This document shows, piece after piece, positions 1-64,000 of a DNA stretch of 64,000 nucleotides; the first letter of the stretch is position 1, and each line of letters begins with the position of its first letter. The position numbers were made by a program, and so were the translations under genes. The notes under the pieces were generated by a model. It was given only the letters and a program-made list of their open reading frames with translations. It ran no database searches and was not told the origin of the DNA. This DNA comes from a virus, in the IMG/VR virus record IMGVR_UViG_3300037587_000516, positions 1-64,000 of that record, one strand, 5' to 3'.

Positions 1-57
1 CTGGCTTGTTCTAGTATCGCTTGGTTGGGCATTTGTTTTGTCTGGGGCGGTGATGAC

Positions 58-252
58 ATGAAATTACGGTGGTATGTAGAAGAAGAATGGAGAGTAACGG
101 GAGATATTAATTGGGATGGGGAGACTTTTATGTGCCCGCAGCTGGTTGAGAGTGAGCCGGTTCTTCAATACTGGGACGACCAACTACAACTGTGGGAGGA
201 GATTCCTGTTGAGAGGGTGCTGGTTAATACAAAAGAGGACCCTAGATACTAG
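58..252 (+). CDS. small hypothetical protein (64 aa)
   Basis: Not recognised. The ATG at 58 was chosen over an upstream TTG because a GGGGCGG ribosome-binding sequence sits about 8 bases before it. The product is acidic and Trp-rich (WYVEEEWRV at the start, YWDDQLQLW in the middle), without a signal peptide or membrane segment. It is followed after 12 bases by another small gene. Confidence 0.55.
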   Translation: MKLRWYVEEEWRVTGDINWDGETFMCPQLVESEPVLQYWDDQLQLWEEIPVERVLVNTKEDPRY

Positions 253-264
253 GAAGTGTAAAGT

Positions 265-462
265 ATGAAAGACAATGATGGATCGGACGAGATTCTACAA
301 AAGATACATAACGGCCATACTATTGTAAGTACTGGGGAATTACGTGCGGGACTATATTGGTCCATGACATATTTCTTTTCAGACGGGACTTCGGTAACGA
401 TGAGAAGCTCAGTAGATCGTGACAAGTGCTGCATTATGCAAGACCCAGACTATATCTTCTAG
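265..462 (+). CDS. small hypothetical protein (65 aa)
   Basis: Not recognised. ATG preceded by AGGAAG at good spacing. The soluble 65-residue product has a central hydrophobic stretch (GLYWSMTYFF) too short and mixed to call a membrane span, and two adjacent Cys (DKCCIM) near the end. It is the last gene before a non-coding stretch of about 440 bases. Confidence 0.5.
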   Translation: MKDNDGSDEILQKIHNGHTIVSTGELRAGLYWSMTYFFSDGTSVTMRSSVDRDKCCIMQDPDYIF

Positions 463-558
463 TGTAATAAGCGAGTGTATTTTAAAAAAATATTTACAGG
501 TGCGCTCTTGCACTGTACCAGGGTCGAGTCGACTCGCAAAACAAAGGTACCCCCCCTC

Positions 559-654
559 CGGCACACTTCTTGCACTAGCAACATCCATACCACACACCTG
601 GCACACTTCTTGCACAAGCAAACCACAGGCCACCAGCCTGGCACACCAATTGCA
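559..654 (+). promoter_or_regulatory. three tandem sigma-54-like promoter elements
   Basis: Each element reads (C/T)GGCAC-N5-TTGCA, matching the known sigma-54 core TGGCAC-N5-TTGC(A/T). Element 1 has GG at 560-561 and GC at 572-573; element 2 has GG at 600-601 and GC at 612-613; element 3 has GG at 640-641 and GC at 652-653. GG-to-GC spacing is 12 in all three, as required for -24/-12 promoters, and the elements are exactly 40 bp apart. They point toward the gene at 902. Alternatives are phage-specific polymerase sites or origin iterons. Confidence 0.55.
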
Positions 655-680
655 ATAGCAACATCCATACCACCACACCA
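561..680 (+). repeat. 40-bp direct repeats, three units
   Basis: Units begin at 561, 601 and 641. The first two share their first 15 bases exactly (GCACACTTCTTGCAC), and units 1 and 3 share the stretch TAGCAACATCCATACCAC. Unit ends diverge. The most conserved part coincides with the sigma-54-like boxes, suggesting that the boxes are the selected element. Confidence 0.8.
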
Positions 681-833
681 CCGTCTCATACTGATACGCA
701 GCCCTCACAGCCCCACCACGCAATTCTAACACCAAACCCACACCATTACATACCTCACCACCAACGTGCAGTGGAGAGCCTCTCAAGAGCTAACAGCATT
801 AGTATCAAGCCAGCATCTTTTTACAAATAAAGC

Positions 834-860
834 TAAAGTTCCTTGACCACCAGCCGATAA
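834..860 (+). promoter_or_regulatory. sigma-28 (FliA)-like promoter 1
   Basis: TAAAGTT at 834-840, 13 bases, then CCGATAA at 854-860, preceded by G at 853. The known E. coli FliA consensus is TAAAGTTT-N11-GCCGATAA, so spacing and both boxes match almost perfectly. An AAATAAAGC stretch lies just upstream. It is 41 bases before the gene at 902. Confidence 0.75.
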
Positions 861-901
861 GCTTAGTATCTAACAAGAACCACTAACCAAAGGACGTAAC
901 G

Positions 902-1129
902 ATGACTAAAAGAGACGCCAAAGCATTACTAAAGCAAAGCGGGAAGAGCCCAGCAGAGATCAAGTCAATCTATGATAAGCACACCAATCCACTAGGATTC
1001 AGCTTTTCTAACAGTCAATGGGCCAACGCAATAGGGACAGCATTAGCCGAAGCAGTAGGGATACCAGCAGCATTTTCACTAAAAGGACCTTCCGTTGACG
1101 CTATAGCTAATCTAATGGACCAGGACTAA
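902..1129 (+). CDS. small hypothetical protein (75 aa)
   Basis: Not recognised. ATG preceded by AAAGGACGTAAC. It is the first gene downstream of both the sigma-54-like repeats and a sigma-28-like promoter, so it is probably an early host-directed product. The N-terminal half is basic and helical (TKRDAKALLKQSGKSPAEIK). The C-terminal half has small residues (IGTALAEAVGIPAAFSLKG) but no clear membrane span. Confidence 0.7.
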   Translation: MTKRDAKALLKQSGKSPAEIKSIYDKHTNPLGFSFSNSQWANAIGTALAEAVGIPAAFSLKGPSVDAIANLMDQD

Positions 1130-1137
1130 AATAGTCC

Positions 1138-1164
1138 TAAAGTTATCCAGCAGATAGCCGATAA
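1138..1164 (+). promoter_or_regulatory. sigma-28 (FliA)-like promoter 2
   Basis: TAAAGTT at 1138-1144, 13 bases, CCGATAA at 1158-1164 with G before it. It lies 29 bases upstream of the small membrane-protein gene at 1194 and partly reuses sequence right after the stop of the preceding gene. Confidence 0.75.
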
Positions 1165-1193
1165 GCTTACTAACACTAACAAAGGAAAGACTA

Positions 1194-1328
1194 ATGGAAA
1201 AACTAATCGCGATTGTAATGGGACTTGTACTAGTAGGAACTATGGTAATGGCGTCTAACGTCTTCGTAGGGCTAAGTGACGGGCGAGTCAATACGGTAGT
1301 GGGCCAATTAGTCAACCCGCATAACTAA
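1194..1328 (+). CDS. small membrane protein (44 aa), paralogue of the one at 5825
   Basis: ATG with AAAGGA upstream. Residues 4-26 form one hydrophobic span (LIAIVMGLVLVGTMVMAS), followed by a short polar tail with GLSDGRVNTVVGQLV. The gene at 5825 encodes a close copy (same MEKLI start, same G-L-N/S-D-G-R-V tail). Both follow a sigma-28-like promoter, which supports a real, co-regulated pair. Role unknown; a single-span inner-membrane peptide is inferred. Confidence 0.65.
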   Translation: MEKLIAIVMGLVLVGTMVMASNVFVGLSDGRVNTVVGQLVNPHN

Positions 1329-1348
1329 TTTAACCAAAGGAGCGTAAC

Positions 1349-1681
1349 ATGAAAAATACAAAACCAAACCTAATAGGCACAGTTCGATGGTTCGATAAAC
1401 TCAGAGGAGAGGGCCTGATACGTATCAAGTCCACCGGTATAAGTGTACCTATCTACTCCTGTAACTTACCAGGAGCCAAAACTCTATTCCCAGAAACAGC
1501 TTGTGTATATCTCAAACGAGACGAAGAGATCTCAATAGACCACATACATGAATCATGCGGTGCAATCGTAACTTCCAGCGACAATATTCACTTCGATGCC
1601 GAAACATGGGACCGAATCAAGGATCAGAACCTAGCCTTTAAATGCAACGATGATGGAACCACCACCGGATTATTTGCCTAA
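1349..1681 (+). CDS. cold-shock-domain-like protein (110 aa)
   Basis: Residues 9-26 (GTVRWFDKLRGEGLIRI) resemble the first strands and RNP-1 region of cold-shock proteins (GTVKWF...KGFGFI). The second motif is degenerate (VPIYSCN instead of VFVHFS). The remaining 60 residues look unrelated to CspA, so this is a divergent or extended member. Single-strand nucleic-acid binding is inferred. AAAGGAG lies before the ATG. Confidence 0.55.
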   Translation: MKNTKPNLIGTVRWFDKLRGEGLIRIKSTGISVPIYSCNLPGAKTLFPETACVYLKRDEEISIDHIHESCGAIVTSSDNIHFDAETWDRIKDQNLAFKCNDDGTTTGLFA

Positions 1682-1703
1682 CTCAACCTAACAGGAGCAT
1701 AAC

Positions 1704-1790
1704 ATGAAAATGATTAAGGTAGGACGAATCAGCAAAAAAAAGCTTGACCGATTACTAGATTTAGGGTATATAGTTATAGTAAGCGGCTAA
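1704..1790 (+). CDS. 28-residue basic peptide
   Basis: A short reading frame with the same leader (AGGAGCATAAC then ATG) as the gene before it. The product starts MKMIKVGRISKKKLDRLL and ends in a hydrophobic GYIVIVSG. Unknown function; called mainly on its ribosome-binding site and tight placement. Confidence 0.4.
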   Translation: MKMIKVGRISKKKLDRLLDLGYIVIVSG

Positions 1791-1830
1791 CGATAAGTAT
1801 AGTATAAGTAACCCAGACTAAGGAGAGAAA

Positions 1831-2097
1831 ATGTTACCATTACTTGTAAGTCCCTTTAAACAGGGCGATATAGTTAACAAAAGTATATCCTGTATCTCTA
1901 AGGGTATTAGTGTTTCCATAGAGCAGGTTGCGGACCTAAATTATAAAGGCACCGTATTTCTATTACACGCTCCAAACCGTCAAGGGTGGGGTTATGGTCG
2001 AGGCGACACTCATTGTAAGGAAATACTATCAGGTATTAAGGACTTCCAAGAGCTAGCCGATAAGTATACCTCATGGCTTAACCTAGGGGGTAACTAA
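1831..2097 (+). CDS. hypothetical protein (88 aa)
   Basis: Not recognised. Strong AAGGAGAG before the ATG. The start (LLVSPFKQGDIVNK) resembles small SH3-like beta-barrel proteins that begin with a GD-hydrophobic turn; several other small genes here share that look. The end contains ELADKYTSW, whose codons include GCCGATAAG, a possible weak internal sigma-28-like box. Confidence 0.6.
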   Translation: MLPLLVSPFKQGDIVNKSISCISKGISVSIEQVADLNYKGTVFLLHAPNRQGWGYGRGDTHCKEILSGIKDFQELADKYTSWLNLGGN

Positions 2098-2187
2098 GTG
2101 AAAAGACTAATGAAGTGGTTTGAATCATTGAAAGAGCCGACTGTAATTAAGACTAGAGCCGAAATAATTCGGGATTTTGAAGCTTAG
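2098..2187 (+). CDS. 29-residue peptide
   Basis: GTG start directly after the preceding stop codon; the GGGGG in the end of the previous gene serves as ribosome-binding site. The product is amphipathic (KRLMKWFESLKEP). Function unknown. Confidence 0.4.
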   Translation: MKRLMKWFESLKEPTVIKTRAEIIRDFEA

Positions 2188-2196
2188 GGGGATAGT

Positions 2197-2391
2197 ATGA
2201 ACGACAAACTAAGGTTACAAGTATCAAGGACTCAGATACTAGATACTGTTACAGCCGTTGAAAATAAGACCGGCAAGATGTTTCACGACATACAACCAGA
2301 GACTGACACCGAGATTTATGGGGCAGCTTGGTATGATAGGAAGCGGCTAGATGCCATTAAATACTCATTGCAGAGCTATTATGAGCTATAA
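2197..2391 (+). CDS. hypothetical protein (64 aa)
   Basis: Not recognised. Preceded by GGGGGATAGT, the commonest ribosome-binding leader of this phage, then ATG. Soluble, mixed charge, with a C-terminal helix ending in YSLQSYYEL. Followed after 9 bases by a Cys-motif gene. Confidence 0.6.
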   Translation: MNDKLRLQVSRTQILDTVTAVENKTGKMFHDIQPETDTEIYGAAWYDRKRLDAIKYSLQSYYEL

Positions 2392-2400
2392 GGGGATAGT

Positions 2401-2562
2401 ATGAACAAGAAATCTAGTATTGAGGTCGAGTATTGTATTGAATGTCCTCACCTTATATCCAACGGCCTTGCTGGTGATACTTGTGCCAAATTAGATCGGG
2501 ACATGTTTCCTAGTGATATACCAGATGATTGTCCGCTGGAGGATTGGGACGATACCGAATAA
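2401..2562 (+). CDS. small Cys-rich protein (53 aa), paralogue of the one at 4929
   Basis: Contains YCIECPHL near the N terminus, a lone Cys in the middle and the ending IPDDCPLEDWDDTE. The gene at 4929 shares the C-x-x-C-P element and an almost identical ending. Four Cys in the C-x2-C...C...C arrangement suggest metal binding (inferred). Function unknown. Confidence 0.6.
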   Translation: MNKKSSIEVEYCIECPHLISNGLAGDTCAKLDRDMFPSDIPDDCPLEDWDDTE

Positions 2563-2610
2563 GCCCTGACAGGCTCACCACTGGACTTTAGTGGGCAAGG
2601 CATATACTGA

Positions 2611-2668
2611 TGTGGGTTTAGGATATAAATGCAGTGACAAGGCTCTGAGGAGCTAGAAAGGGGATAGT
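2611..2668 (+). repeat. conserved leader element, copy A
   Basis: About 55 bases nearly identical to 6362-6416. Shared parts are ATATAAATGCAGT, GGCTCTGAGGAGCTAG and the GATAGT before the start codon. Both copies contain ATG-CAG-stop, a two-codon reading frame, followed by a GCTC/GAGC hairpin. It could be a promoter plus leader or a translational control element. Confidence 0.6.
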
Positions 2669-2839
2669 ATGAGTATGGGTGAGGTAATAGTGTTGTCGAT
2701 TATGTTTCCACTACTGGTGGCAAACACGGCTATACTGGTAAAGGGCGTTATAGAAGTGGAAGGCTCTTCGATAGTGTGGGGGCTTATTGGAAGTTTCGGG
2801 GCTCTTATAGCGATTATTCCATTGATAGTAGGGGGTTAG
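2669..2839 (+). CDS. small two-span membrane protein (56 aa)
   Basis: ATG after AAAGGGGATAGT. Two hydrophobic segments (about residues 5-21 and 34-55, the second with GLIGSFGALIAIIPLIVGG) separated by a charged turn. Size and shape resemble small phage holin-like or inner-membrane proteins, but no family was recognised. Confidence 0.55.
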   Translation: MSMGEVIVLSIMFPLLVANTAILVKGVIEVEGSSIVWGLIGSFGALIAIIPLIVGG

Positions 2840-2840
2840 T

Positions 2841-3035
2841 GTGACTAAGGAAGAGAATGAAGGTATTTTGGCATTGGTAAATGCGGTTCAGAAGCTGACA
2901 AAGATAGTTAGTGAGATAAATGCTAAGGTGCGCACGTTAGAAGAGAGCCGGGATTGTTTAGATGCTAAGATTAAGTCCTTAGATACTAGAATAGAGAATC
3001 ACAAGGCTAGGGTTAGGGAATTCGTAGGGAGGTAG
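2841..3035 (+). CDS. coiled-coil protein (64 aa)
   Basis: GTG start one base after the previous stop, with GGGGG upstream. The entire product is heptad-like (VQKLTKIVSEINAKVRTLEE). Its MTKEE start is shared with the next gene, suggesting duplication. Function unknown. Confidence 0.55.
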   Translation: MTKEENEGILALVNAVQKLTKIVSEINAKVRTLEESRDCLDAKIKSLDTRIENHKARVREFVGR

Positions 3036-3036
3036 T

Positions 3037-3390
3037 ATGACTAAGGAAGAGAAGTTAGAAGGAATATCGGAGTTGATTAGGGCAGATAGAGCCTTAAAGG
3101 ACACTAAGGAAACTATTGATAGCTTTTTTAGTATAATAAACAGGATGATAGATACTAATGCTAAGTTACTAGATATGATTGGGGACTTGTCCGATAGGAC
3201 ACTAGACTTAGAGACTGACAAAGGTAGCAGCGAAGGTGGTGTGAGCCTAAGGGTTAAAGAGTTTGCGGACTTCGTTGATACTCACATGCATGTAGTGGAC
3301 AAGGACCGTAACCTTGTGTCGCCTACATCTGGTTCTACATTGTGGATTGAATATTGGGATCTTAGGGAATTAGTATTGGAGAAGGAATAG
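3037..3390 (+). CDS. coiled-coil protein with C-terminal domain (117 aa)
   Basis: ATG after GGGAGGTAGT. The first 65 residues are helical/coiled coil; the last 45 (from VKEFADFVDTHM to the end) resemble the next gene's product (LRKFLAFVDTNM...). The three neighbouring genes from 2841 appear to be reshuffled pieces of one family. No known function. Confidence 0.6.
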   Translation: MTKEEKLEGISELIRADRALKDTKETIDSFFSIINRMIDTNAKLLDMIGDLSDRTLDLETDKGSSEGGVSLRVKEFADFVDTHMHVVDKDRNLVSPTSGSTLWIEYWDLRELVLEKE

Positions 3391-3391
3391 T

Positions 3392-3592
3392 ATGTTTGGA
3401 TACAAGATAGTGAAAGAGAGTGACGAAGAGGCTAAGCGGCTAAGGTTGCGGAAGTTTCTGGCCTTTGTTGATACTAATATGACTATGATGGACGCTGTCG
3501 GGAAGTCTGAGGCGGGACAATATGACCCTAAAGAGGTTGCTGCTTTGTGGACTAAGTATTGGATAATGTTTCGTGAAATTACAGGAGGGTAG
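3392..3592 (+). CDS. hypothetical protein (66 aa)
   Basis: The N terminus (MFGYKIVKESDEEAKRL) resembles that of the protein at 30348 (MFGFKIVREDEYNELEK), and the C-terminal half resembles the end of the preceding gene product. Thus it is a mosaic of two phage-specific small families. Function unknown. Confidence 0.6.
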   Translation: MFGYKIVKESDEEAKRLRLRKFLAFVDTNMTMMDAVGKSEAGQYDPKEVAALWTKYWIMFREITGG

Positions 3593-3593
3593 T

Positions 3594-3842
3594 GTGGATT
3601 TAGTTGTGGATAGTATTACGGATTTTGTTACGATTAGTTTAATATCTACTTGTCTGGTGGCATCGGCAGGATTGTGTTTTGTGGTGGTAAAATCGGGACT
3701 GTTGGAAGGATGGTACAGAGTTACTTGCTTTATGGCTGTAATTTCGTTGATACTAATAGCTTATTATGGGTTTAAGTTACTATGCTATTTGGGAATAGGT
3801 ATAAGTTTTTGGGGTATACACATAAGTTCTTGCATATTCTAA
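3594..3842 (+). CDS. membrane protein (82 aa), probably three spans
   Basis: The GTG at 3594 was chosen because GGAGGGTAGT lies just before it; a longer reading would overlap the previous gene by 20 bases. Hydrophobic segments at about residues 11-29, 39-55 and 58-75. Unknown role in the inner membrane. Confidence 0.5.
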   Translation: MDLVVDSITDFVTISLISTCLVASAGLCFVVVKSGLLEGWYRVTCFMAVISLILIAYYGFKLLCYLGIGISFWGIHISSCIF

Positions 3843-4168
3843 CTGTAGTACTTATATAGACTCGCTAATCGCTCGGTTGTTTTAAAAGCTTAATGATTAC
3901 ACTTACTAAGCGTACATTTTACTTACTTACTTAATTTACATAATAGATAATAATTAACTTAAGAACTAAAGACCCGAATTTACTTAATAAACATATTGTT
4001 TTAAGAACATAAACAATAACTTAATAGACTATAAGACTTAAAGATGATATAATGGTTTTAGTGTCGCCTCGGCATTAGTTCAGCGACTAGTCTCGCATGC
4101 TATATAGAGTTGTTAAACGGACATGTAAACAGTGCGAATTATTTTCAAATAGTTTCAGAAAGGTTAGT
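3843..4168 (+). other. AT-rich intergenic region
   Basis: No gene is supported. The stretch 3890-4050 is extremely AT-rich with many short TTACTTAA/TTAAGAAC-type near-repeats. It ends in a sigma-70-like promoter at 4025-4053, then a GC-richer leader before the first repeat-cassette gene. An origin of replication is a possibility without direct support. Confidence 0.55.
4025..4053 (+). promoter_or_regulatory. sigma-70-like promoter
   Basis: Perfect -10 TATAAT at 4048-4053 with a 17-base spacer to a weak -35, TAGACT at 4025-4030. It reads toward the gene at 4169. Confidence 0.5.
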
Positions 4169-4432
4169 ATGCAGACATTAAAAGTAGATAACCATTGGAG
4201 CAAGCCAGGTAATTTTACAGGTAGTGTTGAACATCCTAGTGGAAATAAGCGGTGGTTTTTGAATGGTAAAAGACATAGAGTGGATGGACCTGCTGTTGAA
4301 CATGCTGGTGGATATAAGTTGTGGTATTTGAATGGTGAGAGTATGACAGAAGAAGAGCATACTAGACGTACAGCCTATCTTAGAACTACGCTAGGCAAGC
4401 TTATTTTTAACAAAAAGACTAAAGTTATCTAA
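4169..4432 (+). CDS. WYLNG/HRVDGPA repeat protein, copy 1 (87 aa)
   Basis: First of 23 paralogues in this window. Family plan: a start of either MKTIK-type or MKVFKGW-type, then NFTGIVE, one or two units of W-x-L-N-G-x-x-H-R-V-D-G-P-A-x-E, then W-x-L-N-G, and a tail EEEH-x-KRTAYLRTTLGKLIFNEHFKLE. This copy is MKTIK-type with one unit. Its tail ends KKTKVI instead of NEHFKLE because the reading frame runs into a sigma-28-like -35 box. The repeats resemble HRxDGPA repeats known from large viruses and phages and loosely MORN/YwqK repeats. Function unknown. Start chosen at the ATG with AAAGGTTAGT upstream, not at 4097. Confidence 0.8.
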   Translation: MQTLKVDNHWSKPGNFTGSVEHPSGNKRWFLNGKRHRVDGPAVEHAGGYKLWYLNGESMTEEEHTRRTAYLRTTLGKLIFNKKTKVI

Positions 4433-4446
4433 CAGGTTGCCGATAA
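4420..4446 (+). promoter_or_regulatory. sigma-28 (FliA)-like promoter 3
   Basis: TAAAGTT at 4420-4426, 13 bases, CCGATAA at 4440-4446 with G before it. The -35 box lies inside the last codons of repeat-protein copy 1; the promoter reads into copy 2 at 4468. Confidence 0.7.
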
Positions 4447-4467
4447 GTATAATAACAGGGGGATGAT

Positions 4468-4932
4468 ATGGAAGTATTTAAAGGTTGGGCTTATACTAAG
4501 CCATATAACTTTACAGGAATTGTTGAAGAGCCAGATGGTGATAAGTCTTGGTTTTTGAATGGTGGATTACATAGAGTAGATGGGCCTGCTGTTGAATATG
4601 CTGATGGTGGTAAGACATGGTGGTTGAATGGTAGGAATGTGACAGAGGAAGCGCATACTAAAGCCTGCCTTAAGCTAGGCGAGCTAACAACTAAAGAGCC
4701 GAAAGGCGAGGGTAACACTATGAAGGTTTCTATCAAAACAATAAAGCAAAGTATATTCATCTCCGCATCTGGAGTAGAGGCAGAAATCACTCTATCATCG
4801 GTAGATAAAGTATTTGCAGACAAAGCCAGTGCTTTAATTACTAAGGTCTTAATAGATGCAGGATTGATAAGCGGCTCTTCTACCGTTAAGTCCTTTAGGG
4901 AGTTGGAAATAAAAGATAAGGGGTTAGTATGA
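4468..4932 (+). CDS. chimeric WYLNG repeat protein, copy 2 (154 aa)
   Basis: MKVFKGW-type start with one HRVDGPA unit (residues 1-66), but the conserved tail breaks off after TEEAHTKA. The frame then continues into an unrelated 70-residue segment starting at an internal Met (codon at 4720, MKVSIKTIKQSIFISASG), with its own GAGGG upstream. This looks like an in-frame fusion of a truncated cassette to a separate small gene; both a fusion product and an internally initiated protein are possible. Overlaps the next start by 4 bases. Confidence 0.7.
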   Translation: MEVFKGWAYTKPYNFTGIVEEPDGDKSWFLNGGLHRVDGPAVEYADGGKTWWLNGRNVTEEAHTKACLKLGELTTKEPKGEGNTMKVSIKTIKQSIFISASGVEAEITLSSVDKVFADKASALITKVLIDAGLISGSSTVKSFRELEIKDKGLV

Positions 4933-5111
4933 GTAAAAATTGTGAGATCGCTCATTGTGGTCAATGTCCTAACTTCGATAACCTTGGGCCAACGTACTTT
5001 GAGTCATGCAGAAAAACAGGGGCAATTGTAGATAAGGATACAACTGCCATTTATGATTCTTATCCTATACCAGATGACTGTCCGCTAGAGGATTGGAACG
5101 ATGCCGAATAA
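4929..5111 (+). CDS. small Cys-rich protein (60 aa), paralogue of the one at 2401
   Basis: CGQCPNF near the N terminus, another Cys in the middle, and the ending IPDDCPLEDWNDAE. GGGG in the end of the previous gene is its ribosome-binding site. Putative metal-binding (inferred from Cys spacing only). Confidence 0.65.
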   Translation: MSKNCEIAHCGQCPNFDNLGPTYFESCRKTGAIVDKDTTAIYDSYPIPDDCPLEDWNDAE

Positions 5112-5132
5112 TAATTAACAAAGGATAGAATT

Positions 5133-5399
5133 ATGATAGAAATATTAATAGCAGTAGTAGTGACGCTTATTATAGCGGTAGTTGTTTTGTTTAATAAAGT
5201 AAAGCAAGTTAAGGTTTGTTGTGAAAATAAGTATGTCGATTTAGCTTATATAAGGCGAGTAATTGATGGTAGTTGTAATCGTTATGCCGGGGATAGGAAC
5301 ACGGGGCTGTCTCGTAAGGTTGAACGCCTAGAAGAAGAAAACAGCAAGCTTAAGGGCGTGGTAGCAGAAGTGTGCGACTATGTATACAGAGATAAGTAG
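5133..5399 (+). CDS. membrane-anchored coiled-coil protein (88 aa)
   Basis: Residues 2-20 form one membrane span (IEILIAVVVTLIIAVVVLF). The cytoplasmic or periplasmic remainder has two Cys and a coiled coil (VERLEEENSKLKGVVAEV). A single-span spanin-like or scaffold role is conceivable, but no family was recognised. Confidence 0.55.
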   Translation: MIEILIAVVVTLIIAVVVLFNKVKQVKVCCENKYVDLAYIRRVIDGSCNRYAGDRNTGLSRKVERLEEENSKLKGVVAEVCDYVYRDK

Positions 5400-5409
5400 A
5401 GGTAGTGTT

Positions 5410-5745
5410 TTGAATTATACTAAGATAGACTATCATTGGAATATGTCGAGCGGTTTCACTGGATGCACAAAGGATTCAATGGGAATCATTGCTTACTCTG
5501 TTAAGGGCAGGTTTCACCGAGAAGGTGGACCCGCCGTGATATATCCAGATGGTATAAAGAGGTGGTACCAGCATGGCGAATTACACAGACTTGACGGACC
5601 TGCAATTGAACATGAAGGACGTGAATACCGAACCGCATACTACCTTAATGGCCAATTTGTTACGGTAGAAGAGCATACTTTAAGGACAGCCTGGACTAAA
5701 ACAACACTAGGCAAATTAATTTTAAAAAAGACTAAAGTAATTTGA
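5410..5745 (+). CDS. divergent WYLNG repeat protein, copy 3 (111 aa)
   Basis: Two HR-x-x-GPA units (RFHREGGPAVIY, ELHRLDGPAIEH) in a more diverged background (YSVKG and WYQHG replace WYLNG). The tail reads TAWTKTTLGKLIL then KKTKVI, the same truncated ending as copy 1, again running into a sigma-28-like -35 box. Start uncertain: the TTG at 5410 matches the family start and has GAGGTAGT upstream; an ATG at 5380 would overlap the previous gene by 20 bases. Confidence 0.65.
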   Translation: MNYTKIDYHWNMSSGFTGCTKDSMGIIAYSVKGRFHREGGPAVIYPDGIKRWYQHGELHRLDGPAIEHEGREYRTAYYLNGQFVTVEEHTLRTAWTKTTLGKLILKKTKVI

Positions 5746-5759
5746 CAAGACACCGATAA
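5733..5759 (+). promoter_or_regulatory. sigma-28 (FliA)-like promoter 4
   Basis: TAAAGTA at 5733-5739, 13 bases, CCGATAA at 5753-5759. The last base of the first box deviates and the base before CCGATAA is A. It precedes the small membrane gene at 5825, paralogue of the sigma-28-driven gene at 1194. Confidence 0.65.
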
Positions 5760-5824
5760 GCTTAGTATGTTAGACGAAACATCTAACGATAACAAAGACA
5801 ATCATTAACTAAAGGACGTAACGC

Positions 5825-5959
5825 ATGGAAAAATTAATAACGATTGTATTGGGACTTGTCTTAGCTGGCACTGTAATAATGGCCGCGAGTGTTTTCTCAG
5901 GACTAAATGATGGCAGAGTTGAAACCGCAGTAGGCCAATTAGTTAAGGGGGCGAAATGA
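5825..5959 (+). CDS. small membrane protein (44 aa), paralogue of the one at 1194
   Basis: MEKLITIVLGLVLAGTVIMA span followed by a short tail with GLNDGRVETAVGQLV. AAAGGACGTAACGC precedes the ATG. Its stop overlaps the next ATG (ATGA). The repeated pairing of sigma-28-like promoter and this peptide is the best evidence that both are real. Confidence 0.65.
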   Translation: MEKLITIVLGLVLAGTVIMAASVFSGLNDGRVETAVGQLVKGAK

Positions 5960-6162
5960 AATTTACAGCAAATTATTTAGAGAATTCTTGCGAGTATGAG
6001 ATTTTTGTAAACGGCGATATTCTTTGTCACGTTCATACATCGGACTATGACATCTTTAAAGATGCGTTTAAGTATGAAATAACTCAGATCAACGTCGATG
6101 CGGAAATGTCTGAAACTGAGTCGGATAATCATATTGATAAATTGGTAAAGGGGGCGAAATGA
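5956..6162 (+). CDS. hypothetical protein (68 aa)
   Basis: Not recognised. Translationally coupled to the genes on both sides by 4-base overlaps. GGGGGC before both its start and the next one is the ribosome-binding site. Acidic and soluble. Confidence 0.6.
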   Translation: MKFTANYLENSCEYEIFVNGDILCHVHTSDYDIFKDAFKYEITQINVDAEMSETESDNHIDKLVKGAK

Positions 6163-6359
6163 AACAGGACATTCGACAGCAATCAAGCAAAGAGCTAAGC
6201 TTAATCGTGTTTAATACTGAGCTGCTTTATAATTTTGTAGCCGCGCAGCAATTGGGACAGCTTAGGACTGTCATACATGATAAGTATGACGTTAATTCGG
6301 AACAGCTTAGAACGCTCGAAATTGACATTACAAACCACCTAGTTGAAAATGCTCACTAG
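6159..6359 (+). CDS. hypothetical protein (66 aa)
   Basis: Not recognised. Predominantly helical, with no membrane span or Cys. Overlaps the previous stop (ATGA) and ends just before leader element copy B. Confidence 0.6.
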   Translation: MKQDIRQQSSKELSLIVFNTELLYNFVAAQQLGQLRTVIHDKYDVNSEQLRTLEIDITNHLVENAH

Positions 6360-6361
6360 GG

Positions 6362-6416
6362 TATAGGTTTGGTATATAAATGCAGTAGTGGGGCTCTGAG
6401 GAGCTAGGGAGATAGT
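6362..6416 (+). repeat. conserved leader element, copy B
   Basis: Second copy of the element at 2611-2668: TATATAAATGCAGTAG, GGCTCTGAGGAGCTAG and GATAGT before ATG. The ATG-CAG-stop frame is kept although the stop codon differs (TGA in copy A, TAG here). It precedes repeat-protein copy 4. Confidence 0.6.
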
Positions 6417-6812
6417 ATGAAAACAATTAGCTTAGATTATCATTGGAATAGGCCAGATAATTTCACAGGAATAGTTGAGGACTTTGATGGGAATAAATTT
6501 TGGTTTTTGAATGGCGAAGTACATAGACTTGACGGACCTGCTATTGAGTATGCTGATGGTACTAAGTCATGGTATTTGAAGGGAGCGTGGCATAGATTAG
6601 ATGGACCTGCTAGTGAATATGCTGATGGTAGTAAGTTTTGGTTTTTGAATGGTGAGATTATGTCAGAGGAAGCGCATTTTAAAAGAACGGCGTCTTCTAA
6701 ACAAACGGACCATGTTGTGTACTATAAAGAAATGTTATGTGTATTGACAACACCAGACAATATACTAAAAATAAAAGAAAGTCCTTGCATGTTGTACTTA
6801 GGCAAGTTATAA
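6417..6812 (+). CDS. WYLNG repeat protein, copy 4, with altered tail (131 aa)
   Basis: MKTIK-type with two units (EVHRLDGPAIEY, AWHRLDGPASEY). After MSEEAHFKRTA the usual YLRTTLGKLIF is replaced by about 45 residues with no family similarity, finishing in YLGKL. This suggests an insertion or recombination within the tail. It lies just after leader element copy B. Confidence 0.75.
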   Translation: MKTISLDYHWNRPDNFTGIVEDFDGNKFWFLNGEVHRLDGPAIEYADGTKSWYLKGAWHRLDGPASEYADGSKFWFLNGEIMSEEAHFKRTASSKQTDHVVYYKEMLCVLTTPDNILKIKESPCMLYLGKL

Positions 6813-6834
6813 TGTTTTAAACCGGGGGGATAGT

Positions 6835-7125
6835 ATGAATATAGTTATGATTATTTTAACAGCTATGTTGATAGTAGGATGTGGTAATAGTTCTATGTCA
6901 GTAGAGGATAGTGAGCATGTTGCATATGTGAGTATTGCCACGACGTGGCAGGAAATATGCGAGGATAGATTCAACAAATATGATTATCCTGATCTAGATG
7001 AGATGGACTATCAACAAGCAGAGTGCAGACGTAAATTTGCAAGTGGCGAGGAAGAGCTAGACATTCCAGAACTTCCAAATATGCCAGATATGTCAGACTT
7101 ACCAGACTTGCCAATACTAGAGTAG
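6835..7125 (+). CDS. putative lipoprotein (96 aa)
   Basis: Signal peptide of about 15 residues ending in the lipobox LIVGC (Cys16). The mature protein ends in a Pro-rich, acidic run with a repeating LP-D/N pattern (LPNMPDMSDLPDLP). GGGGGATAGT precedes the ATG. Phage lipoproteins often protect the infected cell from superinfection; here that is only an inference. Confidence 0.7.
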   Translation: MNIVMIILTAMLIVGCGNSSMSVEDSEHVAYVSIATTWQEICEDRFNKYDYPDLDEMDYQQAECRRKFASGEEELDIPELPNMPDMSDLPDLPILE

Positions 7126-7138
7126 TGGGCGGCATGTT

Positions 7139-7237
7139 ATGGGAATATTAGCCGTTTTATTTTACATTACAATATCGGTGGTTATTGTTCTAGGCATGTT
7201 ATTTATGGCTGCCACAAGTGACCACAGTAATTTTTAA
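7139..7237 (+). CDS. 32-residue membrane peptide
   Basis: One hydrophobic span covers most of the peptide (ILAVLFYITISVVIVLGMLF), with a short polar end. GGGCGG precedes it at modest distance. It sits between two lipoprotein genes. Confidence 0.45.
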   Translation: MGILAVLFYITISVVIVLGMLFMAATSDHSNF

Positions 7238-7251
7238 CAAAGGGATATATA

Positions 7252-7554
7252 GTGAAATTATTATTTACAGTGTTTGTGTTATTTGGTTTAGTTGGATGCA
7301 GTTCTTCAAATTCTGATTTTTTAAAGGAAAACGCAGCAAGTAGATGGGAAAAGCAGGGATTTAGTGTTGTTGATTACGAGGGATATGTGTTTGGGTTAGG
7401 ACTTCCTTTTATTTCATACGGAGGGGCAGCGGTTTGGTATAGACTTAAAAAGATTCCAGACAATGGAATAACATACTCAGGATATTTGCGAAGGTGGGGG
7501 GATGAAATTCATGTGTATGGTCCCTTTGCTACTGAGGCAATTTCCCCTAAATAA
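7252..7554 (+). CDS. putative lipoprotein (100 aa)
   Basis: GTG start with AAGGGA upstream. Signal peptide with lipobox LVGC (Cys16), then SSSNSDF. The mature part contains a glycine-rich YVFGLGLPFISYGGAAVWYRLKK region. Likely outer- or inner-membrane anchored facing the periplasm. Not assigned to a family. Confidence 0.7.
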   Translation: MKLLFTVFVLFGLVGCSSSNSDFLKENAASRWEKQGFSVVDYEGYVFGLGLPFISYGGAAVWYRLKKIPDNGITYSGYLRRWGDEIHVYGPFATEAISPK

Positions 7555-7588
7555 AATTTAAGAAATTGAAAAATTAAGAAAATAAAGC

Positions 7589-7615
7589 TAAAGTTTTTTG
7601 GACAGATGCCGATTA
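7589..7615 (+). promoter_or_regulatory. sigma-28 (FliA)-like promoter 5
   Basis: TAAAGTT at 7589-7595, 13 bases, CCGATTA at 7609-7615 with G before it, one mismatch to CCGATAA. AAAATAAAGC lies upstream as at sites 1 and 6. Confidence 0.65.
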
Positions 7616-7638
7616 GTATAGTAACAAAGGATGGTAGG

Positions 7639-8028
7639 ATGTTAGCAGATAGAAATATAGAAATAGCGCCGTTTGTGTTGGTTAATTTCCAGGCAGATTG
7701 CCCGGTCGTTGCAGCACAGACATTGAACGCATTGGGATTTGTTAGGTTCAAGAGAGTAAAGGGGTTTAATAAGAACAAAGAGACCGATTTATATTTTGTA
7801 GAGTTTAACGGACCGGAGCAGCTTCAAACTTTAATAGGGCTGGGCATGGATAACAAGCAGGGCAATTTTATTATCGGTGATTCAGAGCGAAAAGTTGAGC
7901 TATTTACAAATTATGATTCTAAAAATGAATTACTAGGAACATTAACAAACGTTCCTTTAAATATAGCCAAGGAAAATGAGTGGTATTTATTCGACGAGGT
8001 TAGTAATTCTTATTTTACAACATTATAA
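7639..8028 (+). CDS. hypothetical protein (129 aa)
   Basis: Not recognised. The frame is open from an ATG at 7606, but that codon lies inside the sigma-28-like -10 box. The ATG at 7639 has AAAGGA and AGG upstream and is preferred. The product is a mixed alpha/beta soluble protein (PFVLVNFQADCPVVAAQTLNALGF...). Followed by a lipoprotein gene. Confidence 0.65.
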   Translation: MLADRNIEIAPFVLVNFQADCPVVAAQTLNALGFVRFKRVKGFNKNKETDLYFVEFNGPEQLQTLIGLGMDNKQGNFIIGDSERKVELFTNYDSKNELLGTLTNVPLNIAKENEWYLFDEVSNSYFTTL

Positions 8029-8040
8029 AAGGGGCTTATT

Positions 8041-8511
8041 GTGACTAAAGTAATGACATTAATCTTATTTTCAGTATTGATGATTGGTTGCGGGACCAGT
8101 TCAGTGATTTACATTCCCGGCGAGCGTGGGGAAAATGGACTGAATGGAAACAGTGGGCACGATTCACTGATTAACTTTAGTGATATAGAGGGCGGCTTTG
8201 TGGTTGCAACGGGGATTGATTTGGATGATGATGGCATTTTGGCACAGACCGAAGTCATGTATCTAAATACTCTCTACAACGGTACTGCTGGCATTAATGG
8301 GACCAATGCAGAGCATGCTATTGATTTAATTATTGATCCGTGTGGCGACGGTAGGGGCATTGACGAGATTGTTTTGATAACCACTAATGGAGTACTAAGC
8401 TGGTATCATAACATCGGGCTAGTTTTATTAGGTGACGGCAATCATACTACTAACGACAGGCAACGTTGCAAGTTTAGTATTGTTAACGGTAGTTTCGTGG
8501 AGGTTGACTAA
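8041..8511 (+). CDS. putative lipoprotein with collagen-like segment (156 aa)
   Basis: GTG start after AAAGGGG. Lipobox MIGC (Cys17). Residues 26-40 (PGERGENGLNGNSGH) are a short Gly-x-y run. The following part (GIDLDDDGILAQTEV, then YNGTAGINGTN) resembles cell-surface domains of the DUF7151 kind, which pair a G-D-x-D-x-D-G-x-L calcium-like loop with Gly-rich linkers. Surface or periplasmic location inferred; a role in superinfection exclusion is possible. Confidence 0.65.
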   Translation: MTKVMTLILFSVLMIGCGTSSVIYIPGERGENGLNGNSGHDSLINFSDIEGGFVVATGIDLDDDGILAQTEVMYLNTLYNGTAGINGTNAEHAIDLIIDPCGDGRGIDEIVLITTNGVLSWYHNIGLVLLGDGNHTTNDRQRCKFSIVNGSFVEVD

Positions 8512-8702
8512 TGTATGAATTAAATGGTTTAGCTAATATAGATATGATTTTAAAGATGACCGATGATTCGGACATAAGTCCAGAACTAAAAAAGAAAATA
8601 CAAGAGCAAGTTGATTTGTCAATTATATATTTTCGGACATTACAAACAGATAGTTCTATAAAATGGCATGAAATTATTGCTAAGTCAAGGGAATCTAAGT
8701 GA
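8511..8702 (+). CDS. hypothetical protein (63 aa)
   Basis: Its ATG overlaps the previous TAA by one base. Soluble, mainly helical, charged C terminus. Function unknown. Its end overlaps the start of repeat-protein copy 5. Confidence 0.55.
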   Translation: MYELNGLANIDMILKMTDDSDISPELKKKIQEQVDLSIIYFRTLQTDSSIKWHEIIAKSRESK

Positions 8703-8968
8703 AAACAATAAAGATAAAGGACAGTGATCATATACCATATAACTTTACAGGAATTGTTGAGTTTGACGGCGGCACTGTAGTTTGGTATTTGAAGGGAGCG
8801 TGGCATAGATTAGATGGACCTGCTTTTGAATATCCTGAGGGCCGTAAGGCTTGGTATTTGAATGATGAGTATATGACAGAAGAAGAACATGCTAAAAAGA
8901 CAGCCTACCGTAGAACTACATTAGGCAAGCTTATTTTTAACAATAAATCAAATTCTATTGGGGGGTAA
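8699..8968 (+). CDS. WYLNG repeat protein, copy 5 (89 aa)
   Basis: MKTIK-type, GTG start overlapping the previous stop by 4 bases. One unit (AWHRLDGPAFEY). Tail TAYRRTTLGKLIFN then NKSNSIGG replaces EHFKLEE, but a GGGGGG run still supplies a ribosome-binding site for the next gene. Confidence 0.75.
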   Translation: MKTIKIKDSDHIPYNFTGIVEFDGGTVVWYLKGAWHRLDGPAFEYPEGRKAWYLNDEYMTEEEHAKKTAYRRTTLGKLIFNNKSNSIGG

Positions 8969-8970
8969 CT

Positions 8971-9348
8971 ATGTTTAAAATTGGCGATATTATTACAGGT
9001 AACGGTAGCAGCAGATACGCTATAACTACCGATCAAGGCACATATAGAATTATTACAGAGCCCGACATTAGTGGAAGTTGTGAAATAAAGATAGTTACTC
9101 ATATGACAGATGGGACAGACAGGGAACACTATTCTGTTAACCTTAGTCACTTTATTTTGGTTAAAACAAAGCTTTCAACACTAATTAAGCGCATTGATCT
9201 AGGCAGAAAAGCAATGAGGGATTTAATAGAACATTATAATGATGATACTATAATTAAAGAGTCCGGTAGTTCTGTGGAATATAAACCGAAAGCATTCTTT
9301 CCAGATAACATAGAGGCAGATATTGAAATCATAACGGAAGGCGAATAA
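8971..9348 (+). CDS. SH3-like protein with TLIKR domain (125 aa)
   Basis: One of three paralogues (with 9927 and 13236). An N-terminal small beta-barrel-like part starts FKIGDIITGNGSS; after residue 65 comes LSTLIKRIDLGRKAMRDLIEHY, shared with the others. Function unknown; the N terminus resembles KOW/SH3-type domains that bind RNA or protein. Confidence 0.6.
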   Translation: MFKIGDIITGNGSSRYAITTDQGTYRIITEPDISGSCEIKIVTHMTDGTDREHYSVNLSHFILVKTKLSTLIKRIDLGRKAMRDLIEHYNDDTIIKESGSSVEYKPKAFFPDNIEADIEIITEGE

Positions 9349-9516
9349 ATGTTTTATGTAGCAGAAACAAAATTGGAATGGTTAGCTTTAGTTATAGAAA
9401 ACAGCTACCACTATGGTAGTGATATGGACAAGCAAATAGCTAGACTGTGGTCTCAGTATTTTAATGAAATGGACCCGGCGCTAGGACTTGAAGAAACTTA
9501 TTTTTTAGACAAATAA
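9349..9516 (+). CDS. hypothetical protein (55 aa)
   Basis: ATG immediately after the previous TAA; GGAAGGCG provides the ribosome-binding site. Acidic, helical, soluble. Not recognised. Confidence 0.55.
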   Translation: MFYVAETKLEWLALVIENSYHYGSDMDKQIARLWSQYFNEMDPALGLEETYFLDK

Positions 9517-9519
9517 AGC

Positions 9520-9546
9520 TAAAGTTTCCCCGCAATACTCCGATAA
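9520..9546 (+). promoter_or_regulatory. sigma-28 (FliA)-like promoter 6
   Basis: TAAAGTT at 9520-9526, 13 bases, CCGATAA at 9540-9546. The base before CCGATAA is T rather than G. It begins 4 bases after the stop of the preceding gene and lies 23 bases before the gene at 9569. Confidence 0.7.
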
Positions 9547-9568
9547 GTTTAATATAGGGGGAATAGAA

Positions 9569-9802
9569 ATGATGGACGTAGAAGGAATATACAAAATATT
9601 TATGCCTAACAAATTTGATTGTTACATATACTTGAGATTTAGGAAGGCACCGGTAAAGTTGTATTGCGCCGATGGAAAAGTTGAGATTTTCCTTGACTGG
9701 TTCCTTAGATCATGCGATGGTATGACAAGAGATGATCACAAATTGGCATACTTAAGTGGAAGTGAAGATACGCAAATAATTAACTTAGAGGAAGTAGCAT
9801 GA
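9569..9802 (+). CDS. hypothetical protein (77 aa)
   Basis: Two adjacent ATGs after AGGGGGAATAGAA. Mixed alpha/beta, with KFDCYIYLRFRKAPVKLYCADG. Unknown. It is the first gene after sigma-28-like promoter 6. Confidence 0.6.
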   Translation: MMDVEGIYKIFMPNKFDCYIYLRFRKAPVKLYCADGKVEIFLDWFLRSCDGMTRDDHKLAYLSGSEDTQIINLEEVA

Positions 9803-9930
9803 CAAAGAATGACTTTATATCTATTATCATAATAGGGTTTATATTTGCTTTAGTATTTAGTTCATTGCCCGATTCTAAAATCAGTTGGTTGAAACAAATT
9901 CATCCGAATTTAAAAGTGGGGGAAAAATGA
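9799..9930 (+). CDS. 43-residue membrane protein
   Basis: Overlaps the genes on both sides by 4 bases. One span (FISIIIIGFIFALVFSSL), then a short tail IHPNLKVGEK. Too short for a family call. Confidence 0.5.
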   Translation: MTKNDFISIIIIGFIFALVFSSLPDSKISWLKQIHPNLKVGEK

Positions 9931-10289
9931 CATTTAAAGTTGGAGATATTGTAGAGTGTGTTGAAAATGAAGATAGGTTTGTTCGTATAGGGGCGATTGG
10001 TAAAGTTACGTCGGTTGACTCGAGAGGAGTACACTGTCTGTGGACCAGTGGCGATTTTCTCGAAGCATCAAACAATGTGTGGCACATTGAATCGCATAGA
10101 GTCAAACTATTGGCACCAAAGCTTGAAACGTTAATTAAGCGGGCGAATATGGGCGCAAAGGCAGTAGATCAAATACTAAAATATTACCCAAATAGGGTAG
10201 AGACGTATGACGAAAGTCAGGACATGTGCCCTATTTCAATAGAATTTCAGTATTCTGAAGGCGAGGAGGTTTTTTCAATAAAAGAATAA
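9927..10289 (+). CDS. SH3-like protein with TLIKR domain (120 aa)
   Basis: ATG at 9927 chosen because GGGGGAAAA precedes it and it overlaps the previous stop as ATGA. FKVGDIVECVENED and IGAIGKVTSVD are typical turns of a small SH3/KOW barrel. Then LETLIKRANMGAKAVDQILKYYP, close to 13236 (TLIKRANLGLKAM...). It lies directly upstream of the ubiquitin-like operon, which ends with its paralogue. Confidence 0.65.
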   Translation: MTFKVGDIVECVENEDRFVRIGAIGKVTSVDSRGVHCLWTSGDFLEASNNVWHIESHRVKLLAPKLETLIKRANMGAKAVDQILKYYPNRVETYDESQDMCPISIEFQYSEGEEVFSIKE

Positions 10290-10294
10290 AAAGC

Positions 10295-10323
10295 TTGCAA
10301 TTTAAAATAAAGCATGAGATAAT
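10295..10323 (+). promoter_or_regulatory. sigma-70-like promoter of the ubiquitin-like operon
   Basis: TTGCAA at 10295-10300, a 17-base spacer, GATAAT at 10318-10323. It lies 47 bases before the Ubl start, with AAAAGGAATAAATA as ribosome-binding leader. Confidence 0.6.
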
Positions 10324-10369
10324 ATAAACTAAGTAATAACAACCAAACCAATAACAAAAGGAATAAATA

Positions 10370-10567
10370 ATGGCAAAAGTAATTGTAAAAGTACTAGGAA
10401 GCGCACCAAGAGAAATTGATGCAGATTCAGTAGGTGAGTTGAAGTCTGAGTTGGGACTTGATTCTTATTCGGCAAGTGTTAACGGAGATCCTGCCGATAG
10501 CAGCACAGAGCTATCCGAAGGTCAGTTAGTGACATTCGCGCCTAGCGTAAAAGGCGGCGCTAACTAA
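10370..10567 (+). CDS. ubiquitin-like / ThiS-MoaD-like protein (Ubl, 65 aa)
   Basis: Seen: 65 residues with strands KVIVKVLGS and EIDADSV, a helix VGELKSELGL, then SASVNGDPADSSTEL and EGQLVTFAPSVKGGAN. This order, with a hydrophilic helix after strand 2 and a G-x-x-V/L-x-F final strand, is typical of the beta-grasp fold of ThiS, MoaD and prokaryotic Ub-like proteins. Gly62-Gly63 are followed by Ala-Asn, so processing would be needed to expose a diglycine end. Known: such proteins are activated by E1 enzymes at a C-terminal Gly-Gly. Inferred: this is the modifier of the operon, with the JAB protein as the processing enzyme. Sulfur carriage is the alternative. Confidence 0.75.
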   Translation: MAKVIVKVLGSAPREIDADSVGELKSELGLDSYSASVNGDPADSSTELSEGQLVTFAPSVKGGAN

Positions 10568-10589
10568 CAGAGCCGAAATTATTTTGTGG

Positions 10590-10607
10590 GGGGATAATTC
10601 TATCCCC
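10590..10607 (+). terminator. hairpin between Ubl and E2-like genes
   Basis: Perfect 7-bp stem GGGGATA/TATCCCC with a 4-base ATTC loop, followed by TTAAATTTT. The T run is broken, so partial termination or an mRNA-stabilising hairpin is more likely than a full terminator. Either would make Ubl more abundant than the enzymes downstream. Confidence 0.55.
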
Positions 10608-10633
10608 TTAAATTTTAACATCGTGGGGATGAT

Positions 10634-11734
10634 ATGAATGAGTCAGATAATTCTGCAATCGCAGAAAATAGCGAGGTTTTCTTACCTCAGATAATCAAGA
10701 GCGGGTTTGATATGTTTAAGTCCCTTGATGCCAAAATTCGATTAGAGCAAATTAATAAAATTACATATATTGATACCATCTCTAGACAACTAGATCAAGA
10801 TGTTAGTAGTGTAAACTTATTTGAGCTATTTCCAAATAAAGATAGACTGTTTACTTGTAACGAAAGTGAAATAAACAAGATACTGGTTAACTTTACTCCA
10901 GAAACAAAAACAGTAGTGAGAGAGTTACAAAAACTATCATTAACACAAAAAGAAAATATAAAAAAGGCATCCAATTTTTGGAACAAAGACTTTAGAACAA
11001 GAACAGTTCACACAATGGACCGTTGTAATATGGACATTAGAGACCTTACTAGCAGAGTAAATGCTTTGGTAGTAGAACGAAATAAACAGCACCATATACT
11101 AGAGCAATTATCAGATAATGACGGCTCACTTCTAACTAAACAAATTGAAGAAATACTAGAGACAAAAAAATATAAGCTTGCTAGAATAGACGACAGCAAG
11201 ATAGTATTTGAACTACTAGATGACGTGATAAACACGTTTAAAAATACTCGTGCTGGGATTGATTTGCGAGTGAATCTAGGGACATTTACTATTACAGTTA
11301 AATGGGACGGTATGTATTCCGAATTGTCTGGTTTGTCCAATAATACGTGCGTCGGAAGTTTTGTCCATCCTCACTATGATAGACATCCTTGTTTGGGAAA
11401 TTTACAGGAAATTATGCAGGAGGCGCAGAAAGATAAGAACTTAGTGAAAATTATGGAAATTAATGAAACGCTATTGTTAAATTACAATGATGGGAATCCG
11501 TATAAGCCACTAGCAGCCTTCGCAGCACAAAGTAAACAGGTCCAGCCGAATGGTGAGGTTCTTAAGATTGAGGAAGCAGAGCGATGTAGTGAATATGGTC
11601 CAGGCGACTATTATAATTTCGAGTGTGGTGAATGTGGCTATGAGAATGAAATTCAATTTGACGGAGATGGCTATTACGAAGGTAGTTGTGGTGAATGTGA
11701 TGATTATTTTGATCTAGCAGCAAGTGATTTATAG
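10634..11734 (+). CDS. E2-like (UBC-fold) protein with C-terminal zinc ribbon (366 aa)
   Basis: Seen: a helical N-terminal half to about residue 200, then a strand-rich part (IDLRVNLGTFTITVKWDG) leading to HPH at 245-247 and PCLGNL with Cys253, and a helical stretch ending LLLNYNDGNPYKP. The HPx...CL order and the N-x-x-x-P after a helix match E2 enzymes, in which HPN precedes the catalytic Cys by about 8 residues; here the gap is 6 and Asn is His. The end has C-x2-C-x17-C-x2-C (Cys331, 334, 352, 355), a zinc ribbon. Known: prokaryotic E2 families lacking the HPN Asn occur beside Ubl, JAB and E1 genes. Inferred: the thioester carrier, possibly with the ribbon choosing targets. The fold call is by eye. 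Confidence 0.65.
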   Translation: MNESDNSAIAENSEVFLPQIIKSGFDMFKSLDAKIRLEQINKITYIDTISRQLDQDVSSVNLFELFPNKDRLFTCNESEINKILVNFTPETKTVVRELQKLSLTQKENIKKASNFWNKDFRTRTVHTMDRCNMDIRDLTSRVNALVVERNKQHHILEQLSDNDGSLLTKQIEEILETKKYKLARIDDSKIVFELLDDVINTFKNTRAGIDLRVNLGTFTITVKWDGMYSELSGLSNNTCVGSFVHPHYDRHPCLGNLQEIMQEAQKDKNLVKIMEINETLLLNYNDGNPYKPLAAFAAQSKQVQPNGEVLKIEEAERCSEYGPGDYYNFECGECGYENEIQFDGDGYYEGSCGECDDYFDLAASDL

Positions 11735-11745
11735 GGGGTTATGTT

Positions 11746-12564
11746 ATGGATAAAATTATATTAGGTAGAGAAGTATATGATCAAATTATGTATTACGTTA
11801 ACAAAACTAATTTTGAGATTAGTGGGCTAGGCGCTGTTGAAATTATTGATGGCTTTCCCGTTGTAACAAAGGTTTACTTATTAGATCAAGAAAATAGCGC
11901 GGCAGAAACTGAAATGGACGGCGAGGCAATTACTAAGCTAATGTATGAGCACCATATATCAGGACATCCGGGGGAATTAAAGTTCTGGTGGCACAGTCAT
12001 GTGAATATGTCAGTATTCTGGTCTACTACGGACATGACGACAATTGGTGAGCTAACAGAAAATGGCTGGTTCATTCACGGGGTATTTAATAAAGATTATG
12101 ATTACAAGTTTGCATATACTACTAATGACCCATGTCCAATTATGGTCGACGATATTGAAATGGAAATTGACGAAAATTTGGTTAACTCGTCGATACTCAG
12201 TATATTAGGGGATCTTGCTGTTGAAAATAAAAAACTAGAGGGCGAGTATGATAGTGAATTTGCGGCTAAGGTTACTATAAAAACCTATGTGCCCACCGTT
12301 ACTGACTATTCAAACTTCTACCCTAAGCATAGCGGGGCTACTACTTACACTCCAGACTGGAATAAGGAGATTTTAACATCAGGACAGGATTTGTATGATC
12401 CAGACGAGGTTAAATCAACGGGAGCATTTACGGAAGCGGGGTTTAGGGAACTGTGTGCCGCAGGGTATAGCGATGAAGAGATTCGGTTTTATAATGCGCA
12501 AGATGCATTTTGTTTGGACGAAGTTAATGAACTAGAGATGGCAAGTTGGGTGAATAATACATGA
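11746..12564 (+). CDS. JAB/JAMM-domain metallo-isopeptidase (272 aa)
   Basis: Complete JAMM signature: Glu24 in EISGLG, then His83-x-His85, seven residues, Ser93-x2-Asp96 (HSHVNMSVFWSTTD). The domain spans about residues 1-140. The rest (141-272) is an acidic extension without a recognised fold. Known: JAMM enzymes remove Ub or Ubl from targets or trim Ubl precursors. Inferred: it cleaves the Ala-Asn from the 10370 product and/or deconjugates it. GGGGG lies before the ATG. Overlaps the E1-like start by 4 bases, so the two are co-translated. Confidence 0.88.
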   Translation: MDKIILGREVYDQIMYYVNKTNFEISGLGAVEIIDGFPVVTKVYLLDQENSAAETEMDGEAITKLMYEHHISGHPGELKFWWHSHVNMSVFWSTTDMTTIGELTENGWFIHGVFNKDYDYKFAYTTNDPCPIMVDDIEMEIDENLVNSSILSILGDLAVENKKLEGEYDSEFAAKVTIKTYVPTVTDYSNFYPKHSGATTYTPDWNKEILTSGQDLYDPDEVKSTGAFTEAGFRELCAAGYSDEEIRFYNAQDAFCLDEVNELEMASWVNNT

Positions 12565-13226
12565 AAAATATATTTGGGGACCACGAGCATTTAGTGAGGC
12601 AATTAGACTTAATCCCATTGGATTGTCTAGATAAGAAGATTAACATAATTGGGGCTGGAGCAATTGGAAGTTTCACGGCGCTAAGCTTAGCCAAAATGGG
12701 GTTTAAGGATATTACAGTATTTGATGATGATACTATAGATGTTGTCAATCTTAACTGTCAATTCTTTAGGCATACTGACATTGGAAAGCCTAAAGTTGTA
12801 GCATTGCAAGAATTAATCCATGACTTTACTGGAATTACCATTGAAATAGTTAATGATAGGTGGACCGGAGCTAAGTTAAATGGCATAGTTATTGCCGCAG
12901 TAGATAGTATGGCTGTTAGAAAACAGATCTTTGAAACGCATTATAAAAACGGGTTTCAGACTGATTTAGTGATAGATCCTAGGATGGGAGCAGAAGTGGC
13001 TCTATTAGCCTCATACAAGCCTTTAAGTATAGAGGAAGGGCAAACGTATAGCAAGACTCTATATAGCGACGAGGATGCCGTACAAGAGCCCTGCACCGCC
13101 AAAAGCTCTATGTATTGCTGTCTAAGTCTATCGGGCATGGTTTGTTCAATGGTTAAGGCGTTTGTAACTGGCAATGAGTTTCCTAGGTGGAAAACCTATG
13201 ACATTGCTAAATTTGACATGGTATAG
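12561..13226 (+). CDS. E1-like ThiF/MoeB-family adenylyltransferase (221 aa)
   Basis: Rossmann ATP-binding motif GAGAIGS (31-37), acidic pair in VFDDDTID, N63, R70 and K76 in the NLNCQFFRHTDIGKPK stretch, and Asp115 after IVIAAVDS. All are expected for ThiF/MoeB/UBA adenylation. Cys178 in QEPCTAKSSMY is a candidate active-site Cys; several further Cys follow. At 221 residues it is minimal, lacking a separate Cys domain or ubiquitin-fold domain. Inferred: activates the Ubl C terminus and passes it to the E2-like protein. The same fold also serves thiamine and molybdopterin synthesis, but none of those genes is nearby. Confidence 0.85.
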   Translation: MKNIFGDHEHLVRQLDLIPLDCLDKKINIIGAGAIGSFTALSLAKMGFKDITVFDDDTIDVVNLNCQFFRHTDIGKPKVVALQELIHDFTGITIEIVNDRWTGAKLNGIVIAAVDSMAVRKQIFETHYKNGFQTDLVIDPRMGAEVALLASYKPLSIEEGQTYSKTLYSDEDAVQEPCTAKSSMYCCLSLSGMVCSMVKAFVTGNEFPRWKTYDIAKFDMV

Positions 13227-13235
13227 GGGGTTAGT

Positions 13236-13808
13236 ATGTCTAGAGAAATTAGAGAGGGCGATAGGGTTAGGTTTACTGGCACAGCGTCTCATGAGGATAT
13301 AGCGAACGGTGGTATTTATACTGTCCAAAGCATTATTAACTCGGGAGGGCATGATTACGTATGTTATATGCAAGATAATAGCTATAACGAACGCTTATCA
13401 GATTTTGAGCTAGTAGAAGATAGACCAACCAGAGCATTTAGAGTTGGTGATAGGATAAAATGCGCTAGTGTTGCTCCAAATTATGGTAGTGATCCGGTTA
13501 TTGGTCAAGTATATGAAGTGTGTGGTATTGAGTTGGCGTTTGATTGGGTTAGGGTTATCTACGGGGAAAGGACTATGCGGTTTTTGTCTCGCGATTTTGA
13601 ACTAGTAGAGCGCGAATACTCAATAGAAACGCTTATAAAAAGAGCCAATTTAGGATTAAAGGCCATGCATGAGCTACAATCTAAATATCCTAGTGAGGCC
13701 GGTATTACATTTGAATCTGGTAAGGTCTCTTTTTCTAATGGAATTGCTTTTTGTTATGACGACAGTGACGCAGAAAACCCGCCGACGATAGTAAAATTAC
13801 TGTTTTAA
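13236..13808 (+). CDS. double SH3-like protein with TLIKRANLG domain (190 aa)
   Basis: Two barrel-like repeats (REGDRVRFTG... to residue 62, and RVGDRIKCAS... to about 127), each ending in DFELVE, followed by SIETLIKRANLGLKAMHELQSKYP. The latter is shared with 8971 and 9927. It begins 9 bases after the E1-like gene and is the last gene before the terminator, so it is part of the conjugation operon. A recruiting or substrate role is a guess from position only. Confidence 0.6.
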   Translation: MSREIREGDRVRFTGTASHEDIANGGIYTVQSIINSGGHDYVCYMQDNSYNERLSDFELVEDRPTRAFRVGDRIKCASVAPNYGSDPVIGQVYEVCGIELAFDWVRVIYGERTMRFLSRDFELVEREYSIETLIKRANLGLKAMHELQSKYPSEAGITFESGKVSFSNGIAFCYDDSDAENPPTIVKLLF

Positions 13809-13818
13809 TATAATCGTA

Positions 13819-13862
13819 GCATGGTGGGGTAACCTCCCCACAATAACCCCGCCATGCGTTTT
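13819..13862 (+). terminator. intrinsic terminator of the ubiquitin-like operon
   Basis: A 12-bp stem, GCATGGTGGGGT at 13819-13830 pairing with ACCCCGCCATGC at 13846-13857 with one G-T wobble, 15-base loop, then GTTTTCT. A smaller hairpin (GTGGGG/CCCCAC) can form inside it. It closes the transcription unit that starts at 10295. Confidence 0.75.
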
Positions 13863-13875
13863 CTAGGAGGCTACT

Positions 13876-13941
13876 ATGCAAAAATCGTGCCAGGGAATAT
13901 GTACACTCTTTTATATGTTATACAACAGTTTAGTATATTAA
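13876..13941 (+). CDS. possible 21-residue peptide
   Basis: A strong AGGAGG is placed 7 bases before an ATG that opens a 21-codon frame with two Cys and a hydrophobic end. Supported only by the ribosome-binding site; it could also be a leader for the next small gene. Confidence 0.25.
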   Translation: MQKSCQGICTLFYMLYNSLVY

Positions 13942-13944
13942 CAT

Positions 13945-14067
13945 ATGGGGGATTTAATTAGGGTTTACTTTAAGCATAAGAAGAGCAATAAGAAGTTGAT
14001 AACCATTATCATCTTACTAGTATTTGTTCTCATACCGTATACAGTCATAGTACACAACTTTTTTTAA
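13945..14067 (+). CDS. 40-residue membrane peptide
   Basis: Basic N terminus (RVYFKHKKSNKK) followed by one membrane span (LITIIILLVFVLIPYTVIV). This order suggests a cytoplasmic N terminus. No clear ribosome-binding site. Confidence 0.4.
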   Translation: MGDLIRVYFKHKKSNKKLITIIILLVFVLIPYTVIVHNFF

Positions 14068-14075
14068 AATAAAGC

Positions 14076-14104
14076 TTGACAACATTTTGAAAGTCTAGTA
14101 TAAT
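14076..14104 (+). promoter_or_regulatory. consensus sigma-70 promoter
   Basis: TTGACA at 14076-14081, 17-base spacer, TATAAT at 14099-14104, a full consensus match. An AAAATAAAGC stretch upstream also occurs before other promoters of this phage. It drives the genes from 14121 onward, plausibly through the MoxR/VWA pair. Confidence 0.9.
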
Positions 14105-14120
14105 AGTAAATGGAGAGCCA

Positions 14121-14243
14121 ATGATATATATAATAATATCTATTATAGCATTTGGATTAATAGTATTACTTGAGTATCTAGGAGTATTAGAGTTAATGAT
14201 ACTTATATTCATAGTAACTGTGATTAAAGTTTTCGGCTCTTAA
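14121..14243 (+). CDS. 40-residue membrane peptide
   Basis: GGAGAGCCA then ATG, first gene after a consensus promoter. Two short hydrophobic runs (MIYIIISIIAFGLIVLL and LMILIFIVTVIKVF) around a YLGVLE turn. Unknown function. Confidence 0.5.
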   Translation: MIYIIISIIAFGLIVLLEYLGVLELMILIFIVTVIKVFGS

Positions 14244-14275
14244 GCATAGCTTTGTCCAATTCTGGAGGGAATGAA

Positions 14276-14497
14276 ATGAAACGAGAAATGACAACACATG
14301 AAGACCTGGAGAGATACCTACTAGCTAACCCAATGATGGGCGATTACAGGACCAGAGTACAACAGTCACTAATGTTGTTTCATGATAGACCATTAATGAG
14401 GTTTGAGCTAATACTGGATATAACTATCGTCTTATTAGAGGAAATATCTGATCAGATAAATGAACTAAAGCCAAAATTTGGAGTGGAGGAAAAATGA
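14276..14497 (+). CDS. hypothetical protein (73 aa)
   Basis: ATG at 14276 chosen because GGAGGGAATGAA precedes it; a TTG at 14252 has none. Helical and charged, ends PKFGVEEK. Overlaps the next start by 4 bases. Confidence 0.6.
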   Translation: MKREMTTHEDLERYLLANPMMGDYRTRVQQSLMLFHDRPLMRFELILDITIVLLEEISDQINELKPKFGVEEK

Positions 14498-14709
14498 AAG
14501 GTTTAAAAATAACAGTTGAACAGACGATAACGAGCCTAATAACAATAACAGCAACCGCTCCTGGGTTTAATGAAACCCACTATACTTCGGCGTTAACACT
14601 TATGTTCTTTAGTAAGTCCGAAAAACATTTGCGCAGAGATATAGAAAAGATAAAAGATGGCATAAAAGGCCGATATAAAGTATGCACAGAGTCTAGTGAG
14701 GAAAAATGA
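14494..14709 (+). CDS. hypothetical protein (71 aa)
   Basis: Strand-rich N terminus (GLKITVEQTITSLITITATAP), then a basic helix. Coupled by 4-base overlaps to both neighbours. Not recognised. Confidence 0.55.
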   Translation: MKGLKITVEQTITSLITITATAPGFNETHYTSALTLMFFSKSEKHLRRDIEKIKDGIKGRYKVCTESSEEK

Positions 14710-14933
14710 TTGAAATACTAACAGTTATGTGTATAATTAGCGTTAACCTTACTAATACTGATACTAGTATGATAGTAACGCAAGGTAACGCAATCAATAC
14801 CGATGGCGACTACTGGACAGTAGACTTCTATGAGAGCCTGTCCGAAGGTGGTTATAACATGGATTTGAATACTGGAGCCCAAACTGTTAATTCTAACGAA
14901 TGTAATATTGTAAAGTTACGAAAGGCTAAGTAA
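14706..14933 (+). CDS. small, possibly exported protein (75 aa)
   Basis: The first 15 residues (IEILTVMCIISVNLTNT) could be a weak signal sequence. The rest is polar and strand-like (DGDYWTVDFYESLSEGG). Not recognised. Confidence 0.5.
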   Translation: MIEILTVMCIISVNLTNTDTSMIVTQGNAINTDGDYWTVDFYESLSEGGYNMDLNTGAQTVNSNECNIVKLRKAK

Positions 14934-15124
14934 TGAAAATACAAAAAGGACAGCGGGTATTTTTAGAGGCGAACAATTCTCCATATGGGGGCAAATTCCT
15001 AACAGGAATGGTCACTGAGCTATATGTAAAAGATACTGATAAGATGGCCGAAGTGTTTCTGGACCAGTCCATAACCATTCACGTAAAGCAGGATAAACTA
15101 ACCGCGATTGAGAGCACCAAATGA
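14933..15124 (+). CDS. hypothetical SH3-like protein (63 aa)
   Basis: KGQRVFLEANNS and GMVTELYVKDTDKMAEVFLD suggest a small beta-barrel. Starts on the last base of the previous stop. Function unknown. Confidence 0.5.
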   Translation: MKIQKGQRVFLEANNSPYGGKFLTGMVTELYVKDTDKMAEVFLDQSITIHVKQDKLTAIESTK

Positions 15125-15351
15125 GTGATAAATTAATACTAGACCCGCAGTTAATTATGAACGACCTACTAAGAGATAACGAGCGATTAATTATTGAAAA
15201 TAATGCTTTACAAGGTAGTATTAGTAGGTTAGAATTATTATTAGATAGAGTTAGGGAAATTGGAAGCGATGCCATAACAGGCCGCGAAGAATTTAGACTG
15301 GAAAATGAGAAGTTAAAAGCTGAATTAATGGGAGTTAATACTAAGCAATGA
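15121..15351 (+). CDS. coiled-coil protein (76 aa)
   Basis: Heptads from about residue 17 to the end (DNERLIIENNALQGSISRLE). Overlaps the previous gene and repeat-protein copy 6 by 4 bases each. Unknown function. Confidence 0.55.
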   Translation: MSDKLILDPQLIMNDLLRDNERLIIENNALQGSISRLELLLDRVREIGSDAITGREEFRLENEKLKAELMGVNTKQ

Positions 15352-15623
15352 GAGTGTTTAAAGGAGGTTTTGGTAATATACCAAATAAATTCACAGGAAT
15401 TGTCGAATCGCAAGGTGGGAATAAGTATTGGTTTTTGAAGGGTAAACACCATAGAGTAGGTGGGCCTGCTGTTGAGTGGTGGGACGGCACTTCGTCCTGG
15501 GGGTTGAATGGTGAATGGATAACAGAAGAAGAGCATTCTAGAAGAACTGCATGGACTAAAACAACACTGGGCAGATTGATATTAAAAGAGGATTATTTTA
15601 AACTAACGGGAGAGATTAAATGA
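15348..15623 (+). CDS. WYLNG repeat protein, copy 6 (91 aa)
   Basis: MKVFKGW-type but with FKGGFGN. One unit (KHHRVGGPAVEW, Gly for Asp). Tail TAWTKTTLGRLILKEDYFKL then TGEIK. Its last codons contain GGGAGAG, used by the MoxR gene that overlaps it by 4 bases. Confidence 0.75.
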   Translation: MRVFKGGFGNIPNKFTGIVESQGGNKYWFLKGKHHRVGGPAVEWWDGTSSWGLNGEWITEEEHSRRTAWTKTTLGRLILKEDYFKLTGEIK

Positions 15624-16669
15624 ATGTAGAAGAGATGAAAAAAGTCATGCCACTATTAATGAAGTCCAACATCGTTCCATTCATTTGGGGTAGATCCGGT
15701 GTTGGGAAAACAGAAGTAATTAGGCAAATAGCCAAATCGCTTGATATGGAGCTAATATACTTAACATTTGCCGCTGTAGAGGATGTTGGGGATATTATCG
15801 GATTGCCGTATGAGAAAATGGTCAACGGTGAAATGACCACTGGACACATGCCTCCGGATTGGTTTCCAACCGAAGGCAATAAGTTGATCTTTATTGATGA
15901 ATTTAACCGGGCTAAGCCACAGATACTTCAAGCCATGTTTCCATTTGTATTAGAGGGCAGACTTCATACTCACAAATTGCCTGAGAATTGCCATATTGTA
16001 GTTGCAGGTAATCCCCCAACAGAAGATTACGACGTAACTAGTATGGAGGACAATGCGCTGTTTTCTAGATTCTGCCATATGAACTTTACTCCTAGCGTTG
16101 AAGAGTGGGTTGTGTATATGAAGGAGCAAAATAGAAACCATGATGTTATCACATTCTTTAATACTAATCAGGACTTAATTTCCTCAGTAGCAAAGGACTT
16201 TGATATTAGAACGGTTTGTAAAAATGATCGGCGTAACGCTGAAATGCTGGCCAAATTTATTGATGATAATGACCCACATGATTCAGTAACTCAGTTAGTT
16301 GCATCCGGGTTGCTAGGTCCAGAGCTAGGCGTTAAATTCATGGCGCATGTGAAAAGTAATAGCGAGCGGATTAGCTCAGAAGAAATACTGAATAATTATA
16401 GTATTAGGACCAGAGATAAAGTCCGCAGAAACTTTACTAGAGTTGACATTTTAAACAAGGGTATTGAGGATGCGCTAACCACAATCAAGGCTTGTAAAGA
16501 GATACAGGAAAGTCAAGCAAGGAACATGGCAGCGTTTCTAACAGAACTGCCGAATGACCTAGCCTGGAAGGGAATTAAAGCATTCCTAGAGTTGGGCCAT
16601 GATAATTGTTTGAAGTTCATTGGTGAAAATGAGGACTTAGTTAAGAAATTTAAAGATAGAACAGCATGA
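15620..16669 (+). CDS. MoxR-family AAA+ ATPase (349 aa)
   Basis: Walker A GRSGVGKT (24-31), the MoxR-like segment DVGDIIGLP, Walker B LIFIDEFNRA (89-98), sensor Asn in VAGNPPT (129-135) and an arginine in FSRF (about 150). Known: MoxR ATPases work with von Willebrand A proteins as chaperones or complex-assembly machines. The partner is probably the metallopeptidase/VWA protein at 17449, separated here by a repeat cassette and an HNH gene, both plausibly later insertions. Target unknown. Confidence 0.85.
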   Translation: MNVEEMKKVMPLLMKSNIVPFIWGRSGVGKTEVIRQIAKSLDMELIYLTFAAVEDVGDIIGLPYEKMVNGEMTTGHMPPDWFPTEGNKLIFIDEFNRAKPQILQAMFPFVLEGRLHTHKLPENCHIVVAGNPPTEDYDVTSMEDNALFSRFCHMNFTPSVEEWVVYMKEQNRNHDVITFFNTNQDLISSVAKDFDIRTVCKNDRRNAEMLAKFIDDNDPHDSVTQLVASGLLGPELGVKFMAHVKSNSERISSEEILNNYSIRTRDKVRRNFTRVDILNKGIEDALTTIKACKEIQESQARNMAAFLTELPNDLAWKGIKAFLELGHDNCLKFIGENEDLVKKFKDRTA

Positions 16670-16929
16670 AGGTGTTTAAAGGGTGGTTTGGTGATAGACC
16701 GGATAATTTTACAGGGATTGTTGAAAATCCGGATGGTGCTAAGCGTTGGTGCTTGAATGGTGAATGGCATAGAGTTGATGGACCTGCTGTTGAACATGCT
16801 GATGGTGATAAGTATTGGTATTTGAATGGTGAGTTTTTGACAGAAATAGAGCACACTAAAAGAACTGCTTATTTAAGAACTACCTTGGGCAAGATTATTT
16901 TTAATGAGCATTTTAAATTGGAGGGGTAA
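16666..16929 (+). CDS. WYLNG repeat protein, copy 7 (87 aa)
   Basis: MKVFKGW-type, one unit (EWHRVDGPAVEH), full tail TAYLRTTLGKIIFNEHFKLEG. Starts in the stop of the MoxR gene. The GGAGGGGTA at its end is the ribosome-binding site of the HNH gene. Confidence 0.8.
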   Translation: MKVFKGWFGDRPDNFTGIVENPDGAKRWCLNGEWHRVDGPAVEHADGDKYWYLNGEFLTEIEHTKRTAYLRTTLGKIIFNEHFKLEG

Positions 16930-17414
16930 TGGAGCCAATTGTAGGATTTGAAAGTCTATACTCAATTACTGAATGCGGAAAAGTATTTAGCCATAGGCGA
17001 GATAGGTTTTTAAAACCACAAATCGTAGGACGGCGGTATTATGCAGTTACATTATATATAAACGGAACGTGGGTTTATAGGAAAGTTCATAGATTAGTTG
17101 CATTTGCCTATATACCAAACCCGAATAATTATAAACAGGTAAATCATAAAAACGGAATAAAAACTGATAATCGGGCGGAGAATTTAGAGTGGTGTACTTC
17201 GTCTCAAAATATACAACATGCTGTCGATACCGGATTGTTAAAGGTATCTGGAGAAGATTGTCACCTTAGTAGGTTAAAAAATAAGGAAGTATTAAAGATT
17301 CGTGAATTACACGAAACAGGAAAGTTTACACAAAAAGATCTAGGGAAAAAGTTTAATACGTGCAGAAGAAATATTTCTTTTATTATTAACAGAAAAAGTT
17401 GGAAACATTTATAA
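16929..17414 (+). CDS. NUMOD4-HNH homing endonuclease (161 aa)
   Basis: N-terminal NUMOD4-like part (GFESLYSITECGKVFSH), then the HNH core VHRLVAFAYIPNP...VNHKNGIKTDNRAENLEW, which matches group-I-intron-type HNH enzymes. The C-terminal 45 residues (FTQKDLGKKFNTCRRNISFI) form a helix-turn-helix DNA-binding part. It lies between the MoxR and VWA genes, which normally adjoin, suggesting insertion by homing. Confidence 0.85.
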   Translation: MEPIVGFESLYSITECGKVFSHRRDRFLKPQIVGRRYYAVTLYINGTWVYRKVHRLVAFAYIPNPNNYKQVNHKNGIKTDNRAENLEWCTSSQNIQHAVDTGLLKVSGEDCHLSRLKNKEVLKIRELHETGKFTQKDLGKKFNTCRRNISFIINRKSWKHL

Positions 17415-17448
17415 AAAGGAGTTAGTCATCGAGCGGTCAAGAGGTTAT

Positions 17449-18540
17449 TTGATTGAGAATCATGAGTATTATGCGAACTTGTTATATCAAGCTAGGATTG
17501 AATATTCAAGTAGCATCGACAAAGCCGGGATTTGTTTTAAGAACAACCAAATTTACATGATCATTAATCCTGAGTTTTGGAAAAGTATTAGTATAAAGCA
17601 CAAAGTTGGCGTTCTAATGCATGAGTTGGATCATATTATAATGGGACACCTTCTTCGTGGACATGATATGGACATAGCTCATAAGCATATGAATATTGCG
17701 GCAGATTTGGCAATTAACCAACACAATAGGTATCTTCAAGATATGGCTAACATTTTGATACTTGACAAATTTAATGAGAAGTATAAGGTTGATATGGAGC
17801 CCAACAGAGAAATGGAGTATTACGCTAGAAAGTTGTTAGATGATGATGTAGTTAAGTATGTTTCATCTGAGGAACTAGCTGATATGATGTCTGGTGACCA
17901 CAGTATGTGGAATGACTCTGACATAGACGAAGATACTAAAAAGCAGATAATGGTAAACGCCTTAGAGGAGGCCGCAAATTCAACCCAGTCCGGAAATATT
18001 CCCGGCGAGGCATTGACCACCATTAATAAGCACAAAAAGCCATACTATAACTGGAAAAGAGTGTTGGCAAAGTTTATCGCTAGAACGCAGAACAATACTA
18101 CTAAAGTAACTCGGAATAGAAGAAACCGCAGATTTGCATTGACCCAGCCGGGTAAAAGACAGGAAGTTAAGATGCATATAGTATGTTGCATTGATACCAG
18201 TGGCTCAGTATCAGATGATATGCTAGGTAGAATTGGCACAGAGCTATGTGGTATGGTTGATAAAAGAATTCGGGTTACTATTATAGAGGCAGACCACGAT
18301 ATACAAAGAGTGTATGAGATGGATAGGAAGGGCATACAGAGCTTTAAAGGTAGAGGCGGGACCGCATATACCCCAGCCATTAAAAAGGCTGAGGAGCTAA
18401 AGCCAGACGCTATTTTGTACTTCACAGATGGCGACAGGGCAGATGTGCCAGATAAAGTTGGCGTTCCTTTTTTATGGGTGTTGACTACGGAGCAAGACAA
18501 GCCGGGTAATTTTGGTAAAGTATTACGGATTCCGGCGTGA
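17449..18540 (+). CDS. metallopeptidase-like / VWA-domain protein, MoxR partner (363 aa)
   Basis: N-terminal domain with zinc motif HELDH (58-62), followed by MNIAADLAINQHN, as in DUF2201-type putative metallopeptidases. C-terminal VWA-like domain with the MIDAS motif DTSGSVS (249-255), then FTDGDRAD. Known: this two-domain architecture is paired with MoxR ATPases. The start is unclear: TTG at 17449 has AGAGG 4 bases upstream, while the better AAGGAG is 7 bases before an ATC at 17428 in the same frame. Overlaps copy 8. Confidence 0.8.
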   Translation: MIENHEYYANLLYQARIEYSSSIDKAGICFKNNQIYMIINPEFWKSISIKHKVGVLMHELDHIIMGHLLRGHDMDIAHKHMNIAADLAINQHNRYLQDMANILILDKFNEKYKVDMEPNREMEYYARKLLDDDVVKYVSSEELADMMSGDHSMWNDSDIDEDTKKQIMVNALEEAANSTQSGNIPGEALTTINKHKKPYYNWKRVLAKFIARTQNNTTKVTRNRRNRRFALTQPGKRQEVKMHIVCCIDTSGSVSDDMLGRIGTELCGMVDKRIRVTIIEADHDIQRVYEMDRKGIQSFKGRGGTAYTPAIKKAEELKPDAILYFTDGDRADVPDKVGVPFLWVLTTEQDKPGNFGKVLRIPA

Positions 18541-18872
18541 AGGTGTTTAAAGGGTGGTTTCATGATAGACCAGATAATTTTACGGGGATTGTCGAGTCTG
18601 AGAATGGTGATAAGGCTTGGTATTTGAATGGCAAAAGGCATAGAGTGGACGGACCTGCTGAGGAATGGTCAGATGGTACTAAGTTTTGGTTTTTGGATGG
18701 TGAGAGCCATAGAGTTGACGGACCTGCTGTTGAATTTGCTAGTGGTAATAAGCATTGGTGTTTGAATGGTGTGCGTATGTTAGAGGAAGAGCACACTAAA
18801 AAGACAGCCTACCTTAGAACTACATTAGGTAAACTAATATTTAGTGAGCATTTTAAATTGGATGAGTCATGA
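18537..18872 (+). CDS. WYLNG repeat protein, copy 8 (111 aa)
   Basis: MKVFKGW-type with GTG start in the previous stop. Two units (KRHRVDGPAEEW, ESHRVDGPAVEF). Tail ends FSEHFKLDES. First of three head-to-tail copies overlapping by 4 bases. Confidence 0.8.
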   Translation: MKVFKGWFHDRPDNFTGIVESENGDKAWYLNGKRHRVDGPAEEWSDGTKFWFLDGESHRVDGPAVEFASGNKHWCLNGVRMLEEEHTKKTAYLRTTLGKLIFSEHFKLDES

Positions 18873-19135
18873 AAGTATTTAAAGGGTGGTCTTATGGAAG
18901 GCCAAGTAATTTCACAGGAATTGTTGAAAATAATAATGGAGACAAGTATTGGTATTTGAAGGGCATGTTACATAGAGTTGACGGACCTGCTGAGGAATGG
19001 GCTGGTGGTAGTAAGCAGTGGTGGTTGAATGGTGAGTATATGACAGAAGAAAAGCACACTAAAAGAACTGCTTATTTAAGGACTACGCTAGGCAAACTAA
19101 TATTTAACGAGCATTTTAAATTGGAGGAAGTGTGA
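18869..19135 (+). CDS. WYLNG repeat protein, copy 9 (88 aa)
   Basis: MKVFKGW-type, one unit (MLHRVDGPAEEW), full tail FNEHFKLEEV. Middle of the triplet; overlaps its neighbours by 4 bases on each side. Confidence 0.8.
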   Translation: MKVFKGWSYGRPSNFTGIVENNNGDKYWYLKGMLHRVDGPAEEWAGGSKQWWLNGEYMTEEKHTKRTAYLRTTLGKLIFNEHFKLEEV

Positions 19136-19404
19136 CTATATTTAAAGGGTGGTTTGGTAGTCAACCATATAACTTTACGGGAATTGTAGAAGCCCCACGT
19201 GGTGATAAGTTTTGGCTTTTGAATGGCGAATCTCATAGAGTTGATGGACCTTCTAGTGAGTGGGCTGATGGTCATAAGACTTGGTATTTGAATGGTGAAT
19301 ATATGTCAGAAGAAGAGCATTATAAAAAGACAGCTTACCTTAGGACTACTTTGGGCAAACTAATATTTAATGAGCATTTTAAATTGGAGAGAGACAGTGG
19401 CTAA
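19132..19404 (+). CDS. WYLNG repeat protein, copy 10 (90 aa)
   Basis: Starts GTG-ACT-ATA (MTIFKGW). One unit (ESHRVDGPSSEW, Ser for Ala). Tail FNEHFKLERDSG. Its end overlaps the phosphoesterase start by 8 bases and supplies that gene's GGAGAG. Confidence 0.8.
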   Translation: MTIFKGWFGSQPYNFTGIVEAPRGDKFWLLNGESHRVDGPSSEWADGHKTWYLNGEYMSEEEHYKKTAYLRTTLGKLIFNEHFKLERDSG

Positions 19405-20110
19405 GTTTTTTATTAGCGATTTGCATTTAAACCACGCTAAGGCTTTGTATTTTTGCAAAAACAGAATTAAAGATTTAGACTTAGATCCTGAATTAGTTGC
19501 TGCTGTGAGAAAAGCTAAAGCGGAGTGGGCTTATGATCATGGATCGGCGGACTCTGGTAAGAAGTTCCATGCCTTGAATAAAAAGCTGATAGATCAAATG
19601 AATGAAAGATTAATTGAGAAAATTAACCACAAAGTTAAAAAACGTGATATGCTATATATACTGGGAGATGTATTTTTCGGGCCAGTGGTTGACGCCAAAA
19701 AGTTATTGGCCAAGATTAACGGGACGAAGATACTAGTAAAAGGAAACCACGATAGGTCAACCAGAGTGATGTTAGATATGGGCTTTCATGAGGTACTAGA
19801 GAATGACATAGTTAAACTGCATAACGGAAAAGAAACTGTGAAGGTATTAGTTAGCCATTTTCCGTATTTGCCAACAGGCTGGGGCAAAATAAAAACGTGG
19901 GCACTAATTAAGTTGGGCATTTGGAAAAAGTTTGATGCCCGATACCCGCATAAAAGAATTGCGGATAATGGTATGTGGTTGTTGTGTGGCCACGTTCATT
20001 CAGAAAAGCTAATGTATGCTAAACGTACAATTCATGTTGGGGTAGAAAGTCTGGGCGGAAGCCCTATATCTGAGACAGAACTAATGGAGATAATTAATGG
20101 AAAACGATAG
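19397..20110 (+). CDS. calcineurin-like metallophosphoesterase (237 aa)
   Basis: Metal-binding motifs in order: FISDLHLNH near the start, LGDVFFGP, VKGNHDRST, SHFPY and CGHVHSE, as in small phosphoesterases. The GTG at 19397 gives the protein start right before the first motif. Substrate unknown; similar phage enzymes are often annotated as phosphatases acting on nucleotides or nucleic-acid ends. Overlaps the next gene by 14 bases. Confidence 0.85.
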   Translation: MAKFFISDLHLNHAKALYFCKNRIKDLDLDPELVAAVRKAKAEWAYDHGSADSGKKFHALNKKLIDQMNERLIEKINHKVKKRDMLYILGDVFFGPVVDAKKLLAKINGTKILVKGNHDRSTRVMLDMGFHEVLENDIVKLHNGKETVKVLVSHFPYLPTGWGKIKTWALIKLGIWKKFDARYPHKRIADNGMWLLCGHVHSEKLMYAKRTIHVGVESLGGSPISETELMEIINGKR

Positions 20111-20480
20111 AAAGAAGATATACTTTGTTACTGTTTTTTACGTCCCAAAAGAATTTCGGGAAGAAATGCCTAGGCCAAAAATAGATGAGTGGGAAACCGT
20201 TTTATACAAACGGATTAGATGTTGGGGCTGGTTTGAAAAAGAAGAAGACGCTGAAAAGTGCATAAAAGAAAATTGGACAGACATATATGAACTGGGGTAT
20301 TATAATTTAGCGATGATTGAGCCTAATACTGAGGGTCCAATTAGCTGCGGGACAGAAAGTCGGTGGTTTGATGTAAAATACCTTGACACTGAAGAAAATT
20401 CGTTTGATAATGAGTATATAGTAACGGAGATTGATAAGCCAGAAGCATTCAAAAGCATAATTGGCTTTAGCTACGCTTAA
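20097..20480 (+). CDS. hypothetical protein (127 aa)
   Basis: Not recognised as a function. The layout (KIYFVTVFYVP..., then CWGWFEKEEDAEKCI and LGYYNLAMIEPN) resembles small phage proteins found beside nucleotide-metabolism genes. Soluble, acidic. Confidence 0.65.
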   Translation: MENDRKKIYFVTVFYVPKEFREEMPRPKIDEWETVLYKRIRCWGWFEKEEDAEKCIKENWTDIYELGYYNLAMIEPNTEGPISCGTESRWFDVKYLDTEENSFDNEYIVTEIDKPEAFKSIIGFSYA

Positions 20481-20491
20481 AGGAGATACTG

Positions 20492-20674
20492 ATGAATAAA
20501 AAAATTGTAACTGAAATTATGAATAAGCTAAGGGACTCAAAGAAAAGTGAAAAACACAGAGATTACCAAACGTGGTGGGGACCCGCTACTGTAGTATATG
20601 CTAAGGAAGCAAAAAAGTATAACAAACGAATAGAGTTTCTTATTGATAAATTGGCAGAATTTAAAGGAGAGTAA
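20492..20674 (+). CDS. basic helical protein (60 aa)
   Basis: ATG after AAAGGAGATACTG. Lys-rich helices around a WWGPATVV core. Unknown. Confidence 0.55.
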   Translation: MNKKIVTEIMNKLRDSKKSEKHRDYQTWWGPATVVYAKEAKKYNKRIEFLIDKLAEFKGE

Positions 20675-20675
20675 A

Positions 20676-20903
20676 GTGTTTAATGAAGCAATAAAATTTC
20701 ACAAATATATGATACCAGTATTTTTAGTGGTATGTCTGATTTTCTTTTTAACAGGGTGCGCGGCTTTTGAACGAAGGCCAGCTATTGTTGAAAAGAGCAG
20801 GTCCGCAAGAGTTATTGAGTGTGTCGATAGGTTCTTAATGAAGGACCTAAAAGCTAGTATTTCTTATGAAATTTGCAAAGACATATATAAGAGGAGCGAA
20901 TGA
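20676..20903 (+). CDS. putative lipoprotein (75 aa)
   Basis: GTG at 20676 preceded by AAAGGAGAG; the alternative upstream start would overlap the previous gene. Membrane segment PVFLVVCLIFFLTGC with lipobox Cys28, then a basic mature part. Small inner- or outer-membrane lipoprotein, role unknown. Confidence 0.65.
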   Translation: MFNEAIKFHKYMIPVFLVVCLIFFLTGCAAFERRPAIVEKSRSARVIECVDRFLMKDLKASISYEICKDIYKRSE

Positions 20904-21149
20904 ATGTCTAGACCAAACCACTATCCAAAAATACCATGCAAACCAAAAGGATGGTCAGTCTTACATAGGCCAGAAGATGTTAAAATATATGATATTTTTA
21001 CTCTCCAAGATAAATCCAGATGTTTAGTTAATGAGATTAGAAAGATAACTAAACATGCCATTTATGAAGATATTTGGGAATTTGTTGATAGAGATAGCGG
21101 AAGAATTTGTCATTTTAATGAGTTTGAAGGGAGATATTGTGAAGACTAA
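20904..21149 (+). CDS. hypothetical protein (81 aa)
   Basis: ATG immediately after the previous TGA, with GAGGAGCG as ribosome-binding site. Basic Pro-rich start (RPNHYPKIPCKPKGW), strand-rich middle. Not recognised. Overlaps the nucleotidase gene by 11 bases. Confidence 0.55.
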   Translation: MSRPNHYPKIPCKPKGWSVLHRPEDVKIYDIFTLQDKSRCLVNEIRKITKHAIYEDIWEFVDRDSGRICHFNEFEGRYCED

Positions 21150-21621
21150 ATTGGAAAGAATATACATAGACTTAGACGGAGTGTTGGCTAATATGAGCCA
21201 ACATTTCATTAGTTTATATAATGAAGTCCCCGGTGATTATATAAAAAAGCATGGGATAATTGATTTTTGGGCTAAAGCGTATGAAACGCCAGACTTTTTT
21301 CTGTCTATTCCGATATTTGATTATGCTCATGATTTGGTTAGTATTTGTCAAAGTATTGCCCCGGTTACGTTTTTAACGTCACCAACAGTAACTAACAGAG
21401 AACATTGTGTTAGGGATAAGAGAAAGTGGGTTGACGTTCATTTCGGCTCAACTTTTCCGGTGATCTTTGAAAGACATAAGGAAGTATTTTCTGGGCCAGG
21501 AAAGCTATTAATTGATGATACTAAAATTCAGATAGATAATTGGGGTGGGGAATTTGGATCGTGTATCCTATTTACTGGGTACGATGATTGTATAAAAAGA
21601 TTGGTAAGTTTCAATGGTTAA
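21139..21621 (+). CDS. HAD-family 5'(3')-deoxyribonucleotidase-like protein (160 aa)
   Basis: IYIDLDGVLANM near the N terminus is the HAD nucleophile motif D-x-D-G-V-L-A. Later FLTSPT (motif 2 Ser/Thr) and LIDDTKIQIDNW (acidic motif) follow the NT5C layout. The GTG at 21139 has GAAGGGAG upstream. Likely dephosphorylates nucleoside monophosphates, consistent with the nearby ribonucleotide reductase. Confidence 0.75.
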   Translation: MKTKLERIYIDLDGVLANMSQHFISLYNEVPGDYIKKHGIIDFWAKAYETPDFFLSIPIFDYAHDLVSICQSIAPVTFLTSPTVTNREHCVRDKRKWVDVHFGSTFPVIFERHKEVFSGPGKLLIDDTKIQIDNWGGEFGSCILFTGYDDCIKRLVSFNG

Positions 21622-22417
21622 ATTTATACTAATTTCGGACTCGCATTACGGGTTAGATGGCAAGACCCATGCCAAGCATTTGAAGTTCTGGAAGCGGGTA
21701 GAAAAAGCTATTAAGGACGAGAATGTTCAAGCGCTGCTTTGGGCTGGAGACATAGCGTCTTTTAGGCAGAGACACTTTTATAAGAGCTTGGAAATGGCTA
21801 GGCAGTATGTTAGTGTCCCAATTTTATTGGTAAAGGGAAATCATGATTTTTACTGTGGCAAAGACCCAAAAGATCGCGGGGTTGAGTTTTCTTCTCTAGA
21901 AGAAGTAAACGATAGGCATAAGAAATGGATGACTAAGTTTGACATTCATCATTTAGAAGATGCTCCTTATATAGTGGATGATGTGATAGTGTGCGGCTTT
22001 GACGGCTGGTATGCGGTTCCAAATCCGGGCACCAACTGTAAGTATTGGATTCCCAAAAACGTCCAAGGGCAGCCGTTTGTGAGCCAGTATCTGGTAACAA
22101 AAGCATGGAGAGACCTCCAGAATTGCCTAGACGTTGATACTGGTTCATTTAGAAAGTCAGTGTTAGTTACGCACCACAATCCTTATGGCTTTAGTCAGCT
22201 GGGCAAAGTTAAAACGGTTGACGAATTAATGGAGGAAGGTGTTGAATATACTGGGCATGGGGCTAATATAAAGTTCTTGCCGGAGATTAGAGAGAAGTTT
22301 GATGTGATGTGCTGCGGGCATACTCATGGGTATAAGAATGATTGTGATGAAGGCATTCAGATTTATAACTGCGGGTCTGATTACAATAAACCTAAGTTTT
22401 TAGTATTTGAGGTGTGA
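21614..22417 (+). CDS. calcineurin-like metallophosphoesterase (267 aa)
   Basis: ISDSHYGLDG, WAGDIASF, VKGNHDFYCG, VTHHNPYG and CGHTHGYKND appear in order, a complete set of metal ligands. Second phosphoesterase of the region and clearly different from that at 19397. Substrate unknown. Confidence 0.85.
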   Translation: MVKFILISDSHYGLDGKTHAKHLKFWKRVEKAIKDENVQALLWAGDIASFRQRHFYKSLEMARQYVSVPILLVKGNHDFYCGKDPKDRGVEFSSLEEVNDRHKKWMTKFDIHHLEDAPYIVDDVIVCGFDGWYAVPNPGTNCKYWIPKNVQGQPFVSQYLVTKAWRDLQNCLDVDTGSFRKSVLVTHHNPYGFSQLGKVKTVDELMEEGVEYTGHGANIKFLPEIREKFDVMCCGHTHGYKNDCDEGIQIYNCGSDYNKPKFLVFEV

Positions 22418-22418
22418 T

Positions 22419-22685
22419 GTGAAAGTGTTTAAAGGGTGGTTTGGTGACGAACCAGATAATTTCACAGGAATTGTTGAAAATCCAAATGGACATAAGTATT
22501 GGTTTTTGAATGGTAAAAGGCATAGAGTTGATGGACCTGCTATTGAGTGGTCAGATGGTAGAAGTTGGTCGTGGTGGTTGAATGGTGAGTATATGACAGA
22601 AGAAAAGCACACTAAAAGAACAGCGTGGTGTAGAACTACATTAGGTAAGTTGATATTGAATGAGCATTTTAAATTGGAAGATTAA
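22419..22685 (+). CDS. WYLNG repeat protein, copy 11 (88 aa)
   Basis: MKVFKGW-type; GTG at 22419 fits the family start. One unit (KRHRVDGPAIEW) followed by a variant SDGRSWSWWLNG also seen in copy 18. Tail FNEHFKLED-like (LNEHFKLED). It ends an operon; a sigma-70-like promoter follows. Confidence 0.8.
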   Translation: MKVFKGWFGDEPDNFTGIVENPNGHKYWFLNGKRHRVDGPAIEWSDGRSWSWWLNGEYMTEEKHTKRTAWCRTTLGKLILNEHFKLED

Positions 22686-22687
22686 GG

Positions 22688-22716
22688 TTGACAAATGGAC
22701 ATAAGTTTGGTATAGT
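22688..22716 (+). promoter_or_regulatory. sigma-70-like promoter before ribonucleotide reductase
   Basis: TTGACA at 22688-22693, 17-base spacer, TATAGT at 22711-22716. Starts 3 bases after the preceding gene. The leader to the ATG at 22764 is short and shows no hairpin. Confidence 0.8.
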
Positions 22717-22763
22717 AAGGTATTCAACATAGCAAAATCATAACAATTGGAGAGCATATATTA

Positions 22764-24629
22764 ATGAGTGTAGACAACTTAGATATACTTAGCAAAGTAG
22801 TAATTCACATGAAATACGCAAAACACCTTACAGAGAAACGTAGGAGGGAAACGTTTGATGAAATAGTAGAGCGCAATAAACAGATGCACTTGAAGAAATT
22901 TAAGCACCTTCCTGATCTGTGTAAGGAGATAGAGTGCTTATATGAGGAATATGTAAAAACAAAAAAAGTACTTCCTAGTATGAGATCAATGCAATTTGCT
23001 GGTAAACCTATTGAAGTAAATAATGCCAGATTATTTAATTGCAGTTATTTACCCGTAGACTGTGTAGATGCGTTTTCTGAGACAATGTTTTTATTATTGT
23101 GTGGATGTGGGGTTGGATTTAGTGTACAAAGTCACCACGTAAAAATGCTACCAGAGATAATCAAACCTAGGAAGTCTAGAAAGTTTTTAGTATCTGATGA
23201 TTTGATGGGATGGGCTGATGCAATTAAAGCATTACTTAGATCGTATATGTGTGGAAAATCTATGCCTAGGTTTGACTTCTCGGACATAAGGCCAAAGGGG
23301 ACACCACTAAAAACTGCCGGAGGGCTTGCGCCAGGTCCAGTCCCGTTGTCATTGTGTCTAAACAAGATACAAGCAATACTAGATGAAAAGGAAGAGTTCT
23401 CGAAACTAACAACACTAGAGTGTCATGATATTATGTGCCACATAGCAGATAGCGTTATGAGCGCCGGGATTCGCAGATCTGCCACTATAAGTTTCTTTGA
23501 CATGGACGATGATGATATGTTGACATGTAAGTATGGAAGTTGGTGGGAAACCAATCCCCAGAGAGGCAGAGCCAATAACAGTGTGGTTATTGTGAGACAT
23601 AGAGTTAATAAGTCTGACTTTATGGGACTGTGGGAGAAAATAAAAGCAAGTGGAAGTGGTGAGCCTGGGATATATTTAACTAACAATAAGGACATTATGG
23701 CCAACCCATGTAATGAGTTGAGCTTAAAAGCTAATCAAATGTGTAATCTAACCGAGATAAATCTTGGTAATATATCCGATCAACAAGATCTAAATAACAG
23801 AGCCAAGGCTGCGTCTTTCATAGGAACACTACAAGCATCTTACACTGATTTTCATTATTTGAGAGATGAGTGGAAAGAGGTGTCAGAAAAGGATTCTCTT
23901 ATCGGAGTAGGGTGTACTGGGATAGCATCTGGCTGTTTTAAAGAACTAAGCCTAGTAGAAGCGGCTAAGTGTGTTAACGAAGAAAATGAACGGGTAGCGG
24001 GTGTTATTGGAATAAATAAAGCATCTAGAACTAATTGCATTAAGCCCAGCGGGTCATCTAGTATTGTACTAGGGTGCTCTAGTGGAATACATGCATGGCA
24101 CTCTAAGTATTACATAAGAAGGGTCCGAGTGGGAAAAGATGAGCCTATTTATGGTTATTTGGTACAAAATCACCCAGAACTATTAGAAGATGATATATTA
24201 GACGCTAAAAAAACTGCAATTATAACTGTACCAGTGGAAGCCCCAGACGGATCAATAACCAGAGAAGAGTCTGCTATAGACTTATTGGAGAGGGTAAAGT
24301 TATTCCACAATGACTGGATTAGACCTGGACACAGAAAAGGAGATAACACTAATAACGTATCAGCAACTGTTAGTATTAAAGATGATGAATGGGATGATGT
24401 TGCAGAGTGGATGTGGAGTAACAGGAACAGTTATAATGGGTTAAGTATTCTTCCCCATTCTGACCACACTTACACTCAGGCACCGTTTGAGGAGATCACT
24501 AAAGAGGAGTTTGAAGAGCTATCAAAACACCTGACAGATATTGATTTATCTAATATAATAGAAGAAGAAGACGGCACAGATTTATCTGGGGAAATTGCGT
24601 GTAGTGGTGGCTCTTGTGAAATTAGATAA
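22764..24629 (+). CDS. class II (adenosylcobalamin-dependent) ribonucleotide reductase (621 aa)
   Basis: Makes deoxyribonucleotides for phage DNA. Cys93 (in RLFNCSYL) and Cys327 (QMCNLTEIN) fit the redox pair, and NPCNE with Cys316 is the thiyl-radical motif. The C316-to-C327 spacing of 11 equals that of the Lactobacillus leichmannii triphosphate reductase. The C terminus CSGGSCEIR carries the thiol shuttle pair. No small subunit or activase gene is present, consistent with class II, which would need host cobalamin. GGAGAG precedes the ATG. An HNH gene follows immediately. Confidence 0.88.
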   Translation: MSVDNLDILSKVVIHMKYAKHLTEKRRRETFDEIVERNKQMHLKKFKHLPDLCKEIECLYEEYVKTKKVLPSMRSMQFAGKPIEVNNARLFNCSYLPVDCVDAFSETMFLLLCGCGVGFSVQSHHVKMLPEIIKPRKSRKFLVSDDLMGWADAIKALLRSYMCGKSMPRFDFSDIRPKGTPLKTAGGLAPGPVPLSLCLNKIQAILDEKEEFSKLTTLECHDIMCHIADSVMSAGIRRSATISFFDMDDDDMLTCKYGSWWETNPQRGRANNSVVIVRHRVNKSDFMGLWEKIKASGSGEPGIYLTNNKDIMANPCNELSLKANQMCNLTEINLGNISDQQDLNNRAKAASFIGTLQASYTDFHYLRDEWKEVSEKDSLIGVGCTGIASGCFKELSLVEAAKCVNEENERVAGVIGINKASRTNCIKPSGSSSIVLGCSSGIHAWHSKYYIRRVRVGKDEPIYGYLVQNHPELLEDDILDAKKTAIITVPVEAPDGSITREESAIDLLERVKLFHNDWIRPGHRKGDNTNNVSATVSIKDDEWDDVAEWMWSNRNSYNGLSILPHSDHTYTQAPFEEITKEEFEELSKHLTDIDLSNIIEEEDGTDLSGEIACSGGSCEIR

Positions 24630-24633
24630 CTAT

Positions 24634-25116
24634 ATGGTAATACTTGGGACTAAAAAAGAGCGAATTCTAATAGACTGCGAAGATTTTGCTAAATATTCTG
24701 GTTATAACTGGAATTGTTATAGTGGATATGCAAGTAGATTCACAAGAGATACTGAAACAAAAAAACTAATCAGACACCTAATGCATAGAGGTATAATGAA
24801 CAACCCAAGCTCTAGTGTGGATCACATAAACGGAAATGGACTAGACAACAGAAGGATTAATCTGAGAGTGTGCACAACACAACAAAATAGCTGCAACAGA
24901 AAAAGTGCGAAAGGGTCTTACTCTAGGTACCTTGGAGTAGCTTACCACAAGAGAGACAAAAGGTGGCAGGCACAGATACGCACAAACAAAAAGCGGATAT
25001 ACTTAGGATATTTTAAAACAGAAAAAGAAGCAGCAGATGCTTATGACACAGCTGCTGAAAAATATCATGGAGAGTTTGCAAGATTAAATAGAAACATTAA
25101 GGACGGTAACGAATGA
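24634..25116 (+). CDS. HNH-AP2 homing endonuclease (160 aa)
   Basis: HNH core with VDHINGNGLDNRRINLRV and a C-terminal AP2 domain (GVAYHKRDKRWQAQIR...IYLGYFKTEKEAADAYD). This architecture is common in phage homing enzymes. Start at ATG 24634 assumed; the frame is open further upstream into the ribonucleotide reductase gene. Its position right after that gene fits homing into a conserved nucleotide-metabolism locus. Confidence 0.85.
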   Translation: MVILGTKKERILIDCEDFAKYSGYNWNCYSGYASRFTRDTETKKLIRHLMHRGIMNNPSSSVDHINGNGLDNRRINLRVCTTQQNSCNRKSAKGSYSRYLGVAYHKRDKRWQAQIRTNKKRIYLGYFKTEKEAADAYDTAAEKYHGEFARLNRNIKDGNE

Positions 25117-25171
25117 CTGAATATTACAGAAATAACTTGACATATCCCAAAACATAGGAGATAATATTAAC

Positions 25172-25396
25172 ATGAATAAAACAGAAGAATTGCTAGACTT
25201 ATTACTAACCGCGCCAAAATCACAAATAGGCATAACCACATATACCAGACTCCAGCAAGTAAAAGAATCTGCCGAAGAAAAGAGAGCCGAAATGTTGGAA
25301 GAAGTGATCAAGGACAGCGAATTGTTTAATCAAGACTCTGAGTTTGCAGTGATGACAATGAAGATTTTATTGAAGTTAGCAAAGGACGATAAATAA
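25172..25396 (+). CDS. helical protein (74 aa)
   Basis: ATG after TAGGAGATAATATTAAC. All-helical and acidic (LQQVKESAEEKRAEMLEEVI). Function unknown. Confidence 0.6.
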   Translation: MNKTEELLDLLLTAPKSQIGITTYTRLQQVKESAEEKRAEMLEEVIKDSELFNQDSEFAVMTMKILLKLAKDDK

Positions 25397-25406
25397 GGAG
25401 ACTTAA

Positions 25407-25667
25407 ATGATATACCAATTAACTAAAGTTAAAAAAACAGAGCCGCAGGAAGTTACCACTGAGTATGTAAAGGTGGGCCAGGTTATTAGAGGAACATTTC
25501 CAGAAAAGCCACAAGTAGGAAACGCTTTTCTTTTTATAGCAACGCGGTATAGCGAATCAGTGGCAACCAGTACTGTAATGGAAGTTGATTCCGATGTTGA
25601 GCCCGGCATAACTTACATAACTACTAGAAATAGTGTCTACAAGCTAGAAGAATCCAGTGACGCTTGA
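25407..25667 (+). CDS. hypothetical protein (86 aa)
   Basis: ATG after AAGGAGACTTAA. Strand-rich, barrel-like (VKVGQVIRGTFPEKPQVGNAFLF). Not recognised. Overlaps the next gene by 11 bases. Confidence 0.6.
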   Translation: MIYQLTKVKKTEPQEVTTEYVKVGQVIRGTFPEKPQVGNAFLFIATRYSESVATSTVMEVDSDVEPGITYITTRNSVYKLEESSDA

Positions 25668-25965
25668 AACCTATAGAACATTAGAAGTTGGAGATGAAAT
25701 TCACCTAACGCAGAAACATAGAAATTGGTTAGTTGAAAGCATGTTTGAAATGCATTCCGTTCGGGGCAACATCCTAAAAAGTGACACTAGTATTATCCAA
25801 TGTGCAACAGAGGCAGCAGGTTTGTATGAAAAAATTATAGTGATAGACTTATTATGTGATGTTGGGGGCGGAGATCCTAGAATGCGAGTAAGGTTTGAAT
25901 ATTCAGATGGAAGCAGTAGACACACAGTATTAGGGTATGATTCTGTTTACCAAAGGAGGCAGTAG
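25657..25965 (+). CDS. hypothetical protein (102 aa)
   Basis: GTG start within the end of the previous gene. N terminus YRTLEVGDEIHLTQKH suggests another small SH3-like barrel. Ends with AGGAGG, the ribosome-binding site for the AAA ATPase that starts at the next base after the stop. Confidence 0.6.
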   Translation: MTLETYRTLEVGDEIHLTQKHRNWLVESMFEMHSVRGNILKSDTSIIQCATEAAGLYEKIIVIDLLCDVGGGDPRMRVRFEYSDGSSRHTVLGYDSVYQRRQ

Positions 25966-27279
25966 GTGTTAGGGCAGCTTAATGAGATATTTATACAATT
26001 TAACGAGTTTGCCAAATCCAGCCCGGTCGTAGCCGGTATTGCTGGACTTTGGGGTGCCAGCGTAGTTACGTTTTTCCTCAGAGGCATACCTAGCCGAATC
26101 TTTGAGTTCATAAAGCGCCAAACTACCACAACCCTAGTAGTAAACAATCACGATAACGTATACTATTCTTTTCTTAAGTGGTCAACGGAAAATAACCTGA
26201 ACACTCTAGTTAGAAATCTCCACTTTGGTAACAATAAAGATGGATATGGGAAAGGCAGGATAACCATAGGATATGGTCAATCCTTTTTCTTTTTTGGCAG
26301 ACACATATTTAGAATGTCCCGCAATAAAGAGGACGCGGCACAAACTAGAGAAGTCAAAGAGTCCATAACCGTCACGGTTTTGGGAAGAAACCATAAGATA
26401 TTTGATCAACTGTTTACTAAGATACTAGAAATGGAAAAAAAGGACCGCGAGAAGAAAAAAGAGACGTTAGAAATAAACGTATGGAGACATGACTATTGGA
26501 GAACTGGTTGTACCACATATCTTAGACCAATGTCAACTATAATACTAAACAAAGAAACCCGCAACAATATAACAGGTCACATTGATGAATTTCTGTCCGA
26601 TAAAGACTGGTATATGAAGAATGGGATTCCATATAGGACCGGCATTTTACTTTCGGGACCACCAGGGACCGGAAAAACGTCATTACTAAAAGGACTTTGT
26701 ACTCACTACGGAAAAGACCTGTATTTGCTTCAATTAGATGGATTAACTGACAAATCGTTTTTAGACGCCCTGTCAAGCGTACCACCGGGTTCTGTGATTG
26801 CCATTGAGGACATAGACACCTGCCATGCATCGAGCAGCAGAGTGACTCCTGTGGCCAAATCACCCGCTAGAGCAGAATTTGAAAGAGCAGTGGGAATAAA
26901 CGAAGTTGAGGCAACCAAAGATGATTCAACTTCCTCCATGGGATTAACCCTGTCCGGACTTTTAAACGGCATTGACGGAGTTGCCAGCGGAGATGATAGA
27001 ATACTAATTGCTACAACAAATCACCCCGAAAAGCTGGACCCGGCATTAATTAGAGACGGTAGATTTGATTTGAAAGTGGAAATTGGATATGTTTCAATGG
27101 AAATGCTCCACTCATTTTTTGAAAAGTTCTACCCAGATACTAAAATACCAAGTGATTACAAGATTAAAGCTGGTATAGCTCCTTGTGAAGTCCAAACGCT
27201 GATTTTCAAGAATCGGGATAACCCGGAAATAGTTTTGGAGAAACTGCTTGACAAGCCTGGCAAAACTGTGCAATACTAA
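25966..27279 (+). CDS. BCS1-like membrane-anchored AAA ATPase (437 aa)
   Basis: One membrane span at about residues 20-38 (PVVAGIAGLWGASVVTFFL), then a middle domain (60-190) arranged like the BCS1 N-terminal region, and an AAA module: Walker A GPPGTGKT (231-238), Walker B VIAIEDID (277-284), sensor TTNHPEKLDPALIRDGRFD. Known: BCS1 translocates the folded Rieske protein across the mitochondrial inner membrane; bacterial and phage relatives are poorly understood. Inferred: a membrane-bound translocase or remodelling ATPase used in infection. Confidence 0.78.
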   Translation: MLGQLNEIFIQFNEFAKSSPVVAGIAGLWGASVVTFFLRGIPSRIFEFIKRQTTTTLVVNNHDNVYYSFLKWSTENNLNTLVRNLHFGNNKDGYGKGRITIGYGQSFFFFGRHIFRMSRNKEDAAQTREVKESITVTVLGRNHKIFDQLFTKILEMEKKDREKKKETLEINVWRHDYWRTGCTTYLRPMSTIILNKETRNNITGHIDEFLSDKDWYMKNGIPYRTGILLSGPPGTGKTSLLKGLCTHYGKDLYLLQLDGLTDKSFLDALSSVPPGSVIAIEDIDTCHASSSRVTPVAKSPARAEFERAVGINEVEATKDDSTSSMGLTLSGLLNGIDGVASGDDRILIATTNHPEKLDPALIRDGRFDLKVEIGYVSMEMLHSFFEKFYPDTKIPSDYKIKAGIAPCEVQTLIFKNRDNPEIVLEKLLDKPGKTVQY

Positions 27280-27296
27280 ATAAAAGGAGAGAGATT

Positions 27297-27410
27297 ATGA
27301 CACCAGAAATAGCACTAATACTAAAGATTGTAGGGATTGTGTGTTTTACACATAGCATGTATACGTTTGGTCTTTTTGATTATAGTATTAACAAGAAGGA
27401 AGAGTTATGA
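27297..27410 (+). CDS. 37-residue membrane peptide
   Basis: ATG after AAAGGAGAGAGATT. One span (IALILKIVGIVCF), then HSMYTFGLFDYSINKKEEL. Overlaps the next start as ATGA. Confidence 0.5.
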   Translation: MTPEIALILKIVGIVCFTHSMYTFGLFDYSINKKEEL

Positions 27411-27700
27411 GTTCATTAATGGCCGGAACACTTATGATAGCATTTGGCATAGTAATTATAGCCGCCGTTATAATACTGGATATAACAGGAAAGATAAATA
27501 TAGGACCAAAATTAGCAGCGATTCCTCCGGAAGAAGTTCCGGAATGTTGGAGAGTTAAGAAGGTTGAGCATGTGTTTTATACTGACGACACAAATGAAAT
27601 TTACATAATGGACGGAAGTTGGAGAGCAACTCAGCATTCGAGGTTAATTAGTGGCGAAGTTGAACAAATCGAAGGCTTAATATTTTTGGGCGAGCTGTGA
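27407..27700 (+). CDS. membrane-anchored protein (97 aa)
   Basis: N-terminal span (LMIAFGIVIIAAVIILDI), then a soluble strand-rich domain. Coupled to the membrane peptide before it and repeat-protein copy 12 after it. Unknown. Confidence 0.6.
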   Translation: MSSLMAGTLMIAFGIVIIAAVIILDITGKINIGPKLAAIPPEEVPECWRVKKVEHVFYTDDTNEIYIMDGSWRATQHSRLISGEVEQIEGLIFLGEL

Positions 27701-27966
27701 AAACAATAATAAGAGATAATGTTTGGACCAGACCAACTAAATTCACCGGAATAGTTGAATCTAAGAATGGAGATAAGGCTTGGTATTTGAATGGAGAATA
27801 CCATAGAGTTGACGGACCTGCTCTTGAATGTGCTAATGGCACTGGGTATTGGTGGCTAAATGGCTCACATATATTAGAAACAGAGCATTCTAAAAGAACA
27901 GCTTATTTAAGAACTACTTTGGGTAAGTTGATATTTAATGAGCATTTTAAGTTGGAAGAGTCATGA
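27697..27966 (+). CDS. WYLNG repeat protein, copy 12 (89 aa)
   Basis: MKTIK-type (MKTIIRDNVW), GTG start in the previous stop. One unit (EYHRVDGPALEC), full tail FNEHFKLEES. Tail DNA GTTGGAAGAGTC carries the ribosome-binding site of the next gene. Confidence 0.8.
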   Translation: MKTIIRDNVWTRPTKFTGIVESKNGDKAWYLNGEYHRVDGPALECANGTGYWWLNGSHILETEHSKRTAYLRTTLGKLIFNEHFKLEES

Positions 27967-28106
27967 AAAAGTTAGTATTTGTATTCTTTGATAATTATAT
28001 CGGCGACTTTGTTGAAATGACCCCAACAGAGAAGAACTTGCATCAATTGTTTAGCACTAGAAACTCTAGTTTTTATTCGCATTTAACTTATTTGGGAGAG
28101 CTATGA
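27963..28106 (+). CDS. 47-residue hypothetical protein
   Basis: Sits between two repeat cassettes with 4-base overlaps on both sides. Aromatic, soluble (KLVFVFFDNYIGDFVEMT). It resembles a small standalone gene flanked by two cassettes. Unknown. Confidence 0.5.
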   Translation: MKKLVFVFFDNYIGDFVEMTPTEKNLHQLFSTRNSSFYSHLTYLGEL

Positions 28107-28372
28107 AAGTGTTTAAAGGGTGGTTTGGTGAAAAACCAGATAATTTCACAGGAATTGTCGAAGAGCCAGATGGAAGTAAGCGTTGGTGTTTAAATGGCCT
28201 ACTTCATAAGGTTGACGGACATGCTGTTGAGTGGTACAACGGAAATAAGTTTTGGTGTTTGAATGGTAATTATATGACAGAAATAGAACACACTAAAAGA
28301 ACAGCGTGGATAAAAACTACTTTGGGCAAATTGATATTTAATGAGCATTTTAAATTGGAGGACAAATGTTAG
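28103..28372 (+). CDS. WYLNG repeat protein, copy 13 (89 aa)
   Basis: MKVFKGW-type. Its single unit is degenerate (LLHKVDGHAVEW: Lys for Arg, His for Pro). Full tail FNEHFKLEDKC. GGAGG near the end precedes the next ATG. Confidence 0.8.
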   Translation: MKVFKGWFGEKPDNFTGIVEEPDGSKRWCLNGLLHKVDGHAVEWYNGNKFWCLNGNYMTEIEHTKRTAWIKTTLGKLIFNEHFKLEDKC

Positions 28373-28500
28373 GATTATTAATAGGCATTGTAATTGGGCT
28401 TGGCATAGCAGTTATTGTTGTCAAGTACAAAAAAGAATTATTACCTATAAAAATTAAAAAGGACGAATCAAATGATAAAAGAAGGAATAGTTCTAAGTAA
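28366..28500 (+). CDS. 44-residue membrane peptide
   Basis: ATG 6 bases after GGAGG of the preceding cassette. One span (LGLLIGIVIGLGIAVIVV), then a strongly basic tail (KKDESNDKRRNSSK). Its end overlaps the next gene by 29 bases. Confidence 0.5.
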   Translation: MLGLLIGIVIGLGIAVIVVKYKKELLPIKIKKDESNDKRRNSSK

Positions 28501-29278
28501 GGGCGGAAAGTTATTTAAAACAGATTGGTTGTATAATGAAAAAACAGAAGAGGGCGAATTAGTTACTTTTGACGCAACTGATATAGCTCCCAGACTGTTA
28601 TTTGAAACTGTCAGCTTTGACGATGACGTAACTTTGCGGGACATATTTCGACTGCTGAATAGGCACATTGATATACTGGAGCCCCTTTTAGGAAACTGGT
28701 GTAGAGAGTTAACTGCCGAAGCGTTGTCTGGAATTGGACCGGCGTATTCTAACAAGTATGATGCCGAAGGAATTGAGTATTTAGAACTTACTCATTCGTT
28801 TGGGGAAAATACTTGGGACGGACACACAGAAAGTTTTGGGAACATTTACCCTGATTTTGGCGGAAAGGGTTTCATGTTAAAAGAAGATGCTACTCATGGA
28901 GACCATACTGGACCAGAGGGCGTAACTATTGGACATGAGGCGGGTAGTAGAATAAGTTGGGGACTGGAATTATCTTCTCCAAATACATTAATCAACATAC
29001 CCATAAAACTAAACCCAAATACTGAAATATACCATACGGATTTATCAGAAGAACGTACCATAAAGTCGGACAAGGTTGCTACGTTGAACAACTTGGGGTT
29101 TTCGTTAGGGCAGATTTTGTATGGGATTGTGTGGGAGTTAACTTTTAATGGTCCGCCAGAAGTTAGAGACGACTTAAAAGCGGAGCTAACCGGCCAAGTA
29201 AAAGAAATTACTGGAGAGGTAGAAAAGCCAAAAGGGTCTCATTTATCAGTAGTTAGAAATGGTGAAGAAAAAACTTGA
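28472..29278 (+). CDS. hypothetical protein (268 aa)
   Basis: Not recognised. The first 90 residues are mixed alpha/beta. The middle (DFGGKGFMLKEDATHGDHTGPEG) is Gly/His-rich, and strands follow. Similar-sized conserved phage proteins of unknown function exist; no motif permits a role. A promoter begins at its stop codon. Confidence 0.65.
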   Translation: MIKEGIVLSKGGKLFKTDWLYNEKTEEGELVTFDATDIAPRLLFETVSFDDDVTLRDIFRLLNRHIDILEPLLGNWCRELTAEALSGIGPAYSNKYDAEGIEYLELTHSFGENTWDGHTESFGNIYPDFGGKGFMLKEDATHGDHTGPEGVTIGHEAGSRISWGLELSSPNTLINIPIKLNPNTEIYHTDLSEERTIKSDKVATLNNLGFSLGQILYGIVWELTFNGPPEVRDDLKAELTGQVKEITGEVEKPKGSHLSVVRNGEEKT

Positions 29279-29303
29279 CATTGAACTTTGGTAGGAGTAG
29301 TAT
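29275..29303 (+). promoter_or_regulatory. sigma-70-like promoter before repeat-protein copy 14
   Basis: TTGACA at 29275-29280, 17-base spacer, TAGTAT at 29298-29303. The start codon at 29310 is only 7 bases past the -10, so the main transcript would be leaderless or nearly so. Confidence 0.5.
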
Positions 29304-29309
29304 TAGGTT

Positions 29310-29645
29310 ATGAAGATATTTAAAGGGTGGTTTCGTGAAAGACCAAAAAACTTCACAGGAATAGTCGAAGATACAGGCGGCGATAAGTATTGGTATTTGA
29401 ATGGTAAGTGGCATAGAGTTGACGGACCTGCTTTTGAGTGTAAAGACGGCAGTAAGGTGTGGTATTTGAATGGGGAAAGGCATAGAGTTGACGGACCTGC
29501 TATTGAGTGGTCTGGTGGTGGTAAGTATTGGTGTTTGAATGGTGAATATATGTCAGAAGAAGAGCATTATAAAAAGACAGCTTACCTTAGGACTACTTTG
29601 GGTAAGCTAATATTTAATGAGCATTTTAAATTGGAGGAAGGGTGA
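29310..29645 (+). CDS. WYLNG repeat protein, copy 14 (111 aa)
   Basis: MKIFKGW start, two units (KWHRVDGPAFEC, ERHRVDGPAIEW), full tail FNEHFKLEEG. GGAGGAAGG at the end overlaps the GTG of the next gene. Confidence 0.8.
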   Translation: MKIFKGWFRERPKNFTGIVEDTGGDKYWYLNGKWHRVDGPAFECKDGSKVWYLNGERHRVDGPAIEWSGGGKYWCLNGEYMSEEEHYKKTAYLRTTLGKLIFNEHFKLEEG

Positions 29646-29869
29646 AAGAAAGAACTCAATTAGTATTAGCCGGTTATATTTTAGATGGTAAGTTTGATTT
29701 TTCTGTAGACCTTCCTTTTGTTAAAGTTGAACTAACTAGTTCGGAAATGAGAAAGTTAATTAACATGGAATATGGAATTAGATCTAAAAGATCTAGAATT
29801 ATTAAAAAATACATGACTAGATTAATTAATGTTTTCTGTATAGAAATTGTAAAGGATCTGATAAAATGA
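29642..29869 (+). CDS. hypothetical protein (75 aa)
   Basis: GTG start in the stop of copy 14. Basic helical C-terminal half (IRSKRSRIIKKYMTRLI). Possibly nucleic-acid binding; not recognised. Confidence 0.55.
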   Translation: MKERTQLVLAGYILDGKFDFSVDLPFVKVELTSSEMRKLINMEYGIRSKRSRIIKKYMTRLINVFCIEIVKDLIK

Positions 29870-30348
29870 AAAATCACATTATTACACTAATTGGCATACC
29901 AAATAGTGGGAAGACTACATTTGCTGATAAACACTACCCGGACTATACTAGAATATCCTGGGATGATACGATGCTAGAGCTTTACCCAGCAGAAACGTAT
30001 GGGGAGTCGTTTAAATTGGCAAAACCTTATTCTATGGACATTTTGGACATAACTCGCAAGAGGCTCTCAGAGGCCCTAGAGCGCAAGGAAAACATAGTCC
30101 TTGACCTGACCCATCTTAAGCGTAAAATGCGCTCAGATCACCTGTCAGAGGTTCCTGAGAGCTATAAAAAGACCGCCGTGGTTTGTGTGGTTCCAGTTGG
30201 GGACATTTATGCTAGAAATGAGGCGCGGGTTAAGATTGGTAAGCACATAGATTTTAAGATACTAGAAGGTATGTTACGGCAGTATGAAGAGCCGACTAAA
30301 GAAGAGTTTGATGAGATAATCTTTAATTGTAATTCAGGAGTAAACTAA
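29866..30348 (+). CDS. P-loop nucleotide/polynucleotide kinase-like protein (160 aa)
   Basis: Walker A GIPNSGKTT near the start, then RISWDDTML and VLDLTHLKRKMRSDH, which resembles polynucleotide-kinase-like and zeta-type small kinases. A catalytic Asp may lie in WDD. Substrate could be RNA/DNA 5' ends or a nucleotide; not resolved. Confidence 0.75.
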   Translation: MKNHIITLIGIPNSGKTTFADKHYPDYTRISWDDTMLELYPAETYGESFKLAKPYSMDILDITRKRLSEALERKENIVLDLTHLKRKMRSDHLSEVPESYKKTAVVCVVPVGDIYARNEARVKIGKHIDFKILEGMLRQYEEPTKEEFDEIIFNCNSGVN

Positions 30349-30710
30349 TGTTTGGGTTTAAAATTGTTCGGGAAGATGAGTATAATGAACTAGAAAAAGC
30401 AGCTACTCTTCACCAAAGAGTTTATACGCTAGATAGGTGGTTTTCTGGATGGAAAGACCTAGATATTATATGGAACTACTTAACAGGAAAAGACAATACA
30501 AGCGACACATGGTCGTTGCGACAAAGTTATGCGGACAAAAGAAAAACAGGAATATATGGAACAACCCTTGAAGAGCAGAATTCGGAATTAATAAAAATAC
30601 TAGAAATGGGATCAAATTTAGATAACTATAATATTACTACGTTTGGTGAGCTTTGTGGCCCGGTTATGGAAATGAAAGAGGCACTACAAAAAGCAAAGGC
30701 AATGATATGA
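30348..30710 (+). CDS. hypothetical protein (120 aa)
   Basis: N terminus MFGFKIVREDEYNELEK is shared with the protein at 3392. Otherwise helical and soluble. Starts on the last base of the kinase stop. Unknown. Confidence 0.6.
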   Translation: MFGFKIVREDEYNELEKAATLHQRVYTLDRWFSGWKDLDIIWNYLTGKDNTSDTWSLRQSYADKRKTGIYGTTLEEQNSELIKILEMGSNLDNYNITTFGELCGPVMEMKEALQKAKAMI

Positions 30711-30967
30711 AAAAGCCTAGAGAATTTACTATTATATATGATGGTATGAACGACCGACCAGTTGGTGCCGAGAATGGACGAAAACGGTCAACCGCAAGTG
30801 GCGGAGGTAGCATGGTCTGTATTCCGGTTATTGAAAAGTCTGCCTACAATAAGGTGATTAAAGCACTAAAATACTATAAAGAAATGGGAACTGCTGATGA
30901 GTTCTATTTTGGATGGGATGGCCATGAGGTTGCGGAAAAGGCGTTAAAAGAGTTGGGGGAAAAATAA
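30707..30967 (+). CDS. hypothetical protein (86 aa)
   Basis: ATG at 30707 overlaps the previous stop as ATGA and is preferred over an upstream codon that would overlap by 58 bases. Basic Gly/Ser-rich linker (GRKRSTASGGGS), then a helix AYNKVIKALKYYKEM. Not recognised. Confidence 0.6.
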   Translation: MKKPREFTIIYDGMNDRPVGAENGRKRSTASGGGSMVCIPVIEKSAYNKVIKALKYYKEMGTADEFYFGWDGHEVAEKALKELGEK

Positions 30968-30970
30968 AGC

Positions 30971-30999
30971 TTGACAAATCAGATAAAATGAGTTATATT
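30971..30999 (+). promoter_or_regulatory. sigma-70-like promoter before the PD-(D/E)XK nuclease
   Basis: TTGACA at 30971-30976, 17-base spacer, TATATT at 30994-30999. The AAAATAAAGC preceding it is shared with the promoter at 14076. Confidence 0.85.
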
Positions 31000-31018
31000 A
31001 AATAAAAGGAAACGTAAT

Positions 31019-32140
31019 ATGAGACTATCACACAGCGCCATTCAAAAGTACTTAACGTGCGCCGCTCAATATGATGCCCACTATAATCTTAAGATCCGCT
31101 CTGAGAAGTTAGGAAGTCCTTTGTTGTTTGGAACTGCTGTGGATGAAGCCCAAGGCATTATGCTGCTTAGTAAGATGGATGATGCCGATTTAACGGACGA
31201 AGAACGGGCAACTATGGACAGAGATCCGTTTGACGTATTTGATTACCACTTAACAATGAAGGTAATTAAGCAAGATATTGGACCAGAGGATATAAGAACC
31301 TCTCCATATATTGAGTATTTTGGAAGTGATTTTGAGCCCGGGGTTCTTTTAGAAGAAGACTGGGTTAAATTAGAGCAGTTCATAAAAAATGCCGGGTACG
31401 AGGCAGATGATCCGGAAGAGTTGTTTACAATACTAAAAGGTAAGATTAAAGAAGGAGACGCATCATTAACAGATCAGTGTTATTTTAACTATGCATCGTG
31501 GTTATCGTTGAGAAGAAAAGGGCACTTAATGCTTGAGTTGTACCGCGATAAGATCATGCCGTTGATTGACAGGGTTTATAGTATTCAAAGGAAGGTTGAT
31601 TTGCCAAACGAAAATGGCGATGAGATCATTGGGTATATTGATATTGAGGCATCTTTAGTTGGACATGAGGGTATTTTCACAATTGATAATAAAACTTCTG
31701 GGCCAAAGTATAAGCAGAGTGATATAAATGACAAGGGTCAATTAGTATTATACGATGAGTTTACCCAGAATGGTCAAGCTGCATATATAGTGCTACTGAA
31801 AAAGCCCAAGTTAATTAAACACAAAACCTGCTTGTCTTGTGAGGGTACTACTACTAGATCAGTTAAAAAGTGCGCGGCAGAGGTAGAAGGAGTTCGTTGT
31901 AATGGCGAATTCTCCAATGAAATCGAGATAGAGCCCGAAATGCAGTATCAGATTTTAACTGGTGACATAGATGAAGAAAAAAAAGATTTGCTATTTGAAC
32001 AGATTGATGATATACTAAGTAAAATTGAAGCGAAAGAGTTTCCTCAGAATAGAGATGCTTGTTTTCAGTTTGGAAAACCTTGCGCATATTTTAACTACTG
32101 TAGAAATGGTAGTATGGAAGGTTTGGGGAAAGTAAAATGA
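31019..32140 (+). CDS. PD-(D/E)XK family nuclease, Cas4/RecB-like (373 aa)
   Basis: Starts with RLSHSAIQKYLTCAAQYDAHY, typical for RecB-like nucleases. The catalytic core is GYIDIEAS...FTIDNKTSG, where D-x-K of DNK and the preceding Asp fit PD-(D/E)XK, followed by QLVLYDEF. Cys residues in CLSCEG, KKCAAE, CNGE and late PCAYFNYCRNG suggest a bound zinc or iron-sulfur cluster. Works next to the ERF annealing protein, so probably a recombination exonuclease. Confidence 0.82.
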   Translation: MRLSHSAIQKYLTCAAQYDAHYNLKIRSEKLGSPLLFGTAVDEAQGIMLLSKMDDADLTDEERATMDRDPFDVFDYHLTMKVIKQDIGPEDIRTSPYIEYFGSDFEPGVLLEEDWVKLEQFIKNAGYEADDPEELFTILKGKIKEGDASLTDQCYFNYASWLSLRRKGHLMLELYRDKIMPLIDRVYSIQRKVDLPNENGDEIIGYIDIEASLVGHEGIFTIDNKTSGPKYKQSDINDKGQLVLYDEFTQNGQAAYIVLLKKPKLIKHKTCLSCEGTTTRSVKKCAAEVEGVRCNGEFSNEIEIEPEMQYQILTGDIDEEKKDLLFEQIDDILSKIEAKEFPQNRDACFQFGKPCAYFNYCRNGSMEGLGKVK

Positions 32141-32481
32141 AGGTGTTTAAAGGGTGGTGTAAGGATAGACCACATAAATTCACGGGAATTGTTGAAACTC
32201 CAGGTGGCACTAAGTATTGGTATTTGAATGGTGAATTTCATAGAGTTGACGGACCTGCTATTGAATATTCTAAGGGTGGTAAGTCTTGGTATTTGAATGG
32301 AGAAAGACATAGAGTTGACGGGCCTGCTATTGATTGGACAGATGGAAGTAAGTCTTGGTTTTTGAATGGTGAGTATATGACAGAGGAAGAGCATGCTAAA
32401 AGAACAGCTTATCTTAGGACTACTCTTGGTAAGTTGATATTTAATGAGCATTTTAAACTGGAGGAAAACAGTGTCAACTAA
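32137..32481 (+). CDS. WYLNG repeat protein, copy 15 (114 aa)
   Basis: MKVFKGW-type, two units (EFHRVDGPAIEY, ERHRVDGPAIDW), full tail FNEHFKLEENSVN. It is inserted between nuclease and recombination genes. GGAGG in its tail precedes the GTG of the next gene, which overlaps it by 11 bases. Confidence 0.8.
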   Translation: MKVFKGWCKDRPHKFTGIVETPGGTKYWYLNGEFHRVDGPAIEYSKGGKSWYLNGERHRVDGPAIDWTDGSKSWFLNGEYMTEEEHAKRTAYLRTTLGKLIFNEHFKLEENSVN

Positions 32482-32770
32482 AGCAGAAGTAGAAAAAGAG
32501 AATAAAACATTGCGGGCTGAAATTCGTGAATTGCGTAAAGCCTCAAAAGAATCTAGCGCCTCATTAGAGGGGATGCCCTTTACTGGGATCGGAGTTGGAT
32601 TAGATAGTGATGGAAAATTTAACCTTGTTCATATCAAGTTTGATCTTGAAAGTAAGTCCGCAGCAGTTGCAGAAACTTTGCGGGTAATGGATTACGCTCC
32701 GGAAACGGCAGGGTATGCAAAAACCGCATTAGTTGATGAAATAATTAGACTCAGTAAGGAGAGAAAGTAA
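32471..32770 (+). CDS. coiled-coil plus small domain protein (99 aa)
   Basis: GTG at 32471 follows CTGGAGGAAAACA. First 35 residues coiled coil (EVEKENKTLRAEIRELRK), then a strand-rich domain. Adjacent to ERF; perhaps a recombination accessory protein (inferred from position). Confidence 0.6.
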   Translation: MSTKAEVEKENKTLRAEIRELRKASKESSASLEGMPFTGIGVGLDSDGKFNLVHIKFDLESKSAAVAETLRVMDYAPETAGYAKTALVDEIIRLSKERK

Positions 32771-33507
32771 TGAGTAAAAAACAAACACCGGAAGAAATGA
32801 TGGGCGAATTAACGCATGAGCAATTAGTAGAGCAGTTGAGCAACTCTTTGCAGGTTAACGAAAACATGAAAGCAAACCAACAGGGCTTGATTGACGAAAG
32901 TAAACAGCTTCGTAACCAGATAGATTCACTAAGTGCAGGAAAGTCTATTTACGGAAAGTTGTTGGCTGTTAAAAGAGACTTGGGGTATGTTGCGAAAGAC
33001 CAAAAGAATTCGGGTCAGGGCTGGATGTTTCGTGGAATAGATCAGTTTCTAAATGCAATAAAGCCTCTGTTAGATACTCATGGAGTTGGTATTTCAACTA
33101 AAGTGGTACAGAATGCAGAAGAATATAAGCTAAACGAAAAGACTGGAAAGTATGCTAAGAATACTAGGCTTATTATGGAGTATATATTCTTTGCGGAAGA
33201 TGGCTCAACAGTTAGCTGCCAAATGCCAGCAGAAGGTGTGGACCCCGGAGATAAGGGCACTAATAAGGCGCTATCAGCAGCATTGAAATACTGCCTAATC
33301 CAAACGTTCGCTGTTCCAACTAAAGATACTGCGGAAGCTGATAGTGAGAATCCTACAAATGATAGCGGAAAGGTTTCGGGAAAAGCTACTGCCACAAAAA
33401 CAGTTACTCCAACAGGTGAAAAAGCAGCGGCTGCCCCAGCAAAGAAGTCATTTAGAAGAAAATCTGTAGCTAAAACTCCGGAGGCATCTAGTGACATCGA
33501 CCTCTAA
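32770..33507 (+). CDS. ERF-family single-strand annealing protein (245 aa)
   Basis: ERF core with LLAVKRDLGYVAKDQ, WMFRGIDQFLNAIKPLLDTHG and the KGTNKALSAALKYCLIQTFAVP helix, as in phage P22 Erf and relatives. Promotes annealing of complementary strands in recombination or end repair. The last 45 residues are a basic, Ala/Thr-rich disordered tail (KKSFRRKSVAK). Overlaps the next gene by 17 bases. Confidence 0.85.
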   Translation: MSKKQTPEEMMGELTHEQLVEQLSNSLQVNENMKANQQGLIDESKQLRNQIDSLSAGKSIYGKLLAVKRDLGYVAKDQKNSGQGWMFRGIDQFLNAIKPLLDTHGVGISTKVVQNAEEYKLNEKTGKYAKNTRLIMEYIFFAEDGSTVSCQMPAEGVDPGDKGTNKALSAALKYCLIQTFAVPTKDTAEADSENPTNDSGKVSGKATATKTVTPTGEKAAAAPAKKSFRRKSVAKTPEASSDIDL

Positions 33508-33868
33508 AGAAGTAGTGGACCAAGATTTGGCCAAAGAAGAAAAGGCAGAAGAAGCTCCGGAAATCTCAACGTTGGACCAATTAAGCGGAGCATTTAACGC
33601 TAATCTTAATGAGAGCCTTAATTTAATCGGCTCTATGTCCAAGAATGGATTGCAGAGAGTTATAAAAGTATTGCTGGCATACCCCTTGCTTCATGAAGAC
33701 TTGGGGGTCACCATTGATAAAGAGCAAGAAGTTAGATTAGCTCAGCTAGGTGTTGACATTCAGCATATTAAGTTTAGTATGACAATGGAAAGCATGGGCA
33801 TTGATACTAAAGAGTTAGCAAAAGAAGTAGATGAAAGTAAAGAAGTAACTAAACAGGAAAAGGAATAA
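33491..33868 (+). CDS. hypothetical protein (125 aa)
   Basis: GTG start inside the end of ERF. Acidic, helical, low-complexity ends with a central hydrophobic helix (GLQRVIKVLLAYPLLHEDLG). Likely a recombination or replication accessory protein from position alone. Confidence 0.65.
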   Translation: MTSTSKEVVDQDLAKEEKAEEAPEISTLDQLSGAFNANLNESLNLIGSMSKNGLQRVIKVLLAYPLLHEDLGVTIDKEQEVRLAQLGVDIQHIKFSMTMESMGIDTKELAKEVDESKEVTKQEKE

Positions 33869-33870
33869 AC

Positions 33871-34206
33871 ATGGCAAAGAAGTATTCAAAAGTTGGAGCA
33901 ATTAAGCTATCCAAAGGCGGCGAAGGAAAAGTATCCAAGCTCTATATTAACCTAAACGCAGACAAAGACAAAGAAGGAAAAGTTAATATAGCTAGTATCA
34001 AGGCTCTTCACGCTGCACTTGGTTCGTTGATTGACAACCCAAATGACGGAGACAATCAGTATGGGGTCAGTCTTATGATTGAAAAGCCTCAGGATTCACT
34101 GCGCCGCCTTAACGAGTTAGGGTATATTGATGATGATAAACTAGAAGCTCGTATAGAAGGTGTTCCAGATTGGTTAAAGTATGAAATTACATTAGTTCAC
34201 GAATAA
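33871..34206 (+). CDS. hypothetical protein, possibly single-strand DNA binding (111 aa)
   Basis: Basic start (AKKYSKVGAIKLSKGGEGKVSKLYINLN) resembling a strand-rich OB-like part, and an acidic end. Placed directly after ERF and before an intrinsic terminator, where phages often keep a single-strand binding protein. The assignment is inference. Confidence 0.6.
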   Translation: MAKKYSKVGAIKLSKGGEGKVSKLYINLNADKDKEGKVNIASIKALHAALGSLIDNPNDGDNQYGVSLMIEKPQDSLRRLNELGYIDDDKLEARIEGVPDWLKYEITLVHE

Positions 34207-34288
34207 AATTAAAGTGGTTGGATAATCCACTAGTATCAACAGCATGTACTCTCAGCTAAAAAATATCCGCAAAATTCCTCCCTTTTGG

Positions 34289-34316
34289 GGTCCGGCAGAA
34301 ATGTCGGGCCTTTTTT
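34289..34316 (+). terminator. intrinsic terminator
   Basis: Nine-pair stem GGTCCGGCA / TGTCGGGCC (two G-U pairs) with a GAAA loop, followed by six T. It ends the nuclease/ERF operon. The rest of 34207-34375 holds only this and the following promoter. Confidence 0.92.
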
Positions 34317-34329
34317 ATTGAGAAAAGGG

Positions 34330-34358
34330 TTGACTTAATGTCAGAAACCTAGTATGCT
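34330..34358 (+). promoter_or_regulatory. sigma-70-like promoter of the primase-helicase operon
   Basis: TTGACT at 34330-34335, 17-base spacer, TATGCT at 34353-34358. Directly follows the terminator and precedes the GTG start at 34376. Confidence 0.75.
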
Positions 34359-34375
34359 TAAGAAACGGAGGTATC

Positions 34376-34573
34376 GTGGAAGTAACACAAAAACAAATCA
34401 ACTTAATTAGAAGCGTAGCAATTGGTATAATCAAAGAAATGCCGAGCCGATTAATTTGGGAAGATACTGAAAGAGAAGTAGACCCAACAGATAGAGCAGC
34501 GATTGCTTATATAGACGCAATTGGAAAAGTATTACATCTGGACTTTGAAATCAATACAAAAAGGAAGAAATAA
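34376..34573 (+). CDS. hypothetical protein (65 aa)
   Basis: GTG after CGGAGGTATC. Helical, mixed charge, basic end (TKRKK). First gene of the operon with primase-helicase. Unknown. Confidence 0.6.
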   Translation: MEVTQKQINLIRSVAIGIIKEMPSRLIWEDTEREVDPTDRAAIAYIDAIGKVLHLDFEINTKRKK

Positions 34574-34797
34574 TGTCAAATAGTATGTTGGAATCAAGCA
34601 AAGAGGCGAATCAGGAACGTAAACGGAAACGATTAGAAGAGATGGTTAAAGCTGTTGTTGCTGGAGCTGACAACACATCCGAAGCGGGTTGTTGGGAAAT
34701 ACTTAACACAGCTCAGTATTTAATAAGTATAATAGACGAAAAAATGGCAGCAGACATAAAAGCGGATGAAGAGAAATTTAAAGGTGGAGCAAAATGA
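34573..34797 (+). CDS. helical protein (74 aa)
   Basis: ATG on the last base of the previous stop, with AAGGAAG upstream. Highly charged first 20 residues (ESSKEANQERKRKRLEEM). Unknown. Confidence 0.55.
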   Translation: MSNSMLESSKEANQERKRKRLEEMVKAVVAGADNTSEAGCWEILNTAQYLISIIDEKMAADIKADEEKFKGGAK

Positions 34798-35246
34798 AAC
34801 TGACAATTGAATTAGTGCCAAAAACATGTTGGTTTAGTAATGTTAGATCCCAAGTAACAAAAGCCGACTGGGAAATCCTAAAGAAAGAAACTTCAAAAAA
34901 CGCAAAAAGAAAGTGCGAAATTTGTGCAGGGCGAGGACCAAAATGGCCAGTTGAGTGTCATGAAGTATGGAGTTATGACGACAAGAAAAAAATACAAAAG
35001 TTAGAAAGGTTGATTGCGTTATGCCCGTCGTGTCATGAAGTTAAACATATCGGGTTCGCAGGAACGCGAGGCAGGTCTTATATTGCAACCGAACATCTGG
35101 CTAATGTAAATGACATATCTGTAGATGATGCGACTGATTACGTTCACGGTGCATTTGTTTTATGGAGAGACAGATCACAATACAATTGGGAGCTTGATAT
35201 TTCATGGCTAGATAATCGCGGAATAGAGTATGGGGATAGATCATAA
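34794..35246 (+). CDS. HNH-type endonuclease-like protein (150 aa)
   Basis: CEICAGRG...VECHEVWSYDD...IALCPSCHEVKHIGF has the two CxxC zinc pairs and the CHEVW and CHEVKH histidines of HNH-family phage proteins. Known relatives occur as free-standing phage endonucleases. It may be a homing enzyme or a DNA-processing enzyme of this operon. Confidence 0.75.
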   Translation: MKLTIELVPKTCWFSNVRSQVTKADWEILKKETSKNAKRKCEICAGRGPKWPVECHEVWSYDDKKKIQKLERLIALCPSCHEVKHIGFAGTRGRSYIATEHLANVNDISVDDATDYVHGAFVLWRDRSQYNWELDISWLDNRGIEYGDRS

Positions 35247-37268
35247 ATGACAAATAAGGAGAAACGAGTGTACCGAAGATTATGTAAAACACTAGATAAC
35301 AAGGGGGAGTTAATCCCCGCCACTGACGATGTTTATTCGCATATTAAAAACAAGAACGTAGACCATTATTTAAGCGTGTACAGCTATAATGAGAGCCAAA
35401 AGAAAACGTTCTATTCAAAAGTGGAAAAGTTAGTAGACGGGAAGATAATTGAAACCATAAACGGAGCCGCCGGAATTAGTGATGTGTTCACAAATCAATT
35501 CATACTAGACTTTGATATTGATAAGCTAGCCGGGACTTCATTAGAAGATATAAAAGTTGATACTATAGAAGCAATTAGAAGGTTAAAAGAGAGTGGTATT
35601 TCTGAAGAAGCAATTCAGCTGACCTTTTCTGGAAATAAGGGGTTCGGTATTACAGTTGACATTAATCAGGACTTAACCCCGGATGCACATAAGAAAATGG
35701 CCAAGAATCTAATGGGAGACCTATCGTCGTTCGATACCCGGGTCTACAACGCATCTCGCATACTAAGAGTCTCGTATACTAAACACCAGAGTAGCGGCTT
35801 GTTTAAAATGCCTATGGGGATTTCTGAGCTAGAAGAGTCAATTGAGACAATCCAAGAATGGGCTAAAGACGTTGATGCATCTGATACTATGACATACTCT
35901 AGAATAACACTGCCGATTAGTATTATGAAGTTGGCGGAGATTAAGCCGGAGCGCAAGAAAGTTGAAGGGTTGACATTAGAAGCTGGGGTTTGTACCTTGG
36001 ACTTCAATAAAAAGCCCAAGTTCTTGTCAGACTGGAAGTTTGCAATCTCTGAGGGATACTTTCCTCCGGGAGCAAGAAACTACGCCTTGTTGATACTAGC
36101 GGCAACTTATGCTGGGTGCGGGTTTAATAAAGAAGCTACGTATAGACTACTAAAAGCAGCTGCGGAGCTTCAATCAGTTAAGTTTGGCGTAGATCGTTTC
36201 TCTGATGATGAAATTTGGAAGAACATGGTTAGCGTTGTGTATGATCCTAGCTGGCAGGGTGGAACATTTGCGGAAGATAATTTCCCGGATGAACTGTCTG
36301 ATTACCTTGAGTCAATTGGAGTAAACCGCGCAGCGTCTGAGGATACCGAAGATCGAATGATCGAGAAACTTGGAGATGGGTTTGACTCGTTTGCCGCATA
36401 TGCTAAAACGATAGAAGAGCATACGATTAAGACCGGCATTCCTGAGTTAGACGAGAGGCTAAAAATGAGAGCGGGTCAGTTGATCTTCTTATTGGCACCT
36501 CCCTCAGTTGGGAAAACCAGCGCTTTGATAACTGTTCTCAACAACACCAGTAAGGACGGGATAACCTCATACTTCTCTAGTATGGATATGTATGTTCACG
36601 AGATATACAAGAAACTGATACAAAGACATACTAAATTAACTGAGGATGAAGTATTTGATGTGTTTATTCGTGAGGACGAAGAGAAAATGGAGGAGTTTCG
36701 TAACATACTAAAAGAAGAGTATGGAAACGTTAACCTTTGCTATAAGTCCGGCGAATCTGTTGGTGAGATGCGCAGATCTATTGAGCGCATTGAGAATCAA
36801 ACCGGAAAGCGCATTGATCTAGTAGCAGTTGACTATTTGGAGCTAGTTTTGACAGAAGCTGGTGATCCAACGGCAGCTACAGCAGAGGCGGCTCAGAAAC
36901 TGCGTGAGCTTGCGAATGAGGGGCGTGTTGTGATTTGCCTACTCCAACCCAATAAAAACAACTCGCATCCCACAGAGCCTATCACGTCGTTTAACGCAGC
37001 TAAAGGAAGTTCTAGTATAAGTCAAGCATGTACAGCATTTTTAACGTGCAATAGGCCCGGAATGGACTCAACTAACGATAACATTGATGATCACTTCTTT
37101 AGTATGAACTGCGTTAAGAACAGAAACGGGAACCTATTTGCAATTAACATGGGTTGGGATGGTCCAACTCAGACATTTTATTCTCTGGATGATCAACAGA
37201 AAGAGAGATTAAAGAATTTGAGACAACGGCAGCAAGAGAAAAAGGCTGTTGATGCGGGGAGTTTATAA
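35247..37268 (+). CDS. primase-helicase (673 aa)
   Basis: N-terminal primase region with FILDFDIDKLAG (metal-binding D-x-D) and LTFSGNKGFGITVDI...RVYNASRILRVSYTK, which fits archaeo-eukaryotic-type phage primases. From about residue 385 a RecA-like DnaB-type helicase with Walker A APPSVGKTS (near residue 420), an acidic VAVDYLELV Walker B, and LLQPNKNN. Unwinds and primes the replication fork for the DNA polymerase at 39221. ATG follows AATAAGGAG-poor sequence, so the exact start is less sure. Confidence 0.85.
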   Translation: MTNKEKRVYRRLCKTLDNKGELIPATDDVYSHIKNKNVDHYLSVYSYNESQKKTFYSKVEKLVDGKIIETINGAAGISDVFTNQFILDFDIDKLAGTSLEDIKVDTIEAIRRLKESGISEEAIQLTFSGNKGFGITVDINQDLTPDAHKKMAKNLMGDLSSFDTRVYNASRILRVSYTKHQSSGLFKMPMGISELEESIETIQEWAKDVDASDTMTYSRITLPISIMKLAEIKPERKKVEGLTLEAGVCTLDFNKKPKFLSDWKFAISEGYFPPGARNYALLILAATYAGCGFNKEATYRLLKAAAELQSVKFGVDRFSDDEIWKNMVSVVYDPSWQGGTFAEDNFPDELSDYLESIGVNRAASEDTEDRMIEKLGDGFDSFAAYAKTIEEHTIKTGIPELDERLKMRAGQLIFLLAPPSVGKTSALITVLNNTSKDGITSYFSSMDMYVHEIYKKLIQRHTKLTEDEVFDVFIREDEEKMEEFRNILKEEYGNVNLCYKSGESVGEMRRSIERIENQTGKRIDLVAVDYLELVLTEAGDPTAATAEAAQKLRELANEGRVVICLLQPNKNNSHPTEPITSFNAAKGSSSISQACTAFLTCNRPGMDSTNDNIDDHFFSMNCVKNRNGNLFAINMGWDGPTQTFYSLDDQQKERLKNLRQRQQEKKAVDAGSL

Positions 37269-38230
37269 TGAATATTTTAGTTAAAATGAAGTTCGGATCA
37301 CATATGTATGGGACTAACGTTGCTACTAGCGACACAGACTATAAAGCAATTTATATTCCGTCAGCAGATGACATACTTATGCAAAGAGCCCGAAAGGTTA
37401 TTCATGAGAATACCAATAAAACCAACACCAAAAACAGCAATAAAGATGTAGATACTGAATATATTAGCATACAACGGTATATGGAATTACTATTGGAGGG
37501 TCAAACTATGGCATTGGATATGTTATTTGCCCCGGACGATATGATTCTAGAAGGAGGGGATCGGAAACTTTGGGACTATATTCGCAATAATAAGAAGGAG
37601 TTTCTTCATTCTGGAGTGTTGTCTTTTGTGGGATACTGTAGAACCCAGGCAAATAAGTATGGGATTAAGGGCTCTAGAATGAGTGCAATTAAAGAAGCAT
37701 TGGGATTATTTAATCTCGTCGTAAACGGGACAAATAGGTTAGAAGATATTAATTATACAGACCTATTAGAAAATGATCATATTAAAATGGTTGATTGTAA
37801 AGGACCAAATAATAAAACAGAGCCACATCTTGAAATTTGTAATCGCAAATTTGGGATGAGAACAAAGGTTGAGAATATTATCTTTACGCTAGAAAAGATT
37901 TATGATGGGTATGGGCACAGAGCTAAGTTGGCAGAAAAGAATGAAGGAATTGACTGGAAGGCATTAATGCATGCGGTTAGAATTCAGTATCAAGCAAAAG
38001 AATTACTATCAACTGGACATATAACATTTCCTAGACCAGAAAAGGATTTACTTTTAGATATTAGAAACGGCAAATTGGACTATAAAGTTGTTGCTCGAAT
38101 TATTGAGGATGGTCTTGATGAATTAGAACAAATGGAGTCAAACCTACCTAAGAAACCTAATAAGGAGTTTGCTGATAAACTAGTTTGTGATGTCCATCAT
38201 TCAGAGATTCAGAAGAGGGGGAGCTTATGA
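37268..38230 (+). CDS. predicted nucleotidyltransferase, COG3541-like (320 aa)
   Basis: The start VKMKFGSHMYGTNVATSDTDYKAIYIP contains the nucleotidyltransferase signature G-S...D-x-D. The later HRAKLAEKNEGIDWKALMHAVR part resembles the C-terminal helical domain of this phage and bacterial family. The transferred group and target are unknown; tRNA, protein or DNA are possible. Starts on the last base of the primase-helicase stop. Confidence 0.75.
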   Translation: MNILVKMKFGSHMYGTNVATSDTDYKAIYIPSADDILMQRARKVIHENTNKTNTKNSNKDVDTEYISIQRYMELLLEGQTMALDMLFAPDDMILEGGDRKLWDYIRNNKKEFLHSGVLSFVGYCRTQANKYGIKGSRMSAIKEALGLFNLVVNGTNRLEDINYTDLLENDHIKMVDCKGPNNKTEPHLEICNRKFGMRTKVENIIFTLEKIYDGYGHRAKLAEKNEGIDWKALMHAVRIQYQAKELLSTGHITFPRPEKDLLLDIRNGKLDYKVVARIIEDGLDELEQMESNLPKKPNKEFADKLVCDVHHSEIQKRGSL

Positions 38231-38529
38231 GACTAGAAGAAATTGCGGCACACTATCAGAAGACAGGGGAGTTTTTGCCAGAAGGATTTGAATTTATGGT
38301 TGACTATTTCATTGAGAACATCCAAGGAATGCACGAAGAGTACATTTCAGAGTTTAATGAAGATAGCGTACCGTTTCAAGTTCATGTGCTACAGAGACTA
38401 AATGACTGGCAGATCGAAAGCGGGTTTGCTAGAGAATATACTCCAGAAGAAGTCGAAGAAATGATAGGAGATGATGATCTGGATATTAGTATAGGAGAGG
38501 AAGATGATAACGATCCGTGGATTAATTAG
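38227..38529 (+). CDS. acidic hypothetical protein (100 aa)
   Basis: Helical; the last 25 residues are very acidic (EEVEEMIGDDDLDISIGEE). Could mimic DNA or bind basic partners, which is a guess. Overlaps the genes on both sides. Confidence 0.6.
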   Translation: MRLEEIAAHYQKTGEFLPEGFEFMVDYFIENIQGMHEEYISEFNEDSVPFQVHVLQRLNDWQIESGFAREYTPEEVEEMIGDDDLDISIGEEDDNDPWIN

Positions 38530-38866
38530 TGCGGCGGCTCTTGTTTCGGTGGGGATGATGCTGAACGAGGTAATAACGTACTCAACTACACCAACCATAA
38601 CAGAGCAGATACTGGTCCCATACAAACAGGCGTTTATGGACATGGTAAAGCACACTGGTATGCACCTTGATCTTAACACAATCAAGTTTGAATCACTACC
38701 CAACAATACTATAGGAATCTGTAACCCATTGATGTTGGAGATTAAAATAGACCCCGTATACTGGAGCACAGCGGACGAGAAAGAGAGAATTGCCGTAACT
38801 TTTCATGAGTTCAACCACTGTATTTGTTTGGATCTTGTTCATGCTGAAGGTGAGTTTGAGGACTAG
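38504..38866 (+). CDS. membrane-anchored putative zinc metallopeptidase (120 aa)
   Basis: N-terminal hydrophobic segment (ISAAALVSVGMMLNEVI), a possible signal anchor. The zinc motif HEFNH lies at residues 101-105 after IAVTF, the usual strand-before-helix context of HExxH proteases. Very small for the fold, with no clear third ligand except a later His or Glu. Periplasmic location inferred. Starts 26 bases inside the previous gene with GGAGAGGAAG upstream. Confidence 0.6.
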   Translation: MITIRGLISAAALVSVGMMLNEVITYSTTPTITEQILVPYKQAFMDMVKHTGMHLDLNTIKFESLPNNTIGICNPLMLEIKIDPVYWSTADEKERIAVTFHEFNHCICLDLVHAEGEFED

Positions 38867-38870
38867 TATT

Positions 38871-38954
38871 ATGAACACTGTATTGCCAGATAGTGCATGT
38901 TTGGGTGAGCATTGGGCAGAGTATATGGCGGACTTGATAAAAAGGTGTGAATAA
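38871..38954 (+). CDS. 27-residue peptide
   Basis: ATG two bases after the GACTAGTATT junction, with a poor ribosome-binding site. Its stop overlaps the start of copy 16 by one base. Acidic (CLGEHWAEYMADLIKRCE). Weakly supported. Confidence 0.35.
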   Translation: MNTVLPDSACLGEHWAEYMADLIKRCE

Positions 38955-39220
38955 TGAAAACTATTAAAGTGAACAACTATTTTAATGTCCCAATTAAATT
39001 TACTGGTATTGCTGATTTTGACAGCGGCACTTTAGTTTGGTTTTTGGATGGAAGGAGACATAGAGTTGATGGACCTGCTGTTGAATATGCTGATGGCATT
39101 AAGGTTTGGTGGTTGAATGGTGAGTTTGTGTCAGAAGAAGAACATGCTAAAAGAACTGCTTATCTTAGGACTACTCTTGGTAAGTTGATATTCAATGAGC
39201 ATTTTAAATTGGAGGAATAG
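38954..39220 (+). CDS. WYLNG repeat protein, copy 16 (88 aa)
   Basis: MKTIK-type (MKTIKVNNYF), one unit (RRHRVDGPAVEY), with a VWFLDG variant. Full tail FNEHFKLEE. Ends with TTGGAGGAATAG, the ribosome-binding site of the DNA polymerase gene that begins at the next base. Confidence 0.8.
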   Translation: MKTIKVNNYFNVPIKFTGIADFDSGTLVWFLDGRRHRVDGPAVEYADGIKVWWLNGEFVSEEEHAKRTAYLRTTLGKLIFNEHFKLEE

Positions 39221-41740
39221 ATGACCGATTATTATATAGATGACCAAGAAGCTGCTGATGATTTTCTGGCGTATATCAAAGAAGATGGTATTACGTTAAA
39301 GCCAGAGAAGTTCGCAAATAATAATATGTATGCTATAGCCTCTGATGGAAATCGCTATATAATTGAACACAAGTTTGGTAAATTAATTAGCCCTTATATT
39401 AAAACTAAGCCCAGTGTATTAAAAGTGGGGGGCGGAAAAAATTCTGTGCAGCATTCCGTAAAAAAGGATTATAAAATAGCATTAACGAATAAAGATAGGG
39501 CTAGTATGGAGGCTCACATTAATGAGTTTGATGTGCATGCATTTGATGTAGAGACTACTGGGCTTAATGTTAGGAAAGAGACCGTTATAGGCTTTTCCGT
39601 TTGCGGAAAGGAAGGAACTTCGTTCTATTACCCCCTATATCAGTGGCTAAACGACACTCTTGAGCCTATAGAAAGCAACCTAGAGAAGTGCAACCACTTT
39701 TTGATGTTACTAAAAGACAAAAAGCTAGTAACTTGGAACGGATCGTTTGATACTAGGATTACAAAGAATGATCTAGGAGTTGACTTAATTTCCTCCATAT
39801 ACGCCGACGGAATGCTGCTAAAACACACCCTACAAGAAGATGGGCCCTTCGGATTAAAAGCAACTGGGGTTGAAATACAAGAGCACATAGGACTTAACGT
39901 AGAAGAAGATGCAAATAAAGAGCAGATAGCTCTGAAGGCTAATATAGAAAAGAACGGCGGGTCAACTACAAAGAAAAACTATCAGATGTTTATGGCTGAT
40001 CTAGAAGTTCTTGGGATCTATGGGTGCGCAGATGCTGATTTGACTTTGAGAATATACCACTACTACTTAGAGAAGTTGCGGGAAGAGGGATTAGAGGAGT
40101 TCTTTTTTGAAGATGAAGTAATGCCGCTGTATAAAGAAGTCACTATTCCTATGGAAGAAAATGGGGTGGCTATAAACATGGAGTTGTTGCAGAATACTAA
40201 GGATGAGATAGAGGAGGATATATTAGCTTTGAGAGAGAACGTAATATCTTCTCTCATGGAGACGGAGTACTTTGCAGATTGGTTAACTGAGGTAGCAACC
40301 AAAAAGTTCCCAGCAAAACCTACTGGAAAATTTGTACAGGAAATAATACGCCAGCATGAATTAGACTTGCCGGAACTTGCTCCTCATGGACCCATTCCTA
40401 TTAGAAAATACAGTATTGCTAAAAAGGGCGTAGAAAGTTTGCCGGACAGCCTAGCAAAAAGCTTTATACAAAGAAAAGAACTAGACTACTCATCTCTTAA
40501 TTTGGTGGATATTTCCATAAAGTTGTGGAAGGAAAAAGAAGGGTCTCTTATAAACATATCGTCCAAGCCTCAACTGATGTCGTTAGTATTTGGTAAGATG
40601 GGAGTTAAGCCTCTTTCTAAGACTGAGAAAGGAACTCCTCAATTTAATGATACTATGGTTGAATACTTGGCGGATAACGGACATGAGTGGGCGTCTATTT
40701 TAAGAAACTACAATAGGCTAATTAAAATACGCGGGGCTTATGTGGACAGGTTTTTGGACGGGCATGAGGACGGTAAGTTTTACTTTTCTTATAAGCAACA
40801 TGGCACTATTAGTGGCAGGTATGGGTCTGATGCACAGCAGCTTCCTAGGCCTATGGAAGAAGGCCAGGATGCTGAGGTAGTATTAAAGTATGTGAATAGA
40901 ATCCGCAAGTTTTTCATAAGCGGAGAAGATAGAATATTCATTGACTCAGATTACGAAAGTCTTGAGCCCCATGTATTTGCCCATGTTTCTGGAGATAAAG
41001 GGCTTATAGACATATTCAACAAAGGACATGACTTCTATTCCACTATTGCAATTGCTACTGAGGAGTTAGAAGGAGTTAGTGCAGATAAAAGTGCGGACAA
41101 TTATCTAGGGAAGGTTGATAAACAAAAGAGACAGACGGCTAAAGCATATGCTCTCGGGGTTCCATATGGAATGACCGGATTCGCTTTAGGAAAGACTTTG
41201 GACATAGACACTGAGGAGGCAGAAGTCCTCATAGACAACTACATGGAGTCGTACCCTCAGCTTAAAAGCTGGATGGATAAGTCTAAGAAACACGCTCAAG
41301 ATTTTGGCTATATTTCCTCAGAGGCAGGTAGGATCAGGCATCTACCACAGGTAAAAGAGATATATGCAGTACACAAAGACAGGCTACTAAGCTTCAAGTA
41401 CAGAGCTAGAGTATCTAAAAGATTCGGCAGAGAAGAAATTAAATCAAAGTACAGAGATTATAAGAACGGAGTAAACAACAGTAGGAACTTTCAAATACAG
41501 TCTTTATCCGCCAGCATAGTAAATAGAGCGGCCATAGCCATAAATAGGGAGTTCAAAGAAAGGGGTATAAATGGATACTGCTGTGCCCAAGTACACGATC
41601 AACTTATACTAGATGTACCAGAAAGCTCAAAAGACGTATGTAAGGAGATTGTTAGGGATATGATGGAGAACACTACTAAATTATCACTAAGCATAAAAGC
41701 TCCGCCAGAATTTGGTAGAAACTGGCAAGAAGCGCATTAA
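39221..41740 (+). CDS. family A DNA polymerase with 3'-5' exonuclease (839 aa)
   Basis: Replicative polymerase. Exonuclease motif I FDVETTGL (about residue 108). Polymerase motif A FIDSDYESLEPHV (near 573), motif B around KRQTAKAYALGVPYGMTGF with the O-helix Lys/Tyr, motif C QVHDQLILDVPE (near 790), where the usual HDE is HDQ. No 5' nuclease domain, as in T7-like polymerases. An insert of roughly 100 residues lies between the exonuclease and thumb. Translation is coupled to a repeat cassette just upstream. Confidence 0.93.
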   Translation: MTDYYIDDQEAADDFLAYIKEDGITLKPEKFANNNMYAIASDGNRYIIEHKFGKLISPYIKTKPSVLKVGGGKNSVQHSVKKDYKIALTNKDRASMEAHINEFDVHAFDVETTGLNVRKETVIGFSVCGKEGTSFYYPLYQWLNDTLEPIESNLEKCNHFLMLLKDKKLVTWNGSFDTRITKNDLGVDLISSIYADGMLLKHTLQEDGPFGLKATGVEIQEHIGLNVEEDANKEQIALKANIEKNGGSTTKKNYQMFMADLEVLGIYGCADADLTLRIYHYYLEKLREEGLEEFFFEDEVMPLYKEVTIPMEENGVAINMELLQNTKDEIEEDILALRENVISSLMETEYFADWLTEVATKKFPAKPTGKFVQEIIRQHELDLPELAPHGPIPIRKYSIAKKGVESLPDSLAKSFIQRKELDYSSLNLVDISIKLWKEKEGSLINISSKPQLMSLVFGKMGVKPLSKTEKGTPQFNDTMVEYLADNGHEWASILRNYNRLIKIRGAYVDRFLDGHEDGKFYFSYKQHGTISGRYGSDAQQLPRPMEEGQDAEVVLKYVNRIRKFFISGEDRIFIDSDYESLEPHVFAHVSGDKGLIDIFNKGHDFYSTIAIATEELEGVSADKSADNYLGKVDKQKRQTAKAYALGVPYGMTGFALGKTLDIDTEEAEVLIDNYMESYPQLKSWMDKSKKHAQDFGYISSEAGRIRHLPQVKEIYAVHKDRLLSFKYRARVSKRFGREEIKSKYRDYKNGVNNSRNFQIQSLSASIVNRAAIAINREFKERGINGYCCAQVHDQLILDVPESSKDVCKEIVRDMMENTTKLSLSIKAPPEFGRNWQEAH

Positions 41741-41754
41741 TTTACACAAAAAGC

Positions 41755-41783
41755 TTTACAAAGGCGAATAGCTGTAGTACATT
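41755..41783 (+). promoter_or_regulatory. sigma-70-like promoter, weak
   Basis: TTTACA at 41755-41760, 17-base spacer, TACATT at 41778-41783. It would drive the three tandem repeat cassettes that follow. Confidence 0.45.
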
Positions 41784-41801
41784 AGTATATGGGAGTTGGA
41801 T

Positions 41802-42140
41802 ATGAAAACAATAAAAGTGGACGACAATTGGCATAAGCCAGATAAATTCACAGGAATTGCTGAATATCCTAATGGCGATGAGTATTGGTATTTGAATGGT
41901 AAATATCATAGAGTCGACGGACCTGCTATTGAATATGCTGGTGGTGGTAAGTATTGGTATTTGAATGGTAAAATGCATAGAGTTGGCGGACCTGCTGAGG
42001 AATGGTCAGATGGTAGTGAGTTTTGGTTTTTGAATGGTGAGATGCTAACAGAAGAAGAGCATGATAAAAGAACAGCCTATTTAAGAACTACATTAGGCAA
42101 ACTAATATTCAATGAGCATTTTAAGTTGGAGGACTCGTGA
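41802..42140 (+). CDS. WYLNG repeat protein, copy 17 (112 aa)
   Basis: MKTIK-type; ATG at 41802 chosen over a TTG 6 bases upstream because GGGAG is correctly spaced. Two units (KYHRVDGPAIEY, KMHRVGGPAEEW), full tail FNEHFKLEDS. First of a second head-to-tail triplet. Confidence 0.8.
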   Translation: MKTIKVDDNWHKPDKFTGIAEYPNGDEYWYLNGKYHRVDGPAIEYAGGGKYWYLNGKMHRVGGPAEEWSDGSEFWFLNGEMLTEEEHDKRTAYLRTTLGKLIFNEHFKLEDS

Positions 42141-42406
42141 GAGTATTTAAAGGGTGGTTTGGTGACGAACCAGATAATTTCACCGGAATTGTTGAGTCTG
42201 AGAATGGGGACAGGGCTTGGTGTTTGAATGGTGAATGTCATAGAGTTGACGGACCTGCTATTGAGTGGGGTGATAGTGGAAGTTGGTCGTGGTATTTGAA
42301 TGGTGTGATGATAACAGAGGAAGAGCACACTAAAAAGACAGCGGGGTATAGAACTACCTTGGGAAAATTGATTTTTAATGAGCATTTTAAATTGGAGGAG
42401 AAATGA
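42137..42406 (+). CDS. WYLNG repeat protein, copy 18 (89 aa)
   Basis: GTG start (MRVFKGW). One unit (ECHRVDGPAIEW), then GSWSWYLNG as in copy 11. Full tail FNEHFKLEEK. The previous copy's GTTGGAGGACTC is its ribosome-binding site. Confidence 0.8.
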   Translation: MRVFKGWFGDEPDNFTGIVESENGDRAWCLNGECHRVDGPAIEWGDSGSWSWYLNGVMITEEEHTKKTAGYRTTLGKLIFNEHFKLEEK

Positions 42407-42756
42407 AGGTATTTAAAGGGTGGTTTGGAGATCAACCAGATAACTTTACTGGGATTGTTGAAACTCCGCGTGGTAATAAGTATTGGTATTTAAATGGTGA
42501 GAGACATAGAGTGGGTGGACCTGCTAGTGAATATCCTGGTGGCAGTAAGCGGTGGTATTTGAATGGACTAAGACATAGAGTTGACGGACCTGCTAGTGAA
42601 TGGGCTGATGGCACTGAGATTTGGTATTTGAATGATGTAGAAATGACAGAAGATGAGCACACTAAAAGGACCGCTTGCTATAGAACTACCTTGGGTAGAT
42701 TAATACTAAAAAAAGAAGGGCATTTTAAACTACAAACTGAGGAGGAATCAGTATGA
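42403..42756 (+). CDS. WYLNG repeat protein, copy 19 (117 aa)
   Basis: MKVFKGW-type, two units (ERHRVGGPASEY, LRHRVDGPASEW). Tail TACYRTTLGRLILKKEGHFKLQTEEESV is extended, but the DNA still contains GAGGAAT before the next start. Last of the triplet. Confidence 0.8.
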   Translation: MKVFKGWFGDQPDNFTGIVETPRGNKYWYLNGERHRVGGPASEYPGGSKRWYLNGLRHRVDGPASEWADGTEIWYLNDVEMTEDEHTKRTACYRTTLGRLILKKEGHFKLQTEEESV

Positions 42757-42938
42757 CAGAAGCGGAAATGGAAGAGGTATTGTATGATGAAGAGACTAGT
42801 AGTGTGGAGGAGTTTGAGATATATGACTTGCGGGATAGGATAGCTGAGCTGGAGAATAAGATAGAATATGCCAAGTCTAATCTGCTGGAGCACATGGAAG
42901 AAGAAGCTATTGCGGAAATATTTGGCGAAAAAGATTGA
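42753..42938 (+). CDS. acidic coiled-coil protein (61 aa)
   Basis: Very acidic (EAEMEEVLYDEETSS), with a coiled coil DLRDRIAELENKIEYAK. Coupled to copy 19 by a 4-base overlap. Unknown. Confidence 0.55.
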   Translation: MTEAEMEEVLYDEETSSVEEFEIYDLRDRIAELENKIEYAKSNLLEHMEEEAIAEIFGEKD

Positions 42939-42963
42939 CAATAGTATGATAGTATGATAACAT
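42935..42963 (+). promoter_or_regulatory. sigma-70-like promoter before pyrophosphatase leader
   Basis: TTGACA at 42935-42940, 17-base spacer, TAACAT at 42958-42963. Several TATGAT-like sequences inside the spacer make the exact -10 uncertain. Confidence 0.55.
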
Positions 42964-42989
42964 AGTATTAAGAATGGGCGTCACATACG

Positions 42990-43145
42990 TCACTACATTC
43001 TAGTTACGGAAAATCTTATACTAGCCTAATAGGGCTAGAATATTCTTTATGAGTTCAAACTAGAGCAACCTGATGGAATAGGGAAGCTCTGGAAACACGG
43101 GATTGGTTACCCTAAGTAACCATTTTTTAACCAAAGGAAAAACAA
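42990..43145 (+). ncRNA. structured 5' leader with terminator-like hairpin, upstream of pyrophosphatase
   Basis: A transcript from 42935 would have a leader of about 175 bases with three hairpins: CTAGCC/GGCTAG (43021-43038), AGAGC-CCT/AGG-GCTCT (43062-43090), and TGGTTAC/GTAACCA (43104-43122) followed by TTTTTT, a good intrinsic terminator 18 bases before the gene's start. A terminator between promoter and start codon implies attenuation or a riboswitch-like control. I could not match it to a known class. Confidence 0.5.
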
Positions 43146-43574
43146 ATGTTAGTAACAATGAAAGTTGAAATTGTAGCTGGATCAAAAGAGAAGTGGGAAG
43201 TTGACAAAGGTACTGGTGAACTTAAATTAGATAGGGTAATCGAAATCCCTTACCCTTACAACTATGGGTATATAAAAGGAACCTTGGCTGAAGATAACGA
43301 CCAATTGGATGTGTTTTTAATAGGGACATCCGATAAATTAATCCCGGGGTCTACTATTGAAGTTGAGGTTAGGAATATTATTGAGATGATTGATAATGAC
43401 GAAGTTGATCATAAGATAATTGCAGCTTTGCCGAACACATTGATTAAGTTCCATGAAACTGATAAAGTTAAAAAGTTTCTTATGGATTATAAAACTGGGG
43501 TTGTTGTTGGTAGATGTTTGGGTCCAGCTGCGGCAGAAGAGTATGTTAAGTTTTGCAGAGAAAGGAATAAATAG
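43146..43574 (+). CDS. inorganic pyrophosphatase, family I (142 aa)
   Basis: Near the start VEIVAGSKEKWEVDKGTGELKLDR, then PYPYNYGYIKGTLAEDNDQLDVFLIG, the hallmark of soluble Ppa (usual D-G-D-x-x-D read as EDNDQLD). Hydrolyses the pyrophosphate released by DNA synthesis. Shorter than typical bacterial Ppa (about 175 residues). Leader and start (MLVT before MKVEIV) leave two possible ATGs at 43146 and 43158. AAAGGAAAAACAA precedes the first. Confidence 0.85.
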   Translation: MLVTMKVEIVAGSKEKWEVDKGTGELKLDRVIEIPYPYNYGYIKGTLAEDNDQLDVFLIGTSDKLIPGSTIEVEVRNIIEMIDNDEVDHKIIAALPNTLIKFHETDKVKKFLMDYKTGVVVGRCLGPAAAEEYVKFCRERNK

Positions 43575-44827
43575 TGTCTTATAATGATGATAGTATTAAG
43601 TATTTGAAAGTATTGCGGGAAGAGACTGGTCTCGATTGGGTCGAAATAACGGAGGCTTGGAATGAAAAGTTTGCGGACCAGTATGGAAGTAAAACACTTA
43701 ATGCTTTGCGGAAAACTTACCGTAGATACCAAGATGATGATATAACTGATGATGTGCTTATTAAGAATATGCAGACTGCGTTTACTGCTAAGAAAACTGC
43801 TAGTAAGCTGCGCAAAGAAAATAAGGCGTTAACTGAAGACTCAATTTCTTCAGAAGCGTTTTTGTCTGAGCTGTTAGATATCAACAAAAAAGCCCCAATC
43901 AAATACCACAAAAAGGTAAAACTAATTAAATCGAAAAAGGTCGCAAGAACTATTGTGGCTCATGTTAGTGATACTCATATTGGATGTAACATACATAAGG
44001 ATGAGCAGGGTGGAGCAAATGAATACAATCCAACAATTGCGGCTAGAAGATTTGCTCTTTATTTTAAGACATTGGCTGAGTACAAGGTAGATCACAGAGA
44101 CGAAACTGATTTAGTATTGGTGTTGAATGGTGATATTTTTGCTGGGATAATTCACAACCAGGAATCAGTTGATCCCATGTCTACTCAATTTTCTAGCGCA
44201 CTTAGGATATTTACCCAAGGCATTTCTTATTTAGCCCAGCACTTTAAAAACATCACTGTAGTATGTACTTCGGGTAACCATGATAGGTTTATAACGAAGA
44301 CTGATAAAGGTAGACAGATGGATCAAAAATGGGATTCATTTACAACAATGCTGTATTCGTCACTACAACAAGGGTTTAGGGATTATAAGAGTATTGAGTT
44401 TATTATACCCGAAAGTCCATACGCTAGATTGTTAGTACAAGGCCATTGGTTGTTTATCACTCACGGCGACACGGTAATCAACTTAGGAAATCCTAGTAAG
44501 TCGATAAACGTAGAAGCTATTACAAACCAAGTAAACAACTTTATAACAGGTAGCGGAGTTGATATTGATGTCCTTATGGTAGGGCATGTACACAAGGAAC
44601 TATTCTTTACCTTAAACAACGGAGTTAGCCTAGCAATTAACGGAACGTTGTCAGGAAACGATAGTTTTTCACAAAGCATAGGTTACCTAGTAAACAGATC
44701 ATGCCAGCAGTTTTTTGAAATGACCCCAGAGTTTAAGATGGGAGATATGAGATTTGTTGATTTAACAGCAGCTGACGACGATAAATCGTTAGAAAAGATT
44801 ATTGAGCCGCTTAAGGGCAAGTTTTAA
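43574..44827 (+). CDS. phosphoesterase/exonuclease-like protein with N-terminal helical region (417 aa)
   Basis: N-terminal 110 residues helical and basic, perhaps DNA binding (LDWVEITEAWNEKF...RKTYRRYQ). The catalytic domain has HVSDTHIGCNIH, LNGDIFAG, TSGNHDRF, THGDTV and VGHVHKE, as in SbcD/Mre11-type metallophosphoesterases. Known phage relatives act as nucleases or recombination enzymes. Here it follows pyrophosphatase in a replication-related cluster. Confidence 0.8.
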   Translation: MSYNDDSIKYLKVLREETGLDWVEITEAWNEKFADQYGSKTLNALRKTYRRYQDDDITDDVLIKNMQTAFTAKKTASKLRKENKALTEDSISSEAFLSELLDINKKAPIKYHKKVKLIKSKKVARTIVAHVSDTHIGCNIHKDEQGGANEYNPTIAARRFALYFKTLAEYKVDHRDETDLVLVLNGDIFAGIIHNQESVDPMSTQFSSALRIFTQGISYLAQHFKNITVVCTSGNHDRFITKTDKGRQMDQKWDSFTTMLYSSLQQGFRDYKSIEFIIPESPYARLLVQGHWLFITHGDTVINLGNPSKSINVEAITNQVNNFITGSGVDIDVLMVGHVHKELFFTLNNGVSLAINGTLSGNDSFSQSIGYLVNRSCQQFFEMTPEFKMGDMRFVDLTAADDDKSLEKIIEPLKGKF

Positions 44828-45445
44828 ATGTTGGTTGACGGAGGTACTAAAACATGTAGCGAATGTAGAATGACGAAATGCATTTCTCTGTTTCACAGAA
44901 ATAGGTCTAAAAAGGATGGGCGTAGCAGACTCTGTGCGGAATGTAAAACACAAATAGCAAGAAAATGGGCAGCTGCCAATAAAGAAAAGAAGGCTAAACA
45001 CAACAAGAAGTACGCGGCTAAAAACAAAGAAAAGATCGCCGCATACAAAGTAAAATACTACGAAGAAAACAAAGACAAAATAAACGCATACAGAAAGAAC
45101 AGAAAGGAAACCAACACACAATTCCGACTAGAGTGCGCGCTGCGCATTAGAATCAACAAAGTAATAAACAGAGGATACAAAGTTGGATCAGCAGTGGACG
45201 ACCTAGGATGCACTTCAACAGAGTTGAAGGCATACCTTGAGTCCAAGTTTGAAGCCGGGATGAGTTGGGAGAACTGGTCCCAGTATGGATGGCACATTGA
45301 TCACATCAAGCCGCTGTCCAGCTTTAACCTAGAGGACCGCGAAGAGTTTTTAGAAGCATGTAACTATACTAACCTACAACCACTATGGGCGGAAGATAAT
45401 TTGAAAAAAGGAAGTAAGTTGGAGGCAAACAATGGGAATTCGTGA
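44828..45445 (+). CDS. HNH endonuclease (205 aa)
   Basis: N-terminal zinc-binding part (CSECRMTKCISLFH...CAECK), a Lys-rich linker, then the HNH core WHIDHIKPLSSFNLEDREEF...NYTNLQPLWAEDNLKKGSK, a common form in phages. Probably a free-standing homing endonuclease. Confidence 0.88.
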   Translation: MLVDGGTKTCSECRMTKCISLFHRNRSKKDGRSRLCAECKTQIARKWAAANKEKKAKHNKKYAAKNKEKIAAYKVKYYEENKDKINAYRKNRKETNTQFRLECALRIRINKVINRGYKVGSAVDDLGCTSTELKAYLESKFEAGMSWENWSQYGWHIDHIKPLSSFNLEDREEFLEACNYTNLQPLWAEDNLKKGSKLEANNGNS

Positions 45446-45971
45446 TGACGAAATCAACAGACTAAAGAAATACGCCGAGGGACTCGGCATTAAAATCACC
45501 CTTGTCCCATTCTACAGAGGTTCCGGCGGCGGCGAATGGGACATGAGCAGCAGAGAGATAACCATATATACTAGAGACGACTGGTCCAAAACGGACTACA
45601 TACTAACTATACTACACGAATTAGGACACCACCTAGACTGGGTATACAACGACAAAAAGGACAGCGCCATATCATACAAAGCATACGCGATGCTAAACCA
45701 AGGACACATGTATGGTCCTAGGTTGGATATGTCACAGAAGTATAGGGATGTGTTGTTGGCCGAGGAAGAAGCCGGGGTTTACTACATGGACATACTGCAC
45801 AAAGAGCTTGATTTAAAAATACCGCTATGGAAAGTTAAAATGCAACAAGAGCTGGACTTGTATGATTATGTGTGTCTTAGTAAAGAGGGCCGATTTTCTA
45901 CTACAAAAGAATACCGAGCCCACAGGAAAACGATAAAAGCGCACTATAAAAAAACGTATGGAGATGTATGA
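45432..45971 (+). CDS. ImmA/IrrE-like zinc metallopeptidase (179 aa)
   Basis: LTILHELGHHLDW holds the HExxH motif (His62-Glu63-x2-His66). The preceding strands (GEWDMSSREITIYTRDD) fit M78/ImmA-like domains. Glu in AEEEAGVYYMD later could be the third ligand. ImmA-type enzymes cleave phage repressors; here the substrate is unknown. Begins 14 bases within the HNH gene. Confidence 0.75.
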   Translation: MGIRDDEINRLKKYAEGLGIKITLVPFYRGSGGGEWDMSSREITIYTRDDWSKTDYILTILHELGHHLDWVYNDKKDSAISYKAYAMLNQGHMYGPRLDMSQKYRDVLLAEEEAGVYYMDILHKELDLKIPLWKVKMQQELDLYDYVCLSKEGRFSTTKEYRAHRKTIKAHYKKTYGDV

Positions 45972-46189
45972 AAAAATCTGATATGATTAAAGAGCTAGCA
46001 GGTTGGTTTGAAGTCGAATTTAACGAAAACCCACAGGATTCTATAGTATCAGCTAAGCGAATGTTAGAGTTTGTAGAGCATCTTGGAATGGTATCAGAAG
46101 AGTGGCTCGAAGAAAGCATTAAGAAAAATCTTGAGAACTTTGGTGTAGAAATTCATAACGAAATATATGGGGAGCCGGAGGAAAAATGA
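45968..46189 (+). CDS. helical protein (73 aa)
   Basis: Starts in the stop of the peptidase gene. Acidic and helical (DMIKELAGWFEVEFNEN). Possibly the partner of the peptidase given tight coupling. Unknown. Confidence 0.55.
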   Translation: MKKSDMIKELAGWFEVEFNENPQDSIVSAKRMLEFVEHLGMVSEEWLEESIKKNLENFGVEIHNEIYGEPEEK

Positions 46190-46470
46190 AAACAATAAAG
46201 CTAGAGTCAGTTTGGAGTGGGCCAGATAATTACACCGGAATTGTTGAAAATCCATATGGTGATAAGGTTTGGTTTTTGAATGGTCTAAGACATAGAGTTG
46301 ATGGACCTGCTTGTGTGTGGGATGATGGAGATGAGTGGTGGTATTTGACTGATGAGTATATGACAGAGGAAGAGCACAGTAAAAGAACTGCTTACTTAAG
46401 AACCACACTAGGCAGACTTATACTAAAAGAACACTTTACATTAGGAGATGAAAATGCAAGTAAAGATTAA
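46186..46470 (+). CDS. WYLNG repeat protein, copy 20 (94 aa)
   Basis: MKTIK-type (MKTIKLESVW), one unit (LRHRVDGPACVW). Tail LILKEHFTLGDENASKD. Its end overlaps the dUTPase gene by 17 bases and carries GGAGATGAAA as the dUTPase ribosome-binding site. Confidence 0.8.
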   Translation: MKTIKLESVWSGPDNYTGIVENPYGDKVWFLNGLRHRVDGPACVWDDGDEWWYLTDEYMTEEEHSKRTAYLRTTLGRLILKEHFTLGDENASKD

Positions 46471-46876
46471 GCGTCTGCACCCAGACGCGAAAATACCCCA
46501 AAAAGCCCACCAAGGGGATGCTGGATTTGATCTAGTAGCTGTCACAAAAGAACTAACCCCACAAGGTTATATTGAAATGAAAACCGGCCTTGGCTTCGAG
46601 ATCCCTCCGGGCCACATGGGGTTGCTGTTTCCAAGGTCTAGTATATCAAATACTAAAATGACCTTGACCAATTCTGTCGGTGTACTTGATGAGAATTTTA
46701 GAGGAGATGTTAGCTTTAGATTTAAGCCCGCAACTTCTGGAAAAGGTGGGTATGAAATAGGAGACAAAATAGGCCAACTAGTAATCATGCCTTATCCTAG
46801 TATTGAGTTAGTTGAAGTTGATGAGCTAGATGAAACTGATCGTGGAACTGGTTCCTATGGGTCGTCTGGAAAATGA
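46454..46876 (+). CDS. dut: dUTPase (140 aa)
   Basis: All five conserved motifs in order: AGFDLVA, PRSSIS, GVLDENFRGDV, KIGQLVIMP, RGTGSYGSSG. Hydrolyses dUTP to dUMP, preventing uracil incorporation and feeding dTMP synthesis. Usual length of a trimeric dUTPase. The second ATG (46454) is preferred, with GGAG 7 bases upstream. Overlaps copy 21. Confidence 0.93.
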   Translation: MQVKIKRLHPDAKIPQKAHQGDAGFDLVAVTKELTPQGYIEMKTGLGFEIPPGHMGLLFPRSSISNTKMTLTNSVGVLDENFRGDVSFRFKPATSGKGGYEIGDKIGQLVIMPYPSIELVEVDELDETDRGTGSYGSSGK

Positions 46877-47142
46877 AAACAATTAAAGTAAAGTATTGGC
46901 TTGATAGACCTTGTAATTTCACGGGGATTGTTGAATGTTATAATGGAGATAATATTTGGCTTTTGAATGGTAAAAGGCACAGAGTAGACGGACCTGCTAG
47001 TGAATGTGCCGGTGGTGATAAGTATTGGTTTTTGAATGGTGTTCGTATGACAGAAGAAGAGCATTATAAAAGGACAGCGTGGACTAGGACTACATTAGGT
47101 AAATTGATATTCAATGAGCATTTCACATTAGACGGAGAGTAG
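46873..47142 (+). CDS. WYLNG repeat protein, copy 21 (89 aa)
   Basis: MKTIK-type (MKTIKVKYWL), one unit (KRHRVDGPASEC), tail TAWTRTTLGKLIFNEHFTLDGE. ATGA overlap with the dUTPase stop. The next gene starts directly after its TAG with GGAGAG upstream. Confidence 0.8.
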   Translation: MKTIKVKYWLDRPCNFTGIVECYNGDNIWLLNGKRHRVDGPASECAGGDKYWFLNGVRMTEEEHYKRTAWTRTTLGKLIFNEHFTLDGE

Positions 47143-47346
47143 ATGGACTGTGTAAACATAAAGCCAATATTAGCAGCAATAAAATACCTGTGCGACAAAA
47201 GTCCACATTTATATTACAGCTCCCAAAGAGACGGGATCGTTAATTTGTATCAGTGGTATGATCCTTATTGCCAAGGATTAAAACAGTGGAATAAATCTTT
47301 AACTATAAACATGTACACAAATCAAATGGACGGGAGATTAGATTGA
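47143..47346 (+). CDS. hypothetical protein (67 aa)
   Basis: Start directly after copy 21. Aromatic-rich (YQWYDPYCQGLKQWNKS). Not recognised. Overlaps the next gene by 4 bases. Confidence 0.55.
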   Translation: MDCVNIKPILAAIKYLCDKSPHLYYSSQRDGIVNLYQWYDPYCQGLKQWNKSLTINMYTNQMDGRLD

Positions 47347-47594
47347 AGGGAAAATCCAAAGTTCCAGAAAAAGCAACCACAGACAAGCTACGTTACTATA
47401 AAGGCGTTGTCAAAGAACTTACAAAAGAATTGCGGAATCTAAAGGATAGGGTCGGTGATTTGGAAACACAGATGTCTAAGATATACACAAACCCGAAAAA
47501 GTATACTAAAACTAAAGCTAGTATAGATGAAAGAGAGCGGGAATTGCTTTTGAAAAAATATAACCCGGATTATAAAAAGGATGGAGAGAAATGA
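47343..47594 (+). CDS. basic coiled-coil protein (83 aa)
   Basis: TTG start with GGGAGATTAGA upstream, overlapping the previous stop by 4 bases. Lys-rich coiled coil (VVKELTKELRNLKDRVGDLE). Overlaps copy 22. Unknown. Confidence 0.5.
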   Translation: MKGKSKVPEKATTDKLRYYKGVVKELTKELRNLKDRVGDLETQMSKIYTNPKKYTKTKASIDERERELLLKKYNPDYKKDGEK

Positions 47595-47857
47595 AGGTGT
47601 TTAAAGGGTGGACTTGGAATATGCCAAATAATTTCACTGGCATTGTTGAAAACAATAGTGGTAATAAGCATTGGTATTTGAATGGTGAGAAGCATAGAGT
47701 TGACGGACCTGCTATTGAATATGTTGGCGGAGTTAAGGCCTGGTTTTTGAATGGTGAGCGTGTGACAGAGGAAGAGCATTATAAAAAGACAGCTTATCTT
47801 AGGACTACTCTTGGTAAGTTGATATTTAATGAGCATTTTAAACTGGAGGAAGCGTGA
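47591..47857 (+). CDS. WYLNG repeat protein, copy 22 (88 aa)
   Basis: MKVFKGW-type, one unit (EKHRVDGPAIEY), full tail FNEHFKLEEA. Ends CTGGAGGAAGC just before the GTG of the next gene. Confidence 0.8.
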   Translation: MKVFKGWTWNMPNNFTGIVENNSGNKHWYLNGEKHRVDGPAIEYVGGVKAWFLNGERVTEEEHYKKTAYLRTTLGKLIFNEHFKLEEA

Positions 47858-48297
47858 AAGACGAAGAGCTTAATCCAAAATTAAAGTCGTTTGTGGTGAA
47901 TTTGCTTCGTGCCGGAACGTTTAAATGGAAGGCAAGAAATACGGCAAAGAAGAGATACAAAGCCCAGAATGGTTTCTTTAAGAACGGCAACCCTAAGTAT
48001 GGATATTACTGTGCTAAGTGCAAGGACGTATTTAAGTCCGGAGAAGTTCAAATGGACCACCTCCACGCTGTTGTTAGCCCACTTCATGGATTTGTTGGGC
48101 TAAATACCTACGCTAATCGTATGTATTGTGACGAATGGGGGTATATATGCTTGTGTCCAGGGTGCCACAGTACCAAGACAAAAATTGAATTAGAGTTTCG
48201 CACAGCATTTCGGGCACTTAGAGCAGCTGGAGCATCAGATCCAGAGCTAGAAGCAGAATATTACAGATTTTTAAAAGAATATGAAGAAAAGACTTGA
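47854..48297 (+). CDS. HNH endonuclease-like protein (147 aa)
   Basis: GTG start in the cassette's stop. CAKCKDVFKSGEVQMDHLHAV...GFVGLNTYANRMYC...CLCPGCHSTKT has the zinc-binding Cys pairs and the DH...N...H of HNH nucleases. Known relatives occur near replication genes of podoviruses. It may be a homing or a resolvase-type enzyme. Confidence 0.78.
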   Translation: MKDEELNPKLKSFVVNLLRAGTFKWKARNTAKKRYKAQNGFFKNGNPKYGYYCAKCKDVFKSGEVQMDHLHAVVSPLHGFVGLNTYANRMYCDEWGYICLCPGCHSTKTKIELEFRTAFRALRAAGASDPELEAEYYRFLKEYEEKT

Positions 48298-48322
48298 CAA
48301 TAACAACAAACTATAGTATGAT
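48294..48322 (+). promoter_or_regulatory. sigma-70-like promoter before the 48350 gene
   Basis: TTGACA at 48294-48299 overlapping the HNH stop, 17-base spacer, TATGAT at 48317-48322. It gives the gene at 48350 its own strong promoter. Confidence 0.8.
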
Positions 48323-48349
48323 TAAATAATCAATGAAAGGAAAAAAGAT

Positions 48350-48712
48350 ATGTCAGGAGTAGGAAATTCGGGAGAAAGGAATGAAGCAATTGCTAGTGGA
48401 GTAATTGCCGCAGATGTTGCAACCGCAAGTGATGCAATTCAACTTCAACCCCAAGCCCACAATAAGTTTTTAGTAATGCAGGTTTCATCAAGAACCGACG
48501 GAACATTTATCCCTAAAGTTCAACATTCTGTTGATGGATCAGTATGGGAAGATTTAGTGGCTGGAACAGGACTAAGTGCAAACGGAATGGAAAGTATTCC
48601 GTTTCCGATTACTGGTAATTTGCCATATGTTCGTGCGGTAGTTACGTCATCAGTAACAACAACTGGAGCAACAATCGCGGCTTTCTTTGTTCACGCTAAC
48701 CCAATTAGATAA
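48350..48712 (+). CDS. putative structural or decoration-like protein (120 aa)
   Basis: ATG after AAAGGAAAAAAGAT. Ala/Ser/Thr-rich beta protein (FLVMQVSSRTDGTFIPKVQHSVDG...VVTSSVTTTGATIAAFFVHANP), looking like small phage capsid or fibre accessory proteins. Its own promoter suggests abundant expression. No family is certain, and it lies in the early-gene arm. Confidence 0.55.
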   Translation: MSGVGNSGERNEAIASGVIAADVATASDAIQLQPQAHNKFLVMQVSSRTDGTFIPKVQHSVDGSVWEDLVAGTGLSANGMESIPFPITGNLPYVRAVVTSSVTTTGATIAAFFVHANPIR

Positions 48713-48724
48713 TCAGGAGAATTA

Positions 48725-49546
48725 ATGAAAATACTATTATTTTTACTAGCGTTTATTCCGGGAATGGCGTTAGCCACCGGACCAGAACTAATTACACTAA
48801 CTGCTGAAAATACAATATCGCTTAGGGACTCAGTAAATTGGTCTAGTATATCACAACTACAATACCAACTATTACAAAAAGCGGCTAGGCTAGACGATGA
48901 CGAGCCAATTTATTTAGTATTAGACACACCAGGCGGATCTGTTTCTGCCGGTGAAATGTTTATTGAAACACTAAAAGGAGTAAAACAACCAGTCCACACT
49001 ATAGTTATATTTGCAGCATCAATGGGATTTCAGATTACCCAATCAACTGACTTCCGTCACATTCTATCAAGCGGCACATTAATGTCACATAGAGCAACCG
49101 TTGGTATTAACGGACAAATAGATGGTGAATTAGAATCTAGGTTGTCCTATTATAAAAAAGCAGTTGGTGAAATGGAAGTTAGATCGGCTAAGCGTGTTGG
49201 GATGAGCATTGTTGATTACAAAGCCAAGATTTTAAATGAATGGTGGGAAGTAGGAAAAAATGCTGTTACAAACAAGATGGCAGACAGCGTAGTTGCTGTT
49301 AAGTGCAGTGATGATTTGGTTAAGCGGGTGGTTTCTAGGAGAATTAAGTCTCTCTTTGGCAGTCGTCTTGTTATGTTTTCTGCTTGCCCATTAATCACAA
49401 CTCCAATTGCTAAAGCAAAACGAAGTCACAATAACAAACTCAATAATACCAACAATGCCCAAATGGACCTATACATGGATCGGCTGTTTTTTAATAAGCG
49501 CAGCTTTTTGAATAATTACATTAATACCGGAATGTTTAATCAGTAA
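48725..49546 (+). CDS. exported ClpP-like serine protease (273 aa)
   Basis: Signal peptide MKILLFLLAFIPGMALA, cleavage expected after Ala17. The crotonase/ClpP fold is seen in YLVLDTPGGSVSAGEMF, catalytic Ser99 in AASMGF and His122 in LMSHRA; the catalytic Asp is not certain. The last 70 residues are Asn/Lys-rich. Known: SppA- and NfeD-type members act at the membrane. Inferred: a periplasmic protease for lysis, superinfection exclusion or virion processing. Translationally coupled to a repeat cassette. Confidence 0.75.
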   Translation: MKILLFLLAFIPGMALATGPELITLTAENTISLRDSVNWSSISQLQYQLLQKAARLDDDEPIYLVLDTPGGSVSAGEMFIETLKGVKQPVHTIVIFAASMGFQITQSTDFRHILSSGTLMSHRATVGINGQIDGELESRLSYYKKAVGEMEVRSAKRVGMSIVDYKAKILNEWWEVGKNAVTNKMADSVVAVKCSDDLVKRVVSRRIKSLFGSRLVMFSACPLITTPIAKAKRSHNNKLNNTNNAQMDLYMDRLFFNKRSFLNNYINTGMFNQ

Positions 49547-49806
49547 TGGAAGTGTTTAAAGGGTGGCTTGTAGATAGACCAGATAAATTCACTGGGATTG
49601 TCGAAAGACCAGATGGTGATAAGTTTTGGTGTTTGAATGGTGGGTGGCATAGAGTGGATGGACCTGCTATTGAATGGTTCGATGGTGCTACGTATTGGTT
49701 TTTGAATGGTGTGTATATGACAGAAGAAGAGCATTATAAAAGAACAGCTTATCTTAGAACTACATTAGGTAAGCTAATATTTAAGGAACAATCGAAATTA
49801 ATATGA
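49546..49806 (+). CDS. WYLNG repeat protein, copy 23 (86 aa)
   Basis: MEVFKGW start on the last base of the previous stop. One unit (GWHRVDGPAIEW). Tail TAYLRTTLGKLIFKEQSKLI lacks the GGAGG end, so the next gene is coupled by the ATGA overlap alone. Last and rightmost copy; none occurs on the - strand arm. Confidence 0.8.
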   Translation: MEVFKGWLVDRPDKFTGIVERPDGDKFWCLNGGWHRVDGPAIEWFDGATYWFLNGVYMTEEEHYKRTAYLRTTLGKLIFKEQSKLI

Positions 49807-50213
49807 GCATCAAAGACTTAACAACAGAAGAATTATTAGAATCAGTAGGCAAAGCAAAGCCTACTGTTTTTAATTTTTCAAACGAGAATAAGAGTATTCG
49901 GGATTTTATCCAGGATCTTGGGATTGCTGACGGCAAGACTAGAGTTCCGGGACATCGTTTATATTACGAATACAGAAAGCTCTGGAGACCTACCGGAGTT
50001 AAGATCACTAAGATAGACTTCCTAAGAAGGTTCAATAGATATTTTAAAGTACAAAGAACAAAATCAACTAGATACTATATGCTTAAACGAGGTATATTCA
50101 GTTTAGATAAGGACATCATAGACAATGCCAAAAAGTTCGACGAAAGATACGAAAATAAAATCAGAAAAAAAAGAGAGCAGAAGATCAAAGGAAAAGTTCC
50201 CAGCACTGAATAA
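49803..50213 (+). CDS. hypothetical protein, possible winged-helix DNA binding (136 aa)
   Basis: The middle (RVPGHRLYYEYRKLW...ITKIDFLRRFNRYFKVQRTKSTRYYML) resembles the winged-helix regions that end D5-type helicases or bind viral DNA. Strongly basic C terminus (ENKIRKKREQKIKGK). Small-terminase-like or DNA-packaging roles are conceivable but unproven. Confidence 0.55.
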   Translation: MSIKDLTTEELLESVGKAKPTVFNFSNENKSIRDFIQDLGIADGKTRVPGHRLYYEYRKLWRPTGVKITKIDFLRRFNRYFKVQRTKSTRYYMLKRGIFSLDKDIIDNAKKFDERYENKIRKKREQKIKGKVPSTE

Positions 50214-50736
50214 GCGATATAATTTACGAATGCGTTTAGACTACATAGAGCCCGATTATGTAAATGGAGTACAGGATGAAAAGGGCAATTTAGTTATCCC
50301 GCCTTTAGATGAGGAAGCTAAGAGGTTCTTAAATCGCTATTACGAAGAAGTAATCAATGCCAATTTTCTACATGATAAAGAACTAAAAGCAATCCATAAT
50401 AAAATGAAGCCGCTTAAAAAGAAGATGCAGCTAACTTTGGATGAAGAATCCGAACTTGATTATTTACAATTTCAGTATTTTGAAAGGGCGGATGAGGTAT
50501 TACTATACGCAGATGAGGAAGATCAGCGAAAGGTGTATGGAGAAAACAATGCTCGGAATCGTTGTATTTACAACCGCAGTAAGGCAGCAGGAATGCTTGA
50601 TGGCATAAACGTTTCAACATTCAATGAAGAAAGCGAGACTAATACTGTGTGTCCAGAAAGTGGAGAGAAGCTTGCAATAGACAAACAAGAACACCAGCGT
50701 AAGTATATACTAAGAAAGAAGTCCAAGAAACTTTAG
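50125..50736 (+). CDS. hypothetical basic protein (203 aa)
   Basis: Starts 89 bases inside the previous gene, with AAGGACATC upstream; the first 30 residues are highly basic. A shorter start at 50230 (MRLDYIEPDY) avoids the overlap but has no ribosome-binding site. The body is helical and charged, with a short VCPESGEKL near the end. Last + strand gene; its end overlaps the end of the - strand gene by 27 bases. Confidence 0.55.
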   Translation: MPKSSTKDTKIKSEKKESRRSKEKFPALNKRYNLRMRLDYIEPDYVNGVQDEKGNLVIPPLDEEAKRFLNRYYEEVINANFLHDKELKAIHNKMKPLKKKMQLTLDEESELDYLQFQYFERADEVLLYADEEDQRKVYGENNARNRCIYNRSKAAGMLDGINVSTFNEESETNTVCPESGEKLAIDKQEHQRKYILRKKSKKL

Positions 50737-51048
50737 TATTGATACAATCTTGTCACTAAAAAAATACCCGCCGCCTCCAAGAGTACTGAGTGCTGTGGTC
50801 CATTTTGCTCCACCTATAACATAGGCCTTTAATCTGGCTTTGAATTCCTCTTCTTTTTCCAGGGCTTCTATTCGTGTTCTATTCTGAACAACACCTTCAA
50901 TGTGATTAGCTAAGTCTTCAGTGTTCTTCTTAACATCAGATCCCAAATCGTGTAGCATCGTAGAGTGTTCATACAAGACCTCTGTGGTCTTTTTCTGATC
51001 CTCACGAACTTCTTTGAGCAAATCAATTACTAGTTTATTATCTGACAT
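50710..51048 (-). CDS. coiled-coil membrane protein (112 aa), possible holin-like
   Basis: Coiled coil up to about residue 70 (LLKEVREDQKKTTEVLYEH), then a hydrophobic C-terminal stretch (WTTALSTLGGGGYFFSDKIVSILKFLGLL). A GGAG precedes the ATG. Last gene of the virion operon, where podoviruses often place a holin or lysis gene; that is inferred. No endolysin gene is seen beside it. Confidence 0.6.
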   Translation of the reverse strand: MSDNKLVIDLLKEVREDQKKTTEVLYEHSTMLHDLGSDVKKNTEDLANHIEGVVQNRTRIEALEKEEEFKARLKAYVIGGAKWTTALSTLGGGGYFFSDKIVSILKFLGLLS

Positions 51049-51060
51049 TATGTTCTCCGT

Positions 51061-53331
51061 TTATTTCACTTCATCTTTAGTTAAACTGTCAACCATTTCC
51101 CGAAAGGCGGGTTGTTGATATAACCCAAATAAAATTGCTTGTCTTGATCGCTCCGATGCGTTTGCTGCTTTCTTAAGAGGCTCAAGGAATATTTTGTTAG
51201 CAGCTGATTCTCCACTTTGTATTTGGCTAACTACGCTATTAATTGTCTCAGGGGATGCCTCTATAATATCTAGAGACTTATCTGCCATACTAACCTTAGA
51301 AGGAGCTTTACTAACTGACTTTGCAACTGCCTTAGCGCCTCGTACAGGGGCACCAGCAACAACGCCAATTGCATTACTCACCTTGTTTACTAAACTCGAT
51401 GCAGTACCTACTAGGGCTCTAAACGAAGCACTCTCAGGAACGTGTTCCATCGGCTGGGATAGCTGATGTAATCGCCTAAGTTCCATAATTTCAGTATTTA
51501 TAGAGTTAGCAAGTTCGGGGTCAACCTTTCTCAACTGCTTCATAATAACACTCTTGTCGGACAGTGGGTTATTATCACTGGTCCCAGAGATGAACGTAGC
51601 CAACTTTTGTTGGTTACCTATCTTATCGGTTTCAAGTTTCGCCATTTTCCTAAGCTTCAAATGCTCACTAACATTTAGTAGTGAAGTAAGCTTCTTATTT
51701 ACAGCATCAAGTGGTTGTTTGATCTCTTTAGCCGCGCCAGATAATTTGTCTTTTATTGCTACTGATGCTTGAGTTGCTGCTTCTGTAACTTCAGCTGGTA
51801 GATTATCCTTTTTAGCTATTGATGAGTATCGCTTTAGTAATCCCTGTAGCCTAGCTGCTTGCTCGGTGGAGAGACTCTCTGCGTTTAATGACGAAGGAAC
51901 ATCTGTTACAATTGCCTTAATCTGACCACTAGTTAAATCTTGTGATGATAACACTTCACGACCAGATCCCGGATCAATAGTTCTTTGTATCTTACTTGGG
52001 TTTGGTCTAACGACAGGAGCCGCTGCTATTTTCTCGCCAGTCTTTCTAAATGCAGCACCAACACCCGGTGCTATTGTTGGGATGCCTTCTACAATCCCCT
52101 CAGCTACTTCTTCTGGCACTTCACTTGCTTTAACCGCGTTTACAATTGCTTGCTTTTGAAGCTTGTGTTGGGCTTCAGCTGCGGGATCTCTTAATCCTGA
52201 TTTAATCAAATCCTTCTCAAGACGATCCATTGCCTTTTTTGTTGCAACTCCATCGCCTAAGTAATCATCAAGTACATTTAGAAACTTAGCAGCATCAGCT
52301 TGTTCTGTCTTACTATCAATAGACGAAACCAATCTCCTTGCTTTTTCCAAATCATCCCTAGTGTTTATTTTAATACCAGCTTCATCTATCTTCTGAAGTA
52401 TTGCTTTTTTGCCAGAACCAAGTGACATTAGTTTTGTGTTTAGCTCTTTGGCAAATTTGCCAGCAGCCGTTGCAATTTTCTGATTAGTTACATCGTTGTC
52501 CAGAGTAATACCTTTAACTCCAAATGAGAAACTATCAAGTGCATTTTGAATTCCGGGTACTTTTAATATAACACCCTTAACTACCTGACCTACTCCTGTT
52601 ATACCGGCTCCCATTGCAGCACCTAAAGTTCCACCAACAACAGCTTCTTTAATAGTACCAGCAACATCACCTTCAAGTAAACTAGCATCGCCCATTGCTA
52701 CACTAGAAATAGCCCCAAATTTAAGACCTTCTCTTGATGCCAGCGCAACGGATTTAGCACGTTGTGCATCTCTAAGTATTTTGTATCTACGAAAGTCATC
52801 TAATTTCTTAGCTTTTTGTGCAAGCTTGCCTGTTTTAGTAATATCAGCGACACCCTTCATGCTAGGGAGCACTTTAGCAACAGTTGCCCCAACTTTGCCC
52901 ATCTTTGCTATTGCTGCGCCAGGGATTGGAGTGGCTACTCCACCAACCAACTCCGCTGCTATAAATGCACCGGGATGAGCTTCTTGTGCTACACCTTCGC
53001 GCTCTCTTTGTCCAGCACGACCTTCTTTGTATGCTTTAAGCAGCTCTTCGCCAGACAACGTTGGACCTTCACCTGACAAACTTATATCTGTTATTGGTCC
53101 ACCAACCCCAGTAAGCCCCACAAGTCGTCCACCAGCCTCAAAAGCTCCCGCCAATTGACCACTAGCACCCAATGTAATTCCCCGTGTCGCCCCTTGCAAG
53201 ACGCTCTCCGCCACCTCTACCGCTGGCTCTGGAGAAGCGGCTAGTTCTTCGGGCGTAAACTCAGTATCATCAAACAGAGCCTCGTCATATACTGTATCTT
53301 CAAATAATGAATCGTCTAATTTATCTGCCAT
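51061..53331 (-). CDS. internal virion protein (756 aa)
   Basis: Large, Ala/Lys-rich, mainly helical. Acidic start (DDSLFEDTVYDEALFDDTEF), glycine-rich hydrophobic stretches around residues 45-80 and 205-260 (TLGAAMGAGITGVGQVV), no enzymatic motif. Size, composition and place after the transglycosylase protein fit ejected inner-core proteins that form a channel through the cell envelope. Confidence 0.65.
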   Translation of the reverse strand: MADKLDDSLFEDTVYDEALFDDTEFTPEELAASPEPAVEVAESVLQGATRGITLGASGQLAGAFEAGGRLVGLTGVGGPITDISLSGEGPTLSGEELLKAYKEGRAGQREREGVAQEAHPGAFIAAELVGGVATPIPGAAIAKMGKVGATVAKVLPSMKGVADITKTGKLAQKAKKLDDFRRYKILRDAQRAKSVALASREGLKFGAISSVAMGDASLLEGDVAGTIKEAVVGGTLGAAMGAGITGVGQVVKGVILKVPGIQNALDSFSFGVKGITLDNDVTNQKIATAAGKFAKELNTKLMSLGSGKKAILQKIDEAGIKINTRDDLEKARRLVSSIDSKTEQADAAKFLNVLDDYLGDGVATKKAMDRLEKDLIKSGLRDPAAEAQHKLQKQAIVNAVKASEVPEEVAEGIVEGIPTIAPGVGAAFRKTGEKIAAAPVVRPNPSKIQRTIDPGSGREVLSSQDLTSGQIKAIVTDVPSSLNAESLSTEQAARLQGLLKRYSSIAKKDNLPAEVTEAATQASVAIKDKLSGAAKEIKQPLDAVNKKLTSLLNVSEHLKLRKMAKLETDKIGNQQKLATFISGTSDNNPLSDKSVIMKQLRKVDPELANSINTEIMELRRLHQLSQPMEHVPESASFRALVGTASSLVNKVSNAIGVVAGAPVRGAKAVAKSVSKAPSKVSMADKSLDIIEASPETINSVVSQIQSGESAANKIFLEPLKKAANASERSRQAILFGLYQQPAFREMVDSLTKDEVK

Positions 53332-53338
53332 AATTATC

Positions 53339-55282
53339 CTATTTTACCAGTTGGTATTTACCTTTGGTTGCATTCCATTTATACTTTTTTCCATCTTTTT
53401 CAACTTCATCGCCATATGGGGCAGCTTTTTGTTGTGGTGCTTCTGGAGCATCCATTGTTGATTGAAAAAGGTCTCTCAAATCTTCATTAATGGCAACCCC
53501 TTCCTTGTCTTTACGGGTGAAGATTGGCTGTAATGTGGTATACATTTTACGTTGTGTACCAGTTAGGTTCTCTTTCCAGTAATCACGCTGGCCTATTAAC
53601 TGCTCTTCAAAGTGTTGTATAAATTCTTTGTTTAAGTATGTTTCTGGAGATCCCATTAAATACTGCTTTATTGAATTCGCATCTCCAGCAATGGTACTTG
53701 GAATTAATCCGTGAATAGCATCTCTGGTAGCTTGGTTTCCGCCTTGTAATGTAGACGCCATAACCGTAGCTAATTCTTCCGCAATCTGCTCAGAAGGTAC
53801 AAACTTACCTTTTCTAATACTTTCAATTACTCGTAGTCCATCTCTAGACAATGTTTCTCTTAGTAGAGACTTTGCGTACACTGATCTAGCACCTTTAAGT
53901 CCAGCAAGCTTTTCTGATATATCCCTAACTGCCTTTTCATCCTTCATTCGAACACCAGCTTGGTGTCTAGCATCCGTTTCTTTTCGCTTCGCTTTACTTT
54001 CTTCAATTCTAGTACGGGCTAATTCTTTTGCTGATGCTGCTTGCGCTAGTTTAAACTCAGTTGGGTTTCTATTAACTAGAAGATGCCCACGAGATTCAAC
54101 ATCATGCTCCGCCCAAGTATCAGGAACCTTTATACCAAACGCAGATTCTAAATTTGCCCTAGCTCGAACAGATGCTCCATCATCCGCATCCATTGAATAC
54201 TTACTTGCCTTCTTTTGTTTGCCTTGTAGTTGTTTCAGTAAACTAAGCTTACCTTTTAGTGCTTGTACATCTGGACCAGGAGCCATCTCATCAAGAGTCG
54301 GAGCTTTATATGTTTGAGCAGGTGCTCTAACTTCAGCACCTAGTGCAGCAGAGGCTCCACCAGCAGCGTATTGAGCGCCAAACTTAGATAACCCTTCTAC
54401 AACCTTTAGCAACACCTGTTTCTTTTTTGCTTCATTTCTGCTTTGTGATGCGTCTTTGTATTCATTTAGTATGTCTTGGTACTCTTTTTGGACATCAATG
54501 TTATCCATCTGTTTTATTGTTTTGTATGATTGAAGGTCTTGCTCATTGGCATTTACTTCAGTTAATATATCTTTATCTATATCGTCTAAGATACCATCAT
54601 CCTGCTCTTCAACTGGAGCAATTGGTTGCTCAATTGGCTGTGCTGCTGGGGCAACTGTCTGAGGCGGCTCCCTATCAAAAGGACCAAACTCATCATTGTC
54701 ATCGACGAATCCATCAACTAACCCGCCTTCTTGAAATGATGGTTGTGCAGTTGGTTGAAGAGATGATACTTCTACCGGTTGTGTAGGTTGAACAATTGGT
54801 TGCTCAACAGGAGCTTCAATAGGCTGTTCTAAAGGCTGTATTCTAGACTTTACGTTCTTCAAATAAGCATCCACAGTAGGCAAAGTCTCTTCCTTACCTA
54901 ATAGTTCTCTATTTATTGTTTTAGTAACGCCTTGATTGTGTGCTTTAATTGCCATGTCATTTAATTGATCAGGAGTTAATTGGATACCGTTCTTTTTGGC
55001 TACCCTTCTAATTCGTTGTTTGTTATCAACATACAACGCCGCCCCTGCTAGTTTATTAAAATCAGGATTCTCTAGTAGTTTAGGAAGGTCTTTCTTTTTA
55101 ACATTCTTTCCTTCCCATTTTTTAGGAAGTAATCCTTGTTTATACAATCCCCTTGCTGTTTCTTTTTGGATCTGCATAAGACCAATAGATTCCCCAGCAT
55201 CTCCTATAACAGTTGGTCTGCCACTGGATTCTTGTTGAACTATGGACTGCATTAATCTAGGATCAATATTATCATTTGCCAT
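53339..55282 (-). CDS. internal virion protein with lytic transglycosylase domain (647 aa)
   Basis: Residues 1-150 form an SLT-type domain: catalytic Glu18 in QQESSGRP, then GLMQIQKETA and a conserved AIKAHNQGV, which cuts peptidoglycan during genome entry. After about 150 comes a low-complexity Pro/Gln/Val linker, then long helices. C-terminal 15 residues are basic. Known: podovirus ejection proteins such as T7 gp16 carry this domain at the N terminus. Confidence 0.82.
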   Translation of the reverse strand: MANDNIDPRLMQSIVQQESSGRPTVIGDAGESIGLMQIQKETARGLYKQGLLPKKWEGKNVKKKDLPKLLENPDFNKLAGAALYVDNKQRIRRVAKKNGIQLTPDQLNDMAIKAHNQGVTKTINRELLGKEETLPTVDAYLKNVKSRIQPLEQPIEAPVEQPIVQPTQPVEVSSLQPTAQPSFQEGGLVDGFVDDNDEFGPFDREPPQTVAPAAQPIEQPIAPVEEQDDGILDDIDKDILTEVNANEQDLQSYKTIKQMDNIDVQKEYQDILNEYKDASQSRNEAKKKQVLLKVVEGLSKFGAQYAAGGASAALGAEVRAPAQTYKAPTLDEMAPGPDVQALKGKLSLLKQLQGKQKKASKYSMDADDGASVRARANLESAFGIKVPDTWAEHDVESRGHLLVNRNPTEFKLAQAASAKELARTRIEESKAKRKETDARHQAGVRMKDEKAVRDISEKLAGLKGARSVYAKSLLRETLSRDGLRVIESIRKGKFVPSEQIAEELATVMASTLQGGNQATRDAIHGLIPSTIAGDANSIKQYLMGSPETYLNKEFIQHFEEQLIGQRDYWKENLTGTQRKMYTTLQPIFTRKDKEGVAINEDLRDLFQSTMDAPEAPQQKAAPYGDEVEKDGKKYKWNATKGKYQLVK

Positions 55283-56886
55283 TATTTTTTCTCACCGGTT
55301 CCCATTAAAACTTCTAGCGCTTTTATTCTTGCGTTAGTGTCTTTCTGTGCTTGCTTCATTTGCTCGCCCTGCTCACTCATTTTTTTATGCTCGTCAACCA
55401 ATCCTCTAGCCAATGGCTCTTTTTTGTTAGGAACTCCGCCGTCTGCGAACGTTAAATTCTCCATAGACTGAGCTTGGTCAGCAATTCCAACTCTAACTTC
55501 TTCCGGGGCTCTTTCTCCAGGACCGCCGTAACCTTCTGCATCTAAATCAGGAAGCATAGCTGGCTCAACTATATCCTCATCCCCAAGTCCGGATAGATCT
55601 CTGTATCCCTTTAGTAACTCCATTAATCTCTGTTGTTGCTCAATGTTTAATACCATCTCACCAGAATTAACTTTTGCATCAACTCTGTCACCTTCAAAAT
55701 CATCACCAGGAACAACGTCACCTTCTAGATACCTATCTTCGTCAGGAACTGGAACTCCTCCGCCAGCGTATCCGTCTACAGCTCCGCCGTGCTCGTAACC
55801 CTCTACCGTTCCACCATCTTCATATCCAGCAACTCCACCATCTTCTGCATTAAACTCACCAATCTTGCTGTAGTCAGTAGGAGCGGGGGGCTTGTACGCC
55901 TCTGGTTGCTTAGTAGCTTTGCTACTGCCTCCACCAAATGCACCTATTAATGTACCAGCAGCGCCAGTCATTGCAGCACCCTGTTGGATTCTACCAGCAG
56001 CAGCAGCTTGTCCGGCTTCTAATGTTCTAGCAGCAGCAGTATCTTGTGCTTGTGCTGTACCAGTAATTGCAGACGCAATTGACTTTTCTTTTGCCATGCG
56101 GTTTTGTAGATCTTGCTGAATCAATGCTTGGTTATGAATTTCTTGTTGTTGTGAAGCAGCGGCTCTTTGTTGTTCAATTTGCTGCTGACTACTTAAATTA
56201 GCTCCTTCAATCTGAGCCCGCTGTGCGGCGTTAAATCTAGCAATTGCATCAGCAGATTGTGCGGTTTGAGCTTGTTCGCCAAATTCCTGACCTCTAATAC
56301 TACCGGCCATTCCAGCACCTTGTGTAATCGCCTGTAAAGCCCTCTGTTGGGCTTGTCCTGACAACTGAGCCTGTGCCATAGCTCTTCGCTCAGCTCCTGC
56401 CTGTGAGGAGCTTAGGCGCTGTGCTAGCTCCATACCACTACCACCAACACCACGTTCAGCCATACTCTGTAAGATAGACTTATCCCTAGCCTGCGCTTCT
56501 CCAGCAACACTACGTTGCATCATCATTTGTTGTGCTTTTTCTGCATCAGTTAACCCTGCCTCAGTAAACTGCTGCATGGATTCTAATGCTCCCATCTGAG
56601 CATCTTTTAGTCGGGGGTCTGCCGTAATACCTTCCATTGCCGAGGGTCCAAGGTCCCTAATCTCTTGAAGACCAACTAATTCGGGAGATTCTAGTACGAT
56701 CTTTTGTGCTTCAATCGTTGGTATCCCAACCGCCTCAAGTCTACGAATCGCCTCTTCTCTAGACGCCATTGCACTTGCGCTTTGTTGCTCTGAAAGAGCA
56801 GAAGCGTCAGCGGCATCACCACGAGCCCTACGCCCTTGTTCGACCTGATTTACTAATGCTGCACCTGCAACAACTGCCGTAGCCAT
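55282..56886 (-). CDS. internal virion or tail-associated protein (534 aa)
   Basis: Ala/Gln-rich helices (residues 1-300, with QQQIEQQRAAASQQQEIH), a glycine-rich stretch with short repeats (GGVAGYEDGGTVEGYEHGG), then VNSGEMVLNIEQQQRLMELL, common in phage core or tail-associated proteins. Overlaps the transglycosylase protein by one base. Precise function unknown. Confidence 0.65.
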   Translation of the reverse strand: MATAVVAGAALVNQVEQGRRARGDAADASALSEQQSASAMASREEAIRRLEAVGIPTIEAQKIVLESPELVGLQEIRDLGPSAMEGITADPRLKDAQMGALESMQQFTEAGLTDAEKAQQMMMQRSVAGEAQARDKSILQSMAERGVGGSGMELAQRLSSSQAGAERRAMAQAQLSGQAQQRALQAITQGAGMAGSIRGQEFGEQAQTAQSADAIARFNAAQRAQIEGANLSSQQQIEQQRAAASQQQEIHNQALIQQDLQNRMAKEKSIASAITGTAQAQDTAAARTLEAGQAAAAGRIQQGAAMTGAAGTLIGAFGGGSSKATKQPEAYKPPAPTDYSKIGEFNAEDGGVAGYEDGGTVEGYEHGGAVDGYAGGGVPVPDEDRYLEGDVVPGDDFEGDRVDAKVNSGEMVLNIEQQQRLMELLKGYRDLSGLGDEDIVEPAMLPDLDAEGYGGPGERAPEEVRVGIADQAQSMENLTFADGGVPNKKEPLARGLVDEHKKMSEQGEQMKQAQKDTNARIKALEVLMGTGEKK

Positions 56887-56887
56887 A

Positions 56888-57223
56888 CTACTCTCCTATT
56901 TCTTTCTTTAAATAAATAATATCTTTATCACAATACAATAATGAAAATCCAAGTGATAATTGAAACTTCATTGAAGAGGTTGCTGTTGATAATGCGGGAA
57001 TAATCGATCCCTTAATATAAGTACATCCCTCAGCTTTTGCCATATCCGTAGCAATTTTGTCATAATCAGTAGCAACGTTTTGCCGACGAAATTCTTTTTT
57101 AACGAATACCTCTTGTACATAAAACTCAGCTCCTGTTATTTGGTATATAAAGAACCCCTTTTCATCTTCATGAATTTTGCGATTCGTTAATTCTTCTAAA
57201 TATAAACCATAACTAGATTTCAT
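56888..57223 (-). CDS. GNAT-family acetyltransferase-like protein (111 aa)
   Basis: VQEVFVKKEFRRQNVATDYDKIATDMA fits the GNAT acetyl-CoA motif (usually Q/R-x-x-G-x-G/A; here RRQNVA). Then strands TYIKGSI and the LGFSLLYCDKDIIYL end. GGAAGGTAGT lies before its start. Lies between two internal-virion genes, so the likely substrate is a virion or host protein; no evidence for which. Confidence 0.7.
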   Translation of the reverse strand: MKSSYGLYLEELTNRKIHEDEKGFFIYQITGAEFYVQEVFVKKEFRRQNVATDYDKIATDMAKAEGCTYIKGSIIPALSTATSSMKFQLSLGFSLLYCDKDIIYLKKEIGE

Positions 57224-57226
57224 ATA

Positions 57227-58915
57227 CTACCTTCCATAATTCCGTAAACTGGAAAGATATGCTTGTCTTTGTTGTTCCTTTTGTGCTGATTCTTCTGGAG
57301 TTAAACCTACTTGCTTAATGTGTTCTCCCGTTTGAAAATCAGTAGAACCTATGTTATATCTCTGCCTAATGTCTTGGTATTGTTGGGCTTCGTCAGTAAA
57401 CCCACCTCCCACTTTCTTGGATATCCAATCTTGTTTTATTTTAGCTATTTCCTGTGGAGTAAAAGTTTCACCAGCAGCTTGTCGTCTTTCTATGGACAGG
57501 TTAGCAGTTCTTTCTGCGTTCTCTACCATACTTCTAGTACTCATGGCTTGTTGTGGAGTTAATCCAGACATAAGGTTTTGAAGTTCAGTTTCATAATCCT
57601 GCCGCTTTTGTTCAACGCCTGCTTGAAAATCACCAGCTTGTGTAAACAATTGTTGACCGCCAGCTTGTAGATTTTGATCAACACCACCGCCCAATTGAGT
57701 TAATGCATTTAGCTGTGCGGCTTGCTCTGCGGTTCTAAAAGAACCTTCGCCCAACTGGTTAAATCTAATATAGTCAGCAATATTCTCTCCATATAATTCA
57801 CCAGTCATACCAGACATGCCTAACGTTTTGAACTGTTCTGGAGTTAATTGCTGACCACTTGCTACTGCGGATTGTAATGCAGCTTGTTGTTGTTGTGCAG
57901 TTGATAAACCAGCAGCAACGTCTTCCTGAACTCCAGCACGCCTTGCTGCAACAGCCTCCGTTGCCTGTGTTGCAATGTCTCCACGTTGCGCAGCTTGTTG
58001 TGCAAGCCTTGTTTGAACATCAGTTCCTAATGTACCAACCTGAGTACCAAGACCACTAGCCGCTTCCCTTGCTGATCTAACGCCACTGGCTCGCTGGGCA
58101 GCATCTCCACCAAGTAACAGTGTATCAAGTGCTTTTTGTCCACCAGTATATCTAGAACTCTGTTTTCCAACGGTTCTTTCTAGCTCCTCTTCACGACCAG
58201 CTGCCGTTCCAAATCCCTTTGCTCTACGTTCTAATTCACTTGCTTGTGCCCGTTGCCGTGATAGCTCCGGGGCAATTATTTGTTGACCACCAGTTCCAGT
58301 TCTTAATCTATTAAATCTCTCAATGTCAGATTCTCCAGCACCACCAGCACCAGCTTGAGCAACAGTTTGTTGAACAAATGGCTGTGCAGCTTCTAATCTA
58401 GCCTGTTCTTGAGTAATTTGTGAACCAGCTCCTAATGCTGTTTCTCGTTGACCCGCAACATCTTGTCTTAGCGCTTGTGTCTCTTTACCAAATCCACCGG
58501 TTATTTGCTGTGATAATTGCTCTGTTTTTGGCACATTTGCTTCGATATACTGCTTTGGGTTAACAAACGACCCACTACCAGCCGGAGCATCAGATGACTC
58601 TGGTTGTGCTCCCGGTACAGTTGCGCCCGCCGGAGCCTGTCCACCAATAGCCGCACTTTGGGTTGACGCTGAAACTTCATCCTCATCGTCCTCTTCACTC
58701 ACTACACCGCCAGTTACAAACTTCTGGGGTTCCCGTGAGTTAGTCCTACGCTCAGCTAACTGCTTGATACTACGTTGATAAGGGTACACAGGGGCCTGCT
58801 GTGGGGCAGGTTGTGCTGGTTGTTTTGACAGGTCGATGGACTCTCCAATAGGAGGCTGTTCCAACGGTTTCATTAGACTTTTCTTCTTTTTGTCTGTATC
58901 AGACTCAATTGCCAT
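57227..58915 (-). CDS. internal virion protein (562 aa)
   Basis: Gln/Ala/Gly-rich helical protein, with disordered Pro-rich start (about residues 20-140) and several QxxAQxG segments. ATG at 58915 selected because GGAG lies 6 bases upstream. It resembles the 55282 protein in composition, possibly a distant paralogue. Virion role inferred from position. Confidence 0.6.
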   Translation of the reverse strand: MAIESDTDKKKKSLMKPLEQPPIGESIDLSKQPAQPAPQQAPVYPYQRSIKQLAERRTNSREPQKFVTGGVVSEEDDEDEVSASTQSAAIGGQAPAGATVPGAQPESSDAPAGSGSFVNPKQYIEANVPKTEQLSQQITGGFGKETQALRQDVAGQRETALGAGSQITQEQARLEAAQPFVQQTVAQAGAGGAGESDIERFNRLRTGTGGQQIIAPELSRQRAQASELERRAKGFGTAAGREEELERTVGKQSSRYTGGQKALDTLLLGGDAAQRASGVRSAREAASGLGTQVGTLGTDVQTRLAQQAAQRGDIATQATEAVAARRAGVQEDVAAGLSTAQQQQAALQSAVASGQQLTPEQFKTLGMSGMTGELYGENIADYIRFNQLGEGSFRTAEQAAQLNALTQLGGGVDQNLQAGGQQLFTQAGDFQAGVEQKRQDYETELQNLMSGLTPQQAMSTRSMVENAERTANLSIERRQAAGETFTPQEIAKIKQDWISKKVGGGFTDEAQQYQDIRQRYNIGSTDFQTGEHIKQVGLTPEESAQKEQQRQAYLSSLRNYGR

Positions 58916-58968
58916 TAAATTCTCCAAATATGGGCGGCTTATTAAAAAACAAACCTCTTATATAGTTG

Positions 58969-59379
58969 TTAATTACCTATAATCATCACTGTAAAATCGT
59001 ACTTATTATCAGCCTGTAACCCGCTAATATTGTTTACCTTTACCACAAGTTTAGACCTTGTTGCTGAAATAAAGGGCGTAGACGTAGGAAACAGGCTCCC
59101 GTCGGTCCTATTTACTGCTGAAATGACAATAAACCCAGCAACATTGGTCTGTGTAACCTTAAACAGATTATTACCAACTGGGGTCCCGGAAGAATCAACA
59201 GTCATACTAAATGTCGTAACCTCTTGATTTAAGTTATCAAAATCAATATTTCCATTCATTGTACCAACAACTTGGTCCATAAATCTATTAAGGGTAAACG
59301 CCAGTTTGTCGATGACATCGTGGTATTTCTTAGGATAATCCTCTTTTAGTATACGCCTTATGTTATCTAACTGTGGCAT
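58969..59379 (-). CDS. small structural protein (136 aa)
   Basis: Helical start (DNIRRILKEDYPKKYHDVIDKLAF), then a beta sandwich-like part (FIVISAVNRTDGSLFPTSTPF). Translation is coupled to the large tail protein gene by one base. Such short proteins beside tail tubular proteins are often fibre or adaptor-linked; not assigned. Confidence 0.6.
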   Translation of the reverse strand: MPQLDNIRRILKEDYPKKYHDVIDKLAFTLNRFMDQVVGTMNGNIDFDNLNQEVTTFSMTVDSSGTPVGNNLFKVTQTNVAGFIVISAVNRTDGSLFPTSTPFISATRSKLVVKVNNISGLQADNKYDFTVMIIGN

Positions 59380-62300
59380 TAAATACCCCTGTATGCTCTA
59401 GTTGAGTACGCCCTTGGCTCAAGTGAAATCCCCAAAATACTGAAAATCTCTCTGGCATTTATATGCGTAAATTTAACGGAAATATATCGACATCGTTGCT
59501 TTTGTCTTGGAATTAGGGTCCTAAAAGGAACGTCAGTCCCTTCTCCACCCCAGGCAGATTCTCCCCAAGGAAAGCTTCCCCAAAAACCAACGCCTCTACC
59601 ATTAAACTTTAGATCGCCGAAATCCTTACTGAGGTCGGTTGAGAAGGACAGAGTTGCTGAGACGAAGTTATTTTGATCTAGGACCAAGGTTCCTTCAGCA
59701 ACTTGCTTAAGAGACTCTGGGCTACCAAAATGCTGTGGCGCATATTCTACAGTAGACTTAATACCAATAAAATCAGTAATAGGTCCAAATAGAAAGGGCA
59801 TTGCATATTCAAGAGTTAGAACAGCTGCTGTAGCATCTATACTATTTATCACTGCTTCAAATAATGTGCCCTCTGATATTGTTTGATAATCAAAAAACCC
59901 AGTACCGGCTGAAAGATTTAACTCACCAATAAAAGTATTGTAATCATCTCCAATTTGTGTAAACGTAACTCCTGTTGGAACAGAGTAACTTGTTGTAGCA
60001 TCGTCAGTGTTAACCTTCGTTACCAGCGCTAATAACTGCGCAGCAGAATCGGCACCAACCGTAAGTTCTAATGTTGATTCATAATCAATATCGTCCAATA
60101 AAACATCAGTATCTAGTTTTCTAAGTAGTCGATTAAACTTAGCCAACGTGACCTGCTGAAGTTGAGTAATAACATCACCAGGATTCATATTAAGGGAGGT
60201 TGCTACTCGTATCTCAACAGAGTCGGCAGGAACTGTTTGGACAATGATCGTTGCAACAAAATCATCATCAGCATGATCGGTTCTATCATTCAGTTTACGT
60301 TCTTTGCGAACAAACGATGTTCCGCCAGCGGATATATACAGCTTATCGTCAGCTGGATTAACAACCGCATTTGTTGCATCTAGGCCAGTCCACCTAACCC
60401 ACCCGCTATTAAACGTATTGTATCTATAGACTTGAGTTCCGAATGTGTCTGGTTCTGCTGATGGCATCCATAATAAGTATGATCTATCAGTTTCATACCC
60501 AACCCCAAATGCTGCGGTTCTAACATTAAATTGATTTCCGGATACCCCAAAGATCTTATCTTCAATCCGTCTTGAAATAACACCAACGCCAGTATCAGCA
60601 ACAGTGGCAACGCCCTGTGTTGACAGCATGTATATTTGGTTATTTAAGTTAGCAGCGCTATCTGGTGCTATAATACTAACTGAATCATCTAATAGTCTCA
60701 CCGAAAAATTGGGAGCTATAGTTCCTGTTAATATGAAAACCCCATCTGTTTTCAATATAAATAGATTATCACGAAGAGCAATGATTCTTTCGATTGGCTC
60801 ATCTTTTCCACCAACGTCAATAAAGTTAACTATAGGAACTGCTTCTGGTCGTCCGTTTTTTGAAAAGTATACTCTATTAGGACTAACTTCGTTATCAGCA
60901 GTTTGTCGTATTTCAAATACTCGCCCTGTTGATGTTGCATCAAATGTTTCGGCAATATCAAATTCCGTAACGGATTGAATGTTAGTAATTTCGTATTTAC
61001 CAAATGCTGCATTTGTTGTGTTATAAATAAAAACTTCATTACCAACCACATATCCATGACTCAACGTTGTTGTAACTCTAATGGTCCCAACTGCCGGTTC
61101 CGACATTGACGCAACAACAATAGCCTGATCCATAATTGGATTAAATTGATTTGTTATACTAGCAGTATCGTCCTGTAGCCCAATATAGAACTCTGTATCA
61201 GACAATGCCTTGCCCTCAAGTAGAATCAGCCCAGGAAGATCGTCTTCGCTTGATAAATAACTGGCGTTAACAATCCCGTTAGTATCTGCGTTTATTATTC
61301 TAACCAAAGATCGAGCAGACTCATCAATAGACTGTGCGATGGATACTAGACTAGATAGTAAAACGTCACCACCAGCAGCAGTATCCGCCGTTTCTCCAGT
61401 ACCTTGGGTAATAGAACCAATTGCCCATGCTCCACCAAGTGAGTTTACTGTAGCATCATCTGCTTTTCCGTTTTTACTGGCGACTATTGTTACTGAGCCA
61501 GTATTGTCTGTTACAGCAAAATCTAAAGAAAAGGTTGCATTTCCAGTAAGTATTGATTCAACTTGAGCCGATGTTCCAGCAGCAGTATCAGCCACTCCGG
61601 AAATATCAACTCGAATGCCAATTCGCCCAACAATTGCGGGATCTGTATCAGAACCAGTTGTGTCCATCCAGACATAGTATTTTCTTTCGTTAGTTGCTGA
61701 GTTCAATAGTATATGTCCAGCAGCAGTTGTATTTGTTCTGGAATCACATGTTATTGGCGTAGTCTCAATTGACCCAACAAAGGTATATTCTCGATCAACA
61801 GTTGCGTTTCCAATTACAAATTTAGAAACTCCACTAGTTAATGCCGAAACGCCAAGTAATGTAAATTGTTGTCTATAAATTGTTTGTGTGTTTGCATAGA
61901 ATGTTGAGCCACGAAAGTTAGCAATGTCGTTTGCCAATGGCGGCTTATCATTCGCCTGTAGAATACCATCACCACTAACGGGGTTTGTATATAAAAGAAC
62001 TCCGGACTCTCTAAAGCTATCTGGCAATTCATCTGTAATGGAAATAGTCCCGGCTGAAATCTCGGCGGAAGTAAGGTTCGACTCGAATACAAGATTCATT
62101 TCATCACCGGGCGCAATATTATCTAGATCGCCGATTACTGAAACAGTACTAAGCCCTGTTCTATATACTTGGTAGAAAAAGTCAGTAGTATTTGCACTGT
62201 CCGGGATGATATAAGTAAGATCAACGTTTGCTTCTAAAGTTTCGTCGGTGTTTACAACAACCAACCGTAAGCTTGGAGCACCAAGAAGTAAGTTATTATT

Positions 62301-62840
62301 TTCATCTCGCTTGCCCCAAACAATTCTATAAGCAACTCCGCTAAGTGCGGGCAAAAATGCACCGATAGAGTAACTAACGACTCCCGAAATATCTAATGCT
62401 TTCGGCATACCGGCATCAACAATAAACCCTGCTGTAGTTGTAAAGTTTGTAGCTCCTCCAGTTAATGTTCCGCCTATCTTTTTAATTCCGTCACTACTTG
62501 TAAAATACAAATTACTATTTGCTTCTACATACTTAATGCGAATGTCAGACTCAACCTCGGTAAAGCTGCCGGAAAATGCAGTAAACACTCCAGTTCGGGC
62601 ATCGTCTTCAAATTCTAATGTTGTTCCGTAGTGGCGAAGAATTCTGTCTTTGTATGTAAGCAGTGATTTTATTTGAACATCGCCAGATGTTGTGTTTCCA
62701 TACTCGGACATTCCTCGTCTTGGTTGCACAGTATCGCGTCTGTCAATAACTATATTGTCAGCAACTTTTAGTGCTCCTTCTGAGAGCCCCAATTCGTTAT
62801 GGTATGTTTCAAGGCCTCTAGCTTTGAGAAGGGAGCTCAC
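59379..62840 (-). CDS. tail nozzle/tubular-type structural protein (1153 aa)
   Basis: The start SLLKARGLETYHNELGLSEGALKVADN...VQPRRG resembles the opening of podovirus tail tubular protein B/nozzle proteins. The rest is strand-rich with many V-x-x-x-T-D repeats. It contains VSPNRVYFSKNGRPE and a propeller-like ILKTDGVFILTG pattern. Larger than T7 gp12 (about 790), so inserted domains are likely. GTG start with AAAGGAG upstream. Confidence 0.72.
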   Translation of the reverse strand: MSSLLKARGLETYHNELGLSEGALKVADNIVIDRRDTVQPRRGMSEYGNTTSGDVQIKSLLTYKDRILRHYGTTLEFEDDARTGVFTAFSGSFTEVESDIRIKYVEANSNLYFTSSDGIKKIGGTLTGGATNFTTTAGFIVDAGMPKALDISGVVSYSIGAFLPALSGVAYRIVWGKRDENNNLLLGAPSLRLVVVNTDETLEANVDLTYIIPDSANTTDFFYQVYRTGLSTVSVIGDLDNIAPGDEMNLVFESNLTSAEISAGTISITDELPDSFRESGVLLYTNPVSGDGILQANDKPPLANDIANFRGSTFYANTQTIYRQQFTLLGVSALTSGVSKFVIGNATVDREYTFVGSIETTPITCDSRTNTTAAGHILLNSATNERKYYVWMDTTGSDTDPAIVGRIGIRVDISGVADTAAGTSAQVESILTGNATFSLDFAVTDNTGSVTIVASKNGKADDATVNSLGGAWAIGSITQGTGETADTAAGGDVLLSSLVSIAQSIDESARSLVRIINADTNGIVNASYLSSEDDLPGLILLEGKALSDTEFYIGLQDDTASITNQFNPIMDQAIVVASMSEPAVGTIRVTTTLSHGYVVGNEVFIYNTTNAAFGKYEITNIQSVTEFDIAETFDATSTGRVFEIRQTADNEVSPNRVYFSKNGRPEAVPIVNFIDVGGKDEPIERIIALRDNLFILKTDGVFILTGTIAPNFSVRLLDDSVSIIAPDSAANLNNQIYMLSTQGVATVADTGVGVISRRIEDKIFGVSGNQFNVRTAAFGVGYETDRSYLLWMPSAEPDTFGTQVYRYNTFNSGWVRWTGLDATNAVVNPADDKLYISAGGTSFVRKERKLNDRTDHADDDFVATIIVQTVPADSVEIRVATSLNMNPGDVITQLQQVTLAKFNRLLRKLDTDVLLDDIDYESTLELTVGADSAAQLLALVTKVNTDDATTSYSVPTGVTFTQIGDDYNTFIGELNLSAGTGFFDYQTISEGTLFEAVINSIDATAAVLTLEYAMPFLFGPITDFIGIKSTVEYAPQHFGSPESLKQVAEGTLVLDQNNFVSATLSFSTDLSKDFGDLKFNGRGVGFWGSFPWGESAWGGEGTDVPFRTLIPRQKQRCRYISVKFTHINAREIFSILGISLEPRAYSTRAYRGI

Positions 62841-63541
62841 TATAAATCTCCTTTATAATACGAAAAAGTATAACCACCAGCAGTTTTGCGTTTTCCAAGC
62901 ACCACTTTGTTTATTGATCTAGAATCTATGTTTAATATCTCACCGGCATCTTTTTGTGAGGGAAATATTCTATTTAATTCATTACAAATAATGGGCTTTT
63001 TCATAGCATTTGCTCTTTTTATTTTTTCTTTCTTTGTTTGTATTCGACCGCGATTTGCATCACCAATCTTCTTTTTTCTTTCTTCAGAACACGGAACTCC
63101 TTGAAAATGATGCCCGTTTTCCTTCATGCGCAACTTTGTGCGAATACTAATCTGTAGTCTTGCTTCTGGGTTTTCTTTATAATATTCTTTTAGTTTATCA
63201 GAAATCCTTTTTCTACTTTCATCCGATACTGAAGCTAGCGTGGTTCCGTCACCGCCATCTAAGTGGTTGTTTAGCTTACAGTTCTTTTTGCGAAAATACC
63301 TAATCCAATAAGCCTCTTGCTTAACTCCCTGTTCTACAGTTCCACACGTTTCTATAATTTTCATAATAGGCCTCATGTCATTATTTCTTAGATGTAGAAC
63401 CCAGTTTGTGTTTCTAGTCCTAGATCTTTTTAAATGATACATATTTATGTGCTCTTTGTACCGACGCTTGGGATTACAAGAAAAACCAACATATCGCAAC
63501 TTACCGTCCCTAGGATCAAATAGTCCATAAACAAAATACAT
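62840..63541 (-). CDS. GIY-YIG homing endonuclease (233 aa)
   Basis: Catalytic module FVYGLFDPRDGKLRYVGFSC (VYG...YVG variant of GIY-YIG), Arg at KRRYKEH, Glu in QEAYWIRYF. After residue 95 come NUMOD3-like repeats (SDESRKRISDKLKEYYKEN; SEERKKKIGDANRG) and a C-terminal HTH (FPSQKDAGEILNIDSRSINKVV), typical of intron/intein-associated homing enzymes. It is inserted between two tail-structure genes. Confidence 0.88.
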   Translation of the reverse strand: MYFVYGLFDPRDGKLRYVGFSCNPKRRYKEHINMYHLKRSRTRNTNWVLHLRNNDMRPIMKIIETCGTVEQGVKQEAYWIRYFRKKNCKLNNHLDGGDGTTLASVSDESRKRISDKLKEYYKENPEARLQISIRTKLRMKENGHHFQGVPCSEERKKKIGDANRGRIQTKKEKIKRANAMKKPIICNELNRIFPSQKDAGEILNIDSRSINKVVLGKRKTAGGYTFSYYKGDL

Positions 63542-64000
63542 TTAGAGCCCTCTTCTTCTATAGAGTTTGTTACTAAGCGATGACTTAAGTATACTATGAC
63601 GGTTGGAAATCTTGACCGCGGCTCCTTCGACACGGTTATCTATAAGTGACCCTGCATTATATTCCATTTTCTCTAGCTCTTTTGAAGCATTCTGCATTCC
63701 CTCAGTATCACCAAGCGCTTCTAACATCTTGACCGCAACTCTTTGTGCAAGTATCGGATGCAATTCAGCTGGCAATTGGGGAACGATAGTCTCTTCTTCT
63801 TTTAGTATCATGTCCCCAACAGCAAATGTTAATGCCTTCGGAGTTATACTAAATAGATCTATTGTAAGTAGCTGGTCGTTGTCAAAAGTAACAGTCTTTG
63901 CTACGGAATCAGTGCCGGTTGCTGTTCGATCAAAGCCCAATATTTTATTTGGAGATCTTCCTTGTATGAAGTCAAAGACCGTTGTAACATTAAAATGCTG
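63542..64000 (-). CDS. partial structural protein, C-terminal 152 aa (5' end outside window)
   Basis: The frame stays open to the window edge (reading HFNVTTVFDFIQGRSPNKIL before GFDRTAT), so the start lies beyond 64000. The C-terminal portion is helical with LHPILAQRVAVKMLEALGDT...NRHSILKSSLSNKLYRRRGL. It resembles podovirus head-to-tail adaptor or tail proteins by location only. Confidence 0.6.
   Translation of the reverse strand, partial: QHFNVTTVFDFIQGRSPNKILGFDRTATGTDSVAKTVTFDNDQLLTIDLFSITPKALTFAVGDMILKEEETIVPQLPAELHPILAQRVAVKMLEALGDTEGMQNASKELEKMEYNAGSLIDNRVEGAAVKISNRHSILKSSLSNKLYRRRGL

Follow-up and report, generated by a model that had tools for sequence, protein, structure and literature searches.

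The locus described here raises the question of whether a tailed phage carries a ubiquitin-like protein together with the enzymes that attach it and remove it again, and how such a pathway is related to the known bacterial systems. Bacterial ubiquitin-like conjugation is now discussed mainly as host defence, and a cascade in many phage lineages reverses the question, as viruses themselves may tag proteins. The analysed stretch, referred to as the window, comprises 64,000 nucleotides of an 87-kb tailed-phage record (IMG/VR record IMGVR_UViG_3300037587_000516) and contains a four-gene ubiquitin-like cassette at positions 10370-13226 on the + strand. The genes for the ubiquitin-like protein (Ubl), the E2-like protein, the JAB peptidase and the E1 lie where the initial annotation had placed them (Table 1), and its central claim of a phage-encoded conjugation operon is well supported by profile and fold matches and by conserved catalytic residues. 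Based on the gene content, these matches and residues, the co-inheritance of the module and a gap containing a hairpin, the cassette probably encodes a full cascade for attaching a ubiquitin-like tag to proteins and taking it off again.

Table 1. Features of the cassette region in the window
Feature	Positions	Strand	Basis or remark
Ubl, 65 aa, single beta-grasp domain	10370..10567	+	profile, AF2 model, Foldseek
RNA hairpin, predicted attenuator or partial terminator	10587..10610	+	in the 66-nt Ubl-E2 gap, followed by AAATTTTA
E2-like protein, 366 aa	10634..11734	+	profile of core, model, conserved Cys
UBC core, H245-P246-H247...C253	11117..11539	+	core profile against PDB; model
JAB/JAMM metallopeptidase, 272 aa	11746..12564	+	family profile, conserved JAMM residues
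E1/ThiF-type adenylating enzyme, 221 aa, single adenylation domain	12561..13226	+	Pfam ThiF
Fifth gene, before the terminator, outside the conserved module	13236..13808	+	ORF
Intrinsic-terminator-like hairpin, 12-bp stem, then GUUUUCU	13819..13857	+	-23 kcal/mol

Folds and catalytic residues of the four proteins

The initial annotation had made its reading depend on a beta-grasp fold of the Ubl and a UBC fold of the E2-like protein; the Ubl model is a beta-grasp, and the E2 core profile matches UBC enzymes. The AF2 model of the Ubl (pLDDT 89) has the strand and helix order E-E-H-E-E-E, and its top Foldseek matches are MoaD, ubiquitin and NEDD8 with a probability of 1.00 and E-values of 1e-3 to 8e-3, none being below 1e-3. 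The family profile matches SAMP2 with E=3.6e-5. The protein ends in VKGG-AN, in which K61-G62-G63 (Gly-Gly codons at 10553-10558) is followed by the two-residue tail A-N. The near-terminal Gly-Gly that had been described is thus present in the window Ubl, but it is not a universal feature, as only K-G is constant in the relatives and the next residue is G, A or N. K61 and G62 are kept in at least 90% of the Ubl relatives, Gly62 is present in nearly all Ubls, and the usual tail has 0-3 residues. One locus (L017) encodes a tandem of two Ubls and three others (L002, L010, L020) have tails of 12-37 residues; such polymeric and long-tailed forms imply that a protease is needed. Judged by model and sequence, the cassette Ubl is a beta-grasp protein with a C-terminal Gly, as a conjugation cascade requires.

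The E2-like protein, whose identity was the weakest of the four by eye, consists of an N-terminal helical/coiled-coil region (helix 89-159), a UBC core at about 162-302 and a C-terminal zinc-ribbon-like CxxC...CxxC at 331-355. Because the coiled coil swamped the profile search with the full-length protein, the core was searched on its own, and all 60 of the 60 PDB matches listed are ubiquitin-conjugating enzymes or variants, with alignments centred on HPx...G..C. This supports the proposed identity, although the best match is modest (E 4.1e-4). The model confidence is above 90 over about 171-300. The whole-chain Foldseek search against the PDB gave nothing below E 1e-3, and the RWD, UEV and bacterial E2 folds listed there have E > 0.03. 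C253 (codon 11390-11392), which follows the HPH motif (codons 11366-11374), is invariant in 25 relatives; the Cys stands after H-[PTS]-x in 80/92 loci, while the HP motif is missing from some relatives. The N-termini vary widely, up to pentapeptide repeats in one relative (L014, 5.7e-31), which is to be expected of a targeting region.

The full JAMM motif claimed for the JAB protein is confirmed by the residues E24, H83-S84-H85, S93 and D96 (HSH...D codons 11992-12033), of which E24, H83, H85, S93 and D96 are invariant in the family, and HxH...SxxD is found in the JAB of 101/101 loci. The family profile matches Rpn11 (2.4e-8) and archaeal JAMM1 (3e-7), and of the 26 JAB relatives 22 reach E<=1 against Pfam Prok-JAB, the best at 1.8e-7. 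Both family profiles, that of the JAB and that of the Ubl, find the archaeal JAMM1-SAMP2 structure (5lda chains A and B). SAMP2-JAMM1 and Rpn11/ubiquitin are the closest solved relatives of the two proteins by profile. The ThiF/E1 domain had likewise been recognised correctly (Pfam ThiF 1.8e-20; profile against UBA5 4.9e-17). The E1 contains R13, GxGxxG at 31-36, D55, N63, Q67, K78, D115 and R120, and its predicted active residue is Cys178 (codon 13092-13094), a role deduced from its position. G31, G33, D55, N63, Q67, K78, D115, R120 and C178 are kept in 96-98 of 99 loci (K78 in 98, D115 in 97 and C178 in 96).

Distribution and genomic context

About a hundred further loci on viruses or mobile elements carry related cassettes. 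Among 98 non-duplicate loci, JAB is present in 97, E1 in 95, E2 in 85 and Ubl in 78, and the next neighbour family in 16. These numbers bear on the suggestion that unrelated accessory genes merely lie side by side and that the E2 and Ubl assignments are due to motif coincidence. The window E2-like protein and JAB, searched alone, have no acceptable Pfam match, as this suggestion would predict; however, the four families stay together in 78-97 of the 98 loci despite rearrangement, and the family profiles and invariant catalytic residues contradict it, so that coincidence is hardly conceivable.

Gene order varies among the phage relatives, and the catalytic residues persist. The relatives include Bacteroides crAss-like, Flavobacterium and Xanthomonas phages, some of them cultured gut phages, and are labelled “thiamine biosynthesis” or “hypothetical” in public genomes; the assignment made here corrects the “thiamine biosynthesis protein” labels. 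In the Xanthomonas PhiXhv group there is no JAB beside the other cassette genes. The models found no match in the E2 and Ubl of Flavobacterium FpV4, and in FpV4 and the crAss-like phages these two genes are assigned by position and motif only. A strict-pattern JAB scan of 85,000 genomes found none, but an E1 scan matched Myxococcales and a few other genomes, for which reason a “virus-only” distribution was dropped. No description of a phage-encoded Ubl/E2/JAB/E1 cascade was found in the open-licence literature, an absence that is weak evidence.

The gene context of the cassette is DNA replication and repair. In the window it lies on the + strand among early or replication genes, the recurrent neighbours of the related loci include DNA polymerase I, DnaB, D5-like primase and SNF2 helicase, and in the named phages the genes stand amid replication genes, with no defence or moron setting recognisable around them. 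Our tentative guess at the role is a transient tagging, early in infection, of those proteins of the phage or its host that serve DNA replication, repair or takeover, although this neighbourhood could simply be due to the places that accessory genes occupy in phage genomes. A degradation role was rejected, since no protease partner was recognised among the recurrent neighbours. Alternatively, the phage might tag its own virion proteins during assembly, with JAB trimming later, and phage tail assembly does combine a Ubl with a JAB in the TAPI/TAPK pair (PMC1779556). However, the terminase, portal and major head genes of the record are on the - strand, opposite to the cassette, and no structural gene was recognised as a recurrent neighbour of the related loci; virion targets have no support from this context and appear quite unlikely. 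Since there are cultured phages in which relatives of E1 and JAB lie next to candidate genes for Ubl and E2, the question of the targets is open to test now.

Comparison with known ubiquitin-like systems

Like Bil, the cassette combines Ubl, E2, JAB and E1 activities within one four-gene operon, and the gene order Ubl-E2-JAB-E1 corresponds to BilA-D, as the initial annotation had pointed out. The order is not decisive, because it also fits PRTRC with one extra gene and varies among the phage relatives. According to the published description, BilA has two Ubl domains, BilD combines an inactive with an active adenylation domain and adds a Cys domain, and BilB contains CEHH with a His after the Cys (PMC11354881). 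In contrast, the cassette has a 65-aa Ubl of one domain, a 221-aa E1 with one ThiF domain, and HPH 245-247 before C253 without CEHH. With these three features absent, Bil membership was rejected and the link is an analogy. A search for Bil loci through Prok-JAB matches retrieved PRTRC and sulfur-metabolism clusters, e.g., L165. Anti-phage genes are often borne by phages, and with the four shared activities and their order in the window this would suit a cassette that achieves superinfection exclusion by tagging the structural proteins of competing phages with its Ubl, or one that mimics or counteracts the Bil system of the host. We regard such a use as unlikely, given the missing Bil features and the replication-gene setting in the named phages.

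PRTRC, operon type 6d of Iyer, Burroughs and Aravind 2006 (PMC1779556), also has stand-alone genes for Ubl, E2-like protein, JAB and single-domain E1 in a similar order on mobile elements. It differs by an extra alpha-helical gene, an N-terminal domain of the JAB and a conserved His after the E2 Cys (PMC1779556), also seen in the L150 sequence, whereas the cassette has HPx before the Cys. Against eight PRTRC loci the best E-values of the cassette models are 0.06 for E2, 0.88 for Ubl, 0.05 for JAB and 2e-21 for E1. With the NCBIfam PRTRC models (TIGR03736, TIGR03737 and companions), E2, JAB and Ubl have no match at E<=1 and the E1 reaches 37.8 bits against the PRTRC ThiF TIGR03736, below its cut-off of 144.75, so that PRTRC membership was also rejected. 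In the E1 tree, a quick tree calculated without bootstrap and without a verified Bil sequence, the phage-system E1s are sister to the E1s of plasmid PRTRC and not nested within them (support 95 for the two together and 85 for the phage E1s), and they stand apart from the MoeB-like and generic ThiF proteins that were sampled.

This separation also argues against a sulfur-carrier pathway, in which the E1 would produce a Ubl thiocarboxylate, as in ThiF-ThiS and MoeB-MoaD, for cofactor or tRNA thiolation in the phage, with the E2-like protein as a structural partner. The Ubl weakly matches Pfam ThiS (0.0044) and resembles MoaD folds, and the E1 matches ThiF. However, the module combines throughout a JAB with a UBC-type protein whose Cys is nearly invariant, the Pfam search found no rhodanese domain on the E1, and no cysteine desulfurase, tRNA-thiolation or cofactor gene was recognised among the recurrent neighbours, which makes this pathway improbable.

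CBASS type II Cap2/Cap3 resembles the cassette in JAB and ThiF (PADLOC E1-E2 1.6e-12; Cap2 7.2e-11), but here there is no E1-E2 fusion, the Ubl has its own gene and no CD-NTase was recognised alongside. Archaeal SAMP conjugation operates without an E2 (PMC11354881), whereas the cassette has one in the module. With about even chances, many unrelated tailed phages, including human-gut crAss-like phages, possess their own reversible tagging pathway with a dedicated tag and an attenuator-set ratio of tag to enzymes, which would regulate replication or takeover and represent a viral branch distinct from Bil, CBASS and PRTRC. A tagging pathway seen as a host weapon appears to be in common use among viruses, and with only four genes, for E1, E2, Ubl and JAB, the cassette offers a minimal system in which to study how ubiquitin signalling arose.

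Proposed reaction cycle and regulatory elements

In the proposed conjugation and deconjugation cascade, JAB would trim the two-residue tail of the Ubl and expose the Gly, which the small E1 would adenylate with ATP before forming a thioester on Cys178. The Ubl would be handed to Cys253 of the E2, which would join it to lysines of targets probably selected by its own helical and zinc-ribbon extensions, and the same JAB may later remove it again. No E3 was found for the cassette.

The Ubl and E2 genes are separated by a hairpin of -16.9 kcal/mol (z -2.0) in the window phage. Across the 35 loci with hairpin scoring, the median z is -3.8, 74% of the hairpins have p of about 0.05 or less, and the median gap is 74 nt, compared with 2 and -1 nt at the remaining gene boundaries. 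The 90 nt that precede the Ubl are also more stably folded than shuffles (median z -1.8), so that the signal is partly general. The recurrent gap and strong hairpin suggest an extra output of Ubl, and an attenuator at this position probably leaves the Ubl in excess over the enzymes.

The initial annotation had also bracketed the cassette with its own promoter and terminator. The promoter at 10295 could not be upheld, matching at only 9/12 positions, with 30 such sites in the region against 25.3 expected, and a common AAAGCTTG-type pattern was rejected with 45 matches against 46 expected. The terminator hairpin itself is credible (z -3.8; 0/200 shuffles as stable), but it is located 3' of the fifth gene, so that the cassette is not bracketed alone. 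The fifth gene has no Pfam or NCBIfam match at E<=1 and a weak PHROG match only, and it is absent from the neighbour families shared with the related loci. Its C-terminus resembles 8971-9348 and 9885-10289 (ETLIKRAN...).

Family assignment of the cassette proteins

The placement of the four cassette genes in the initial annotation agrees with the gene calls. In Pfam scans of the single window sequences, the E1 matched ThiF (1.8e-20), the Ubl matched ThiS below threshold and no acceptable match was found for the E2 or the JAB, so that family evidence was required for both. The window JAB as query yielded 31 relatives in IMG/VR; a search with a JAB profile gave 107, and 80 of these were retained. 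Against the PDB, the E1 profile matched UBA5, UBA6 and ThiF, the JAB profile Rpn11 and JAMM1, and the Ubl profile SAMP2. The full-length E2 profile was swamped by coiled coils; its core (141 residues), used separately, matched ubiquitin-conjugating enzymes in 60 of the 60 matches listed, the best of them being E2-21.5 kDa, E2 1 and UBE2A (Rad6-type), with alignments spanning HP[NH]...G..C and the next helix. AlphaFold modelled the Ubl as a beta-grasp with high confidence and predicted the E2 core confidently; the whole-chain E2 model found no significant match among PDB folds, and three phage proteins in a viral structure library (< 1e-3).

Models built from these relatives located the four families next to one another in the majority of loci, variously arranged as Ubl-E2-JAB-E1, Ubl-E1-JAB-E2, E2-JAB-E1-Ubl and E1-Ubl-E2-JAB. 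ORF clustering of 98 non-duplicate loci recovered JAB in 97, E1 in 95, E2 in 85 and Ubl in 78; JAB or E1 served as bait, which inflates their counts and leaves those of E2 and Ubl unaffected. The next-commonest family, antisense-ORF families set aside, occurred in 16. Two or three E2-like genes per single E1/JAB are present in L111 (661-6897), L043 (2937-5906), L051 and L061, which suggests several target-selecting E2s.

The JAMM motif HxH...SxxD is present in 101/101 loci, and the E1 residues K78, D115 and C178 (window numbering) are conserved in 98, 97 and 96 of 99, Cys178 probably occupying the active-cysteine site of single-domain E1s. The E2 motif, His-[P/T/S]-x followed by Cys-x-Gly, was found in 80 of 92, as HPH in most. 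The Ubl C-terminus reads K-G, then G/A/N, usually with 0-3 and sometimes 12 or more residues beyond, and in L017 two Ubls are fused in tandem; such tailed and tandem forms imply trimming, for which the JAB would be the obvious enzyme. We consider protein conjugation with JAB recycling the probable mechanism.

Between Ubl and E2 the median spacing over 44 loci is 74 nt, compared with 2 nt for E2-JAB and -1 nt for JAB-E1. In 74% of 35 Ubl-E2 gaps, about ten of which are near-identical Myxococcales copies and thus reduce the independent cases, there is a hairpin stronger than in almost every dinucleotide-shuffled version (median z -3.8; control, 90 nt 5' of Ubl: 50%, median z -1.8). The hairpin sequence varies between loci, and we read it as a predicted attenuator by which the tag would be made in excess over the enzymes. 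The cassette's proposed own promoter scored no better than chance in the window; the bracketing terminator hairpin exists, but follows a fifth, unconserved gene rather than the cassette end. The product of this gene shares the C-terminal motif [ES]TLIKR[AI][ND][ML]G.KA with two other small proteins, and the genes of all three surround the cassette.

Features of the window and, where stated, of the full record
Feature	Position	Remark
Proposed promoter	10295	
Ubl	10370-10567	+ strand
Gap hairpin	10587-10610	
E2-like	10634-11734	+ strand
JAB	11746-12564	+ strand
E1	12561-13226	+ strand
Fifth gene	13236-13808	shared C-terminal motif
Terminator hairpin	13819-13857	
Small protein	8971-9348	shared C-terminal motif
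Small protein	9885-10289	shared C-terminal motif
MoxR-like AAA ATPase	15620-16669	phrog_1297, 2.5e-56
phrog_1314 protein	17449-18540	HELDH metallopeptidase-like motif
Small-family copies, window	4097-4432, 4468-4932, 5380-5745, 6417-6812, 8699-8968, 15348-15623, 16666-16929, 18537-19404, 22407-22685, 27697-27966, 28103-28372, 29310-29645, 32137-32481, 38954-39220, 41796-42756, 46186-46470, 46873-47142, 47591-47857, 49546-49806	three each at 18537-19404 and 41796-42756
Small-family copies, beyond window	79704-81997 (record)	three

Relation to known systems and distribution

In an E1 tree built without Bil, the phage-system E1s group together (support 85) and PRTRC, a plasmid system, is their sister (95), apart from the sampled MoeB-like and generic ThiF proteins; in a second tree, a wider phage E1 set separates from generic ThiF (100). 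The E2, JAB and Ubl proteins of PRTRC are unrecognised by the phage-cassette models, and in PRTRC E2s the His lies downstream of the Cys (PMC1779556). Bil is set apart by its published description (two Ubl domains, inactive and active adenylation domains plus a Cys domain, E2 CEHH motif; PMC11354881), whose features are not found in the cassette. The cassette works like these systems, yet is therefore assigned to neither.

E1 relatives occur in metagenomic phages and in cultured or named ones, namely the Flavobacterium FpV4 group (FpV4, L033), Bacteroides crAss-like phages (Kehishuvirus and others; L142, L143, L145), Xanthomonas PhiXhv (PhiXhv-12, L144) and Erwinia Ep032. In FpV4 and in the crAss-like phages a JAB (HSHNxMxxFFSGTD) lies 5' of the E1, and upstream stand two further proteins, one with the motif MHSH[VL]...C.G and one resembling a beta-grasp with internal KSG[AG], whose position and motifs suggest a candidate E2 and Ubl; those of FpV4 were unscored by the E2 and Ubl models. 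PhiXhv-12 encodes a protein ending in ASGG, then an HPH...CLG E2 and the E1, with no JAB adjoining. In several of the five loci with handles, public records give the E1 as 'thiamine biosynthesis protein', and the neighbouring JAB, E2-like and Ubl-like genes as metalloprotease or hypothetical.

Cellular matches came from Myxococcales MAGs, from a small number of Deltaproteobacteria and from individual contigs of archaeal or CPR MAGs. Several copies occur per Myxococcales MAG; aquatic ones (G002-G005; L093, L097, L104, L108 and others) each carry several near-identical Ubl-E2-JAB-E1 modules, on separate contigs within one genome. By our reading of the sequences, many Myxococcales copies have replication/recombination-type neighbour genes in common. 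The E1 closest to that of the window (61%) comes from a contig of 8 kb assigned to a Lokiarchaeota bin; this contig could well be phage DNA that was binned wrongly.

Genomic setting and possible targets

The full record comprises 87,126 bases, of which the window covers 1-64000. Terminase, portal and major head genes lie on its far side (- strand), by which gene content it is assigned to a tailed phage; on the + strand side are genes for ribonucleotide reductase, a primase-helicase, a DNA polymerase, Erf and nucleases. Recurrent neighbours among the 98 loci (raw counts) are DNA polymerase I (16), DnaB helicase (12), D5-like primase (9) and SNF2 helicase (9), and primase, UDG, ligase or topoisomerase genes lie nearby in the named phages. 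These neighbours make us lean, as a tentative guess, towards early targets linked to replication or takeover. Competition with other phages, also a guess, ranks below this and seems unlikely, and modification of the virion, equally a guess ranked below replication or takeover, rather improbable; both share their chemistry with the main reading, and the target alone differs.

The 87-kb genome also holds a family of small proteins (about 85-150 aa) with a W/G-rich 'WYLNGEWHRVDGPAVE' pattern; its roughly 36-77% identical paralogous copies, about 26 in number, are dispersed among other genes. The MoxR-like ATPase and phrog_1314 genes, separated by two small inserted genes, resemble a MoxR/VWA-metallopeptidase pair.
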